NCBI RefSeq assembly: GCF_025698545.1
Contig: NC_068576.1
Span: forward strand, 57,448,094 to 57,512,093
Direction of reading: 5' to 3'
From: Gossypium raimondii
Taxonomy: Eukaryota; Streptophyta; Magnoliopsida; Malvales; Malvaceae
DNA length: 64,000 bases
Positions 1 to 64,000 of the stretch are shown one piece after another (the first letter of the stretch is position 1; each line of letters starts with the position of its first letter). The position numbers were made by a program, and so were the translations under genes. The notes under the pieces are model-generated. The model worked only from the letters and a program-made list of their open reading frames with translations. It was not told where the DNA came from and made no database searches.

Positions 1-1918
1 GAGGAATTTAGATAGTGATACCGGAGAAAGTAAAGCATCCAAGGTGAAAATAGCAGCCATTGCAGCTCAAGGTGTTTCTGAGCTTATGCCTCCAGATGTT
101 GCCAAGGCATTTTGGAGTTCAGATAAGGCTTCTTCTAAGGTGAGATTTAATTCAATAATACATCAACATGTTCTCGTGTTACCAAAGTCTTTTTTTTGTT
201 GGGTTAAGCATAAGATAACTGAAGCACTTCCAGATGTTTGATTCTAAGAACTCTTTCAACTTATAAAAACCGGACATCCTCTTCCTTTTGTGGGTTGGAT
301 GACAATAAATTATCTGTAGTTACCATGCTCCCTGTTGGGTGCAATTGAAGTGCCGAGTAGCTGCTTTATTACCAGGTTGTGCCATTTCAGAAATAGAAGG
401 AAATGCGGATTTTGAGTTGTAATAGTGGATGCTGTGCATAGGTTGACGTTTTTTTATAACCGAGTTTGATAATTAGCTGACCAAATGTTAATGCTATTTT
501 AGGTTTCTAGAGATGTGCGCGAAATTGTCAAACTTGCTGTTAGTCAGGCACAGAAGCGGAGCAGGTTATCTGAGTATACAAAATTCAACCGAATTAGCAG
601 TGACAATGGCAATTTAGACCCATTTGAGGGTGAGTATTCTTATGATATCTTTTTATTTTCTCTCCACATACCAAGCATCATCTATTGATACCAGCTGATT
701 GAAATGTAGGCCTCTATGTTGGTGCATTTGGTCCTTATGGAACTGAAATAGTTCAGCTAAGGCGTAAATATGGTCGCTGGAGTGATGCAGATGATGAATC
801 TTCAGATGTTGAGTTCTTTGAATATGTTGAAGCTGTGAAGCTAACCGGAGATCTCAATGTTCCGGCTGGCCAGGTTTTTTTTCATTTTATTGTATCTTAG
901 ATAAATCTATTGATAGTTGTATTTCTAGCATGTGAGCAATCGGTATGCCTTTTACATCTTTAGGTTACTTTTCGTGCCAAAATTGGAAGGGAAAGCCGGC
1001 TCTCAAACCGTGGGTTGTATCCAGATGAGTTAGGAGTGGTAATTACTCTCTTTTGTCTCTATCTGTTTGTATGCTTCGATTACTATCTGAGGGGCATTAC
1101 CAGTACTGCACATTACCCGTGATTTCATGACTGTGGAAATGAGCAGGTCCTATTAACCTGGAAGTCCCATTTAGTAATTTACAAATGTTGAAAACCGAGA
1201 AGATCAATAATTTACTAATGGGAACTTTAAAGCTGCATGAAATGAAATAAATAGATTGTCATCCTATGACCATGAAAACCTACTTACCAGAAAATTTTCG
1301 ATTAATTCAATCCATCTATTGGACGTTTTCAGTAAACCATTAAGCATGCTCTAATGCTCATACAGACCAAGGCATGAACCTTGTTAGTGAATTCTTTCAT
1401 TTTCTTCCCTAGGTTGCATTATGAGAAGCAATGCTATCTGATATATTGTGTTCAATATGAACAATGTATTGAATTTGGGGTAAGATTTGCCTGAAATATC
1501 TCTACTATCTCATTCATTTGACTTTATTTAGAACCTCGTATTGAGTACGTTAATTCATACTTTTGAGACTTCTAATTGATGGGAAAAACTCTAAAATATA
1601 GGTTGCATGTTACAAAGGTCAGGGAAGAATAGCAGAATTTGGTTTCCGTAACCCGCGATGGGTCGATGGTGAACTTCTCCAACTTAATGGCAAGGTAATA
1701 AAATATTCAGAACTTTATGCTAATAATATGATGTGACTTGCAACTTAAAATTATTTTGTTGAGTTTTCAAAACTATATGAACTGAAGGAAAATCCCTTGT
1801 GGATGGTCATATGCAGGGCATTGGACCCTATGTCAAAGGAGCTGATCTAGGTTTCCTTTACATTGTGCCCGAGCAAAGTTTCCTTGTGCTATTCAACCGT
1901 TTAATATTACCAGATTGA
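1..1918 (+). CDS. EX2: EXECUTER protein (EX2-like), 3' part of gene
   Basis: Only the C-terminal part is in the window; the 5' exons lie to the left. Exons 1-139, 503-629, 710-873, 964-1038, 1602-1694 and 1817-1918 join in frame (frame starts at base 2) with GT-AG introns and end at TGA 1916-1918. The product carries the conserved C-terminal EXECUTER domain, with motifs such as [48 protein letters not shown] and [27 protein letters not shown] proteins are chloroplast thylakoid-associated factors that relay singlet-oxygen signals to the nucleus (family knowledge). The wording of the C-terminal blocks fits EX2 better than EX1, but this is from memory, so the EX1/EX2 split is less certain than the family. 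The chloroplast transit peptide and UVR region would lie outside the window. No break is seen in the visible exons. Confidence 0.8.
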
Positions 1919-3010
1919 AATTAGTCTATTACTGATTTTGATCTCCCTTTGACACAACTAGAGATAAAGAAAGAACCTGACGATGAGGACCTATTTTGTG
2001 TACGATATTCGATGACAATGTGAGTCTTATATTAAGCCTTGTGTTTTATGCCTGTTCCTTTCTAACCATCGCCCCACACTTTTGATGTTGTATATCAATT
2101 TTGTTGATTGATCAAATAAAACTAATAAGGTAATATGTTATCTTCTTCCTAGGTCATTATATTCTTTGGAAACATTTTGTATGGTTCTCTATGCTTCCTT
2201 TTATTCTTATGAGCTTCATTAACACCTGAACATTGGCATGATAATCAGATCAGCAATGATAAAATGATGCATTGTCTGATTATTTTGTTAAGTATGCCAA
2301 TTTGTAGTAGAAATGTTTGATTTGTTCATTGATTTAACGTATGAGGACTATTTTGTCCATTTTTTAAGTAGAGGATGCAAAACGTAATTTAACTATTAAT
2401 TTAGGGGTCTTCATGGTATTTTTACTTGCAAGACGCATATTTCAATAAAATCACTCATAATTTATTCTTGCTAGCTCATGCATTTTTTTGGCTGCTTATC
2501 AACAAATCATTGATGCATGATGGGGGGGGGGGAGGGAGGTCCAAGTGTTTGCAGTCACTGCTCATCCGCATGCTTAAACCAAACAATTATCCATGCTAGG
2601 TGGATTACAAATGTATATATATTGTGATACCAAAAGTGCTTTCAGAAAAGCAGAAACTGATGGGGTTCTCTTTTTGTTGTGTGTTAACTAGTGAAAAGCA
2701 TTGGATTATTTGAAAGTCTAATGATGTGAGAGATAAAATGAAAAAGAGGGGAAGGATGCTTTACTTGTCTCTTTTTAATTATTTTTCATTCTTTTTGGGT
2801 ATATTCTTTATGAAAAACCTAGGGGAGGGGCTACTTGTGGAATACAGGTGTCTGATCAATTACATGTCAGTCCATTTTTTTTTCTTAAACCTAACCTGAC
2901 ATATACGTATGGTTAAAGCAGTGTTATTAGACAGTTGAACTTTCGCTGTACACAAGGTTATTATGCAATTAATTCTGAAAGGGATTTTGCATGTTTGTTT
3001 ATTTATACAT
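1919..3010. other. 3' flank of EXECUTER gene, non-coding
   Basis: No gene seen. It begins with the presumed 3' UTR. A remnant of the GTAAAAGTACC-type MITE lies at about 2340-2430 (reads 'aggggtcttcatggtattttta' in pieces, matching the 3' ends of fuller copies elsewhere). A run of ten G starts at 2522. Confidence 0.5.
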
Positions 3011-3379
3011 GGCAAATTCAGCTATTAGTCCTTATACTATGTGCAAGTAGTGGATTAAGTCCTTGCATTCTAATTTGATCATTTTAGTTTTTATACTTTT
3101 AAAATTTTAAATTTTCAATCCTAAGTTAAATGGTAGTCATTAAATTTTATTAATTTTAAAATATTATACGGCTAATATATTATCATTTGTGTAATATTAT
3201 ACCAATTTGTTAATGTATATTAACAGTTTATGTATAGTTCAAGTCTAATAGCATAAATCAACTTAATGAATTTAACTACTATTTTTTGGTTCAAGCTTGA
3301 AAATATTGACCAAATAAAAGTATATGTATTAAATTCACTAATTTATTATTAGTCCAAGGACTAATAAGAAAATTTGACC
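3011..3379. mobile_element. MITE-like element with inverted ends
   Basis: The left end reads GGCAAATTCAGCTATTAGTC and the right end, reverse-complemented, reads GGTCAAATTTTCTTATTAGTC. Both continue into CCTT-type sequence, so the ends are imperfect terminal inverted repeats of about 27 bp around a 370 bp AT-rich body with no coding capacity. Target duplication was not resolved. Confidence 0.6.
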
Positions 3380-3800
3380 TTTTATTCAAGAGTGTAGGAG
3401 GGAATCTTTGTTAGGATGAATGGAGATGGTGCTTTGCCTTTTTATCACAAAGCATAAGCATAGCCCACTCCTAAAGAAACCCAAAAGATGAAAAAGAAAA
3501 GAAATAGCTTTACTTTTGTAAAGTCTCTCGACGAATTTGATATTGCTAAGTAATTGAATTCTCTTTTCCACCTGCATCAAAAAATGGACCCTCCTTCATT
3601 TTAATATTATATTTTATTTTATTCTCAAAATTATAATTTCTTTTTAAGAAAAAGTATTAAATATTATTAAAATAATACTAATAATGCCATCTCATGCTTT
3701 TCTTTTATAGTAAAGTCACAAATTCCAAACCCAAAAATCTTCTCAATTAAGTACTATTTATTCAACTTTTGATTAATTAAAAAATTGAGGAATAAAAATT

Positions 3801-4328
3801 AGGCAAATTACACTCAATGTCATTAGACTGTTAGTATATTTATATTTTAGTCATTCAACTTTAAAATGTTACAAAATGATCACTAAATCATTTAAAAGTT
3901 TTTATTTAAGCCGCTAGACTATTCATTTTTTTTAATAAAGTCATGCTATCGAGCTTCAAACAATAATTCGATGATCGGTGTAATGGATCAATATCCATCA
4001 ACGAGTAAAATGAAATATCTTAGATCTAAGTCAATCTAACAGTTAGTGTCGGAGATCAAAGAAAAAAAATAGTTTTGGATTATTGGTTCCCAAATTTGTG
4101 AAGTTTAAAATTGTTTCATAAAAAAATAATTGTATAAGAAAATTGGAAGGAGAGCTTTCGTTCGGTGCAAGCGGTAAAAATTGATTAGGCCATCCAATAA
4201 CAGTTTTAATAGTCCGATGACTTAAATGAAAACTTGTTAATAATTCAATTACTATTTCGTAGCATTTTAAAATTGAGTGAGTAATTTATAAACTTATAAT
4301 TAGTGAGTCAATCATTGCATTACAATTC
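3801..4328. mobile_element. Long-TIR foldback MITE (family 2), copy 1
   Basis: The left end (AGGCAAATTACACTCAATG, then 'ttagtcattcaactttaaaatgtta' in pieces) pairs with the reverse complement of the right end over about 90 bp. Related copies lie at 36247-36802 and 60570-60970. The phrase 'cttaaatgaaaact' and its complement mark the two arms. There is no coding capacity. It sits about 500 bp upstream of the CASP-like gene. Confidence 0.6.
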
Positions 4329-4666
4329 TAAAGGAAAACTAGTTAGAATAATTCCCGGGAAAAAGGTAAAATAATAATGTAAAATTAAATAAAAGTTTGT
4401 ATTTTACGAATGATTTCACCTCAAATATCGAATTTCTATTTTCTAAAAAAAATGACCAAATATTATTAATGATTGCTTTTGAATATTGAAAGCTTTTGCA
4501 TTTGAGTTATGTAGAATCTTCAGATTCTGTCGAATGGAAGTGTCTTATCAGATTCACCGTCAAAACAGTCAACGAGTAACAACTCGCCACGTTATGGTAT
4601 TTTATTAACGTGGCAGGTCTTCATTGGTAAAAAATCCTGGATTTCTTTTAAAACTTAACAAGAGAT

Positions 4667-4676
4667 GCCACGTGGG
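4667..4676 (+). promoter_or_regulatory. G-box / ABRE-like motif upstream of CASP-like gene
   Basis: GCCACGTGGG is a perfect CACGTG G-box with the flanks typical of ABA-response elements. Two ACGT cores lie near it (around 4588 and 4611, the latter in AACGTGGCAG). The group lies 180-270 bp before the ATG, so it is a plausible bZIP/bHLH target. Function is inferred from the motif only. Confidence 0.45.
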
Positions 4677-4852
4677 TGAAAGCATGAAAAGTGGACTTGG
4701 TTAATTAATTGTCTGTTGTCTCCCTTCTCCCGCGACTTTCTCTTTTTGATTACTTTTTTTTCTCGCTTCCCAAACACTGAGAATCCTTTTAAATTTTTTT
4801 TTTCTCGCTGAGTCTAATAAATTGCGAGAAAGCAAGAGAAACCAAAGCCGCG

Positions 4853-6899
4853 ATGAAAAGGAATCAATATCCCAACGAGATCATGAAACGATCCTCTTCT
4901 TCAAATTCCGAGACAATGACTCACTACGAGTCACCACACTCACCTTTACGACTCCATACCCATTTCCGATCCGACCAGGGCGATTCCGACAACAACACCT
5001 CCAATTATGCTTCCCCTGAAGCTTCCCCCGTTCCGCAGCACCCCGTCGTCGATAATTCGATGGCACTCATCGCTATCGACAAGTCAACTCAGCACAACGC
5101 TAATTCTTCTCCTACTACTCTTCCTTCTCCGCCGCTTCCTCCTAGTACTCCAGCGCAACAGTCATTGCATTTGACTATGAACCGCGCCGTGAGGGAGGAG
5201 GGACAGGGGGTGACGACGAAGACCAAAGTAAGTGGTGGTGCTGGAGGAGGGGGAGCGAGGGCAGAGGCGCTGAGGAGATCGAAGGTGTATCATACGGCGA
5301 CGAAGGCGGCTTTAGGGTTTCGATTAAGCGAAATCGTTTTGTGCTTGATTTCTTTCTCTGTTATGGCTGCTGATAAAACCCAAGGCTGGAGTGGTGACTC
5401 TTACGATCGCTATAAAGAATACAGGTGTTTTTTTTTTTTTGTTTATACTTTCTTAATTAAAATTCTCGAGACTTGCGCTTCATTGTGGGTCAAGTAGTTT
5501 TCTCCTTCCATTTATTTCTTATCGTCGTTTAGATTAATGCTTTACCCCTGTTTGACAATTTGTGTAAATTTCACAGATACTGTTTAGCAGTAAACGTGAT
5601 TGGATTTGTATATGCCGGATTTCAAGCCTATGATGTATCCTACTATCTCATGACACAAACGCATGTCATCCACCATTACCTTTTCCCGCCTTTCGAGTTC
5701 TTCATGGATCAGGCAAGTTTCCCTTAAATTAAATACGCTTATTTGCTAATTACTCAGCTTAGCTTCGTTCTTGGTTGTTCCCCGCTTGCACTTTTTTTCG
5801 GCGTAATCAAAGTTTATCTTATAATTTAGACCAACACAATGTTTTAATGACTTCTCCTTTAGGATGTTTCCCGTGCACCTTGTAGCTTATAGCTACCACA
5901 CTACTACTATATTTTGATAGACAATTAAGTGTTGTCCTACATTAGTTTATAGTGTAATTTATTATGGTCTCTATTTCATATACAACATCATACAATTAGC
6001 TGTGGATTTTGAGATTAAATTTTGAGGAGTCTAATTAAAAATTTTAAAATTTTAAAGAGTTTCATGAGATTTTTTTTTTTGAAAATTGAAGTTCCAATTT
6101 TAATTTTTAAAAATTGTGACATTAATAAGAATTTTGGAAAAAAATTTTCAAAACTTGGAGTTCCAGATTAAAATTCTCAACAAATTCCAAGGAAAAAAAA
6201 GAAGAAATTTTCGAAAAATTTTGGGGGAACCGACGCCCTCTTGGCCTCTATTAGGGTCGGCCCCTACGTGCAAAAATTAGTGTCTTCCAGTATTCTGTTT
6301 GGGCATAGGGTGCATTGGTCTCTCTATATCAGTGTAATTTCAGGCATGGTACGGTACTATTTTGCTCATAGGTTATGCAAATGGCTCTCTGTTTTGTGCA
6401 TAGGTTGCTTGTTCTCTCTAAATCAATGTAATTTCAGGCATGGACTCTTAATGGTTCTATTTTTGCGCATAGGTTAGGCATATGGCTCGTATGGTTCCAT
6501 TCTGGGAATAGGCTAGGCTTTTGGGCTTGTATGTTTTTCACATAGGTTAGGACTTCGGCATAATCTTCATTTTCATCATTTAGTTGGACAAGCTACATCA
6601 TAGATTTAGTGTAATAGATAAGATAGATGTGGGTCATTCGTATCGCTAGGACCGTACGAAATGCAAAAAAAAAATTGCAATTAATGAATTGGCTCATTTT
6701 GCAGATACTAGCCTATCTTTTGATTTCAGCATCATCAGCAGCAGCCACACGAGTGGACGATTGGCAATCTAACTGGGGGAAAGATGAGTTCACTGAGATG
6801 GCTAGTGCCTCAATTGCAATGGCCTTTTTGGCTTTCATTGCTTTTGCATTTAGCTCAATTATATCTGGTTTCAAACTCTGGACCCATCAAACTCCATGA
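4853..6899 (+). CDS. CASP-like protein, 4A type
   Basis: Three exons (4853-5424, 5577-5712, 6705-6899) give 300 residues. A Ser/Pro/Ala-rich cytosolic N-terminal region of about 150 residues precedes four predicted membrane segments: GFRLSEIVLCLISFSVMAA, YCLAVNVIGFVYAGFQAYD, QILAYLLISASSAAATR and a last one starting MASASIAMAFLAFIAFAF. This MARVEL-type four-helix fold, with an Arg near the start of helix 1 and an Asp-containing third helix, is that of CASP and CASP-like proteins, plasma-membrane scaffolds related to Casparian strip formation. Length and the long N-terminus fit subgroup 4A. The ATG at 4853 is the first in frame. Intron 2 has a GC donor (CAG|GCAAGT at 5713), supported by the frame and protein on both sides. 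The substrate or partner is not evident. Confidence 0.85.
6295..6560 (+). repeat. Degenerate tandem repeat in CASP-like intron 2
   Basis: Two units about 105 bp apart share 'gcatagg', 'tctctcta', 'atcagtgtaatttcaggcatgg' (in pieces) and 'ggttctatttt'-like blocks. Shorter echoes of 'cataggttaggc' continue to about 6550. Confidence 0.5.
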
Positions 6900-7439
6900 A
6901 ATCTCTCTGAGGCAAGTAATAGATTGTACTGAAATTACATTTAACAGTTGGGTTAAAACAACTTGAGTTGCGAATTCCTTTATTATTATTATTGTACAGA
7001 GAAGAACATACATAGCATGTTTTTCTTACAATTTTTTAACATACTGGATATGGAATTTCTTAATAGCAGATACCATTTTATTGTTGTCATAGAATTTGGT
7101 GTAGGGATAGAGAATCAAACACAAACAATTTTCAGTGTTGGGAGACACACCCATATATAGCTTAAAACCCATTTATTATCATAGGGAATGCATAGGATGA
7201 AAAAGAGCTGTTATTTTCTCAAAGCATCGAATTTTGTGTGTAAGGGATGAATTAGTTGAAGCTCAAACATCAAATTTTATTTTGATATCCATCTCTTCCA
7301 CTCACTCGAACCTCAAGAATCTAATCAGTTCTCTCTCGAAAAAAGAAGACAAACTTAACACACTGTTTATTTTTTTTGATTATTTTAGAGCAAACAAGCA
7401 AGTTCTCAGTTGCAGCAGATAAAGTAAATGAGACGACAG
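6900..7439. other. Intergenic, CASP-like 3' end to carbonic anhydrase A 3' end
   Basis: The two genes are convergent here. It holds the presumed 3' UTRs. No repeat or other gene is recognised. Confidence 0.4.
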
Positions 7440-7619
7440 TTAGAAAGGCTGGGGCATGGGTGGCAAGGGTGGAGCTGGTGTGAAGGCCCTCCATTGCTCA
7501 AAATGTCCATTAACAAAGTCGTAATAACCTCCTCTCAGTGCCAATTGTCCACTCGTCATAGCATCTCTCACATATGGATATGTCAGTAGATTTCCCAGTG
7601 AGTTATTCACTGATTCCTG

Positions 7620-7662
<43 letters not shown>

Positions 7663-10600
7663 CAAGTTGATTGATTTTCAACCTTTAATTTGGTAAAATT
7701 ACTGTATAGTCCCCTGTACTAAGAGTCAAATTACATTTTACTCCTACCCAACAAATGAGAAAATTAGTCTTTGTATGTTAGATCAAAAAGCAAATATCAA
7801 AAGTACCATTGAGGCTCCTATACTATGAGCAAAATTGCATTTGGTTCCCTCTACTCAAAAAATAAGTAAATTAATCCATCTATATATCAAATAGCAAATT
7901 GATCTATTTTGTTAAAATTTTTATCAATTTGTACTATTAAAAATTGGTGTTGTAGATAGAATAATCAGATAGTGACATGTGGTGTGTCATGCGTACTTCA
8001 TGTTGATGTACAGAGATTAGTTTTGAACGGTAGAAATAGAATAAATTTTTAATAAAAGGGCTAGCCTACTCTTTTATTTAATTTACAGGGATTAATTTGC
8101 CAATTTTTAGTAGAGGGGTAAAATGTAATTCAACTCCTAATTTAAGTGCCACCATGGTACTTTTACCAAGAGCAAATTAGTCATTTCTGTTAAAAATTTC
8201 ATCCATTTGTACCATTAAACATTGTCTTGTTATTTCATCCATTTGTATTGTGAAAAATTAACGTGAATGACAGAATAACCAAAAAATGGATGAATTTTTT
8301 AACAGAAGAATCAACTTATTCCTTTTTCTAATGTAAAAGGAATACATTACCTATTTTTTAAGTAAAAGAAATAAAATGCAATATTCCGACCCTTAATACA
8401 AGGTTGCCGGCTCTAATTTTACTCCCATAATTGCTATCAACATATCCATAGTTAATCAGCTTAAATTAATTTACCTTTTCGCAAAGCTTCAATTGTTCTT
8501 CAGAAGGCAGGCCACTATTTTCTTCCAGGACCTTTTTCTTTGCAGGCAAACCAATTTTCACCCAGTCATCTATGAAGTCACTGCAAATAAGCCCAAAAAA
8601 GGATTAAATATTTTATCCCACACATGATGGAATTTTCAGTAGAAGTACTATAGAAGTTTTTGTACTAGAAATCACATTACATTTCACCTATTTACTCAAA
8701 TTAAATATGAGTAAATAGATCAAAGACTAAATTAGTCCTTTTGTTAAAAAACATCCATATTTACCGTTAAAAACTTATTTGTATATATTAGCATAAGGTA
8801 CACGTGGCACACCATGTGTCATTGTTTGGTTTGCCATCCTAGTTTTTAACAATACAAATAGATAAAATTTTTAATAGAAAAGATCCATTTTACTTTTTGA
8901 TATGATGTATAGGAATTACTTTATCTATTTTAAAAAAAATGTAATCTAACCGTTAATATGAAGACTTGCACGATATTTTTACATGATATTTTTATAATTG
9001 ATTGATATATATATATATATGTGGCTTACTAAGTATGAGAATCAGAGTCATCTGGAAGATTCATAAGCCTCTCCACACCACCACAACGACTATGCCCAAT
9101 TACCAATATGTTACGTACCTGTGTAAACATAAAAAATGGGTCGTTTTATTTCTTCATTTTATTGCATAAAAAAAAAAAAACTCCCCTCTACACAATAATT
9201 ATATTGATCTTTATTTAATTACCTTAAGAGCTTTAATAGCATACTCAATGACTGCACCAGTCTCAGTGTGTCTTAGCTGTGCAAATCAACACACAAAAGC
9301 AGACTTTAAATTATAGCTGAAATTAGACTAGGATTTGGGGTTTGGGGGGAATTATAAGAACCTGGTCAAATGGAGGGACCATGTTGGCAATATTGCGAGA
9401 AACAAAGGCTCGGCCTGGCATCAAGTTGAAAATAGTCGAGGGGCTTACACGGGAATCCGAGCATGCAAACACCAAGTACTGATCACAGATTTATGGATTC
9501 ATTTAACAATTAATAATTGAGTTTAAAATTATTTTGAAACAAAAATGGAAACCGATAATATATATGATAAAAGTACCACAAAGGCATCTATATTAAGAGT
9601 TAATTTACATTTTATTCTCTTTACTTAAAAATAAGTAAATTAACCTTTTTACATTAAATAAAAAATAATTTGATCTTTCCGGTTAAAATTTTCATTAATT
9701 ATACTGTTAAAAATTAGTGTGGATAACAAAATAATTAGAAAGTAACACGTGACGTGCCAAATATACCTTATGCTAATGTAAAAGGGCTAGTTTTTAACAG
9801 GTGATTTTTTAAATAGAAAGATCAGTTTACTATTTGATATAACATATAAAAATTAATATCTCTATTTTTTCAATAGATGAAGCAAAGTACAATTTAACTC
9901 TTAATATAAATTCTTCAACTATACTTTTGCCTCTCTATATATATAGATACCCTGGGATGCTGGGCTTTTGCAAGTTGACTGAACAAATTAGGATGTTGGC
10001 TGCAAAAGAGAACATAAGAAATATTAGCAGTTATTATTGGTTATTCGAGGGTAACATAAGGGGCATGCAGAGGCTTTTGCTCTTTAGGTTAAATCATCAT
10101 TTGAGTTTGGCAAAAATATTATGAAAGTTAGTATGGCATGACATGTGTATCTTATTTTGACATATAAAGACTAGTTTTTAACAGTAAAAATGCATGAAAC
10201 TTTTAACAGAATGATTAGTTTGCTATTTGATCTAACATATAAAGATTAATTTACCCACTTTTAGATATTAAATGATTTTATTTAAGCCTTTTAGCTCTTA
10301 ATTAAATGGAAAAAAAATCCATTTTCAGTCCCTCTAAAAAAATAATAATGCATTGACCCCTCAAAAATTATAATTTTTATTTAGGTAAAATTTTTAACTT
10401 TCCCTAATATCTTACTCGAAAACGTTGATCTTAAAGGATTGAAAGCCATTGTAAAGCGTTTGAGCATCTTCGTCGGGAACGGGAAAAGGGATTCTCCCTT
10501 GGAGCTCAGCAATAAGCGTCTCTACTTTTCCTTGTACCTCCTCATCCAGCTTTACTTCCTCACTGCAACCCAACATATATATATATTTATATATCCACAG

Positions 10601-10724
10601 CTAAGTATACGTATGTATAACAATATGGAGCTATATATATGTGTGTGTGCGTGTATATATACCTGATGAGAATCTTCCTCAGTCCTTCAACAACAACATC
10701 AGCAGAATATTGCTTCTCAGCCAT
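7440..10724 (-). CDS. Beta-carbonic anhydrase, copy A
   Basis: Reversible hydration of CO2 to bicarbonate. Eight coding exons, read from the right: 10663-10724, 10416-10562, 9951-9999, 9362-9478, 9223-9276, 9030-9118, 8475-8580, 7440-7616; 266 codons plus stop, all GT-AG and in frame. Zinc ligands are visible: Cys of ACSDSRVS (exon 4, with the catalytic Asp-Arg pair) and His/Cys of GHSRCGG (exon 6). LLTYPYVR and [11 protein letters not shown] are the usual C-terminal blocks. It begins [19 protein letters not shown] with no transit peptide, so a cytosolic enzyme is likely. The protein ends in a Pro-rich tail ([14 protein letters not shown]) and lacks the longer C-terminal extension of many plant beta-CAs. 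Its introns 2, 3, 6 and 7 all carry MITE sequence, so it is the longest copy. It is the most divergent member of the four-gene array and supplied the 5' end of copy C. Confidence 0.9.
7620..7662. repeat. (CA)n(TA)n microsatellite at exon 8 acceptor of copy A
   Basis: About 7 CA units run into about 14 TA units, directly next to the minus-strand acceptor at 7617-7618. It forms part of the tract before exon 8 of copy A. Confidence 0.85.
7690..8430. mobile_element. MITE (GTAAAAGTACC family), outer copy split by a nested one
   Basis: The left part (7690-7798) begins GGTAAAATTACTGTATAGTC and the right part (about 8177-8430) ends with CTCTAATTTTACTCCC. Between them lies a complete second copy (7799-8176). 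The family's internal landmarks ('aaattagtc', 'gttaaaaattt', 'taacagaa') continue across the break. It sits in intron 7 of carbonic anhydrase A. Confidence 0.65.
7799..8176. mobile_element. MITE (GTAAAAGTACC family), inner nested copy
   Basis: The ends read AAAGTACCATTGAGGCTCC and, at the right, CACCATGGTACTTTTACC, an inverted pair. The flanks are AAGCAAAT on the left and GAGCAAAT on the right, a likely 8-9 bp target duplication with one mismatch. The body carries the family landmarks (GTTAAAAATT, GACATGTGGTGTGTCATG, TAATTTACAGGGA). No coding capacity. Confidence 0.7.
8640..8990. mobile_element. MITE (GTAAAAGTACC family) in intron 6 of copy A
   Basis: Begins near GTAGAAGTACTATAGAAG and ends near GCACGATATTTTTACATG. 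The internal block CACGTGGCACACCATGTGTC is the family signature. It is a diverged copy with no clear target duplication. Confidence 0.6.
9568..9933. mobile_element. MITE (GTAAAAGTACC family) in intron 3 of copy A
   Basis: Starts with GATAAAAGTACCACAAAGG and ends with CAACTATACTTTTGCCTC. Internal landmarks include AACACGTGACGTGCC and TTTTTAACAGG. It lies between exons 3 and 4 of carbonic anhydrase A. A further 3' fragment of the same family lies in intron 2 at about 10130-10260. Confidence 0.6.
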
Positions 10725-13582
10725 TTGTATATATGCTCTCTTTTTCAGGTTTCACACCAAAAGGTTCACAAAATTAGCGAATTACAATCAACTGTGGATA
10801 TTGGCATTAAGTTTTAGAGGGTGTAGTTAAAATTTTCAAAAATTATAATGGATTTAATGAGAATTTCAAGAAATCTTGGAGAGTCTGATTAAAATTTTCA
10901 AAACTTTGAAGAGCTTAATTGAACCAAAATCCCGAAAGACTTGATGAAAATTTTCAAAAAAATTCGAGGGGACCAAATTAAATTTTTTTAAGAAAATTAG
11001 GAGCCTATTGAAATTCTCCCATTAGCAGTAGCTGTTGGAGAAATATTAGGTGCATGCATAATCATAAAATATCACATAATAAATGAATTACAAAGACATG
11101 AAATATTGGTATTAGCTATGATAAACCAACTAACCTTTGAAGTTGAATTGGATATGTTTGATATTGCAGCTTCAGGCTTGTGGTATTTATAGGCTCTGTT
11201 GAGTTTTCTCTTTGAAAAATTGGTCACGTTTAAAATGACAATAACAATTTGTTTAGGTAAGAGAAGGAACAAATGAACACGTCTCTTCCTTTCGGATAAT
11301 TGCATGTAATAATATGTAGAAAGACAGAACATATAGTTTGGTCTGAAATGGAAATTATCCCAACTTATGGTCATATTTAACATCTTATTTGTGAATAAAC
11401 GTATTTGTTTATATGATTTTTTTTAAATCAAAAAATCTTTTTATGTTTTTTTTCTAATAATATTATTTATAAAGGTTTAACAAGAGCAAGGAGTAAAAAA
11501 AGAATAAAAATTGGGAATTTAAAGTGCAATTTTATCATACCTTAAAAACTAAATGGACTTTATAGGGACCAAGGCCACTACTTGCTCCTCTCCCTCCACC
11601 TCTGTAAAGGTTAAAATATGCTATAAGTTCCTATATTTATAAAAAATTTAAAATTCAGTCCTTATACTTTTAATTATGTGAATGTAGTCTATTTACTTTT
11701 CAGATTTTAAAATTTAGATCTAATTGTTAATACCTTAAAATTATCTTATTAAATTCAAGTTCATTATAATATCATTTTTAGTTACATACCTGCCAAGTGA
11801 GTATTCTTTTTTAAATTTCAAAATATCATCAATAAATTTAACAAGAAAAAATTTTACAATATTAACTAATTGAACTTGAAAGCAAAGAGGTTAAATTCTA
11901 AATTTATGAAAATTAAGTGATAGATTTTTATGACTATCTGCGAATAATTTTCTCCACAAACGAATAACATCAAAACGTAATGATAGACACGTTGAGAAGC
12001 TGCATCTCACTCCATAGATTATAGGTATGACATTGACTCATTGCAGTAGAAAACATGGATTCAGTGGCCTCGACAAACACCCTTATCTAAACTTGTATCA
12101 AAACCATTGGCTGCCATTTCTTCATTTCTTGTTTCACGTTTTTTATTTGTATAAATAATTATGATAATTATGTTTTTTTTATGAATTACAAATAAAAGTA
12201 AAGTCCGAATAATTAACATGATTAACACAATTCGAACTCAAATCACATTTAAGGCACTTAACTATCACATGAAATTCAGTTTATGTTTATTTAAAAGCAT
12301 TAATTAAGTTGATATTATTAATTAATTTAGAAATCTCCAAGAATTTTTAAACCTTTATAAAATAGTTAGTATTTAATATATTAGCAGCTAAATATTTTAA
12401 TTATACAAGCAGAAATCAGAATATTTGATATATTTACAGTACAAGCAAACTTATAAATTTATCATATATCTTATTTTGTTTATATATTGATCTACTAAAA
12501 TTTTTCTTTAAAATATTATACAAATCTTATTTTGAGTACTAGCTTTTTTATATTACAACTTTAAGGAGCGTTACTTTTAAACTCTACCGACAAATGTATC
12601 AATTTTTTATAAAACACTATAATTTTAATTATTAAACTTGATAGCTAAAATTATTTTAGTATCTCTAATTTTTATCAATTTTAATATTTGAACTTAAATT
12701 GCATCATGACATAAAAATTATATAAAATCTAAAAAAATTAGGCAATGACTTCAAATATCATCATAAACTTAATTACTAGATTAAGAAAAATTACATTAAT
12801 CCAATTATACAACAAGTTTGATTTATTTAAGCGTGATTATGTGTTTTCCAATGGAAAAAGTTGACCCATTTTCAATATTTTTAAGATAAATTAATTTAGA
12901 TTTATTATTTATTTATGGATAAACAAGCAATTATATATTTTGAACCAAAAAAAAGTTTGAAGAGATTATATATCACTAGAATCTTGACCCCGCGCAGCAT
13001 GTGTCTTGACTTGAAATCACTGATTGCGAATTCTATTTATAGTCCACACGTGCTAGGCACGATCTTGGTCAGAATAAAGAACTTTAAATTGGGTTTAATA
13101 CAGTTTAAATTTAAATTAAATAATTATAAACTAATTTAATATCAAAATTTTATTGTTAATACTTTCTTTTTTAGAACAGTAAAATATGACATTTGAGTAA
13201 ATTATATGAATGACTTATAGATGAAAAAATGAAATTAATATTTTAATATACCAGATTGAGTTGATACTTCAAATTTTGATTAAGAAAAACTATTAATTTA
13301 TCTACATATTATTGCATCTGAAATCAATGAACTTGGTACGTAAAAAATTATAAAATTATTTGCATGAATTGCGAGTAAAAAGAAAGTAAAATGAATTGCA
13401 GCATTAACAATGTCATAGGAGTACAATTTTATATTATTATTTTAGAAAAAACAAAAACACAACTGCATTAAAAAAAACGAAAAGGGAAAAAACTACAGAT
13501 AAATTATTGGTGGAGATGTAGTAAAGGAGACATTCTCAGTAGCTTAAATTAAATTTTAGATAATGCATGGGGCAAAAGGGCC
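10725..13582. other. Upstream of copy A and downstream of copy B
   Basis: 10725 to about 12730 is the 5' flank of A and matches 19492-21550 upstream of C. From the A-run at 12731 the sequence is the 3' flank of B and matches 16807-17640 and 21551-22430. A MITE-like block (about 11605-11960, starting GGTTAAAATATGCTATAAG) recurs at about 20385-20700. No other gene is seen; the short open frames are AT-rich chance products. Confidence 0.6.
11184..11192 (-). promoter_or_regulatory. TATA box of carbonic anhydrase A
   Basis: On the minus strand it reads CTATAAATA. The same box in the same context lies before C. A plausible 5'-UTR donor (AAAG|GTTAGT) follows near 11134, which would explain the 460 bp between TATA and ATG. 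Confidence 0.6.
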
Positions 13583-15686
13583 TTATTGTGGGTGGCATGG
13601 TTTGGTACACATCTTCCATTGCTCAAAATCTCCATTAACAAAATCATAGTAACCTCCTCTTAGTGTCAATGTTCCATTCACCACTGCACTCCTCACAAAC
13701 GGATACGTCAGTAGATTTCCCATCGAGTTCTTCACTGATTCCTGCATATATATATATGAAGTTAAATCTTAATTCGCTTTCAACGTAAACCACCTCAAAA
13801 TTTAAAAATATTAGTTTTTATACACCAAGTTGGTGCATGCCTCACAGGTTATACCTTTTCGCAAAGCGTTCTTTGTTGTTCAGGGGCACAGGTCACCAGC
13901 TTCTTCCAGTACCTTTTTCTTTGCTGGCAAACCAATTTTCACCCACTCATCAATGAAGTCACTGCACAATTCATCCAAAAGAAAATATTTTATATTTTGG
14001 TTAAAAATTGGTGGCTTTTTTCTTCATATTTAGCAATAACAGCTTACTATGTTTGAGTTTGATCTGGAAGACTCATAAGCCTCTTTATGCCACCACAACG
14101 GCTATGTCCCATTATCAATATGTTGTCCACCTGTAAATATAAATATGTGGTCGTGATCTTGTTCCTTTTTATTACATGACAAGAAAAATAGAATTGGTCT
14201 GTCACTGAGAAATGAAGATTTCATACCTGAAGTTCTTTAACTGCATACTCGATGACTGAACCAATTTCAGTGTGTCTCAACTGTGCAATAAGTATATATA
14301 AACAGGTTTAGCTTCCTAAGCAAATAAACCATAAGGTCTTTTAATGACTTAAAACTTGGTAAAAATATCAAAGAGTACTTTGTGCTAAGAACGGAATTGT
14401 ATTTTATCTCTCTATTGATAGATGAGAAAGCTAGTCAGAACAAGGAGTAAATTAATATTTCTGATAAAAATTTCATTTATTTTTACTGTTAAAAATCGGC
14501 AACTATACCTTAGCAAGAGTTACCGTGACACGCCATGTGTAACTGTCTGATTATTTAGTCATCTACACTAGTTTTTAACAATAAAAATGGATAAAATTTT
14601 TAAGAGGAATAATCAATTTATTTTTTAATCTAACATACTTAAAAAAAAAGAAAAAGGAAAAGGGGTAAAATATAATATGGCTGTTAGTGCAGGAACATTT
14701 ATGGTAATTTTACCCTTGAAATGGGGGGTATGGTACCTGGTCAAATTGAGGAACCATATTAGCAATATTGCGGCCGGCGAAGGCTTCTCCTGGTTTGAAA
14801 TTCAAAACGACTGAAGGGCTTACTCGTGAATCCGAGCATGAAATCACCAAGAACTGAAAAAAACAATGGATTCAATTTAATCATTGTTAAAGAAAAAAAA
14901 AACCTAGGAAAATTACCATTTTCATTGTCTATGATAGTATACCTTGGGATGCTGATCTTCTGCAAGTTTCTTGAAACATTCTCGGTTTTTGCTGCCCAAA
15001 AAACAATGCAGAAATTAGTGTGATTATCCGTTGGTGAGTTATTAGGGATGTAAGCTGGGAACATGTATACGTACTCAAATATGTTGGTCTTGAAGAAGTG
15101 AAAGCCATCGTCTAGCCTTTGAGCATCATGGTCACAAGGAGGAGGAGGAGGAGGATGATGATGATGCTCTCTGCCTTGGAGCTCGGCGATAAGCTTCTCA
15201 ACTTTGCTTTGAACCTTCTCATCCAGCTCTTCTTGGACACTGCAATCAACAAATGTATATATTATTGTTATTATTTACAGACACTGATCATATTGTTCTC
15301 CTGCTAAAAAAAAGTGATCGGTCTTGAGTGAGAGGAGAGGATGGAAAAGGAAGAAAATAGTTTTTTTTTTTTTCAAAAAAATTCCAAAGAACCGGTAAAA
15401 CGGATCGTCTTGACCGAAGACGAAGACCTGAGTCGTTGCCGTTGACAATCCAATGGTAAGATCCAATTGTTTAGAGATGGAGCAATAATAAATTATTAAT
15501 TGTAACACCTAACTCCTTAGTGACCGACCAATAATAAATTGTAAATAGGAGTACACTCTGGTTCATGTAAATTAACTCAAATAGTAACACACATGCTTCT
15601 ACAAATGAATAATTAATTAGAATAAATTACTTGAGGAGAATCTTCTTCAATCCTTCAACAACAACTTCAGCTGAATGCTTTGCCAT
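13583..15686 (-). pseudogene. Beta-carbonic anhydrase, copy B, frameshifted in exon 7
   Basis: Exons from the right: 15631-15686, 15075-15239, 14943-14991, 14737-14853, 14227-14280, 14048-14130, 13855-13961, 13583-13741. It encodes the same protein as D (start [31 protein letters not shown]) until exon 7, where the extra A at 13882 shifts the frame and gives TGA at 13880-13882, directly after the GDLCP codons. Exon 7 is 107 nt here, against 106 nt in A, C and D. The predicted product would lose the last helix and the [17 protein letters not shown] region needed for the fold, so the gene is probably dead as written. TATA, splice sites and exon 8 are all still intact, which means the lesion is either recent or an assembly error. 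A 5'-UTR intron is likely (15702-15890). Confidence 0.8.
14358..14715. mobile_element. MITE (GTAAAAGTACC family) in intron 4 of copy B
   Basis: Begins GGTAAAAATATCAAAGAG and ends GGTAATTTTACCC. The internal signature GTGACACGCCATGTGTAAC is present. The same insertion, at the same place, lies in C (18435-18785) and D (23228-23578), so it predates the duplications. Confidence 0.7.
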
Positions 15687-15975
15687 TTGGGCGCTTTCCT
15701 TCTAAAAAACATAAATATTTGAGTCAGCAAATTTTCACAAGCATGAGGAGGTTGGAGCAAGAGCAAGAAAGTTACTTGCATGCATGCATGCATGAAATTT
15801 GTACGTTCATGCAGCATATATACAGTTTTAAGAAGAAAAAAAAAACTTTAAAATCAAATATATATATCGATAAAAAAAACATCAACTAACCTTTTCCTAA
15901 AGATATTAGCTCTTAAACTTTTACGATAAAACAGGAAGATATGATGTTTGATGCAGTTCCAAAGGCACAGATATG

Positions 15976-15984
15976 CTATTTATA
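15976..15984 (-). promoter_or_regulatory. TATA box of carbonic anhydrase B
   Basis: Minus strand reads CCGCCTATAAATAGC. It lies about 90 bp before the putative 5'-UTR intron donor (AAAAG|GTTAGT, 15890). The acceptor TTTTTTAG|A lies at 15702, just before the ATG. Confidence 0.65.
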
Positions 15985-16802
15985 GGCGGAGTAGTTCAAG
16001 GGTTGTAAAAGAAGACATCATTCAAAGTAAAAAAGAAAAGTCGCTCTTTGTAATAAATAACTGTTGTCACACGGTTTTAGTGACACGGCAATTTACTTTT
16101 AGGTACAAAAGCTGACACCCCTTTGCCATTTTTTTTTTCACCAACAACCAATCTTGGAATTTTTTAAACCTAACCTTGTCACGATTTAATTGTTTTTTAA
16201 TTAACCTTTCCACTACGTCTTAAATTTCAATTTCAATCACAGATCATACTTGCTAAAAGTAATGAGCTTTGAACCAATTAATATTAATTTGAGGAAATAG
16301 CTGTAATTATTGGCATCAACTTTTAATTAAGAAAGAGTTATCAAACGTGCACTAACTAAAAGAAATTAAAATTTAAAAGTTGTAAAAGAATAAAGGACCA
16401 AAGATAAAATTATATATTTTTTCAAAAAAGCTCACGTTGATAAATTACCTATTATTTACTTGCAATGAAGAAATGTAGTAGTTGGTCGGTCTTTTCATAT
16501 TCATTTCTTTATCAATATAGAAGAATATTTGGTATTGAAATATGAAAGTTGATCTCCGCAACCATTTGTAATTAAAGCAATTATCAATATAGAGTTTGGA
16601 GTGCTATCCTTGACATTACTAGCTACGACTTTTGCTTATTAATGGTAATATAGGAAAAAGATTTTTATACTCTATAGTTTGGATACAGATGAAACATTGA
16701 AATCATCCAAGTCTAATATTATAAGCATGGGGGTGGTATACGTTGAATGAGAAAAGGTAACTTTTGACTGTCCGTGACTCCAAATTTCCACCTCTCAACT
16801 TT

Positions 16803-16815
16803 GGGGAAAAAAAAT
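16803..16815. other. Tandem duplication junction between B-type units
   Basis: Left of this A-run the sequence follows the 5' flank of D (at 25610-25620, which continues differently, into ATATACATGC). Right of it the sequence follows the B 3' flank (12731 onwards, ATTAGGCAATGAC). Shared sequence at the join is only the run of A's, about 7-8 bp. Confidence 0.7.
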
Positions 16816-17663
16816 TAGGCAATGACTTCAAATATCAGAATAACTTAATTACTAGATTAAGAAAAAAAATTATATTAATCCAAATATACAACAAGTTTGA
16901 ATTATTTAAGCATGATTATGTGTTTTCCAATGGAAAAAGTTGACCCATTTTCAAGATTTTTAAAATAAAATAAATTAATTTAGATTTATTATTTATTTTA
17001 AGGATAAACAAGCAATTATTTATTTTGAACCAAAAAAAAGTTTGAAGAAATTATATATCACTAGAATCTTGACCACGCGCAGCATGTGTCTTGACTTGAA
17101 ACCATTGATTGCAAATTCTATTTGTAGTCCACGTGCTAGGCACGATCTTGGTCAGAATAAAGAGCTTTAAATTGGGTTTAATTCAGTTTAAATTTAAATT
17201 AAATAATTATAAACTAATTTAATATCAAAATTTTATTGTTAATACTTTCTTTTTAGAACAGTAAAATATGATATTTGAGTAAATTATATGAATGACTTAT
17301 AGATGAAAAAGTGAAATTAATATTTTAATATACTAGATTGAATTGATACTTCAAATTTTGATTAAGAAAAACATTTAATTTATCTACATATTGTTGCATC
17401 TGAAATCAATGAACTTGGTACGTAAAAATTATAAAATTATTTGCATGAATTGCGAGTAAAAAGAAAGTAAAATGAATTGCAGCATTAACAATGTCATAGG
17501 AATACAATTTTATATTATTATTTTAGAAAAAACAAAAACACAACTGCATTAAAAAAAACGAAAAGGGAAAAAACTACAGATAAATTATTGGTGGAGATGT
17601 AGTAAAGGAGACATTCTCAGTAGCTTAAATTAAATTTCAGATAATGCATGGGGCAAAAGGGCC

Positions 17664-19491
17664 TTATTGTGGGTGGCATGGTTTGGTACACATCTTCCAT
17701 TGCTCAAAGTCTCCATTAACAAAATCATAGTAACCTCCTCTTAGTGTCAATGTTCCATTCACCACTGCACTCCTCACAAATGGATATGTGAGTAGATTTC
17801 CCATCGAGTTCTTCACTGATTCCTGCATATATATATATATAAATCTTAATTCGCTTTCAACGTAAACCACCTCAAAGTTTAAAAATATTAGTTTTTATAC
17901 ACTAAGTTGGTGCATGCCTAACAAGTTATACCTTTTCGCAAAGCGTTATTTGTTGTTCGCAAGGCAGGTCACCAGCTTCTTCCAGTACCTTTTTCTTTGC
18001 TGGCAAACCAATTTTCACCCACTCATCAATGAAGTCACTGCACAGTTCATCCAAAAATAAAATATTTTATATTTTGTTTAAAAATTGGTGGCTTTTTTTT
18101 CCTCATATTTAGCAATAATAGCTTACTATGTTTGAGTTTGATCTGGAAGACTCATAAGCCTCTTTATGCCACCACAACTGCTATGTCCCATTATCAATAT
18201 GTTGTCCACCTGTGAAATATAAATAGTGGTCGTCTTGTTGCTTTTTATTACATGACAAGAAAAATTGAACTGGTATGTCACTGAGAAATGAAGATTTCAT
18301 ACCTGAAGTTCTTTAACTGCATACTCGATGACTGAACCAATTTCAGTGTGTCTCAACTGTGCAATAAGTATATATAAACAGGTAATTAGCTTCCTAAGCA
18401 AATAAACCATAAGGTCTTTTAATGACTTAAAACTTGGTAAAAATATTATAGAGTACTTTGTGCTAAGAATTGAATTACATTTTCTCTCTCTATTGAAAGA
18501 TATTGAGAAAACTAGTAACAAGGAGCAAATTAATATTTCTGTAAAAATTTCATTTATTTTTATAGTTAAAATCGACAACTATATGTTAGCAAGAGTTACC
18601 ATGGCACGCCATGTGTAACTATCTGATTTTTTAGTCATCTACACTAATTTTTAACAATAAAAATGGATGAAATTTTTAAGAGTAATAATCAATTTATTTT
18701 TTAATCTAGCATACTTTAAAAAAAATGAAAAGCCGTAAAATATAATATGGCTGTTCGTGCAGGAACATTTATAGCAATTTTACCCCTGAAATGGAGGGTA
18801 TGGGAAATTAATTACCTGGTCAAATTGAGGAACCATATTAGCAATATTGCGGCCGGCGAAGGCTTCTCCTGGTTTGAAATTCAAAACGACTGAAGGGCTT
18901 ACTCGCGAATCCGAGCACGAAATCACCAAAAACTGAAAAAAATAATGGATTCAATTTAATCATTGTTAAAGAAGAAAAAAAAACCTAGGAAAATTACCAT
19001 TTTCATTGTCTATGATAGATTGATAGTATACCTTGGGATGCTGAGCTTCTGCAAGTTTCTCGAAACATTCTCGGTTTTTGCTGCCCAAAAAAGAATGCAG
19101 AAATTAGTGTGATTATCCGTTGGTGAGTTATTAGAGATGTAAGCTGGGAACATGTATATACGTACTCAAATATGTTGGTCTTGAAGAAGTGAAAGCCATC
19201 GTCAAGCCTTTGAGCATCATGGTCACAAGGGGGATGATGATGATGCTCTCTGCCTTGGAGCTCGGCGATAAGCTTCTCAACTTTGCTTTGAACCTCCTCA
19301 TCCAGCCTTACTTCCTCACTGCAACCCAATATATATATATATATATCCACAGCTAAGTATACGTATGTATAACAATGGAGCTATATATGTGTGTGTGTGC
19401 GTGAAATGAAATGGAGAGTCTATATATACCTGATGAGAATCTTCCTCAGTCCTTCAACAACAACATCAGCAGAATATTGCTTCTCAGCCAT
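17664..19491 (-). CDS. Beta-carbonic anhydrase, copy C (A/B chimera)
   Basis: Exons from the right: 19430-19491, 19166-19318, 19032-19080, 18816-18932, 18303-18356, 18127-18209, 17932-18037, 17664-17822; 260 codons plus stop, all in frame. Zinc and catalytic motifs are ISCSDSRVS and GHSSCGG (Ser in place of the Arg found in A, B and D). Exon 1 ([20 protein letters not shown]) and the first 23 bases of exon 2 are those of A. From exon 2 base 28 onwards, including intron 4 with its MITE and the C-terminus [11 protein letters not shown], it is B/D-type. The mature protein is therefore B-like in its catalytic body but under the A-type promoter. The exon 2 insert is shorter than in B and D (His4-Pro2 rather than His4-Pro6). 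No transit peptide; a cytosolic location is inferred. Confidence 0.9.
18435..18785. mobile_element. MITE (GTAAAAGTACC family) in intron 4 of copy C
   Basis: Orthologous insertion to those in B and D. Begins GGTAAAAATATTATAGAG and ends GCAATTTTACCCC. It differs from the other two by several substitutions, whereas B and D are almost identical. Confidence 0.7.
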
Positions 19492-22450
19492 TTGTATATA
19501 TGCTCTCTTTTTCAGGTTTCACACCAAAAAGTTCACCAAATTAGCGAATTAGAATTAACTCTGAATCTTGGCATTAAGTTTTAGAGGGTTTAGTTAAAAT
19601 TTTCAAAAATTATAATGGACTTAATGAGAATTTCAAGAAATCTTGGACAATCTAATTAAATATTCAAAACTTTGAAGAGCTTAATTGAAAATTTCCAAAA
19701 TCCCGAAGGACTTGATGAAAATTTTCAAAAAATTCAAGGGGACCAAATTAAGAGCAATATTATTGCATGAAATAGATGTAGGTGCATGCATAATCATAAA
19801 ATATCATATAAGAAATGAATCAAAAAGAAATGAAATATTGGTATTAGCTATAATAAACCAACTAACCTTCGAAGTTGAATTGGATAATATAAAAGCTTGT
19901 ATGTGTATGTTTGATGCAGCTTCAGGCTTGTGGTATTTATAGGCTGATGAGTTTTCTCTTTGAAAAATTTGGTCACGTTTAATATGACAATAAAAATGTA
20001 TTTAGGTAAGAGAAGGAACAAATGAACACGTCTCTTCCTTCCAGATATAATTGCATGTGGAATATGTAGAAAGAGAGTGAAAGATATAGTTTGGTCTGAA
20101 AATGGAAATTATCCCCAACTTATAGTCATATTTATTAATAAATGTATTTGTTTATATGATTTTTTTTAAAATCAAAAATATTTTTATGTTTCTTTTTCTA
20201 ATAATATTATTTATAAAGCTTTAACTATAAAGGCTAGAAAATTGTTTTAGGGAGTAAAAGAATATAAAATTGGGAGTTTAAAGTGCAATTTTATCATATT
20301 AACTTATGATTTTTAAAACTAAATGGACTCTATAAGGACCAAGGCCACTACCTGCTCCTCTCCCTCCATCTCTGTAAAGGTTAAAATATGCTATAAGTTC
20401 CTGCATTCATAAAAATTTAAAATTCAGTCATTGTACTTTTAATTATATGAATGTAGTCTATTTACTTTTAGATTTTAAAATTTAGATCTAACTGTTGATA
20501 CGTTAAAATTATCTTGTTAACTTCAAGTTCATTATAATATTAATTTTTAGTTACATACCTACCAAATGAGTTTTATTTTATTTTAAAATAAGTTTAGAAT
20601 ATTAACTAATTAAATTTAAAATTTAAAAATTAGAAAGTAAAGAGGTTAAATTCTAAATTTATGAAAATTAAGAGGTAGATTTTATGAAGATGCAAGTGTA
20701 TATCTGCGAATAATTTTCTCTAAAAACGAATAACATCATAAATCACAAAACTGAATAATAGACACGTTGATAAACTGCATCATACTCAATGGATTATAGG
20801 TATGACATTGACTAATTGCAGTTAAAAACATGGATTTAATGGCCTCGAGAAACACGCTTTTCTAAACTTGTATCAAAACCATGTGCTGCCATTTCTTCAT
20901 TTCTTGTTTCACGTTAATAATTGTGATAAGATTGGAATTTATATATGATTTTGAACTTCATTAGTTGATTTATGTTTTTCTTTTTTTATGATACAAATAA
21001 AAGTAAGGTCCGAACAATTAACATGCTTAATGCAATTGAACTTTACTATCACATGAAATTTAATTTATGTTTATTTAAAAGCATTAATTAAGTTGATATT
21101 ATTAATTAATTTAGAAATCACTAAGAATTTTTAAATCTTTATAAAATAGTTAGTATTTAATATATTAGCAGCTAAATATTTTAATTATACAAGCAGAAAT
21201 CAAAATATTTGATATATTTACAGTACAAGCAAACTTATAAATTTATCATATATCTTATTTTGTTTATATATATTTTTACATATATATTGATCTACTCAAA
21301 ATTTTTCTTTAAAATATTATCACAAATCTTGTTTTGATCGTACTTGCTTTTTTTTATACTACAACTTTAAGGAGCGTTACTTTTAAACTCTACCGATAAA
21401 TGTACCGATTTTTATAAAATATATAGGGTCACTATAATTTTAATTATTAAACTTGATAGCTAAAATTATTTTAGTATCTCTAATTTTTTATCAATTTTAA
21501 TATTTGAACTTAAATTGCGTTAACATGACATAAAAATTTATATAAAATCTAAAAAAATTAGGCAATGACTTCAAATATCATAATAAACATAATTATTAGA
21601 TTAAGAAAAAATTACATTAATCCAAATATACAACAAGTTTGATTTATTTAAGCATGATTATGCGTTTTCCAATGAAAAAGTTGACCCATTTTCAATATTT
21701 TTAAAATAAATTAATTTGGATTTATTATTTATTTAAGGATAAATAAGCAATTATATATTTTGAACCAAAAAGAAGTTTGAAGAAATTATATATCACTAGA
21801 ATCTTGACCCCGAGCAGCATGTGTCTTGACTTGAAACCACATTTATTGCGACCGTATATTGGAAACAATAACAACGTCCACGTGCTAGGCACGATCTTGG
21901 TCAGAATAAAGAACTTTAAATTGAGTTTAATTCAGTTTAAATTTAAATTAAATAATTATAAACTAATTTAATGTCAAAATTTTATTGTTAATATTTAATA
22001 CTTTCTTTTTAGAACAGTAAAATATGATATTTGAGTAAACATTTACATACATATATTATATAATTTGAGTAAATTATATGAATGACTTATAGATGAAAAA
22101 GTGAAATTAATATTTTTAATATATTAGATTGAATTGATATTTCAAAATTTGATTAAGAAAAACTATTAATTTATCTACATATTATTGCATCTGAAATCAA
22201 TGAACTTGGTACGTAAAAATTATAAAATTATTTGCATGAATTGCGAGTAAAAGAAAGTAAAATGAATTGCAGCATTAACAATGTCATAGGAGTACAATTT
22301 TATATTATTATTTTAGAAAAACAAAAACACAACTGCATTAAAAAAACGAAAAGGGAAAAACTACAGATAAATTATTGGTGGAGATGTAGTAAAGGAGACA
22401 TTCTCAGTAGCTTAAATTAAATTTTAGATAATGCATGGGGCAAAAGGGCC
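19492..22450. other. Upstream of copy C and downstream of copy D
   Basis: 19492 to about 21550 is A-type 5' flank, matching 10725-12730. From the A-run near 21551 the sequence is B-type 3' flank. Contains the repeat block at about 20385-20700. No other gene is seen. Confidence 0.6.
19934..19942 (-). promoter_or_regulatory. TATA box of carbonic anhydrase C
   Basis: Minus strand reads CTATAAATA, in the same context as the A promoter (TTCAGGCTTGTGG on the plus strand). This supports an A-type promoter for the chimera. Confidence 0.6.
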
Positions 22451-24549
22451 TTATTGTGGGTGGCATGGTTTGGTACACATCTTCCATTGCTCAAAATCTC
22501 CATTAACAAAATCATAGTAACCTCCTCTTAGTGTCAATGTTCCATTCACCACTGCACTCCTCACAAACGGATACGTCAGTAGATTTCCCATCGAGTTCTT
22601 CACTGATTCCTGCATATATATATATGAAGTTAAATCTTAATTCGCTTTCAACGTAAACCACCTCAAAATTTAAAAATATTAGTTTTTATACACCAAGTTG
22701 GTGCATGCCTCACAGGTTATACCTTTTCGCAAAGCGTTCTTTGTTGTTCGGGGCACAGGTCACCAGCTTCTTCCAGTACCTTTTTCTTTGCTGGCAAACC
22801 AATTTTCACCCACTCATCAATGAAGTCACTGCACAATTCATCCAAAAAGAAAATATTTTATATTTTGGTTAAAAATTGGTGGCTTTTTTTTCTTCATATT
22901 TAGCAATAACAGCTTACTATGTTTGAGTTTGATCTGGAAGACTCATAAGCCTCTTTATGCCACCACAACGGCTATGTCCCATTATCAATATGTTGTCCAC
23001 CTGTAAATATAAATATGTGGTCGTGATCTTGTTCCTTTTTATTACATGACAAGAAAAATAGAATTGGTCTGTCACTGAGAAATGAAGATTTCATACCTGA
23101 AGTTCTTTAACTGCATACTCGATGACTGAACCAATTTCAGTGTGTCTCAACTGTGCAATAAGTATATATAAACAGGTTTAGCTTCCTAAGCAAATAAACC
23201 ATAAGGTCTTTTAATGACTTAAAACTTGGTAAAAATATCAAAGAGTACTTTGTGCTAAGAACGGAATTGTATTTTATCTCTCTATTGATAGATGAGAAAG
23301 CTAGTCAGAACAAGGAGTAAATTAATATTTCTGATAAAAATTTCATTTATTTTTACTGTTAAAAATCGGCAACTATACCTTAGCAAGAGTTACCGTGACA
23401 CGCCATGTGTAACTGTCTGATTATTTAGTCATCTACACTAGTTTTAACAATAAAATGGATAAAATTTTAAGAGGAATAATCAATTTATTTTTAATCTAAC
23501 ATACTTAAAAAAAAGAAAAGGAAAAGGGTAAAATATAATATGGCTGTTAGTGCAGGAACATTTATGGTAATTTTACCCTTGAAATGGGGGGTATGGTACC
23601 TGGTCAAATTGAGGAACCATATTAGCAATATTGCGGCCGGCGAAGGCTTCTCCTGGTTTGAAATTCAAAACGACTGAAGGGCTTACTCGTGAATCCGAGC
23701 ATGAAATCACCAAGAACTGAAAAAAACAATGGATTCAATTTAATCATTGTTAAAGAAAAAAAAAACCTAGGAAAATTACCATTTTCATTGTCTATGATAG
23801 TATACCTTGGGATGCTGATCTTCTGCAAGTTTCTTGAAACATTCTCGGTTTTTGCTGCCCAAAAAACAATGCAGAAATTAGTGTGATTATCCGTTGGTGA
23901 GTTATTAGGGATGTAAGCTGGGAACATGTATACGTACTCAAATATGTTGGTCTTGAAGAAGTGAAAGCCATCGTCTAGCCTTTGAGCATCATGGTCACAA
24001 GGAGGAGGAGGAGGAGGATGATGATGATGCTCTCTGCCTTGGAGCTCGGCGATAAGCTTCTCAACTTTGCTTTGAACCTTCTCATCCAGCTCTTCTTGGA
24101 CACTGCAATCAACATATGTATATATTATTGTTATTATTTACAGACACTGATCATATTGTTCTCCTGCTAAAAAAAAGTGATCGGTCTTGAGAGAGAGGAG
24201 AGGATGGAAAAGGAAGAAAATAGTTTTTTTTTTTTTCAAAAAAATTCCAAAGAACCGGTAAAACGGATCGTCTTGACCGAAGACGAAGACCTGAGTCGTT
24301 GCCGTTGACAATCCAATGGTAAGATCCAATTGTTTAGAGATAGAGCAATAATAAATTATTAATTGTAACACCTAACTCCTTAGTGACCGACCAATAATAA
24401 ATTGTAAATAGGAGTACACTCTGGTTCATGTAAATTAACTCAAATAGTAACACACATGCTTCTACAAATGAATAATTAATTAGAATAAATTACTTGAGGA
24501 GAATCTTCTTCAATCCTTCAACAACAACTTCAGCTGAATGCTTTGCCAT
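22451..24549 (-). CDS. Beta-carbonic anhydrase, copy D
   Basis: Exons from the right: 24494-24549, 23938-24102, 23806-23854, 23600-23716, 23097-23150, 22918-23000, 22723-22828, 22451-22609; 262 codons plus stop. Start [18 protein letters not shown], no transit peptide. Zinc ligands are Cys in ISCSDSRVS and His/Cys in IMGHSRCGG. The ending is [17 protein letters not shown] followed by MCTKPCHPQ. Exon 2 carries an unusual [11 protein letters not shown] insert encoded by a CAT/CCT microsatellite. This is the intact counterpart of copy B. Exon sequence is almost the same, but non-coding homopolymers are often one base shorter in D. It is likely cytosolic. Family role: CO2/bicarbonate exchange for carbon and pH balance. 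Confidence 0.9.
23228..23578. mobile_element. MITE (GTAAAAGTACC family) in intron 4 of copy D
   Basis: Same insertion as in B and C. In its right half (23440-23530) seven successive homopolymers are each one base shorter than in B. Confidence 0.7.
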
Positions 24550-26236
24550 TTGGACGCTTTCCTTCTAAAAAACATAAATATTTGAGTCAGCAAATTTTCA
24601 CAAGCATGAGGAGGTTGGAGCAAGAGCAAGAAAGTTACTTGCATGCATGCATGCATGAAATTTGTACGTTCATGCAACATATATACAGTTTTAAGAAGAA
24701 AAAAAACCTTAAAACATCAACTAACCTTTTCCTAAAGATCTTAGCTCTTAAACTTTTACGATAAAGCAGGAAGATATAATGTTTGATGCAGTTCCAAAGG
24801 CACAGGTCTGCTATTTATAGGCGGAGTACTTCAAGGGTTGTAATAAAAGACATCATTGAAAGTAGAAAAGAAAAGTCGCTCTTTGTAATAAATAACTGTT
24901 GTAACACGGTTTTAGTGACACGGCAATTTACTTTTAGATACAAAAGCTAGCACGCCTTTGCCTTTTTTTTTTTTTTATCCACAGCCAACCTTGGAATTTT
25001 ATAAACCTAACCTTGTCACGATTTAATTGTTTTTTAATTAACCTTCCCATTATGTCTTAATTTTCAATTTCAGCCACAGATCATACTTGCTAAAAGTAAT
25101 GAGCTTTGAATCAATAAATATTAATTTGAGGAAATGGCTTTAGTTATTGGCATCAACTTTTTAATTAAGAAAGAGTTATCAAACGTGCACTAACTAAAAG
25201 AAATTAAAATTTAAAAGTTTAAAAAGAATAAAGGACCAAAGATAAAATTATATTTAAAAAAAAAAAAGCTCACGTTGATAAATTACCTATTATTTACTTG
25301 CAATGAAGAAATGTAGTAGTTGGTCAGTCATTTTCATGGTATTGAAATATGAAAGCTGATGGTCTCCGCAACTAATTGTAAGTCATTAGCAATTACATAA
25401 CAGTAGTTTGGAGTGACTATCCTTAACATTACCACGAGGTGAGTCTTGACTTTTGCTTATTAACGGTAATATAGGAAAAAGATTTTTATACTCTATATGA
25501 AACATTGAAATCATCCAAGGTACGTCTAATATTATAAGCATGGAGGTGGTATACGTTGAATGAGAAAAGGTATTGACCGTCCGTGACTCCAAATTTCCAC
25601 CTCTCAACTTTGGGGGAAAAAAATATACATGCATGTGGACGTGGTAAATTCTTGACCTTTTGTCAATAAGTGCCAACTACCACCTGAAACACAATGTAAA
25701 TGCATCCCCTCATTTTTATTTAAAACTATTTTCTTATGTGCTTGATACATCAATTATTTTGCGCCGAGGGATGTTTATATTTATGGTTCTACTCATAATT
25801 TCAATATAACTTATTTTAAAAAATAAAATATAGATGGATCTAAAAACTATATGACTTAATTATTTAATTATAGACATGGGAAACTTAAATATTTATAATT
25901 TTTTGTCATTAATACATTTTAATATGATGTTAATTAATCAAAGAGGAAAAAATTAGATTTAAATATTGAAAACGATATATTATTTAAGAGGACAATCACA
26001 AATTTCAAAAATAGACAAAAAAATCGACATAAATAATTAAAATTTCACTTCATTGTTATCTCTTTTCTTATTCATTTCATTTCAACCTATTTTTTCTTTC
26101 ATATCTCCACATTTCATCCTCCTAATCTCTATAGTTAATTTGTTACTTTTATGTGATTTTAATGTTCTTTTTATCTTTTGTAACAAATAAAATTCAAACT
26201 CTTGGGGTGCAGTTAAACATCAAATCAAATTATTTT
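24550..26236. other. Upstream of copy D and intergenic
   Basis: Matches the 5' flank of B up to about 25620, then unique AT-rich DNA. No gene is recognised. Confidence 0.5.
24812..24820 (-). promoter_or_regulatory. TATA box of carbonic anhydrase D
   Basis: Minus strand reads CCGCCTATAAATAGC, the same as in B. A 5'-UTR intron donor (AAAAG|GTTAGT) follows near 24726. Confidence 0.65.
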
Positions 26237-26665
26237 TGGCATAATGATTTACTCTACCTTCCAACTTTATAAAATAAAAATCATTTTAGCCATTTATTTA
26301 ATTTTTTATCTTTTAGTACTAAACTTGCATTATTTGTCAAATCACTTTAAAATTGATGAAAAAGTTAACATTCATTAACTTTGCTGATGTGGCATCCACA
26401 TGTATGCCACGTCAGTGCCACATTAGCAATTAATTCATTTTTAAAATTTTAAAAATAAAACTATTAAAAAGGTATAAAAATTATTAAAAAATTAAGATAA
26501 CATAACATACACGTGGATGTCACGTAGCAGAATTAACAGACTATCTATTTTGAGTGATTTGATAAATAATATAAATTGAAGAAGTAAAAAATAAAAAAAT
26601 TTTACAAAATTAAAGCGAATATTTTTAATGATAAATTCAAGTTAGATGGCCAGTAGTAGTAAACC
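26237..26665. mobile_element. Foldback MITE (family 3), copy 1
   Basis: The two arms are reverse complements over more than 100 bp with mismatches: 'atttgtcaaatcact' and 'catgtatgccacgtca' on the left pair with 'gtgatttgataaat' and 'acgtggatgtcacgt' on the right. It can fold into one long hairpin. A related copy lies at about 37250-37690. Confidence 0.55.
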
Positions 26666-28655
26666 AAAATTTATTGTTAAATATTTTTCCCAAAGAAAAC
26701 TTGCCATTCAATTAGTAACCTCTTTGTTACAAAATTATGATTTGTATGCCATATATATTTTTATAATGTTTTAGTATACGAAATAAAAATAAATTAATTT
26801 CAATTGATAATTTTAGTCACTCGTATAATTTGTTTTTGAAAAGATAAGGAAAAATAATTATTTTTTTACAAGAGTTATTACTAGTCTTTCTAATTTCAAA
26901 CTATTATAAGATATATCTATTTAATAAACTTTTTGCGGGTAAATTACTATTTACTCAAAACCAAATCTTTGATCAGCACTATTCATGAAATTTGCTTTTA
27001 ACAGTTTAAAAATTAACAAATATTTTTGTTTTCAAACTAAATTCTAATTTTCTGTAAGTTAGAAGTTAAGGATCTTGTCCAGCCCATCACACTCCACAAA
27101 ACCCAAATCATCGCCTTTTTAATTATCGGTAATTGATTTGTTGTTAGTGAGAGCTAAACTAAGCAATAAAGGAAATGGACAACATCTTCGATATTTAAGT
27201 CAATATAACCATAAGTAATAAAGGGTATAGTACGATAATGTATCTTATTAGTCATATGCATAAGCTTTAATCATTTTCGGATAAGTTTCAAAGATGCTAA
27301 ATCCTGTATACCATACAAAAGCTAGCAACAACAAAACACAGCTCCAAAAGAATGTCACGGTTGCCATGAATTATCAAGTTTAGCAGTTGAGAATTGCGAA
27401 AAAGTAACGTGCACTCCAATTCTTTTGCCAATCCCAACTTTTGATAATGTTGTTTTCTTTTCATTGCTATATATAACATTCTAGGTTGAAATGGATGAAG
27501 AAAAAATTATATATATAATATAATTGAAATCATACGTTAATATTCTCAATAAATATATTTGAAATCATACCATATGTAGAATTTTTTTAATAAATAAATA
27601 AATTTGCTCATACTTTTTCCCGATAAATCACAAAGAGATAGAATTGATTGAAAGATTGCATCTATTGGGACATCTTCACGCTTCTTTCAAATTTCACTTA
27701 TTTTAGACAAAGATGTTAAACATTGAACTTAAACTCTAATATCATATTATACAAGTAGTTTTATCATTAGATGAAGAGGTTATTCGCACATCACAGAAAA
27801 AACAATGATAAAAGTACCATGAATGTCTTTGCATTAAGAGTCGAATTGTATTTATCACATTTACTGAAACCAATGAGCAAATCAATCCATGTAAAGTAGA
27901 TCAAAGAGCAAAATAGTCATTTCTACTTTTAAAAATTAGTGTGACTGATAGAATAACTAAACAATTGCACGTGACGTGCCACATGTACCTACTTATGATA
28001 TATAGGAACTAATTTTTAATAAATTAATAATAATTTCCTCTTTGATTTACAATGACTAATTTATCTATTTTTTTAAAGTAAAAAAAACCAATATTTAACC
28101 AGAATCCTAATATAAAATTACTTCAACCCAAAACAACTATGACAATAAACGTTAACCTCGAGTTTGTAAGGGCTAACCCTTGGATTAAAAGAAGTTGTCC
28201 TCACATCCATTAATAAAAAGTGAATAAAGCCTAAAAATCAACTTAATATGAAAAATATCACATGGATCCTAAAATCCCAAAAAGGCCACCACCTTAATGA
28301 TGACTTTAGTGAAAGCCCATTACAGAGTTTAAAGAGTAAAACAAAAATCTGGGCTAGTTTTGGTTGTTTTTGGTTTCAAAGAATTCATTGTGTGGACCTA
28401 AAAGAAAACTTACAGATAATTTAAGCCCTTGAATGGATAAATCATAGCAGCAGCAGCAGCAGCATCAGCGTCATCGAAATAAGCGAAGTCCTCCTTTTAT
28501 TTCCGAAATTTTCGTTTTTCAATTTTTCATCACCAAATCGTCAGCAGCCCCCCATTAGCCTTCTATTTTCTCAAATCAAATTTGGTTTCCCAATTCTCTT
28601 TTTACCTTAAAGTCCTCACCTTTTGTTTTTGTTCTGCTTAACTCAGTAAGCCGCC
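26666..28655. other. Intergenic, 5' flank of PEX14
   Basis: Holds a degenerate GTAAAAGTACC-family MITE at about 27807-28125 (starts GATAAAAGTACCATGAATG, internal signature GCACGTGACGTGCCACATG). A (CAG)n stretch at 28448-28467 probably lies in the PEX14 promoter or leader. No other gene is seen. Confidence 0.5.
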
Positions 28656-28834
28656 ATGGCTACGACGACTCAGTCCCCTTCTCCTCCCAATTCCAACGAT
28701 GATAAGCCCCAACCAAGCTCAGGTCTGATCCCTTCTTCTCTCTAGTTTTTCTTTTCTTTTCTTTTTCTAAGTTATTGTATAGTCTGTAATAAAGTTCATT
28801 GCTTTGACTTTCTATTAACAAAGAATTAAAATCC

Positions 28835-28872
<38 letters not shown>

Positions 28873-31800
28873 TTCCTTGCTTTGAAGCTGAATATACATA
28901 TACATACTGTGTTATAAGAAAAAAAGAAAATTCTGGGTTTTTTATATAAGGATAAAGGAATAATTCTGATTATAGATACTGGTTTCAGCAGAGGTGGTAG
29001 AACAAGCTAATGGGGTTCAACAAGATGTTAGGCCAGAAGCTACTAAACAGAATGTTCCAGCATCTGTGTTTGTGAACTCTGAACCAATAAGAGAAGACCA
29101 AGTTTCCAATGCTGTTAAATTCCTTTCACATCCCAAAGTTAGGGGTTCACCTGTTATTTATAGAAGATCCTTTCTTGAAAGGAAAGGCCTTACAAAGGAG
29201 GAGATTGATGAAGCTTTTCGGCGTGTGCCTGTAATTTATATGATTGTTTTGTTTTGTTGATTAGTGTATTTTGATTCCGTTTGATATGTGTTTATGGAGT
29301 ATTCGTTGATTCTTTTGACAGGATCCACCTCCTAGTTCACAGCCAGCTAGTTCGAATCAAGGTAATGCATTGTATCAATGAATCGAGGTTTTGTTTTTAT
29401 TGTGTTTGGGTTTTGTATGTTGTTTTGATACTGTAATGGAATTAGATGGACAAGTCATTACTTCATCGAATGTTCAAAGTCAGGCCGCAGTTCCAGCACC
29501 CCAGCCTGTGGTGGCTGCTCCTACAGGTATGGTACCTGCAAGGACGGTTGCACGGTGGCAATTTCATTGGTACCATGCTGTTTTTGGTTTAGGGTTTTTG
29601 GCAGCTTCTGGTGCTGGCTCAGCTTTATTAATCAAGGTATCGATGACTATTCCATTACTATCTCGTAAGCTAGATTTTTCTTACTGTCAGATAACTTGTG
29701 TTTGGTTTTAGAATGTTATTGTCCCAAGGTTGAAATCTTGGATACGTAAAGTTGTATTGGAAGAAGAAAATGACCATGCCAAGAAACTTGATGCAAAGCC
29801 AAGTTTGGCAGAAGAGGCAGCAGCCGCAGCAAAAGCAGCTGCAGCTGCGGCTGCTGATGTTGCAAAAGCAAGCCAGGAAATGTTGAACTCCAAAAATGAA
29901 GGTGGAGTCATAATGGCATTTTTATTTTTAGCTGACTAGTTTCATTATGTTTTTTGGGTCTTCTTTTTGTTTTGTTTTGTTTTTTTCATAAGCATCTTCT
30001 TGATTTACTGAACCTAGTTTGAATACTTACCAGAGAGAAGACGCTTTGAAGAATTTATGAATCTTATGGATGCGCAAGTACAAGAAATGAAGTTGATGAG
30101 TAATTCCATAAGGAAATTGGAAGGTACTCTGTTGTCTTGTTGCCTTCATGTATTAATGGTGCTAAGTAAGAGGCAATATAATGATGATTGTTAAACGGCT
30201 TCTAGTCTTGTTGGTACTGCTTGCTTACCGCTTCTGAGGAGCATGTGCCTGTATGTTGTTGGACTTCATTACTAATTTTGTTATTTGTGTGACGATTAGG
30301 ACAAGCTAATAGCCCCAGCAGGACATTTTCTGATCACGAAGATCATAGAGTGTCAGCCTCGAGTACAAAGGTATGCTGAAACTAAGTTAATTATGAACAC
30401 TTCATAGCTGCATTGGAAAATAAATTCTCTGATCCCAGTTTTGTGCAAGATGAGCTATTACTAAATAGAAAAACATCTTTCCAGCAAACCTATCCAAATG
30501 GCAAGGTGGATATTGATGTGTTGTCAGGTAATTTTCTATGATTAATTTTCTCGAAGTTAGTTTATCTCCAATGGTTTGAATTCCAGTATCCTATAACTAT
30601 GATTTTCTAAGCAGCGAGATCATCCTCACCGCCTGTATCTGCCGAACCACCTCACCCAAAGTCATATATGGAGGTACTGACATGCTTCATCCTTAACTGG
30701 CTATACTTTATTCACCTAGACCGAGCTGTAACTGAGTTTCAATATTTATCAGTTTCAAAACAAATACTGTATTTCTAGACGTGTTTTGAAGACATTTCGC
30801 TAATTGGTATTTGTAATTGTGTTGTAGATTATGGCAATGATCCAAAGAGGGGAGAAACCTTCAAATATCAGAGTAATCCATTTAACATTTCCATGTTGAT
30901 ATTGGCTTGTATACTGCATTGATGTTAACTTTGTTATTCCTGATTTATATGCAGGAAGTTAATGATATGCCTCCCAACCCGAACCAACAAATATCAAATC
31001 CTCGCATAACACCAAGATCTAAGGTGTGTTCTAGAGTTCTTCCGGAATCTTTCGGATCATTTTCTTTGGCATTATATTCATATAAACTACTACGATTCTA
31101 CTTCAATGTGGTTATTCGAACATTTTTGGAAAGTGGGATATTTTAAATATTATATTTGAAGTTTTTTTGGGTCATAGAGTAGCCTTATGCTAACTTTGAA
31201 TAAAATCCGGACCGCTATCTTTTATTCTTTGGGATGATTTCTAAATTACCAGTGGTTGGTTTATGCCATTAGAATGTTAGAATCCTTGAAAACATGGATA
31301 CTGCTTTTGTGCTGAGAAATACGACTTGTAAAAGGTAATATCGACGTGCCTTCAATTTGCTCGAATCTGACTTTTTATTTTCTCCTCTTTTTGTATGTAA
31401 ATGAGTAGCCATGGGAGGCCCAAAACGGATCCAGCCAGGTACTCCAGTCTCAGAGAAGTGCTGAAGGCTTGAATCGACAAGATAATGGATTAAACTATCT
31501 GGTGGATGATGAGAGCTCAACCCCTTGGTGGCAACGCAAAAATGTTAGAATCACCGAGATTGAAAACGAAAACGAAAACGAAGTTAAGGCTGCTGCCGGA
31601 CCTTACGGTGTAAGAACCGAACAACCTGTTCAACGTACATGGGTTCCACCCCAGCCACCACCTGTGGCAATACCAGAAGCAGCTGAAGCCATTAGAAGGC
31701 CAAAACCATTAGCTTCAAAAGAACAATCGGCTGATGAACAATCAATGGTTCACCCCGCAGAGCCAATTGATGAGTTACAGAGGATCACAAAAATATCGGA

Positions 31801-31891
31801 GTCAGGAGGTTCAGTGGAGATGAATGTAGGTTTTCCGAGTGGAACCTCCAGTGATGTACAAGAACAAGAAGTTAGCTATGAAGGGAATTGA
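28656..31891 (+). CDS. PEX14: Peroxisomal membrane protein PEX14
   Basis: Docking component of the peroxisomal matrix-protein import machinery; binds the cargo receptor PEX5. Twelve exons: 28656-28722, 28989-29230, 29322-29361, 29446-29636, 29712-29901, 30034-30123, 30300-30370, 30485-30527, 30615-30673, 30828-30872, 30955-31023, 31409-31891; 529 codons plus stop. The PEX14 N-terminal domain is in exon 2 (starting near REDQVSNAVKFLSHPKVRGS and ending EIDEAFRRVP). A membrane segment (WYHAVFGLGFLAASGAG) lies in exon 4. An Ala-rich then charged coiled coil spans exons 5-6, with a disordered Pro-rich C-terminus after it. The start ATG sits in GCCGCCATGG, a strong context. Exon 2 has a NAGNAG acceptor (CAGCAG at 28986-28991), so forms with and without Ala-23 are possible. 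The neighbouring SRO gene is convergent. Confidence 0.93.
28838..28869. repeat. (TA)n microsatellite in PEX14 intron 1
   Basis: About 16 TA units in a row between exon 1 and exon 2. Confidence 0.9.
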
Positions 31892-32724
31892 AACTGGACT
31901 CCGTATCCAGGGTAAGCTCGATGTAAAGTCTATCGATGTGCCATAATATTGAGCGTCCCTGTAGTATATGCAGAACTTTCTCATCGTGATACGTTCTTTA
32001 TGTACACCCAATAATGATAATAAGGGTGGAACTTTGTAAATGGGGTTGGTTTATGTTTATTTGAAGCTAGAATGCTGGCTTGCACTAAACGACCAATACC
32101 TCTATAAGATAAATCAAGAGGCCAAGTCTTGTTTATCTCTACTAAATTGCACCAGTTTATAAATCCGACAGCCTTAGCACTTGAATTGTTTTTGTGCTTT
32201 TGTATACAATGTCTTCTTTATTATTACATAAATATATGAAGAATACAAAAAAACTTTTATCTATTTTAAAAAAGAAAAATATTTTTAAAGAAAAATTAAA
32301 GTAAATGCTTTTGAACCACATTTTAGTTTAGTAAAACACTTTTGTCTAAGAATATTTTTGTCCCAAAATGCTTCTTAGAAGCAATATTAAACACACATTA
32401 GCACAGAAGTAAAAAATTGTATAAGAAAATTAACATGTAGCTTTATTAATTGTAGAAATAATTAAAATTCAAAAATTCAAAAACTATCTAAAATAACAAA
32501 ATATACAAGTCGTCCTTTAATTTGCTAGCTCTTTTGTTTTTGTGAGGTGAATGCTGAAGTATTAAAAACCATGAAGTGGAATCAGTAGTTTAAAGCTAAC
32601 TGCAAATTTGCTGTCTACATATTTACTTCCGTAATCAACTAAAAACAAGATATAAATTCATGAGAGCGGTTAAACATCACACACAGCAGCACTGGCTTTA
32701 AGTTAAACAAGAAAAAAAGAAGCT
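31892..32724. other. Shared 3' region of PEX14 and SRO genes
   Basis: Convergent gene ends. Presumed 3' UTR of PEX14 to about 32210 and of the SRO gene just left of 32725. No other feature is seen. Confidence 0.5.
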
Positions 32725-34677
32725 TTAGCTTTCCACACTCATCCACTGCTTCCTCACTTGTGCCTGTATTGCTGCAAATATCAAACAACAAAATTCAGGG
32801 ACTGCACAGTACAATAATAGCTTCTGCTACTGCCCAATTACAACCCTTGTTTCGAAATTTTTACAAGGTTTTAACTAAAAATTTTTAACCTTTCTTCATC
32901 ATATGAAAAATTTATAAATAAACACTAATAACTCTAAAACTTGTTAAATTTTAGATCCAGAATCACAAACTCAAAACTAAAAAATGGTGCTTAAATAAAA
33001 TGACTAGTGTTCATATATGAACAAAAAATTACCCAGAGGCTAAATTTTGTCGTTAAAAAACAACTAGGCTGGAACCAAATGGGGCATGAGCACAACTCCT
33101 CATTTATTAATTCCAAATTTCACTTTTCTTTTTTCTCAAGAAAACATACATACGGGGTAATCATAAGAATTGTATTCAATCAAGTACCTTGGTCCTTGAG
33201 GATTTGATGACAGCAATCAACAACTTGTCCCCAGCAAATTGTCTCACAAGTTGTATGAGTTCATGCCTTGATATTTTCTTATCCTGCCCAACCAGAGATT
33301 GAATAATAATTAATCTCACTTCAACTCTAAAATATTAACTAAATTTAAAATAATAAAATTTTAAACAAAATGTTATTGCATAACAGTAAAGAATTTTTAA
33401 AACAAATACTTCTTAAAATAAATAAAATTGAATAAAAAAAAAAGAGTAAAGTTTTTTAAAACAATCACTTTTGATCTAATAATAATTTGAAGTTTAGAGA
33501 TGAAATTAAAATAAGTGTGAATGTTTGGTGGAATTAACTCTAATTAATAATTAAATAAAAGCTTACCTTGTGATCTCTATAATACTTGGAGATCAAGTTC
33601 ATGGCAGTTGGAGGTAGGTATTTAGAAAGTGCTGATATAAGAGCTGGAAACGATATCCATGGCGAAGTCGGCATCTTTAGCCTATCTTGCATCCCACGAA
33701 ACCCTAAAAAAACAACCAAGCATTCAAAGTCAAAACCCAATGTCAACAGGCTCCTAGCTTTGACTTTCAAAACTATTCAACCGCCATGGAAGCCCAAAAT
33801 CGAAATTTTGCTTACCTTTCAATGACGACGTAGCCCTGAAACTCACGATGAACTCCGGCAATATATGAGTGTTCAAATGCGTACTCCACACGACGTACTT
33901 CTTCGGCGACGATAAATCATCGACGCCGGAATCAAACTCGTCGGAACTCGGATGACATTGCTTCGAACCAGGTTGCACCAGCTCTGCCTTCCCTAATATT
34001 ACGCGACAGAGCATCAAATATCGGACTCCATTTTTATCAGCCACGGCATTCTTCACACTGAAGAAAAAAAACAAAAACAAAATTAACAACAAATTACATA
34101 ATTAAAACGTAACTAATTGATGGTTTCTTATTTTGACTTTTTCTTACCTCTCCATGGGAGAATCATCAGGGGAAAGATAGATTCCATGACCGTACAACCC
34201 GCTGTTTTTCGGCAATCCACAATGCCCAAAACCATGCTCGACGATCTTGCAAACCTCGTCTCTAGTAGCGGCACACCAAGCGTACTTAACATTAGCGTCG
34301 CCACCGCCGCCGCATTTTTTCTCCATTGCTTTATTGAAAATCTGGAAAGATTGAAGCCTCGCTTGCCAAGTAACACCAGCAAAGCAGTTTTTTTGAATCG
34401 TCAAATCCTTGATATGAACCGCCATAGAACCCAGATTAGAAAGGAACCTTCTCGTGATAAGATCATGCGCTTTATCCCCAGAACATAACTGAATCAACCC
34501 ATTGTTACACAACGAAGGTTGATCAAAACAAGGACCAGAAACACCGCTTTCGCAATCGGAAACAACCGATTCCTTATCGTTTGCAGTGTCTAAAGAAGTT
34601 GAACCGGAAGAAAAAACCGTGGGAGCTTTGTACAAATCTTTTTCTAAATGGTTGTATTGGTTTCCAATATAAGCCAT
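32725..34677 (-). CDS. SRO protein (RCD1-related, PARP-like and RST domains)
   Basis: Exons from the right: 34148-34677, 33816-34057, 33567-33703, 33188-33283, 32725-32763; 347 codons plus stop. A PARP-like fold spans roughly residues 80-260 (blocks [73 protein letters not shown]). The RST protein-interaction domain follows ([20 protein letters not shown], then [20 protein letters not shown]). There is no WWE domain, so it belongs with the short SRO2-SRO5 type, not RCD1/SRO1. These proteins bind transcription factors and act in stress and redox responses; most lack the PARP catalytic triad (family knowledge). The last exon is short and its acceptor is a choice: CAG|GCACAAG keeps 12 more residues, whereas an upstream CAG gives only 5. 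Confidence 0.88.
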
Positions 34678-35162
34678 AATAGCAATACAAATTTAAACAA
34701 CAACAACAACAACAAAAAACCTAAAATTTACAATCAAAAGAACAAAAAGAATCAATTGGAACAAGGAATAGTCGTCAATTTGGGTACTAAACGAATAACA
34801 GAGTGCATGTATACGAGGAGAAATTTAGTAATGATTCATCTCTGAAACAAATTTTGAAGTTAAATATAAGTAGTGAAGATGGTTGGGTTTTGCTTGGAGA
34901 AGAGAGAAAGATGAAAAATGAGGAGACTTTATATAATTTAGAGAGAGAAGAAAAAATTACGAAGGCAAACCGACTTTTGGAGCAGTGGGAAGGAAGGAAG
35001 GAAATTTATTAGCGGTGGGCGGGGAAGTGGGGGCGCTAATTGTTTTTCATTTTACATATGTGGGTGGGGGACGGGGACTGGGACCAGGGCCTATCGTTTT
35101 GGGTAATAAAGGTTTCCGGATTTGGCTTTGGAATTAAATAATAGGAATAAAATATGTACATA
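34678..35162. other. SRO promoter and 5' leader
   Basis: On the minus strand it holds the SRO 5' UTR, with a (TTG)n tract near 34697-34715, and upstream purine/pyrimidine tracts. No other gene. Confidence 0.5.
34927..34935 (-). promoter_or_regulatory. TATA box of SRO gene
   Basis: Minus strand reads TTATATAAAG, about 250 bp before the ATG. Confidence 0.5.
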
Positions 35163-35613
35163 AATAGTATGTCGGTAAAAATACCTCTCCAGTCCCTTTC
35201 AATTGCAAAATTAAGTAAATTAGTCTTTCTCAAAAAATAGCAAGTAAAGACAATTAATCACATCATTGTACATAATTTTAATTGGTATAATAATAAATTT
35301 AGCTCTCGACACTTACATGTTTGGTTAATTTGGTCTTGATTCCAAAATTCAACAAATTTAGCCATAACATTTACACATTTACAAAAATATTGCAGGCTAA
35401 ATGTGTTTAATCATAACCAATTTGATAGAATGTGAAAATTATGAGAATTAGTTTTTCTTTATTATACCAATCAGATTTTATGTAAAATTGATGAAAATGT
35501 TAATGTCTTAATATCAAAATTGACAATGATTAAATTGCTCTAATTTTTGAGACAAACCAATTTGCTCAAAAACGAAATTGAGAGGGACTAGAGTGGTCTT
35601 TACCTATACTATT
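35163..35613. mobile_element. MITE with inverted ends (family 4)
   Basis: The left end, AATAGTATGTCGGTAAAAAT then ACCTCTCCAGTCCC, matches the reverse complement of the right end, AATAGTATAGGTAAAGACC then ACTCTAGTCCC. The inverted ends continue inward through CTCAATTT-type sequence. No coding capacity. Confidence 0.6.
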
Positions 35614-35633
35614 CTATTATTCTATTTGTTTTA

Positions 35634-35926
35634 GGGTTAATATATTGTTTTGTACTTGAATTTTGTTTCAATGTTTAATTTGGTTTTTGTTTCAGTTTAC
35701 TACTTGAATTTGACTTTGTTGTTTAATTTAGTACTCGATATAACGTGTCATGTGGTCGATGAATATTTAACACATGTGTTCTAATAAAAAGTATAAGCGG
35801 GATAAAAGACAAAAAATCCAATATCAAATAGATAATTTGGAAAAAATAAATTTATTGAGAAAAAATATTAAAATACTAAATTAAATATTAAAGTGAAACG
35901 CAAATACTAAATCAAACATTAACTCT
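35634..35926. mobile_element. MITE with inverted ends (family 5)
   Basis: The left end GGGTTAATATATTGTTTTGT pairs with the reverse complement of the right end, AGAGTTAATGTTTGATTTAG. Further matches ('tttcaatgtttaatttggt' against 'tttaatatttaatttagt') follow inward. It lies directly next to the family 4 element. Confidence 0.5.
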
Positions 35927-36246
35927 ACTTCTTGAGTCATTGAGACTATTATTGTATATAAATTTTTACGTTAAGTTATTTGCTGGACTCATGGATAATG
36001 ATTTTTTAAAGCTAGTTATTTATTAATTTAATTAAAATATAATACATATTAAAATTAAAAATACACTCACAATTTCCAAAATATTATACGCTAAATTAAG
36101 CATTAATGCATTGGGAAGATTTATTTATTACCTCGGTGATAATTAACTATTCAAGTCGGCTCTACGCAACTAAAGATAAGATGAACGTATTTGAGACCAA
36201 TTTGAAAACCCTAAAGTATCTATCTATACCACGTTTGCATTAAAAA

Positions 36247-36802
36247 AGGTAAATTATATCCCAAGGTCATAAACTATTATTGAATTATGTTTTGCTCACT
36301 CAATTTTAAAAGTTTACAAAATAGTCATTAAATTATTTAAAACTTTTCATTTTTCATGTCTAACTATAAACGAACTGACTATACTCAGTTAATGTTTGTT
36401 AATGACTATTAATAGCAAGTTAGTAATTAGTTAATAGTGGTTAATTTTCAGTTTGGCAGTTGTGTTAGATACATAGTTGTTAGCTTAATTAATCAACCTG
36501 CTATATAAACAAAGTCCTTCCATGAGCTGAAATAATAAAGTTTCATCATCTTCTTTGTTAACAGTCTTCTTTGTTTAGTTTCTTGTTCGGAAAATTCTCA
36601 AGATTCTTGAATTTCGCTCACTAATCGTCAAATCGACTTAAATTTAAAATATGTTATTTTATTAATTGATCGTCACTTGGAACTCATTAGTTGAACTTAA
36701 AAAAAAAAACTTAATAGCCTAGTATTTAAAAACTATTTTATAAATTTTTAAAGTTGAATAGCGAAAACTTAAATTTATGAGGATTAGAGTGTAATCTACC
36801 TT
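36247..36802. mobile_element. Long-TIR foldback MITE (family 2), copy 2, interrupted
   Basis: Left arm AGGTAAATTATATCCCAAGG then 'tcactcaattttaaaagtttacaaaatag' in pieces. The right arm is its inverse, ending GTGTAATCTACC. The middle (about 36385-36610) is unlike other copies; it has a TATATAAAC box and AATAATAAAG downstream, like a promoter/poly(A) pair of a small LTR. Confidence 0.55.
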
Positions 36803-37977
36803 TAAAGGGAAAAAAAACCAGTGTCTAGTGGAATCGAATGGAGCATATAAAAATTTGACTGAGCTGAATTTGAGGATGGGATGGGAGTGTGCATGTTGTT
36901 TCCAGTGGAATATATATATATATACCACTGTTTTCCATTAATTATGGCTTTTGATAGCACATGGTATTGTGTCGATTTTGATGTTTCATTGATTTTCTTT
37001 TTTTCTTTCTTTAGGGTTATCCTAAAAATAAAATGGGATATTGGATTAAATAAATTTCATTAATTACACGTATTTTTAAACCAATATAATAGGTGGTGGA
37101 TTAAGTATTTATATTACCATATATATATATATATATATTATTTTATTATTACAAATGTTATTGTGATCTCATTGCATATATCTCAAAATTATATTTTTGT
37201 ATTGCTTCTGAAAAATTATATATTTATTATACAATATTAAAAGTGAAAAATATTATAAATTTTGGCCCTTCATTTTATAAAAAATATTTTAGTCTTTCAT
37301 TTAATTTTTCATTCTTGTCAGTTATTTAATTTGTATTTTTGTCAAATTACCTCAAAATGAATAGAAGAATTATCGTTTGTTAACATTCTTGACATAACGT
37401 ACACATGGATTGTCACATGAATGACATGAAGTTATTCAATTATTTTAAAAATATTTTTTAATTTTTATACTTTTGTAATAATTTTTATTTTTAAATTGTA
37501 TTTTATAATTTTAAAATTTTAAATGTTGACGTGTCATCTGCAAGGTACTTCAAGTGTATGCCACATAGAAAAATTAAAAATATTAACTTTTACCTTTTTT
37601 AATGGTAATTCGATAAAAATATAATTAAAAGTTAAAAAGAACTAACATAACTTGAAAAGGTAAAATAAGTTGAAAATTTTAAATTGGTATAACTATAAAA
37701 ATCTAAGCACTGGTTTACATAACTCAATGCAGAATAATGGAACATTGGAGTAGTTCAAACAAACCGACCTTTGTAATAAAATTTTCCAGTAGGTTTAAGA
37801 GATAGTTTCTTATTAATCTATTGCTTCAAGAAAGTGATTACGTTCAGTTGTAATCACTTAAAAAATACACTAAACAAATAATTATAATATTATGAATAAT
37901 TAAAACTCAAATATAAAAATAATTAAAAGTTATTAATTATATGTATAACCTACCAAAACATAAACATAAACTTATGT

Positions 37978-38015
<38 letters not shown>

Positions 38016-40105
38016 GTGATTCAAAGTTTCTAGTAATAGAAGACTGTTTACATACAGTGAGCAGAGCATCTACCATCCATAACTAAAGCAGTAGATTGAG
38101 GAAATAAACACCATGTGCTGCCACACTGCTTCTAATTAATACTAAATAAAACTAACCACCCTATTCAAGGGAAACTATAAAATAATGTTTTATTATCTAT
38201 TTTTCAATTAAAAATTTAATTTTATTATTGTCGAGTTAAAAATTTGTATTGTTAATATATTAAATAATTATTATATGTTATATTAGACATAAAATATGTC
38301 ATGAATTGAAAGACGGTACAAGTAAAAAGATTATTTTTAAAAGAATTGTAACTACGGTAAAAATTATTTAAACATGAGATAAATTAAAGCACAACATAAA
38401 AAATATTAGCTATAATAATTTAATAGTCAAAATAAAAATATAACAAAACACACTGTCGAGCTATTTTTGTCTTTGTTGTGGATACGCAGATGGGAATATA
38501 GGTTGTTTTCTGTTTGACGTCGACAGTTGGTTGTTTATTTAGGTATTAAGATTTTAATTAAATGTTAATTTATTAAGAAATAATAAAAATATTATTATTT
38601 TATAAATTAAATTATATCATATCTCATTTGTTTATTATATAATTATGATTTTTACCCAATATATTTTGGGACCAGAAGAGAGATAAACCCATGAAAGCTG
38701 CATCAGTGTTGGATTAATTGATCAAAGGGGAAATTGTTTATGGCCCAAAAATGAAATTGAACATAACTAGCGGGCCAAATTGGGTTCAGCATCAGTGTTG
38801 GATTTATTGCTCAAATAACCCAAAATGTTGATGGGATGGTACTCTTAACTGAATTGGAATAAATCCAATACCAAAAGTTGAATGAAAATTGATAGCATTC
38901 AATATCTCTTGATGTCATATGATTTTTCTTGCCCAATTAGCTCTAGCTTGATAAACTTAAATATTTTTCTATCAATATTAAAGAAAAGCTTTTAAAAAAG
39001 TATTTAAAGCTAAAACATGATGGCGCGTAGGAGCCTCCACGACCACCAGAGCCCAATGTGCCGTTTATTGTTTCTATTTTTGGTTAAATGGTAACTTTGA
39101 TTTTCTTTTTAACTTTTCATATTATTGGTAAAAAAAAATTTTAATTATTACGTTTTTAAATTTTTTTATAAATTTTTGGTAGAAATTTTAATTATAATTA
39201 GAATTAGTTTTAAAAGTCATCAATTAATATGTGTCTCAAAATCATATTTTAAAAATAAAATGTCATAATTAGTGCAATGTAGTTTTATACTTATTCTAAT
39301 TTTTAAAATAAGTAATAATAGTTATCTAGAATATTTTTTAAAAATTTATACAGAACGTTATTTATATAATTTTTTTAAATTAATAAAAAAATAATATTTC
39401 ATAGTATTAAAATATAATATTTAAATGTTTTTAGAATACATTACTTTACTAAAACTAGTCCCGCTGTATCCTCTTCACTCTTACTATATTTTCATTAAAT
39501 TGATTGCCTTGTTTTGCCTTTGCATTCACCTCCAACTATCAACAACTCAAAACTTCAGTCTTCACTAAAACATTATCGTCAAATCAAAACACTCCATCAG
39601 AAGGTCTGCTACTGTTTTCATTTTTATTTATTTTTTCCTGTTTTTCTTTTTTCTCTTTTAACGTTTGACTATCTGGGGGTTTAACTTTGATTTTTGATTT
39701 TTCTTTTTGTTGCTTATCTTGGATCATTCAATGTAACCCACTTTTCTTGTTGCCCTTTTCCTCCTATGAATTATACTAAATACTTTTTCTATTATTCATA
39801 ATCGGATCCTACTCAATCATATGCCCAGTTCTCAAAGCAGCCTTCTTTTTTCCCCCCTCAGCTTTATCGATTGAGATTCAACAGACCCATTTCTTATTTT
39901 TAGCTTATTGATTCGTATAATGGATTAAAATTTTAGTTCTTGACTTACACACTATTGCTTTTTAACGAAATGAATTTGGTAAATTGAGTACAGGGCAAGT
40001 GGCCAAAGGGCTCTGCCAAGAAAAAAACAAAAGAGAGGTAAAAAACAACAAAATACTGTTTGGTTGGCGTGGTTAGGCAACAGGTAGTAAGATATTGTGG
40101 GATTA
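36803..40105. other. Intergenic, upstream of PANK2
   Basis: A family 3 foldback MITE lies at about 37250-37690 ('tttgtcaaattacctcaaaatg', split, and 'gtacacatggattgtcac'). A (TA)n run lies at 37980-38012. The last 600 bp (39500-40105) are less AT-rich and pyrimidine-rich, the likely PANK2 promoter and leader, which may hold a 5'-UTR intron. No other gene is seen. Confidence 0.5.
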
Positions 40106-43100
40106 ATGGCTGGTCTAAATGGAGACCCTTTTCTTGGAATTGACGATAACATTGAAAAGCTTCAATATAATAATAACAGCAAGGAGGCTATAGACAAAGA
40201 AGGGTTGGTGGTGGGGATAGGAGAAGATAGCAGTAATAATAAAAACAACAATCAGGGAGGTGAAAAAGATATGGCTGGCAATTCAATTCACAGGTCAGGT
40301 TCGAGGCCTCAACTTGACCTTAGCAAAGCTGAAATCCAAGGCAATTCTGAGGAAAGAGATCCTACCATTTTGCTGCCTAATCAAACTGATGATATCTCTC
40401 ATTTGGCTCTTGATATTGGAGGTATATCATGATTTCTATTTCAACCTGTTTTTTGTTGCTTTTGTACTACTCCTTTCTGGGTTTGTATTGCTCTTAATTT
40501 GAACTGTTGGCTACAACTTTTTGGGGATAATTTTTCTTTCTTTGGGGGGCAATGGAGCTGGAGAAAAACTCTGTTAATTTTCCTGTATTCTCTAGTTTAT
40601 ATGTCTGGTACATGCATGCTGTGCTTTTTCTTTCTTCTTCTTCTTCTAGTCTATTTCTTCCTTTTTCTCCTTTTCAACCACACTTGTCTGGAAGGAGTTC
40701 CACAATGCTGATGCCAAATCTAGTGTGAATGATCTTGTAATTTTTAAAAGGGGGCGGGGGAGATTGAAATATTATATATGAAGGAATCATTTTTAGTGTA
40801 AATTGGCTTATCGTTTTACCTTTTTATGATTTCTGCATTTTAAATTCTTTCATAAGAGTTAAAGATGTCATTTATAAGCTATTACTGTGTCAACAGTCGA
40901 ATGAGACCCCTGCTATAATCTCTTCATCCCTTCCCCACCCTAGTTCTGCATGTCGGTTCTGTTCTGTTCTTTCTGCCATGCACAAAAGCTATGGGTTTCC
41001 TAGAAAGAACATATTTGGCAGCTTCTTGTAGCGCATTCAAAACTTCAAACATCATCTTTTGCAGGTTCACTTATTAAGTTGGTCTATTTTTCAAGACATG
41101 AAGACCAATCAGTTGATGATAAGAGGAAGAAAACTGTCAAGGAAAGATTGGGTATTTCAAATGGTAACAGGAGAAACTTCCCTGTTCTTGGTGGGAGGCT
41201 TCACTTTGTGAAGTTTGAGACAAGCAAGTTGAATGAGTGTTTGGATTTTATCTCTTCCAAGCAGCTTCACCGTGGCGGTATATATTCTTATTTCTTTCAC
41301 TTTCATTTTTCCATTGATGAACTTGGTGATGGCATCAGATTTGTGGCTTTTTAACCTGCATTAATAATTATATTAAGTTTAATATTTTCTTCTGTATAGG
41401 AATTGACTCCCATCATTGGAATTCTGAGGCTTCTGCCAATGAAAATGCAGTTATCAAGGTAATTGCACTTATGACTTCTTCATAGCTGTTTTATTTTCTA
41501 ATTTTGTAGAAGTTGGACCTATTTTATATTGTATGTCGTGTAAGATACTGTATTAAAGCTTTGCTTTCAAAAACATTGGCAATTGGAAAGTGATGCTAAT
41601 TCTAAGCAATTTTTTCCTTATACTGATGGAACAATGCATGAGTACCCTTAAGCTGCTGCCTTTGCTTCTACTTAAGCAAGTATTTTATGAAATATTTTCT
41701 TGAGATTTCTTTCAAAACCATGAACTTTTAAGTCTTCTTCTCGAACAATAATTGTAAGGTGTTCTTTGTAGGCAGAAGAATTGTTTAACTAAGGTCTAAA
41801 TTGTTAATACATTAATTGCTTCAAATTTATACTTTTATAAATGCATGCTTCTCCTAACAAGTTTAGTTTGTGAGAAGGCCACAGGGGGTGGGGCATACAA
41901 GTTTGCGGACCTCTTTAAAGAAAGGCTTGGGGTCAGTATTGACAAAGAAGATGAAATGGATTGCCTTGTCGCAGGAGCAAATTTCTTACTTAAGGTCAAA
42001 CCTTGATCATAGTTTCATTCTGACCTTTTTTCAACTATGACACAACATGCAAAAAATCCTTATATTTAAGATGAGAATGTAACGATAGTGTATTCTCGAG
42101 ATGAAGTAGTGAGACAGACAATCTTATAAGCCAGTTGAAGTTTTCCATATATAAAATCCAAAAATGCATTTCAATAAGTGAATTATTTTAAAACTAATCT
42201 TTGGAGTATATTTCTTAAATCTTTTACAAAATGTAAGCTTTCTCTAGTACTTTACTGAACATCAGTCAATGTAAATCTGGTATTTGTTAACTGAGCAGGC
42301 TATTCGCCATGAAGCTTTCACGCACATGGAGGGTCACAAAGAGTTTGTGCAGATTGACCACAATGATCTGTTCCCTTATCTTCTGGTTAATATTGGATCT
42401 GGTGTTAGTATAATTAAGGTATTTTTTTTTTCTTTCATATTTTGCCCTCGTTTTACTAATTGCTTGAGACATGGGCTCAACTAAGGTATAAACAATTAAC
42501 ACTCCTGGTCTGGTGCAGGTTGATGGGGATGGCAAATTTCAGCGTGTTAGTGGAACAAATGTTGGAGGTGGTACTTATTGGGGATTAGGAAGGTTACTAA
42601 CAAAGTGCAACAGGTTATATTAATCTCCTTTTGTCCTTTTTGTGTTATCCCAACATGTGATATCTCTCTATTTATAATTTTATCCAGACCTTACTCTTTA
42701 CTGACCCCCCTATTCAGTTTTGATGAACTGCTAGAATTGAGTCAAAGGGGAGACAATAGGACCATAGACATGCTTGTTGGGGACATCTATGGTGGCATGG
42801 ATTACTCTAAGGTATATATTACTTATGATCTTTGCTTTTTAAAAGGCATGGACTACTCCAAGATGCATCAATTCTATAATTCATGGATAGCTTTGGTTCT
42901 TATTTTCTCCACTGTGGTTACCACCCTCTAATCTTAAACAATAACAGATTGGCCTCTCTGCATCAACCATAGCTTCTAGTTTTGGCAAGGCTATTTCTGA
43001 CAAGAAGGAGCTTCAAGATTACAGACCTGAAGATATTTCCTTGTCTCTCTTGAGAATGATTTCCTACAATATTGGACAGGTTAATTCTAGAAAATATCAT

Positions 43101-44637
43101 GTAAAGTAGAAGTACCTGATTTGAAATAAATTGGTGTTATTTTCTTTTTTCAAAGGGGTAGGTATAGTGACTAGGCTTAAAGTCTCGCTAGAATTGTCTT
43201 CAACGATTTTCTATGTTATGATAATAATTCCCATTTTCTTTATATTCTTGAGAAGGGTAAAGATTTATATTGTGAAGAACAAATCATTTACTTGTGAAAA
43301 ATCTTGATACTCTCAGAACTAACTAAATTTATTTCTATATCATCTTGAAACTGACTTCTATTTGGAATTTTTCATTCAAGCTCTTACATAACCGATCTGA
43401 TAATTAATATTGATATTCCTATGTGCTTCTGACTTGAGTAATTCTGCTGTATAGATATCTTATTTAAATGCACTTCGGTTTGGGCTTAAGCGAATATTTT
43501 TTGGAGGATTTTTCATAAGGGGTCATGCGTATACCATGGATACAATCTCCTTTGCTGTTCATTTTTGGTAAGTGTAGAACTCTTTATTGTGCAAGCTTAT
43601 CCTTCTCTGTTCCTGCTGATGAGTGCTACTGTGCTCTTGAGACAATATCAAACAGTTCATCTCTGTTCTAGGTCAAAAGGAGAGGCACAAGCTATGTTCT
43701 TGAGACATGAAGGATTTTTGGGAGCTGTAGGTGCATTTATGAGTTATCAGAAGCATGGCCTTGATGACTTGATGGTGCATCACTTAGTTGAGAGGTTCCC
43801 AATGGGAGCACCATACACTGGTGGAAAGATACATGGACCGCCACTTGGTGACTTGAATGAAAAGGCAAGTATAATGGAATTTTGTCTTACTAATATGAGA
43901 CAATTCATGCTTTACTCAGTATCTGAAATACCAAGATTATATTGAACCTATTTCTTGTTATAAGAAAAAGCATCATTCCTTCTAGAGAATGAATTATGGA
44001 TTATTTATGCTGCATGAACTTTATCACAGTTTTCGCATACATTCATTCTTTAGAAAGATAAAAACAAAAGGCTTAGATGCATATGCTTTACCCCAAATGG
44101 AACATGTTTTAGATGAAACAATTAGTTCATTGATTTTAGTTCCCTTTTACTTTCTTTTATTGTTGATAATTCTTCACTTTTTCTTTAGGTTTACATTTAA
44201 TAATTTACAACAATAAATGACTATCTGTGCTTCTAGTTGCAGACAAATAATCTTGTACGGTTAAAGAAACTAAAATGGACTAACAGTAAAAAATAAGCTT
44301 GGAAGCTCTTTTCCTTTTTAATTTTTGTTTTGAGCTTCACTTCTCCTACTAGGCGTAACTCGTAGTATGTGTGTCAACTGCAGATTTCTTGGATGGAAAA
44401 GTTTGTTCTGAAGGGTACTGAGATTACAGCACCAGTACCGATGGCTCCACCTGGAACCACAGGACTGGGAGGATTTGAAGTTCCATCTTCCAGAGGTGCC
44501 ACTCTGCGCTCTGATGCAAGTGCTTTAAACGTTGGTGTTCTCCATCTTGTACCCACTTTGGAGGTGTTTCCTTTATTAGCCGACCCAAAAATGTATGTAA
44601 TTTCGTATATTTGTTTCTCACTATTTTCTTCTCTGAT

Positions 44638-44674
<37 letters not shown>

Positions 44675-47600
44675 TGTGTATTAGCATAAGTTAGCACTCA
44701 CAGGTTTTGCATGTCTATCCAGCTGATAAAATAGTTAGCTAAGAGCACTAATTTACTTTCTGTTGTGAATATATGCACGAACACATACATATATATAAAT
44801 GAGTCTTGCACCTTTTCTTAACCTTTCATAGGAATAATAATGTAATAAATGACCAGTTCAACTAAAAATATCTTAATGCTCATCATGCATGCAAGTTTCA
44901 AGTGAAATTGATATCTACATCACAATGATTGTGAGTTCCTATTTTACTGTATATGTTAACTTTTGAAATGTTTTATGTTGAAAAAAATAGCTATGCATTT
45001 TAGTTAATTTGATATTTTACATGCACGATTTATATATATAGAGAGAGAGAATGTAATCCAGCACTTGAATTGAAACAATAAAAATCATACAAAAAGATAT
45101 GGAAGGGTCATTTTGCCACTTTTTTGTTTACTAAGGTGTCATGCTATGAAGCAGAAAATATCTGCTTTTATTGAATATTTGTTCTTAGTAGTTATTTATA
45201 TATCCATCCATGCAATGTTCTAATCTCATATCTTGAATTACAACACACTAACAGGTACGAGCCCAATACCATTGATCTATCAGATCACAAAGAGCTAGAG
45301 TAAGTATGCTTTTCAAATATGCTACTTAATACTCATTATTCTGGACTTCGTAAGAGTGCCTTGCAAAATAGATCATAATAACTTTTATGATCCAAGATAC
45401 TGATTTATCTTATTTTTTATATACATGTTTCAGGTACTGGTTCACTGTGCTTTCAGGGCACTTGCCTGACCTTGTTGATAAGGTAAATAAATATACACAC
45501 TATGAGGTATCTAGGATTCTCTCTAACATAAGAGAATTTTCCATTTGTATTCTAAGAAAGGAGTCATGTCAAGTAGAGTTCTGAAATCATATAAGCCTGA
45601 GGCTGTTATTGTCCCCTTGAAGCATGTCTAGATACTATTCAAAGCATTGGGGGTACCTGAGCTTTAAAAATGCTTAAAATGAATTCTCCTTCTTCTTTTT
45701 TTTTTTTTTTAAATTATCCATATTAAAATAGCATAAAATCCAACAAGAAAAGTATTTCTTAGTGATTAGTGTAAATAATTTGAAGTTGAAATTTTCCTAT
45801 AACTGTTTTATAATGTGTAAGCTTGTCAAATGTTTTAGGCTGTGGCAAGTGAAGGTGGAACTGATGATGCTAAAAGAAGAGGTGATGCTTTTGCTCGTGC
45901 TTTCTCCGCTCACTTGGCAAGGTGACTTTACTCTGTTGAAACATCGAAACATTTCTCTTTTTAGGCTTTTGTAGTTGGTAACTGGTAAATCCATATATAG
46001 ACGGCAAACTATCATTATTGTAGCTGAGGTTCTTTTTTCTTTTATGTCTGTGAGGATTAGCATAGAGCAAGAGATGCTTGTGATTACAGTTTCTTGTTGT
46101 TTCTAGATTCTGTTGTACTTGAAATCATTGGAATAAATTTAACTTATAGTTTTAGATGATTATGCGCTTACAACTTCCTGAATAGGTTGATGGAGGAACC
46201 AGCTGCTTATGGGAAGTTAGGATTGGCCAATCTTTTGGAACTGAGAGAAGAGTGCCTGAGGGAGTTTCAGTTTCTTGATGCTTATAGAAGCATCAAACAG
46301 AGGTAACCTGCATTTCAACCAAGTTTATGCATACATATGTGCATATATATAATGTTGTTTCTTGGGACCTTGTTGAACCTCATTCGTTCATCGTTGTTTT
46401 TCCCAATCATGACAGGGAAAATGAGGCATCTCTTGCTGTTTTACCTGATCTACTACTGGAGCTTGACCATATGGATGAGGTATGATAATCTAGATTTTAG
46501 TCCTTTTCCTCTCAGGAGCTTTAGGGTAACCATATCTACCATGCAGTTCGGATCACATAATGCATACTACCAGTTTTCTTGCCCTGTCTTTGCCACTATT
46601 TTACTGATCTTTCGAAATTCTCATTTTGCAGGAAACAAGGTTGCTTACCTTAATTGAAGGTGTTCTAGCTGCAAACATATTCGACTGGGGATCCCGTGCC
46701 TGTGTTGATCTTTATCATAAAGGAACAATTATTGAAATTTATAGAATGAGTCGCAACAAAATGCAAAGACCATGGCGGGTAAGTGGAGAAAAAACCCATT
46801 GCTTTTAAATTTCGATTGCAAGTAAAAGTACCATGGAGGCCCCTATATTAGGAGCTGGATGACGTTTTGCCCCCTCTACGAAAAAAATGGGCAAATTAGT
46901 CCCTTTACGTTAGATCAAAGAGCAAACTAGTCCTTCTGATAAAAGTTCCTTCTATTTCTACTGTTAAAAATTGATCTTTGTACATCAGCATGAGATACAC
47001 TTGGCACACCACGTGTCACTACCTAATTATTCTATCAGCCATGCCAGTTTTTAACAGTACAAATTGATGAAATTTTTAACAAGAATGATTAATTTGTTTT
47101 TTGATCTAACGTACAGGGACTAAAAATGCAATATGGCTTCTAGTACAAGGGCCTCCCTGGTACTTTTACCCTTGATTGCATTGGACTAGTCTTTATTGGA
47201 TGTAAATCTCCATTCTGTACTACAGGTTGATGATTTTGACCTCTTTAAGGAACGAATGTTAGGATCTGAAGGGAAGAAACCTAGACCCCATAAGAGAGCT
47301 TTACTCTTTGTTGACAACTCGGGTGCTGACATTGTCCTTGGCATGCTTCCGCTAGCAAGAGAACTCCTTCGACGTGGAACAGAAGTAAGTTTGTCTGGAA
47401 GATGATGTTACTGCTTCACTGAGTGCTGTAACTTTGGAACTGAAATACCAAATTACAATTACATTGCATAATAACTTAAATGAGTTGTTTCCGCAGGTTG
47501 TTTTGGTTGCAAATTCTCTTCCTGCACTGAATGATGTAACTGCTATGGAGCTTCCTGATATTGTTGCTGAGGCTGCAAAGGTTTGCCTTTCTCTCCAGTT

Positions 47601-48387
47601 TCTCACAAATCTTCTTTATTTAATTCCGAAAATGGAGGTACTCGTTTCACGGGTAAATTTGTATTATAGATGAACTAGTGCATGACATGTATTTAACAGA
47701 GCAGAGATGGGGTTAACGAAAACAATCAATGCAGCGGATACGTATAAATGGCATAATTTCTGGTTTTATTTGGGTTTTTATCGAACTTCATACCATCGTG
47801 CATTGAACACAATAACCTGATACTTTTAGTACACACACAGCATTGCGACGTCCTCCGCCGAGCTGCTGAAGCAGGAGGCCTCCTAGTAGATGCAATGAAT
47901 AACAACTCATTAGATGGTTCCAGAGGAAATTCTTCTTCAGTTCCATTGATGGTTGTTGAGAATGGTTGTGGAAGCCCATGTATAGATTTAAGGCAAGTCA
48001 GCTCTGAGCTAGCTGCAGCAGCCAAACATGCTGACTTGGTACGTGTTTAATTCAGATAATACCTTTTCACCGCCTTGCCTTTTATTCGTTCTTCTGTTTT
48101 GAGAATTAGGAAATCGCTAAAGAAAATAAGACAAAACCATGCACAGGTTATCTTAGAAGGGATGGGTAGAGCTCTTCACACCAATTTCAATGCTCGGTTT
48201 AAATGCGAAGCCCTCAAGGTATGTATGGTTTTAAATAGATGGCCTAACAGGTTTGCTTGACTCGAGATTTGAAGTCGAAATAATCGTTGTTTTGCAGCTT
48301 GCAATGGTGAAAAATCAGAGGTTGGCTGAAAAACTGATTAAAGGGAAGATCTATGATTGCGTTTGCAGATATGAGCCTGCCACTTGA
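40106..48387 (+). CDS. PANK2: Pantothenate kinase 2 with C-terminal DUF89 phosphatase domain
   Basis: First step of coenzyme A synthesis: phosphorylates pantothenate. Twenty-two exons: 40106-40421, 41065-41277, 41400-41458, 41878-41994, 42299-42418, 42519-42613, 42718-42811, 42948-43079, 43455-43567, 43672-43864, 44384-44592, 45255-45299, 45434-45482, 45839-45921, 46186-46302, 46416-46479, 46632-46778, 47226-47384, 47497-47580, 47841-48038, 48147-48218, 48298-48387. They join in frame to 922 codons plus stop, close to the known plant length of about 900. Kinase motifs: [65 protein letters not shown]. The second half is the DUF89/ARMT1-type metal-dependent phosphatase ([33 protein letters not shown]), thought to remove damaged phosphopantetheine metabolites. 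The N-terminus is Asn-rich and poorly conserved. Intron 10 has a GC donor (AAG|GCAAGT, 43865). Intron 17 holds a well-preserved MITE. Confidence 0.94.
44643..44671. repeat. (TG)n microsatellite in PANK2 intron 11
   Basis: About 13 TG units directly after the exon 11 donor region. Confidence 0.9.
46821..47171. mobile_element. MITE (GTAAAAGTACC family), best-preserved copy
   Basis: The left end AGTAAAAGTACCATGGAGGC and the reverse complement of the right end GGGTAAAAGTACCAGGGAGG match over about 22 bp. Flanks TCGATTGCA (46812-46820) and TTGATTGCA (47172-47180) form a 9 bp target duplication with one difference, as for Mutator-like elements. The 351 bp body has no coding capacity. Inserted in PANK2 intron 17. 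Confidence 0.85.
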
Positions 48388-49146
48388 TCTTTCTCTACTA
48401 ACAACTTAAGAGCTTTTGGAACAAAAATTTAAAAAAAATATAAAAACTCCTGGAATGGAAATGGAGCAATGGGAGTCCCACAGCATTTTAGCCTATACCT
48501 TTCATTTGTCAGCTTTTAAGTTTATGATTTTATTGCTGACAGTGTTCGACAATTACCAGCAATTGTAATATAATCAGTAGAATACATGCCTGTAGATATC
48601 AATGTTATATACTTAAATTATTGTGAATCTAAATTGGGTTGAATTTTTAAGATTGCTCGTATAAGGTCTTAAGTTTTTAAAATGATGGTAATTGAGTTAG
48701 ATTTTATTTGAAAAACTAAAAACATAAGCTGAAATTTTGACATATAGCATTTGTAAGGTCTTTATTTGATCACCAACTTGCATAACATTTTCTCGATACA
48801 CAATCAATTACAGAAAAAAGTGATCATAAATGAGACTAATCATTTTTTCCAATAATATCATCAAGTATAATATATCATAACCCTTTTTTGTGCAACAGCT
48901 TACTTCAAAGTCATCCATTACTTGGTTTGCACGGTACAAAGTTTTCCCAAATGTTTTATGCTCGCCCTAGTCTACAATGCAACATATGAAGAAAGGCATG
49001 TCAAATTCCAAAAATAAATAAGCAACGACCAGGAAGCAATAATCCGTTTTCTTTCTTCCTCCAAAACTTTTCATCCTAGAAACAAGTTCTGTAAAAGTGT
49101 TCTTCAACATTATCCTAATAAACAAAAAAGAGCAAAGCAGCTGAGC
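48388..49146. other. Convergent 3' region of PANK2 and bL12 genes
   Basis: 3' UTRs and AT-rich spacer. No repeat recognised. Confidence 0.5.
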
Positions 49147-49734
49147 TCATTCCATGACAGCAACTCCTCCAGCTGCTTTTATCTTCTCCATTATATCATT
49201 TGCTTCGTCCTTCGTGATCCCTTGTTTGAGTATAACAGGTGCCTTCTCAACAAGTTCCTTAGCCTCTTTCAAACCCAAGTTAGTAAATGCCCTCACTTCC
49301 TTAATTACCTTGATTTTTGCAGCTGCATCGAACTTTTCCAACTTCACATCGAATGCTGTTTTCTCTTTCTTCTCCTCTGCTTTTGGAGCTCCTGCACCTG
49401 CACCTGCTCCACCCTGTGCACCCAAGTCCATCCCTTCATCTGCAATGACTTGCATTTTTGGGTGTCTTAGCCTCTCGGTGAGAGTAGGACCGATTTGTCT
49501 GCGTTCTTCTGGTGGTAGGGCTGCAATTCGCTCTGCCAGTTCAACAACCTTATCAGACGGTGGAGGCCTTGGGCCATATGGATCATAAACTTGAGGGTAT
49601 TTGAACCTTTTAGGCTTAGCATTGGGATCTCTAGGAACGAAATCATGCTGAAATGTCCGGACGTGCAAAGGCCCCATTATTTCACAAATGGAGGGGCGGG
49701 CACAAACTGCTTTCACAAGTCTGACCAACTTCAT
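49147..49734 (-). CDS. Ribosomal protein bL12 (L7/L12), mitochondrial type
   Basis: One uninterrupted coding exon, 195 codons plus stop. The N-terminus [14 protein letters not shown] is basic and lacks acids, as in mitochondrial presequences, and is followed by a plant-specific segment ([20 protein letters not shown]). Next come the N-terminal dimerisation region ([20 protein letters not shown]), an Ala/Gly-rich hinge ([14 protein letters not shown]) and the bL12 C-terminal domain ([20 protein letters not shown], then [14 protein letters not shown] and [10 protein letters not shown]). This stalk protein recruits translation factors. I placed the start at 49734 because a 3' splice site (CTGGTGCAG|AATAATG) lies just before it; the longer open frame upstream is intronic. 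Confidence 0.88.
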
Positions 49735-49742
49735 TATTCTGC

Positions 49743-49859
49743 ACCAGATAACACAATGACGTGTGGACAATATGGATAGAGAATTTATCTGCTTCAACTA
49801 AGTAAAGAAAAGGCGTCTTCCGTTTTAAATACTTTCAACGCTACCTTATAAGAGCTCAC
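49743..49859 (-). other. Probable 5'-UTR intron of bL12 gene
   Basis: On the minus strand the donor CTGCAG|GTGAGC and the acceptor TGGTGCAG|AATAATG bound a 117 bp segment directly before the start codon. Confidence 0.55.
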
Positions 49860-49860
49860 C

Positions 49861-50139
49861 TGCAGGGAAGGGAAAACTATTACTGTTTTGCAGAGGAAAG
49901 ACACTTCTCACAGCTAATAAAAAGGCAATTAATATCTGGCTATCAACACAAAAGATGTAGCCTGTCAAACCAAATAATCGATTGTGAACATTCATAAGTT
50001 ATTAAAATGCATTACATCATAACCATATTTATATATTTTGCATGGTTGTATTTAGCTGATGCAATTATTGACTACTGGTCTGAACACACAACATATTTAG
50101 CTTCAATAAGTCAACAATCAAGTTGAGCTCAATGGCCGG
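49861..50139. other. bL12 5' leader and upstream DNA
   Basis: Non-coding; the promoter position is not clear. Confidence 0.35.
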
Positions 50140-50616
50140 CAATCATGTGGTTTTCGGAGAAATAGACCCATACTTCTAATGACCAATGATCGAACCCTGA
50201 TTATCTAAAATATCAAAAAGCAAGTTGAGATAGCAATCATTTAGCCGGTTCATGGTATACTCGACTCATAATTCTAATGGATAAGGATCAAATCCACACA
50301 ACCTCAAATATATAAAAACAAATTGAGCTAACAATCATGTTATCTGTCAGTAGAGAGCTTGAATCATAGTTTAACAGCCAAGCATCAAAACCCAAAAATC
50401 TCAAATATCAAAAACCAAGTCAAGCCAATGGTCATGTCATCTGTTGGTAGATTGCTTAACTCATAGCTCTGATGGCCAAGGACCAAACCCTCACAATCTC
50501 AAATATCAAAACAAAGTTGAGCCAACAATCATGTACTTTGCTAGTAGAGTGTTTGAGTCATAGTTCTAATAGCCAAGGATCAAACTCTACAACTTCAAAT
50601 ATCAACAAACAAGTTG
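50140..50616. repeat. Five-copy degenerate tandem repeat, period about 96 bp
   Basis: Units start near 50140, 50234, 50332, 50429 and 50526. Each runs CAATCATGT, then a variable stretch, then 'ctcatagttctaat', 'gccaaggatcaaacc', 'tctcaaatatcaaa' and 'caagttgagc' with substitutions. A partial unit precedes the first. No reading frame is kept across the units. Confidence 0.75.
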
Positions 50617-53061
50617 GTCTTCATACTCAAGCACAAGTATTCAAAGACTTGGCTATAGCAAGTCACAAGGCGTAATTGAGCTTGGGCTTAAACTCAAATC
50701 AAAACTCGTGAATTAAAATTCAGCTCAATTTCGACGATGTTTTATGACTCTAGTGCCAGTTGAACTTGAAGATAAAAACCAACTATTTGAACTTGTGAAC
50801 TTACTTTATCAGCCTAAGCTTATCTAATAAAAAATAAGATCAACCACAAAACAAGAATTCAAACCCGATGTACTCGAGCTCTTGTTAACATACAAATATG
50901 TTTTTGACTTTTTCATATACCTCTAGCAGCAAGCTATTCAAATTCAAACGGATTAAGGTTTCAAATAGCAGTGGAGTGGCAGTGTCGCAGCCGCTATTTC
51001 GCGGTGGCGGCAGCCGACAGTGCTAAAGACCTCAACAACGGATGAACAAATTTCACATCAATAGCAGTTGGTCGCGGCCAAAAATAGCAGTGTAACGGAA
51101 AATAGCGGCAAAGATGGCCCGCCATTTCCGCTAAACTGATACATTTAAAAAAAAAATCGATGAGACAGAGTAACAAGCAGTAGGATGAAAGAGAGAGAAA
51201 ATCAAATATAGCAACAGCAGAGGCAGAGAGCAGATAATTCAAAATCCAAACACTGAATCACTATTCAAGATAAGTTTTTTAGGGTTTCAAAAAACTACCT
51301 TATTTAATTTCCCGGTCTGTCGGAAACTTGAAGCCGAGAGAGGGCTTGGGTCAGCCGCCGGAGGAGGAGAGGAATTGAGCTGACTAGATCAAATAGGAGG
51401 GAGAGAAAGACGATGCCGGGGCAGACTGGTGGCGAGAGGATTGTTTGGCGGCGGGGATGTGTGAAGAGAGACGGGAGTGGGTCGGCCAATTTCTAAAGGG
51501 AAACATTTTTATACATATAATTTTATTTAGAAATTAGAAATTTTAATACAAGATAAATTTACATATATATATATATTTTAAATATCATTATACATTAAAA
51601 ATTTGAGTTTTTATTTTATATTTATATTATTTTTCTATTAAATAAATTCATGTGTAATTAGAATTGTTATTTATTATAAAATATATACTTTAATTCATAA
51701 CCCTAAATGGAAGAGAAAATATGCATAAACACAATTCTAATTGTTGCTACAACTTCAACTATAACATAGATAACAATGCATTCATTTAACCGATGAAATA
51801 TTAATAAAAATATCATGTATTAGAAGTTGAATTACATTTTATCCCTTCTACTAAAAAATGATAAATTAATTTTTATATGTTAGATTAAAGAATAAATTAA
51901 CCATTCTATTAAAATTTTCATAAATTTCTATTGTTAAAAATTAGACAGTTTATTTTTAATTCAACATACATAAATTAATTTACTTATTTTTTAAATAAAA
52001 AAACATAATCTGAATTTTAATATTAAATTTATCCACGCATTTGAATTATTAGAAAACAAACAAGAAAGATCAGTACATAAACTTAAGTTTCGGCCTAATT
52101 TTTGTCAATTAAACCGGTGAGGTTGATTTTTGTTACACCATACCCATAAGCCTAATAGTAAAAGGGCCTAAATGGTTCAACAACATCCTTAAAAACATAT
52201 GATGGAACAGCTGTCAAGTCTAATCGTAAATAGGTAAAAGAATTGAGCTGTTAAGAATAACTACAGACAAAGGACTAATGCAGTCTATCTAAGACTAAAG
52301 AAATACCTTGCCATTTTTATGGATACATTCCATCCTCTCTTTCCCTAAATTGTTCTGGCATTTCGATGCGCTTTAGCTAAATCTACTCAAACTCAAACAA
52401 GACACTAACATTTTAAATCGACTTAATTTGTGCTTCATCAATTTAAATTTGAGTGATTTCATATTTAAATAGTTTCTGTTTGAGTATTTTAAAATGGTAT
52501 TATTTGAATTCATTTAAGTCTTAAATTATTTTTTTATCATTTCAAATTTATTTATTTTAGATCTAAATTATTGTCAATTTTTTGACTAAATTTACATTAA
52601 AATTAAGAGCCCTATGCTTTAAAAATATACATGAGCAATGGGACAATCCTTTCAAAAGATGATTAGGCATGTCGAATCCCATTCTTTCATTCTTGATCAT
52701 CACACATAAAACAAAAAGGGGAAAAAAACAATCTATAGATCTTCCTCGATATAACAACAAAATCCTAAAGCTAGCATTGAATGTCTTTAGCCTAAGACAC
52801 CAATGACAAAAAAAAAAAAGAAACACTAAGTAGCCATTTAAGGAACTCAATAAAATTACATTCTCATTCACAGCACATATTCTCCTTATGTTAAAACTTT
52901 ATAAATTTGAAAGGCCAGCCCACTAACCCCCCACCCAAAAAAAAACAAATATTTAATAGAAATTAAATTAAAGACCTTTCTTTCAATCAAAGGCATTTTA
53001 AACGACGTGCCGATCCATCGAGCTGCCTTAGTAATTGGTTACAGAGATTGGTTTGAGATCA
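50617..53061. other. Intergenic between bL12 and Dof genes
   Basis: A GC-rich patch at 50965-51140 contains inverted motifs (AATAGCGGC with CCATTTCCGCT). A purine-rich patch (51320-51490) may be an upstream leader exon of the bL12 gene, but I cannot prove it. A diverged piece of the GTAAAAGTACC-family MITE lies at about 51810-52033. No gene is supported. Confidence 0.45.
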
Positions 53062-54258
53062 CTAATGGATTTGTTGTGGAGGGTCCATAATATTCATTAC
53101 ACCAGGCCATGATCCCAGGCTATTCATGTATCCGTAACTGTCTTTTCCAGCATCAGGATAACCTTGGTCTTTCCATTCAAGAGACAAGAGCTTGTTGTTT
53201 GGTTTTACATCGATTGCATGTTGTTGGTCTTCATTTGTATCATAAGGTAGCATCATGAAACCACCCCCAGTGCCATCAATGGTTGACATTCCATATTGTG
53301 AGCAGAGACCATGGAGATTGGGTGCTATCCCCATATCCCCAACTCCTTCAACCAGTCCCATTTCATTACCATTCCCCAAAAAATCATAGTTCCTCGAGCT
53401 CCCAACTATGGCTTCCAGCTTACTCTCCATGAAATCAATCGGCATTGGGTTCCCAAGCAGAGAATTGTATTTATTACCGCCTATGAAGTTACCATCAGCA
53501 GCGTGATGAGTAGCAAGCATGTTATTAAGGTGCATTTCAGGGAATGATAGGTGAAGGTGAGTAGGGTTGTGATGATGAGCATTAGACGATCCAACAACAT
53601 TGTTGTTGGAATTGGATGATTGGTCGGTATTTGGTTTTTTAGAAACAACTTTCTTGTTCTTCCTACATCCCCCACCAACAGGAATGTTCCTTAATGTCCC
53701 CCCTTTGGTCCAATACCTCCTACAAGTCTTACAGAAGTACCTTGGCTGAGACAAGCTGTAATTGTTGTAGTAACAAAACTTTGTGTGTGTGGACTCACAC
53801 CTAGGACATTTGAGAGCTTGTTCATGTTGAGGTCTTAACCTCCTTTCAACCAAAGGCCTTGAACATGTCAGCATATCCCCTGATAATGACGATGAATCCA
53901 TTTCAGACTCCTCGTGCATCGTCCCCTATAAACATTTAATAAGTTCAAAAAACAGTGTCAGAGAAATTCAAAAACGGTATACTCTAAGACATAATGTCAA
54001 ACACTGTGCACATTCTTTTGTCTTTTTTTTTTCGTCAGATAATGCATTTATGACTAGATAGAAATATATATTTCTTTTATCCTTTTCACACATAATCACC
54101 TAACTATATACATTCTTTGTTGCAGCTTTATAACTATACATAATCAAGAACCTTATAACTAACATTGCTTCATAAACATGGATTGATGCTCATCAACATA
54201 TGCATACCTGAAGCCAATCAGATGAATCCATGCAAACACGCAATGAAGTAAGACCCAT
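53062..54258 (-). CDS. Dof zinc-finger transcription factor (DOF5.6/HCA2-like)
   Basis: Plant DNA-binding factor recognising AAAG sites. Two exons (54208-54258 and 53062-53925), 304 codons plus stop. Exon 1 encodes [17 protein letters not shown], a conserved start of this Dof subgroup; exon 2 continues [12 protein letters not shown]. The Dof domain has the CX2CX21CX2C zinc finger: [20 protein letters not shown], then [17 protein letters not shown] and the basic tail [11 protein letters not shown]. The rest is Ser/Asn/His-rich with no known fold, ending in [19 protein letters not shown]. The subgroup includes regulators of vascular/cambial growth; equivalence to DOF5.6 is from the N-terminal match only. 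A shorter start at 53919 is possible but would drop the conserved first exon. Confidence 0.92.
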
Positions 54259-57069
54259 CAATTGTAAAACACTAACCCAACAACAGCGCGAAACCAGATA
54301 TAACAAAGGCACCAAAAGAGCTCTATTACAGAAAATGTAAGAGAGAGACAGAGAGTGAATGAAGGGAATGGTTTGTCAGGGAAAGGGGGAGGGAGGCTGT
54401 GAATATAAAGGAACAAAAAGGCACGAATACTGTATCCAGTACACTGTAGAGTATATAGGAGAGTATCTTTTGTGTGTGTTGTATTCGTATATTAATTTTA
54501 TCTTATAGATTTTGAACTAAGGGATGATGATGATAGGAGATTATAGGGTGAAGAAGATTGTTTATAAAATGGTAGTCGTCGGTGAGCTGAAACAAAATAT
54601 TTGATGGACCCACGGTGCCATCCAAATCGGAGGACATAGGGTCCACTGATCCTTGACTAATACTCAGGCAAACGAAGGGTTGTGATGTCACCAGGGTCGT
54701 CTTGTTGGGACAACCTGAGCCGTGTAAATACAGGGTTTAGAGCACGTCAGAAATATCGGCAGTGGGCGTCACACTAAGTTATGTCTTAATTTAGAACCCA
54801 GGCTTTGTAAGAGAATTATATTAATATTAATTAATTTTTTATTAGTGGGTTTTTCAATAAAGAAGGGGGAAGGGCATACCGAAAGAGCACTCCACATGAG
54901 GGGCCCAATATCGAGTGGGCCCCCCTCACTCTCCTCCTACAAGCAAAGAATCAATTCGCTGCTGCTCGTCCCCACCTTGTCACGTGCTTCCCCTCTAATG
55001 GCTTAAATTTATTATTTTATTACAATTTAGTCCCTAGTGGATTTTGCTATCCATCCATCTCCCTTGCTCCACTTCGGCCAATTACTACAATAATAACCCA
55101 AGGTTAGATTAATGTTTAGATATGTAGTCTGAATAAATGTTTAAAATACAATAAGCCTAATGCATGATTTTTTTGGGGGGGGGGGGGGTTGAGTGATCTC
55201 AAATGATTGCTTCAATTTTGGCAAATATAAATTGTATCATTTCAGTCACCAATCTCTGAAATAAGAGATGAAAGATAGACAGATAGAATGAATACTTTTC
55301 CCCATATACTCAGCTGAAATGAAAATTCTACCAGGCAAGCTGGCAGGCAAAGCTACAACACTTGATTGCTAGCTACAAAATGAGTCATTAGATTCTTTAA
55401 GCATCCAGTATTTTTTATATCGTTTATGAAAATTAATTTTTCTTTTTAAATTTTGTAACTATCCCTTCCAGTTGAAATCCCATTTTTCTTCTTTAAAATG
55501 TAATACACTTATTGATTTGGAGCATCTAACTAGCTTGAGGATCACACTCTCGGGCAGAACATGAGGGCCCAAAAGTACAAACTGTCAGGTGCATAAGTGC
55601 TCTCTATGCCCCACGTTCCGCCCCTAAACCTACACAGTTCCTTGAACTCAGTTCAGTAAAATTCATGATTAATTTCCCTTTAGCCTTCAAACCTTTTCCT
55701 CTTTTTTCGTGGTTCAGGAAAACAATGATCTCCCAATGATATATCCCAAGGGCGCAGTAACCAATCATTTGTTAACTCATTAACTAGCTAATTTCATGAT
55801 GCTTGGTGTTGAATTCTTAAAAATTTGGGTCAAATATGCTAAAATTAAGAAATCATTTGGCCACAATCCCATCTCGAATTTATATTCGAATATGTATTAA
55901 ATATATAAATGTGGGAAGGGAAGGAAATGATAGTGGACCTTCCAGATTTTGTATGTCATAGGTCTGAGTTGTCTTAATTTGTTGCCTGATGGTGACCCAA
56001 AAAACAAAGTCTCGATCTCAATTGGTAGCTTTAAACATGGATGAAGACGTTGTAATTAGCTGCTTCTTTTGTAGGAAAAAAACATTTGGAATAAAGAGTA
56101 ACTATGCATGTATGGGTCGTTGTCTAATTTTTCCCGGTTTACCAAAACAAAACGATGGGGGGCATATTAATACGAAAAAAAACGACAAGCATTTGTATCT
56201 ATTTATTTATTTCATGTGAAATACAATATTTCGAAGTTGAATATGCATGCTTGCATATAGTGCAAAAACACGTACTTTTTTTTTTTTTTGTATGTTTTCA
56301 GCCTTTAATCTTCAAACTAAAAGTTGAAAAAAAGCCATTTTGTTGCTTTGGTGTTTAAATTAAGAATAAATATATATAATTTTTATAGCACATTTGTAAC
56401 TAAAAAAAGATTTTCATGTCATAAACTTTAAACTAAAATTAAGCATTTCAAGTTTATATGTATATTGGCACATTTAATTCAATAATAATAAATCATACAA
56501 TCAATGGGGTTTTATTCATGAATTGAAATTAACATACTTTTGGTTCAAAATGATTCCCGATTTTGATCAAAGTAAACTAAATGCCAAAAAGAGAAAGGTG
56601 AAAGAAATAAAAATGGAGTTTGAGCTTCAGCTTCAGCTTCAGCTTCACGGTACCGCCACACCACATCTTGAATCAGTTCTTGTTTTGCTTTTATTTTCTT
56701 TTTAAAGATCAGCCTAAAGTTGAGGAAAAAGCCATTAAAATTCACCCCTCGAGCTCTCATTTAATTTCAAAAAGTTCTCTTATTATTATTAATATTCTTT
56801 TTTTATCTGAAGGGCTTCTTTTCTTTATGCATCTCTCCCCTTTACCTTTTGGAAAAAAAAATAAACACTTATTGAATAGCTATTAAATTATATTTCTCAG
56901 TAAACAACATCATTACACGTACACCCTAGCTATTACAAAAGACAACAACATTATCATCTTATATCTTTGTCCAGCATCAAAGTTGAACAGCCCCGCCCAA
57001 GAAAAAACAAAAATGAGGGACTCAATTGATCGAACATTGTCCATTGTCCAAAAGCATGCGTACGACATA
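54259..57069. other. Dof promoter and intergenic DNA
   Basis: Contains a run of 14 G at 55175-55188 and a (GCTTCA)n-like stretch at 56625-56648. A CT/GA-rich leader lies near 54330-54400. No other gene is recognised. Confidence 0.45.
54451..54459 (-). promoter_or_regulatory. Possible TATA box of Dof gene
   Basis: Minus strand reads CCTATATAC, about 195 bp before the ATG. Confidence 0.4.
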
Positions 57070-58302
57070 TAGGGGTGAGCATCCGATCGAATCGAAAATT
57101 TTCGAGTTAATCGATTTTTCGAATCTCATTTTATCATCCTAACTTTATTTGAAGTTTTCTCGAATCGAGTCGAGTGAGATGATATTCGAATCAAATCGAA
57201 TCGAATATATTTGTTCGAGTTAAATTTTAAAAAATAATTTTGGATCATTGTAACCATTGTCACCCATCGTAATAAAATTTGTCCACCTTAATCAAAATTT
57301 TTATTAACTTTCATCACTTCATAATTTATTTATTAATTTTTTATATATTGGTTAGCTTCTTTGCTTGCTTAGTTGTTTCAATTATCTTGATTCTTGTCAC
57401 TTGTATTTTAGAATTAAAAATATATTAAATGTAAAATATAATTTTTAATAAAAGTTATTTTAAAAATAAAATGTGAAATTGATATTAATATAAAATTTTA
57501 ACACGAATATTTTATGGCATAATTAATAATTTAATTTTAATATAAATATTCAATATGACTAAACAATTCAATAATATAAATAATATAAAATATGAAATTT
57601 AATTTAATAATATAAATAGTAGATATAAATAAAATTATTACTATTTACGTTTAGTGATTTTTTTGGATAATTTTGATTTTTTATTTGAGAGTAAAGGGTG
57701 AGAAGTAAAAGTTTAGGGGAAAAATAAAAAGTTTTGGGGAATAAAAGTTTGAGGGAAAGTAAATAGGGGGAGTAAAATTTTGGAGGGAAAATATTAAAAA
57801 AAATTGGAGGGGGGAGGGTTTGGGATAGATGGGAGGTGAGATGAGAAGGGAATAAAAGTTTTAGGGGAAAAGTGGGAGGGAGTAAAAATTTTGGGGGAAA
57901 ATAAAAGGTTTTGAGGGTTTTTGGGAGTAAAATTTTGAGAAAAAAATAAATGAGAGAGTAAAATTTTGGTGAGAAATGGATTTTGGGTAGATTGGGGGGT
58001 TGGGAGGGGAGGGAAGTAAAAGTTTTGGGAGAAAAGTGGGAAGGAGTAAAAGTTTTGAGGGAAAAGTAAAAAGGTTTGGGAGTTTGGGGTAAAAATGTAA
58101 AATATTATAGTTTGATATTCGAATTATTCGAATTATTCGAGTTATTCGAATTCGAAAACTCAACTCGATTCGAACTCGAAATTCGAAAAAGAATTCGAGT
58201 TGATTCGAATAACTCGATTAACTTGAATAACTCGATTCGTTTAACTCGAAATTCAAATTTTTTTCGATTTTTTCGAATCGAATCGAGTTTTACTCACCCT
58301 TA
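57070..58302. mobile_element. hAT-like non-autonomous element, copy 1
   Basis: Ends TAGGGGTGAGCA and, reverse-complemented from the right, TAAGGGTGAGTA. Subterminal zones are packed with TTCGAA/TCGAAT/AACTCGA words on both sides. The middle (57690-58090) is a G/A-rich imperfect tandem repeat of units like GAGTAAAAGTTTTGGGGGAA. No target duplication is visible for this copy and no transposase is encoded. Confidence 0.7.
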
Positions 58303-59277
58303 CGTAGGGCGAAAAAAAAGAGAGTGATAAACCTTCAAATTTTAAATTGAAGCCAAATGGTTTTTGAGCTTTGGGGGCCATATTATATATATGTACAAAA
58401 TATATAGAAATGGAGAAGAAAGAATCAAGCAACTTTGATGTGGGGGGATGGGCAGTGGCATGACATTCATGAGAGAATCTGGTGTGGTCCTCAGCATGAA
58501 GGTAATGATGGAACGTAGTTGATTGTGGTCAAGTAGACCTCGTAAAGTGTGTAGTCAATCTGGTTCAGTTAGGGCCTAGCTTAGGGTTATAGAGGGAAGG
58601 GACAATAAGAGTCTTATCATTGATCTTTTATGTATATGCTATATTTGAAAACCCACATGGAAGGCAATGATGCAGTCGAGGTTCCTTTGATCAAGTGGGA
58701 CGTGGGGACCATCATTTCATGGGGGATATAAGAAACTAAAAATAAAAAAGAAGGTTATGTATAGTTGCTTTTTTCATCAGGCAAATCCCAAATCACAGCT
58801 TGGAACAGTTGCAAAAGTTGGAGAGGGTTTTAGTGTGAAAACAACGTGGATAAAATAAAACAAAGAGTCCTATGAAAATGAACATAATCCTAGATTGTCT
58901 GATCCGATCCGATCCTACCTCATGCATATCCATCCAGTCTCCATTAAATGAATATATATATTATATAATATCCATTCTTCATGCATGTGAAAGATTTCGT
59001 GTGTAAAATATAATGTTAATGGACTAAATTAGTTGCTTACCACCACATATTTCCAACGTCCAAAGAATGTTCTAATGAGAAATTGGCTCAGCTAGGTTTT
59101 AAGTAATTAATTTCGAGATTATTATGTGTATATCTTTAAGTTTCATCGTGAGATGTTGCTATGTATGAGTTTTAGTCCAATTAATTAGTTTATAGTTTGA
59201 ACTTTTGTAGGTTGTTTATGTTAAATGGTTTGATTCTACATTAATAGTTACTCATATATGTATTTGTATTTATACAT
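58303..59277. other. Intergenic
   Basis: No gene or clear repeat recognised. Confidence 0.4.
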
Positions 59278-59618
59278 TGGGTTAATTGCACCAAACATCT
59301 CCAATCTATGATTCTCATTCTAAATTGGTACCTAAACTTTGAAACATTCTAATTGCATTCCTAAACTAAAAATGTTATTATATCGCTTAAGTTATTCCGT
59401 TACTAAAATCATTATTTTTCTATTGATTCATTTTAAACTTTTACTTTTAAAAGTGATGCGACAACGTCCTATTTATTCATTTTAAACTCAGTTACATAAG
59501 ATTTGACGTGTCATTTAACAATTAAATTTAACATTTTAATAACGAAAGAACTTGATTGAACATCAATACTAATTTAGAATGAGAGTCATAGTTTAGAAAT
59601 GTCTAGTGCAAGTAAATC
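59278..59618. mobile_element. MITE with inverted ends (family 6)
   Basis: The left end GGGTTAATTGCACCAAACAT pairs with the reverse complement of the right end, GATTTACTTGCACTAGACAT. Both continue into CTATGA(T/C)TCTCATTCTAAATT, giving about 50 bp of inverted repeat. Confidence 0.6.
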
Positions 59619-61616
59619 TATATTGCGATTATTAGAGGTGAATTTAGAGAGTTGGCAGGGGCCTCGACCCCCTTAAATTTTGTAAAATTTATTTTTAAGC
59701 CCCTCTAAATTTTAAAAAAATTATTGTGATATTATAATTAGTGTGCAAATTTGTGTCTACCTCCAAAGTTTTTTTTTAATTTGAATTATTTTATAGAATT
59801 TATAATTTTAATGATAAATTTAGTAATATTTTAGTTTAATTTGATAAACTAATACAAAGTAGTATCTAAATATTAAATTGTTAAAAATAAAGTTTAATAA
59901 TTACAATATCTAAATATTAATTAGACAAAAATAAACTTAAATAATTATAAAATCTAAGACAAATTCAAGGTTTAATAGAATTTATTTTCCTAAATTTTAA
60001 TGATAAGAAAAATATATTGTTGAAAATAAATCCGATCCACACCATATATATTTTATATAAATTAATCAACAATTCTGACAACATCCCTGCCGATTATATT
60101 GTAATTGTAAAATTTAAAAATAGTAATAATAAAGGAGTAGGCTGTACGTATAATTTTAATTAAATGAGGGAAATCTATAACAAGATGGATCTGTGTATAT
60201 AATAATTTGTGAAATTTCATTGATTTCATAAGGTAACAATGTCGTACAAGTATATTATTAATATTTGTTTGGAAGTCATTGGTGGAGAAAGTCAAAGCAT
60301 GAACGTAATTTAAGCTAAAAAAGGCCTATAAATTTCAATATTAAATTGATAGCAAGTCTCAAACTGTGGTCTAATGAGTTGGTGGGTGGATATAGTTTAA
60401 AGGCGCATGGCATGCGCGATAGATACATACATACCCTCCCACGATGACTTCGGCGGCATGCACCCGTTGTCTGTCTACGCCTTGCAATTTGTAACGAAAA
60501 CGAATCTCTAGGTTCGGTGGACAGTATCTTTAATTACACGGTTTTAATACTACAATATATATTCCAAGGATAATACACTATTGGCCAAGTAAAAAATTAT
60601 TTGAAAGTTTTTATTTAAGTCGCTAAATTATTTAAAATATTTCTTTAATTCATTGGGTTGTTGTTGTTTTTTTTTTTAAAGTCTAGTTAGTGAGTTCCAA
60701 ATAACGATTCAATGATTGATTCATTAGATCAATACTCATAGATTGATGTTCAAAGCTGTTTCATGAAAAAAAAATTAAATTGTAGAAGAAAAGAGGAAGG
60801 ATACTTTCGATTGATGTAAGCAGAGAATACCATACAACAATGATTTTAATAATTCAATAACTTAAATGAAAACTTTCGAATAATTTAATGACAATTTTGT
60901 AACTTTTGAAGTTGAGTGACCAAAACATAAACATGTTAATCATTCAATGGCCTTGGGTGTAGTTTACCCTAAAAATTATATATATAAATTGGCTTTTTGA
61001 AATTTTTTTATTTAATTAACTGTGAATAGAATAATTATCTTGTTTATTTTGGCAGAATATAAATCCTACAGACCCTTTTGGTTTCGTAGCTAATTTTCAT
61101 TCGGTAACATCTTCCCTACGTCTCCATTCTTTTATCAATGTCACGTTTAATGTTTTTATAGAAATAAAATTTTGAATCAATTTTTAAATTTATTTAAAGT
61201 TTAAAATAGATTAATAAAATATGTTACCGAATTTTTTATTTTTGACTGATGATATATTAATTATCCCTTCTTCTTTTGTCCGAATGGTTATTTATATGGA
61301 CAACCGCATTAGACTTTTGTCCGAATGGTTATTTCTTGTATATAATAAAATAAATTGCAATTTGAATATTGATTCGGAAAGGATGGTATGATGGTAATAA
61401 TTTGAAAGATGGTAGGTTGGGTTTGGTTTTGGAAATGTTTTCTTCCTTTCTTTTTGAAAATTAAAAACATGTTTGGTAAATAAAATTTATTTTAATAATA
61501 AAACATATTTATTACCTATTTTCTTATAAAACATAAAAAAGAAAATAAAAATTCCAACAGATTGGAATCGTGAAATATGTTTAACATTTAAAATTTGTTT
61601 GAAAATATGTTAGAAA
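59619..61616. other. Intergenic with a family 2 MITE remnant
   Basis: 60570-60970 is a third copy of the long-TIR family 2; its right end (GGCCTTGGGTGTAGTTTACC) is intact and its left end is shortened. The rest is AT-rich with no gene. Confidence 0.5.
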
Positions 61617-62831
61617 TAGAGGTGAGCATTCGATCGAATCGAATCGAAAATTTTAGAGTTAATCAAGTTTTCGAATCTCATTTTATCATCCTAACTTTAT
61701 TTGAAGTTTTCTCGAATCGAGTCGAGTGAGATGGAATTCGAATCGAATCGAATCGAATATATTTGTTCGAATTAAATTTTAAAAAATAATTTTGGGTCCT
61801 TGTAACCATTGTCACCCATCGTAATAAAACTTGTCCACCTTAATCAAATTTTTTATTAACTTTCATCACTTCATAATTTATTTATTAATTTTTTATATCT
61901 TGGTTAGCTTCTTTGCTTGCTTAGTTGTTTCAATTATCTTGATTCTTGTCACTATGTATTTTAGAATTAAAAATATATTAAATGTAAAAATATGATTTTT
62001 AATAAAAGTTATTTTAAAAATAAAATGTGAAATTGATATTAATATAAAATTTTAACACGAATATTTTATGGCATAATTAATAATTCAATTTTAATATAAA
62101 TATTCAATATGACTAAACAATTCAATAATATAAATAATATAAAATGTAAAATTTAATTTAATAATATAAATAGTAGATATAAATAAAATTATTACTATTT
62201 ATGTTTAGTGATTTTTTGGATAATTTTGATTTTTATTTGAGAGTAAAGGTGAGAAGTAAAAGTTTAGGGAAAAATAAAAGTTTTGGGGAATAAAAGTTTG
62301 AGGAAAGTAAATAGGGGGAGTAAAATTTTGGAGGGAAAATATTTAAAAAAAAATTGGAGGGGGGAGGGTTTGGGATAGATGGGAGGTGGGATGGGAAGAG
62401 AATAAAAATTTTAGGGGAAAAGTGGGAGGGAGTAAAAATTTTGGGGGAAAATAAAAGGTTTTGAGGGTTTTGGGGAGTAAAATTTTGAGAAAAAATAAAT
62501 GGGAGAGTAAAATTTTGGTGGGAAATAGATTTTGGGTAGATTGGGGGGTTGGGGAGGGGAGTAAAAGTTTTGGGGGAAAGTGGGAAGGAGTAAAAGTTTT
62601 GAGGGAAAAGTAAAAATGTTTGGGAGTTTGGGGTAAAAATGTAAAATATTATAGTTTGATATTCGAATTATTCGAGTTATTCGAATTCGAAAACTCAACT
62701 CGATTCGAACTCGAAATTCGAAAAAAAAAATTCGAGTTGATTCGAATAACTCGAATAACTTGATTCGTTTAACTCGAAATTCGAAATTTTTTTCGATTTT
62801 TTCGAGTCGAATCGAGTTTTGCTCACCCCTA
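61617..62831. mobile_element. hAT-like non-autonomous element, copy 2, with 8 bp target duplication
   Basis: Left TIR TAGAGGTGAGCA; right TIR, reverse-complemented, TAGGGGTGAGCA. Flanked by GTTAGAAA on both sides (61609-61616 and 62832-62839), an exact 8 bp duplication as expected for hAT transposition. The 1,215 bp body closely matches copy 1, including the TTCGAA-rich ends and the internal G/A-rich tandem repeat. Open frames inside it are low-complexity products, not genes. Confidence 0.8.
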
Positions 62832-62839
62832 GTTAGAAA

Positions 62840-64000
62840 GATGAAGTAAAGAAAGTTGGAATGAAAGTGTAAGATTATGATGAGAATGCTAAAGGAAGAG
62901 AGAGAAAAAAAAGTGATGTTTTGGGGAAAAGAATTTAAGTTTGGTTTATTTTAATTTTAATATGAAATAATTAAATAAGATGTGATTAATATTATTGAAT
63001 TTAGCCGTGAAAGGTATGTTAGTATTGTAAAAAATGATAAAAGTGATGATTTAGTGATTAGTAAATTTTACGAAACTAAGGATTAAATTATAGAGGGTGA
63101 AATTTTATTTATTTATTTATTTGTCATAAATTGATAAGTGAATAGATGTAATATAGTAAAATTATTATAGAAATAACTAAATTGTAAACAAAGATAAGAT
63201 TTGATATGTGAAATAAACATTGTGATTAAAGGTTTAAATGAAATGAAAAGTGATATTGGCGTGTTTATAAAAGTAAATGCTGAATTTTCATGAATTTAGA
63301 GATTATACTGTAAAATGCTCAAAAAAGTATTATGTGTGCTAAAATAGTGAAATAAATAATTAAGAAAAGTGTTATATGAAAGTGAATTAAAATCTAAAGT
63401 ATTCATGTGATGAATTAATGTACAAAGAGAGGAGGTAGTGCATGTCGATATGAAATTCCAAGTGAATAAGTAATGTGATACAAAGTGATACATGTGCATG
63501 TTATATGAAAGTGAATGTGTGAAATGAAATTATTATGTATATGTTTATGTGATTTAAAATGAAAAAATAAAGTATTAAGTAAATAAATGCCTTAGTGAAC
63601 TCAAAGCATATATGATATGTGATAATGAAATGATTTTGGAGTTGAGAGAGGTTGGGGGTTCGGATGGGAAACGGGCTGGTGTTGTGAGGATTTGGAGGGG
63701 ATAAATGGGATATGAAATGTGTTTAATGGAATTTTGTTATTTGATTTCCGTTAAAGGCTAGGAGTTTGTTTTGACTTTAAGCTTAGCAATTTATTGAAAT
63801 TATTGAAACTCCTCTGAGAGTCACTAATGATTGGAAAAGTAATATGTGAAAGTCAATGTGTACGTGTAATAATACGTGAAAATAAAGATAAAAGTGAACA
63901 TGTGAATTAAGTGTTAAAAATATGTGAATGCAAAAGTTAATTAGTGGTAATATATGTTGAAATTAAGACCATAAGTTATAAAGTTAATTTAAATGATTTT
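62840..64000. other. Right-end non-coding DNA, possibly part of an LTR-type repeat
   Basis: Purine-rich sequence with many GTGAAATGAA/AAGTGAATGTG words and 'taaggattaaattatagagg' (split), a style common in long plant retroelement LTRs. No ends or coding domains are visible in the window, so this is only a suggestion. Confidence 0.3.

Follow-up and report, generated by a model that had tools for sequence, protein, structure and literature searches.

A chimeric gene, C, was found among four tandem beta-carbonic anhydrase genes (A, B, C and D) in a 64,000-nucleotide window of the Gossypium raimondii genome (contig NC_068576.1, positions 57,448,094 to 57,512,093). The initial annotation of this DNA had described C as a recombinant whose two parts meet in frame within exon 2. 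Site typing and the open reading frame support this description: C is confirmed as a genuine recombinant, in which the type of gene A gives way, inside exon 2, to the type shared by genes B and D. This chimeric gene very probably arose from unequal exchange within the tandem array.

The array and the exon-2 switch of gene C

The four genes lie on the minus strand, span positions 7440-24549 and were each modelled with eight exons and GT-AG introns. Gene A (7440-10724), which has the type of the 5' part of C, contains a 266-aa open frame. Gene D (22451-24549), of the B/D type, contains an open frame of 262 aa. Gene C itself (17664-19491) is open for 260 aa, with residues 1-29 of A type and the following residues B/D-like. 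Gene B (13583-15686) is a copy of D with an extra base in exon 7 (around 13882) relative to C and D, which shifts the frame and leads to a premature stop; the remainder of B is almost identical to D. This frameshift had been overlooked in the initial annotation. B is a broken copy and presumed pseudogene, probably a recent one, with an assembly error around 13882 as the alternative. The two parental types, A and B/D, are neighbours in the same orientation, and the synteny of their flanks is concordant. A second tandem duplication was noted elsewhere in the window (57069-58302 and 61616-62831, 93.8% identity over 1246 columns).

Exon 2 of C was placed by the gene model at 19318-19166 on the minus strand. 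The two diagnostic bases reported initially were reproduced: at exon-2 position 23 (19296), A has G, B/D have A and C has G, and at position 28 (19291), A has A, B/D have T and C has T. When all sites distinguishing A from B/D were typed in exons 1 and 2 of C, 15 of 15 were of A type down to 19296, and 26 of 28 were of B/D type from 19291 onwards through the rest of exon 2 (Fisher P = 9e-10). A smooth divergence without a switch, the profile against which the initial annotation had set its claim, is ruled out by this typing. The two A-type exceptions past the switch lie at 19231, within a loosely aligned proline-codon repeat, and at 19204, a plain site. The switch thus falls at 19292-19295 (minus strand, codons 29-30), in agreement with the breakpoint of about 5 bp given before. 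This narrow confinement depends on the single site 19296, without which the interval extends to 19307, just short of the neighbouring A-type site at 19308. Its edge may also have been shifted slightly by later gene conversion between A and C, since the two genes are nearly identical next to the switch and about 10% diverged farther upstream.

The exons on either side follow the same division. Exon 1 shows no difference between A and C (0/62) and nine between C and B/D (9/56), whereas over the 568 aligned bases of exons 3-8 C shows 16 differences from D and 125 from A. The reading frame and the splice phases are intact across the switch, with GT-AG at all seven introns of C, as the claim of a preserved frame implied. 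The body, formerly called B-type, is better described as B/D-type, because mutual homogenisation has left B and D indistinguishable as its source.

Intron 4 gives a further marker of the B/D type. This intron is 449-459 bp long in B, C and D (18357-18815 on the minus strand in C) and 85 bp in A, so that the presence in C of the B/D intron-4 element was upheld. The extra DNA belongs to a dispersed repeat with inverted self-similarity. With 40 of 1078 candidates in the genome scored, at least 65 matches were listed, and these were spread over every contig from C1 to C13; this putative element may reasonably be called a MITE. Several pieces of the same repeat family were also seen in introns 2, 3, 6 and 7 of A (7617-10415).

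Upstream of the switch, the intergenic and promoter DNA, exon 1 and intron 1 of C (19319-21545, minus strand) align to A at 10563-12730. Over the 2 kb tested 5' of the ATG, C aligns with A with 186 substitutions in 1909 aligned bases. The initial assignment of exon 1, intron 1 and 2 kb of upstream DNA to A type is therefore correct as to kind, with the qualification that the upstream part is about 10% diverged and not identical. Collinearity with the DNA upstream of A extends over 6.3 kb, through the next gene. On the other side, the 3' flank of C is of the B/D kind as far as a T run at 16807-16814, and downstream C differs from B at 86 bases in 1601 and from D at 89 in 1600 (5.5%). An A-like promoter ahead of a B-like enzyme, as first suggested for C, is thus borne out by upstream DNA that aligns with A and a body that aligns with B/D. 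A dispersed repeat, matched in part on many contigs, was observed between a TATA-like box of C and its ATG (about 19562-19751).

All four genes carry the active-site sequence CSDSR; the second site reads HSRC in A, B and D but HSSC in C, and HSAC in the solved pea beta-carbonic anhydrase 1ekj. CxDxR and HxxC are the names of the active-site motifs of beta-carbonic anhydrases. A comparison of A and C with the Pfam profile Pro_CA (PF00484) gave 144.5 bits for C (residues 90-246, 4.1e-42) and 146.5 bits for A, for a cut-off of 25.7, and residues 53-251 of C align to 1ekj (E 8.9e-72). The 29 A-type residues of C are covered neither by the Pfam match nor by the 1ekj alignment, so B/D-like catalysis would be expected of C. 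Judged from sequence, C probably encodes a beta-carbonic anhydrase that is B/D-like in its catalysis and would be produced wherever the A-type promoter is active. Some features of the coding sequence are worth recording. Exon 6 of C (18127-18209) encodes Ser156 within HxxC, at a residue that is Arg in A, B and D and Ala in 1ekj. Exon 2 of C (19166-19318), like that of B and D, contains a run of His codons followed by the proline-codon repeat, and C has four prolines fewer there than B/D.

Duplicated blocks, junctions and near-identical patches

The switch coincides with one end of a duplication of 6.3 kb that accompanied the exchange. Block 1 (10535-16805, minus strand) contains the 5' part of A exon 2, the A promoter, the 3' flank of B, gene B and its promoter. 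Block 2 (19291-25618, minus strand) is collinear with it and contains the 5' part of C exon 2, the C promoter, the 3' flank of D, gene D and its promoter. Identity between the blocks drops to 47% just beyond the end of the B promoter and to 60% past their exon-2 end, at the switch. Between the two blocks lie the body and 3' flank of C, a copy of the body and 3' flank of the B/D type. This arrangement implies a second junction, where the B/D-kind 3' flank of C is joined to the promoter of B, and a run of eight T is found there (16807-16814, minus strand). T runs are also present at both source sites (21551-21557 and 25617-25623). The exon-2 switch adjoins one of the two longest words shared by A and D in this exon (11 bp). 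Within the first 71 bases of the exon, however, A and D now show 15 differences; this is poor homology for ordinary crossing-over and counts against such an exchange.

Three patches in the array are much more similar than their surroundings. Genes B and D differ by only eight substitutions in 2318 positions over 13488-15813 (minus strand; partner about 22356-24676), for 72 differences in 915 bases upstream of this 2.3-kb tract and 41 in 732 downstream. Such a pattern is as expected of a gene-conversion tract that would cover nearly the whole gene, and this homogenisation over 2.3 kb, with flanks that differ by 6-8%, had been overlooked. Also overlooked was a 188-bp patch close to the switch, in which A (10575-10762, minus strand) and C (about 19331-19529) differ by one substitution in 182; it ends about 36 bp from the switch, and farther upstream the two differ at 186 of 1876 positions. 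The longest identical A/C run is 123 bp (permutation P 0.001), and when the patch is delimited slightly differently, 2 of its 130 non-coding bases differ (P 0.0005). This patch was chosen post hoc and is partly coding, and other identical A/C runs of 109 and 88 bp occur near 12420-12702, at the far upstream end; we consider it less certain than the B/D tract. The third patch lies around and past the stop codon, where C (about 17409-17708) and B (about 13327-13627) show 2 differences in 299, and is likely another product of conversion.

Outside the near-identical patches, distances amount to 9.9% for A/C, 7.9% for B/D upstream and 5.6% for B/D downstream. The divergence classes of the duplicated flanks are heterogeneous (P 7e-7), and this unevenness leaves one simultaneous duplication without clean support. 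Its source could be conversion in patches, or an alignment that is loose where the DNA is AT-rich. The array is a mosaic of histories. Because C, and B together with D, differ in history along their length, trees built from whole genes of this family would mislead.

Probable origin of gene C and direction of the exchange

Silent divergence was compared on the two sides of the switch. Between A and D, dS is 0.32 before the switch and 0.59 after it (rounded counts 4/17 and 61/149, P 0.20). C shows no change from A at 18.5 synonymous sites before the switch, and after it differs from D with a dS of 0.073 and a dN of 0.015. A and D are therefore old relatives on both sides, and C is young relative to A on one side and to D on the other, so that a single recombination, in C, suffices. 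The dN/dS ratio of about 0.2, which covers the C and D lineages together, indicates that the C/D body has been under selection since the split. At silent rates usual for cotton, a dS of 0.073 would put the exchange before the split of the A and D genomes, which we give as a lead only. A silent distance between these two genomes was looked for in passages of PMC7203013 and not found, so this age depends on the rate assumed.

The promoter, exon 1, intron 1 and first 23-27 bases of exon 2 of C are of the A type and the rest is of the B/D type. According to the most probable scenario, the same history would have copied the stretch from A exon 2 to the B promoter, giving the order A-B-C-D. Two junctions would be needed, namely a short-homology join at the T run and the exon-2 exchange beside the 11-bp shared word. 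The order A-B-C-D could be reached by two unequal exchanges in succession, or by a single replication-based event in which the template was switched backwards twice. Afterwards, gene conversion would have made B and D alike along almost the full length of the gene, and probably also A and C in the surroundings of exon 1; B would also have acquired its frameshift. From comparison of the present sequences we infer unequal crossing-over in preference to copying with template switches, conversion as the cause of the patches, and the order of these events.

The single-event variant is a possibility to which we give a minor share. It holds that the array began as two genes, A and one of B/D type, and gained all four in one replication-based event; its two backward template switches would have used short homologies, the 7-8 base T run (16807-16814) and the site in exon 2 beside the 11-bp word. 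If so, the template switch in exon 2 would have made the in-frame chimera C together with the gain in copy number.

It is unlikely that C acquired its body by conversion after a plain duplication. On that account, a pair [A,B] would have been duplicated to [A,B][A',D], and the body of A' then lost to a long conversion tract from B or D that started in exon 2. The collinearity of blocks 1 and 2 would fit such a course, as would the conversion-like patches seen in the array (2.3 kb between B and D, the A/C patch, and about 300 bp between B and C). The tract, however, must run from exon 2 to about 0.85 kb beyond the stop codon and end at the T-run junction with the B promoter. It must also have left no match to the 3' flank of A: this flank (5500-7439) had no match within 12500-25700, where one would have favoured conversion. 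An extra step is needed as well, whereas unequal exchange yields the same arrangement without it.

Still less probable is a history in which C is the older form and recombination produced A or the B/D type. At least seven other PF00484 loci were found in the genome (34 candidates scored), matching in pieces of at most 64% identity; one locus covers exons 1-2, at 27-31% (about 1.5 kb on either side). These loci give no outgroup for exon 1, so that the direction of the exchange rests on parsimony, which leaves some room for an older C. Against it, A and D diverged long ago both 5' and 3' of the switch, and two recombinations would be needed instead of one.

A mis-join of A and B/D read-paths during assembly is very improbable: the near-identity of B and D over 2.3 kb makes the locus hard for short reads, but C differs from A upstream (186/1876) and from both B (86/1601) and D (89/1600) downstream, and these substitutions of its own on both sides rule out a concatenation of present-day A and B/D. 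The genome searches point the same way. With 19280-20400 as the query, C and A were the only full-length matches among the 45 listed (40 of 101 candidates scored), the other 43 being partial, and no second copy of the 5' region of C was found among them. The exon 2-4 region of C (18850-19350) had five matches in the genome, the four array genes and, on another contig, a single distant carbonic anhydrase exon, with no further copy found.

Comparison with known systems

Among the papers listed in literature searches, with most subscription papers outside their scope, none had a title that dealt with this array or with a chimeric cotton carbonic anhydrase. The array offers a clear, internally controlled case in which a single exchange would have equipped an enzyme gene with another promoter and another N-terminus at once, and in which homogenisation later reached a gene yet spared its flanks. 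Intact A, C and D would allow promoter effects to be separated from protein effects.

Fusion genes of the Lepore and anti-Lepore type arise by unequal crossing-over in tandem arrays. Like them, C is an in-frame fusion of the 5' and 3' parts of neighbouring paralogues and is accompanied by a change in copy number. Unlike them, its parental types differ at 15 of 71 bases by the exchange site, and conversion-like patches overlie the array. The closest precedent that we have seen is the F locus of cucumber, where an extra copy of CsACS1 (CsACS1G) carries a recombinant distal promoter (PMC7072070). There too, a tandem duplication in a plant was accompanied by a recombination that gave the extra copy a different promoter. 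The coding sequence of CsACS1G is unchanged and its new distal promoter comes from another gene, BCAT (PMC7072070), whereas C switches inside an exon, between paralogues. C is thus a clear case of a known kind, a chimera made by unequal exchange in a tandem array and overlaid by gene conversion, and the splicing together of neighbouring genes is an ordinary route by which gene clusters make new genes.
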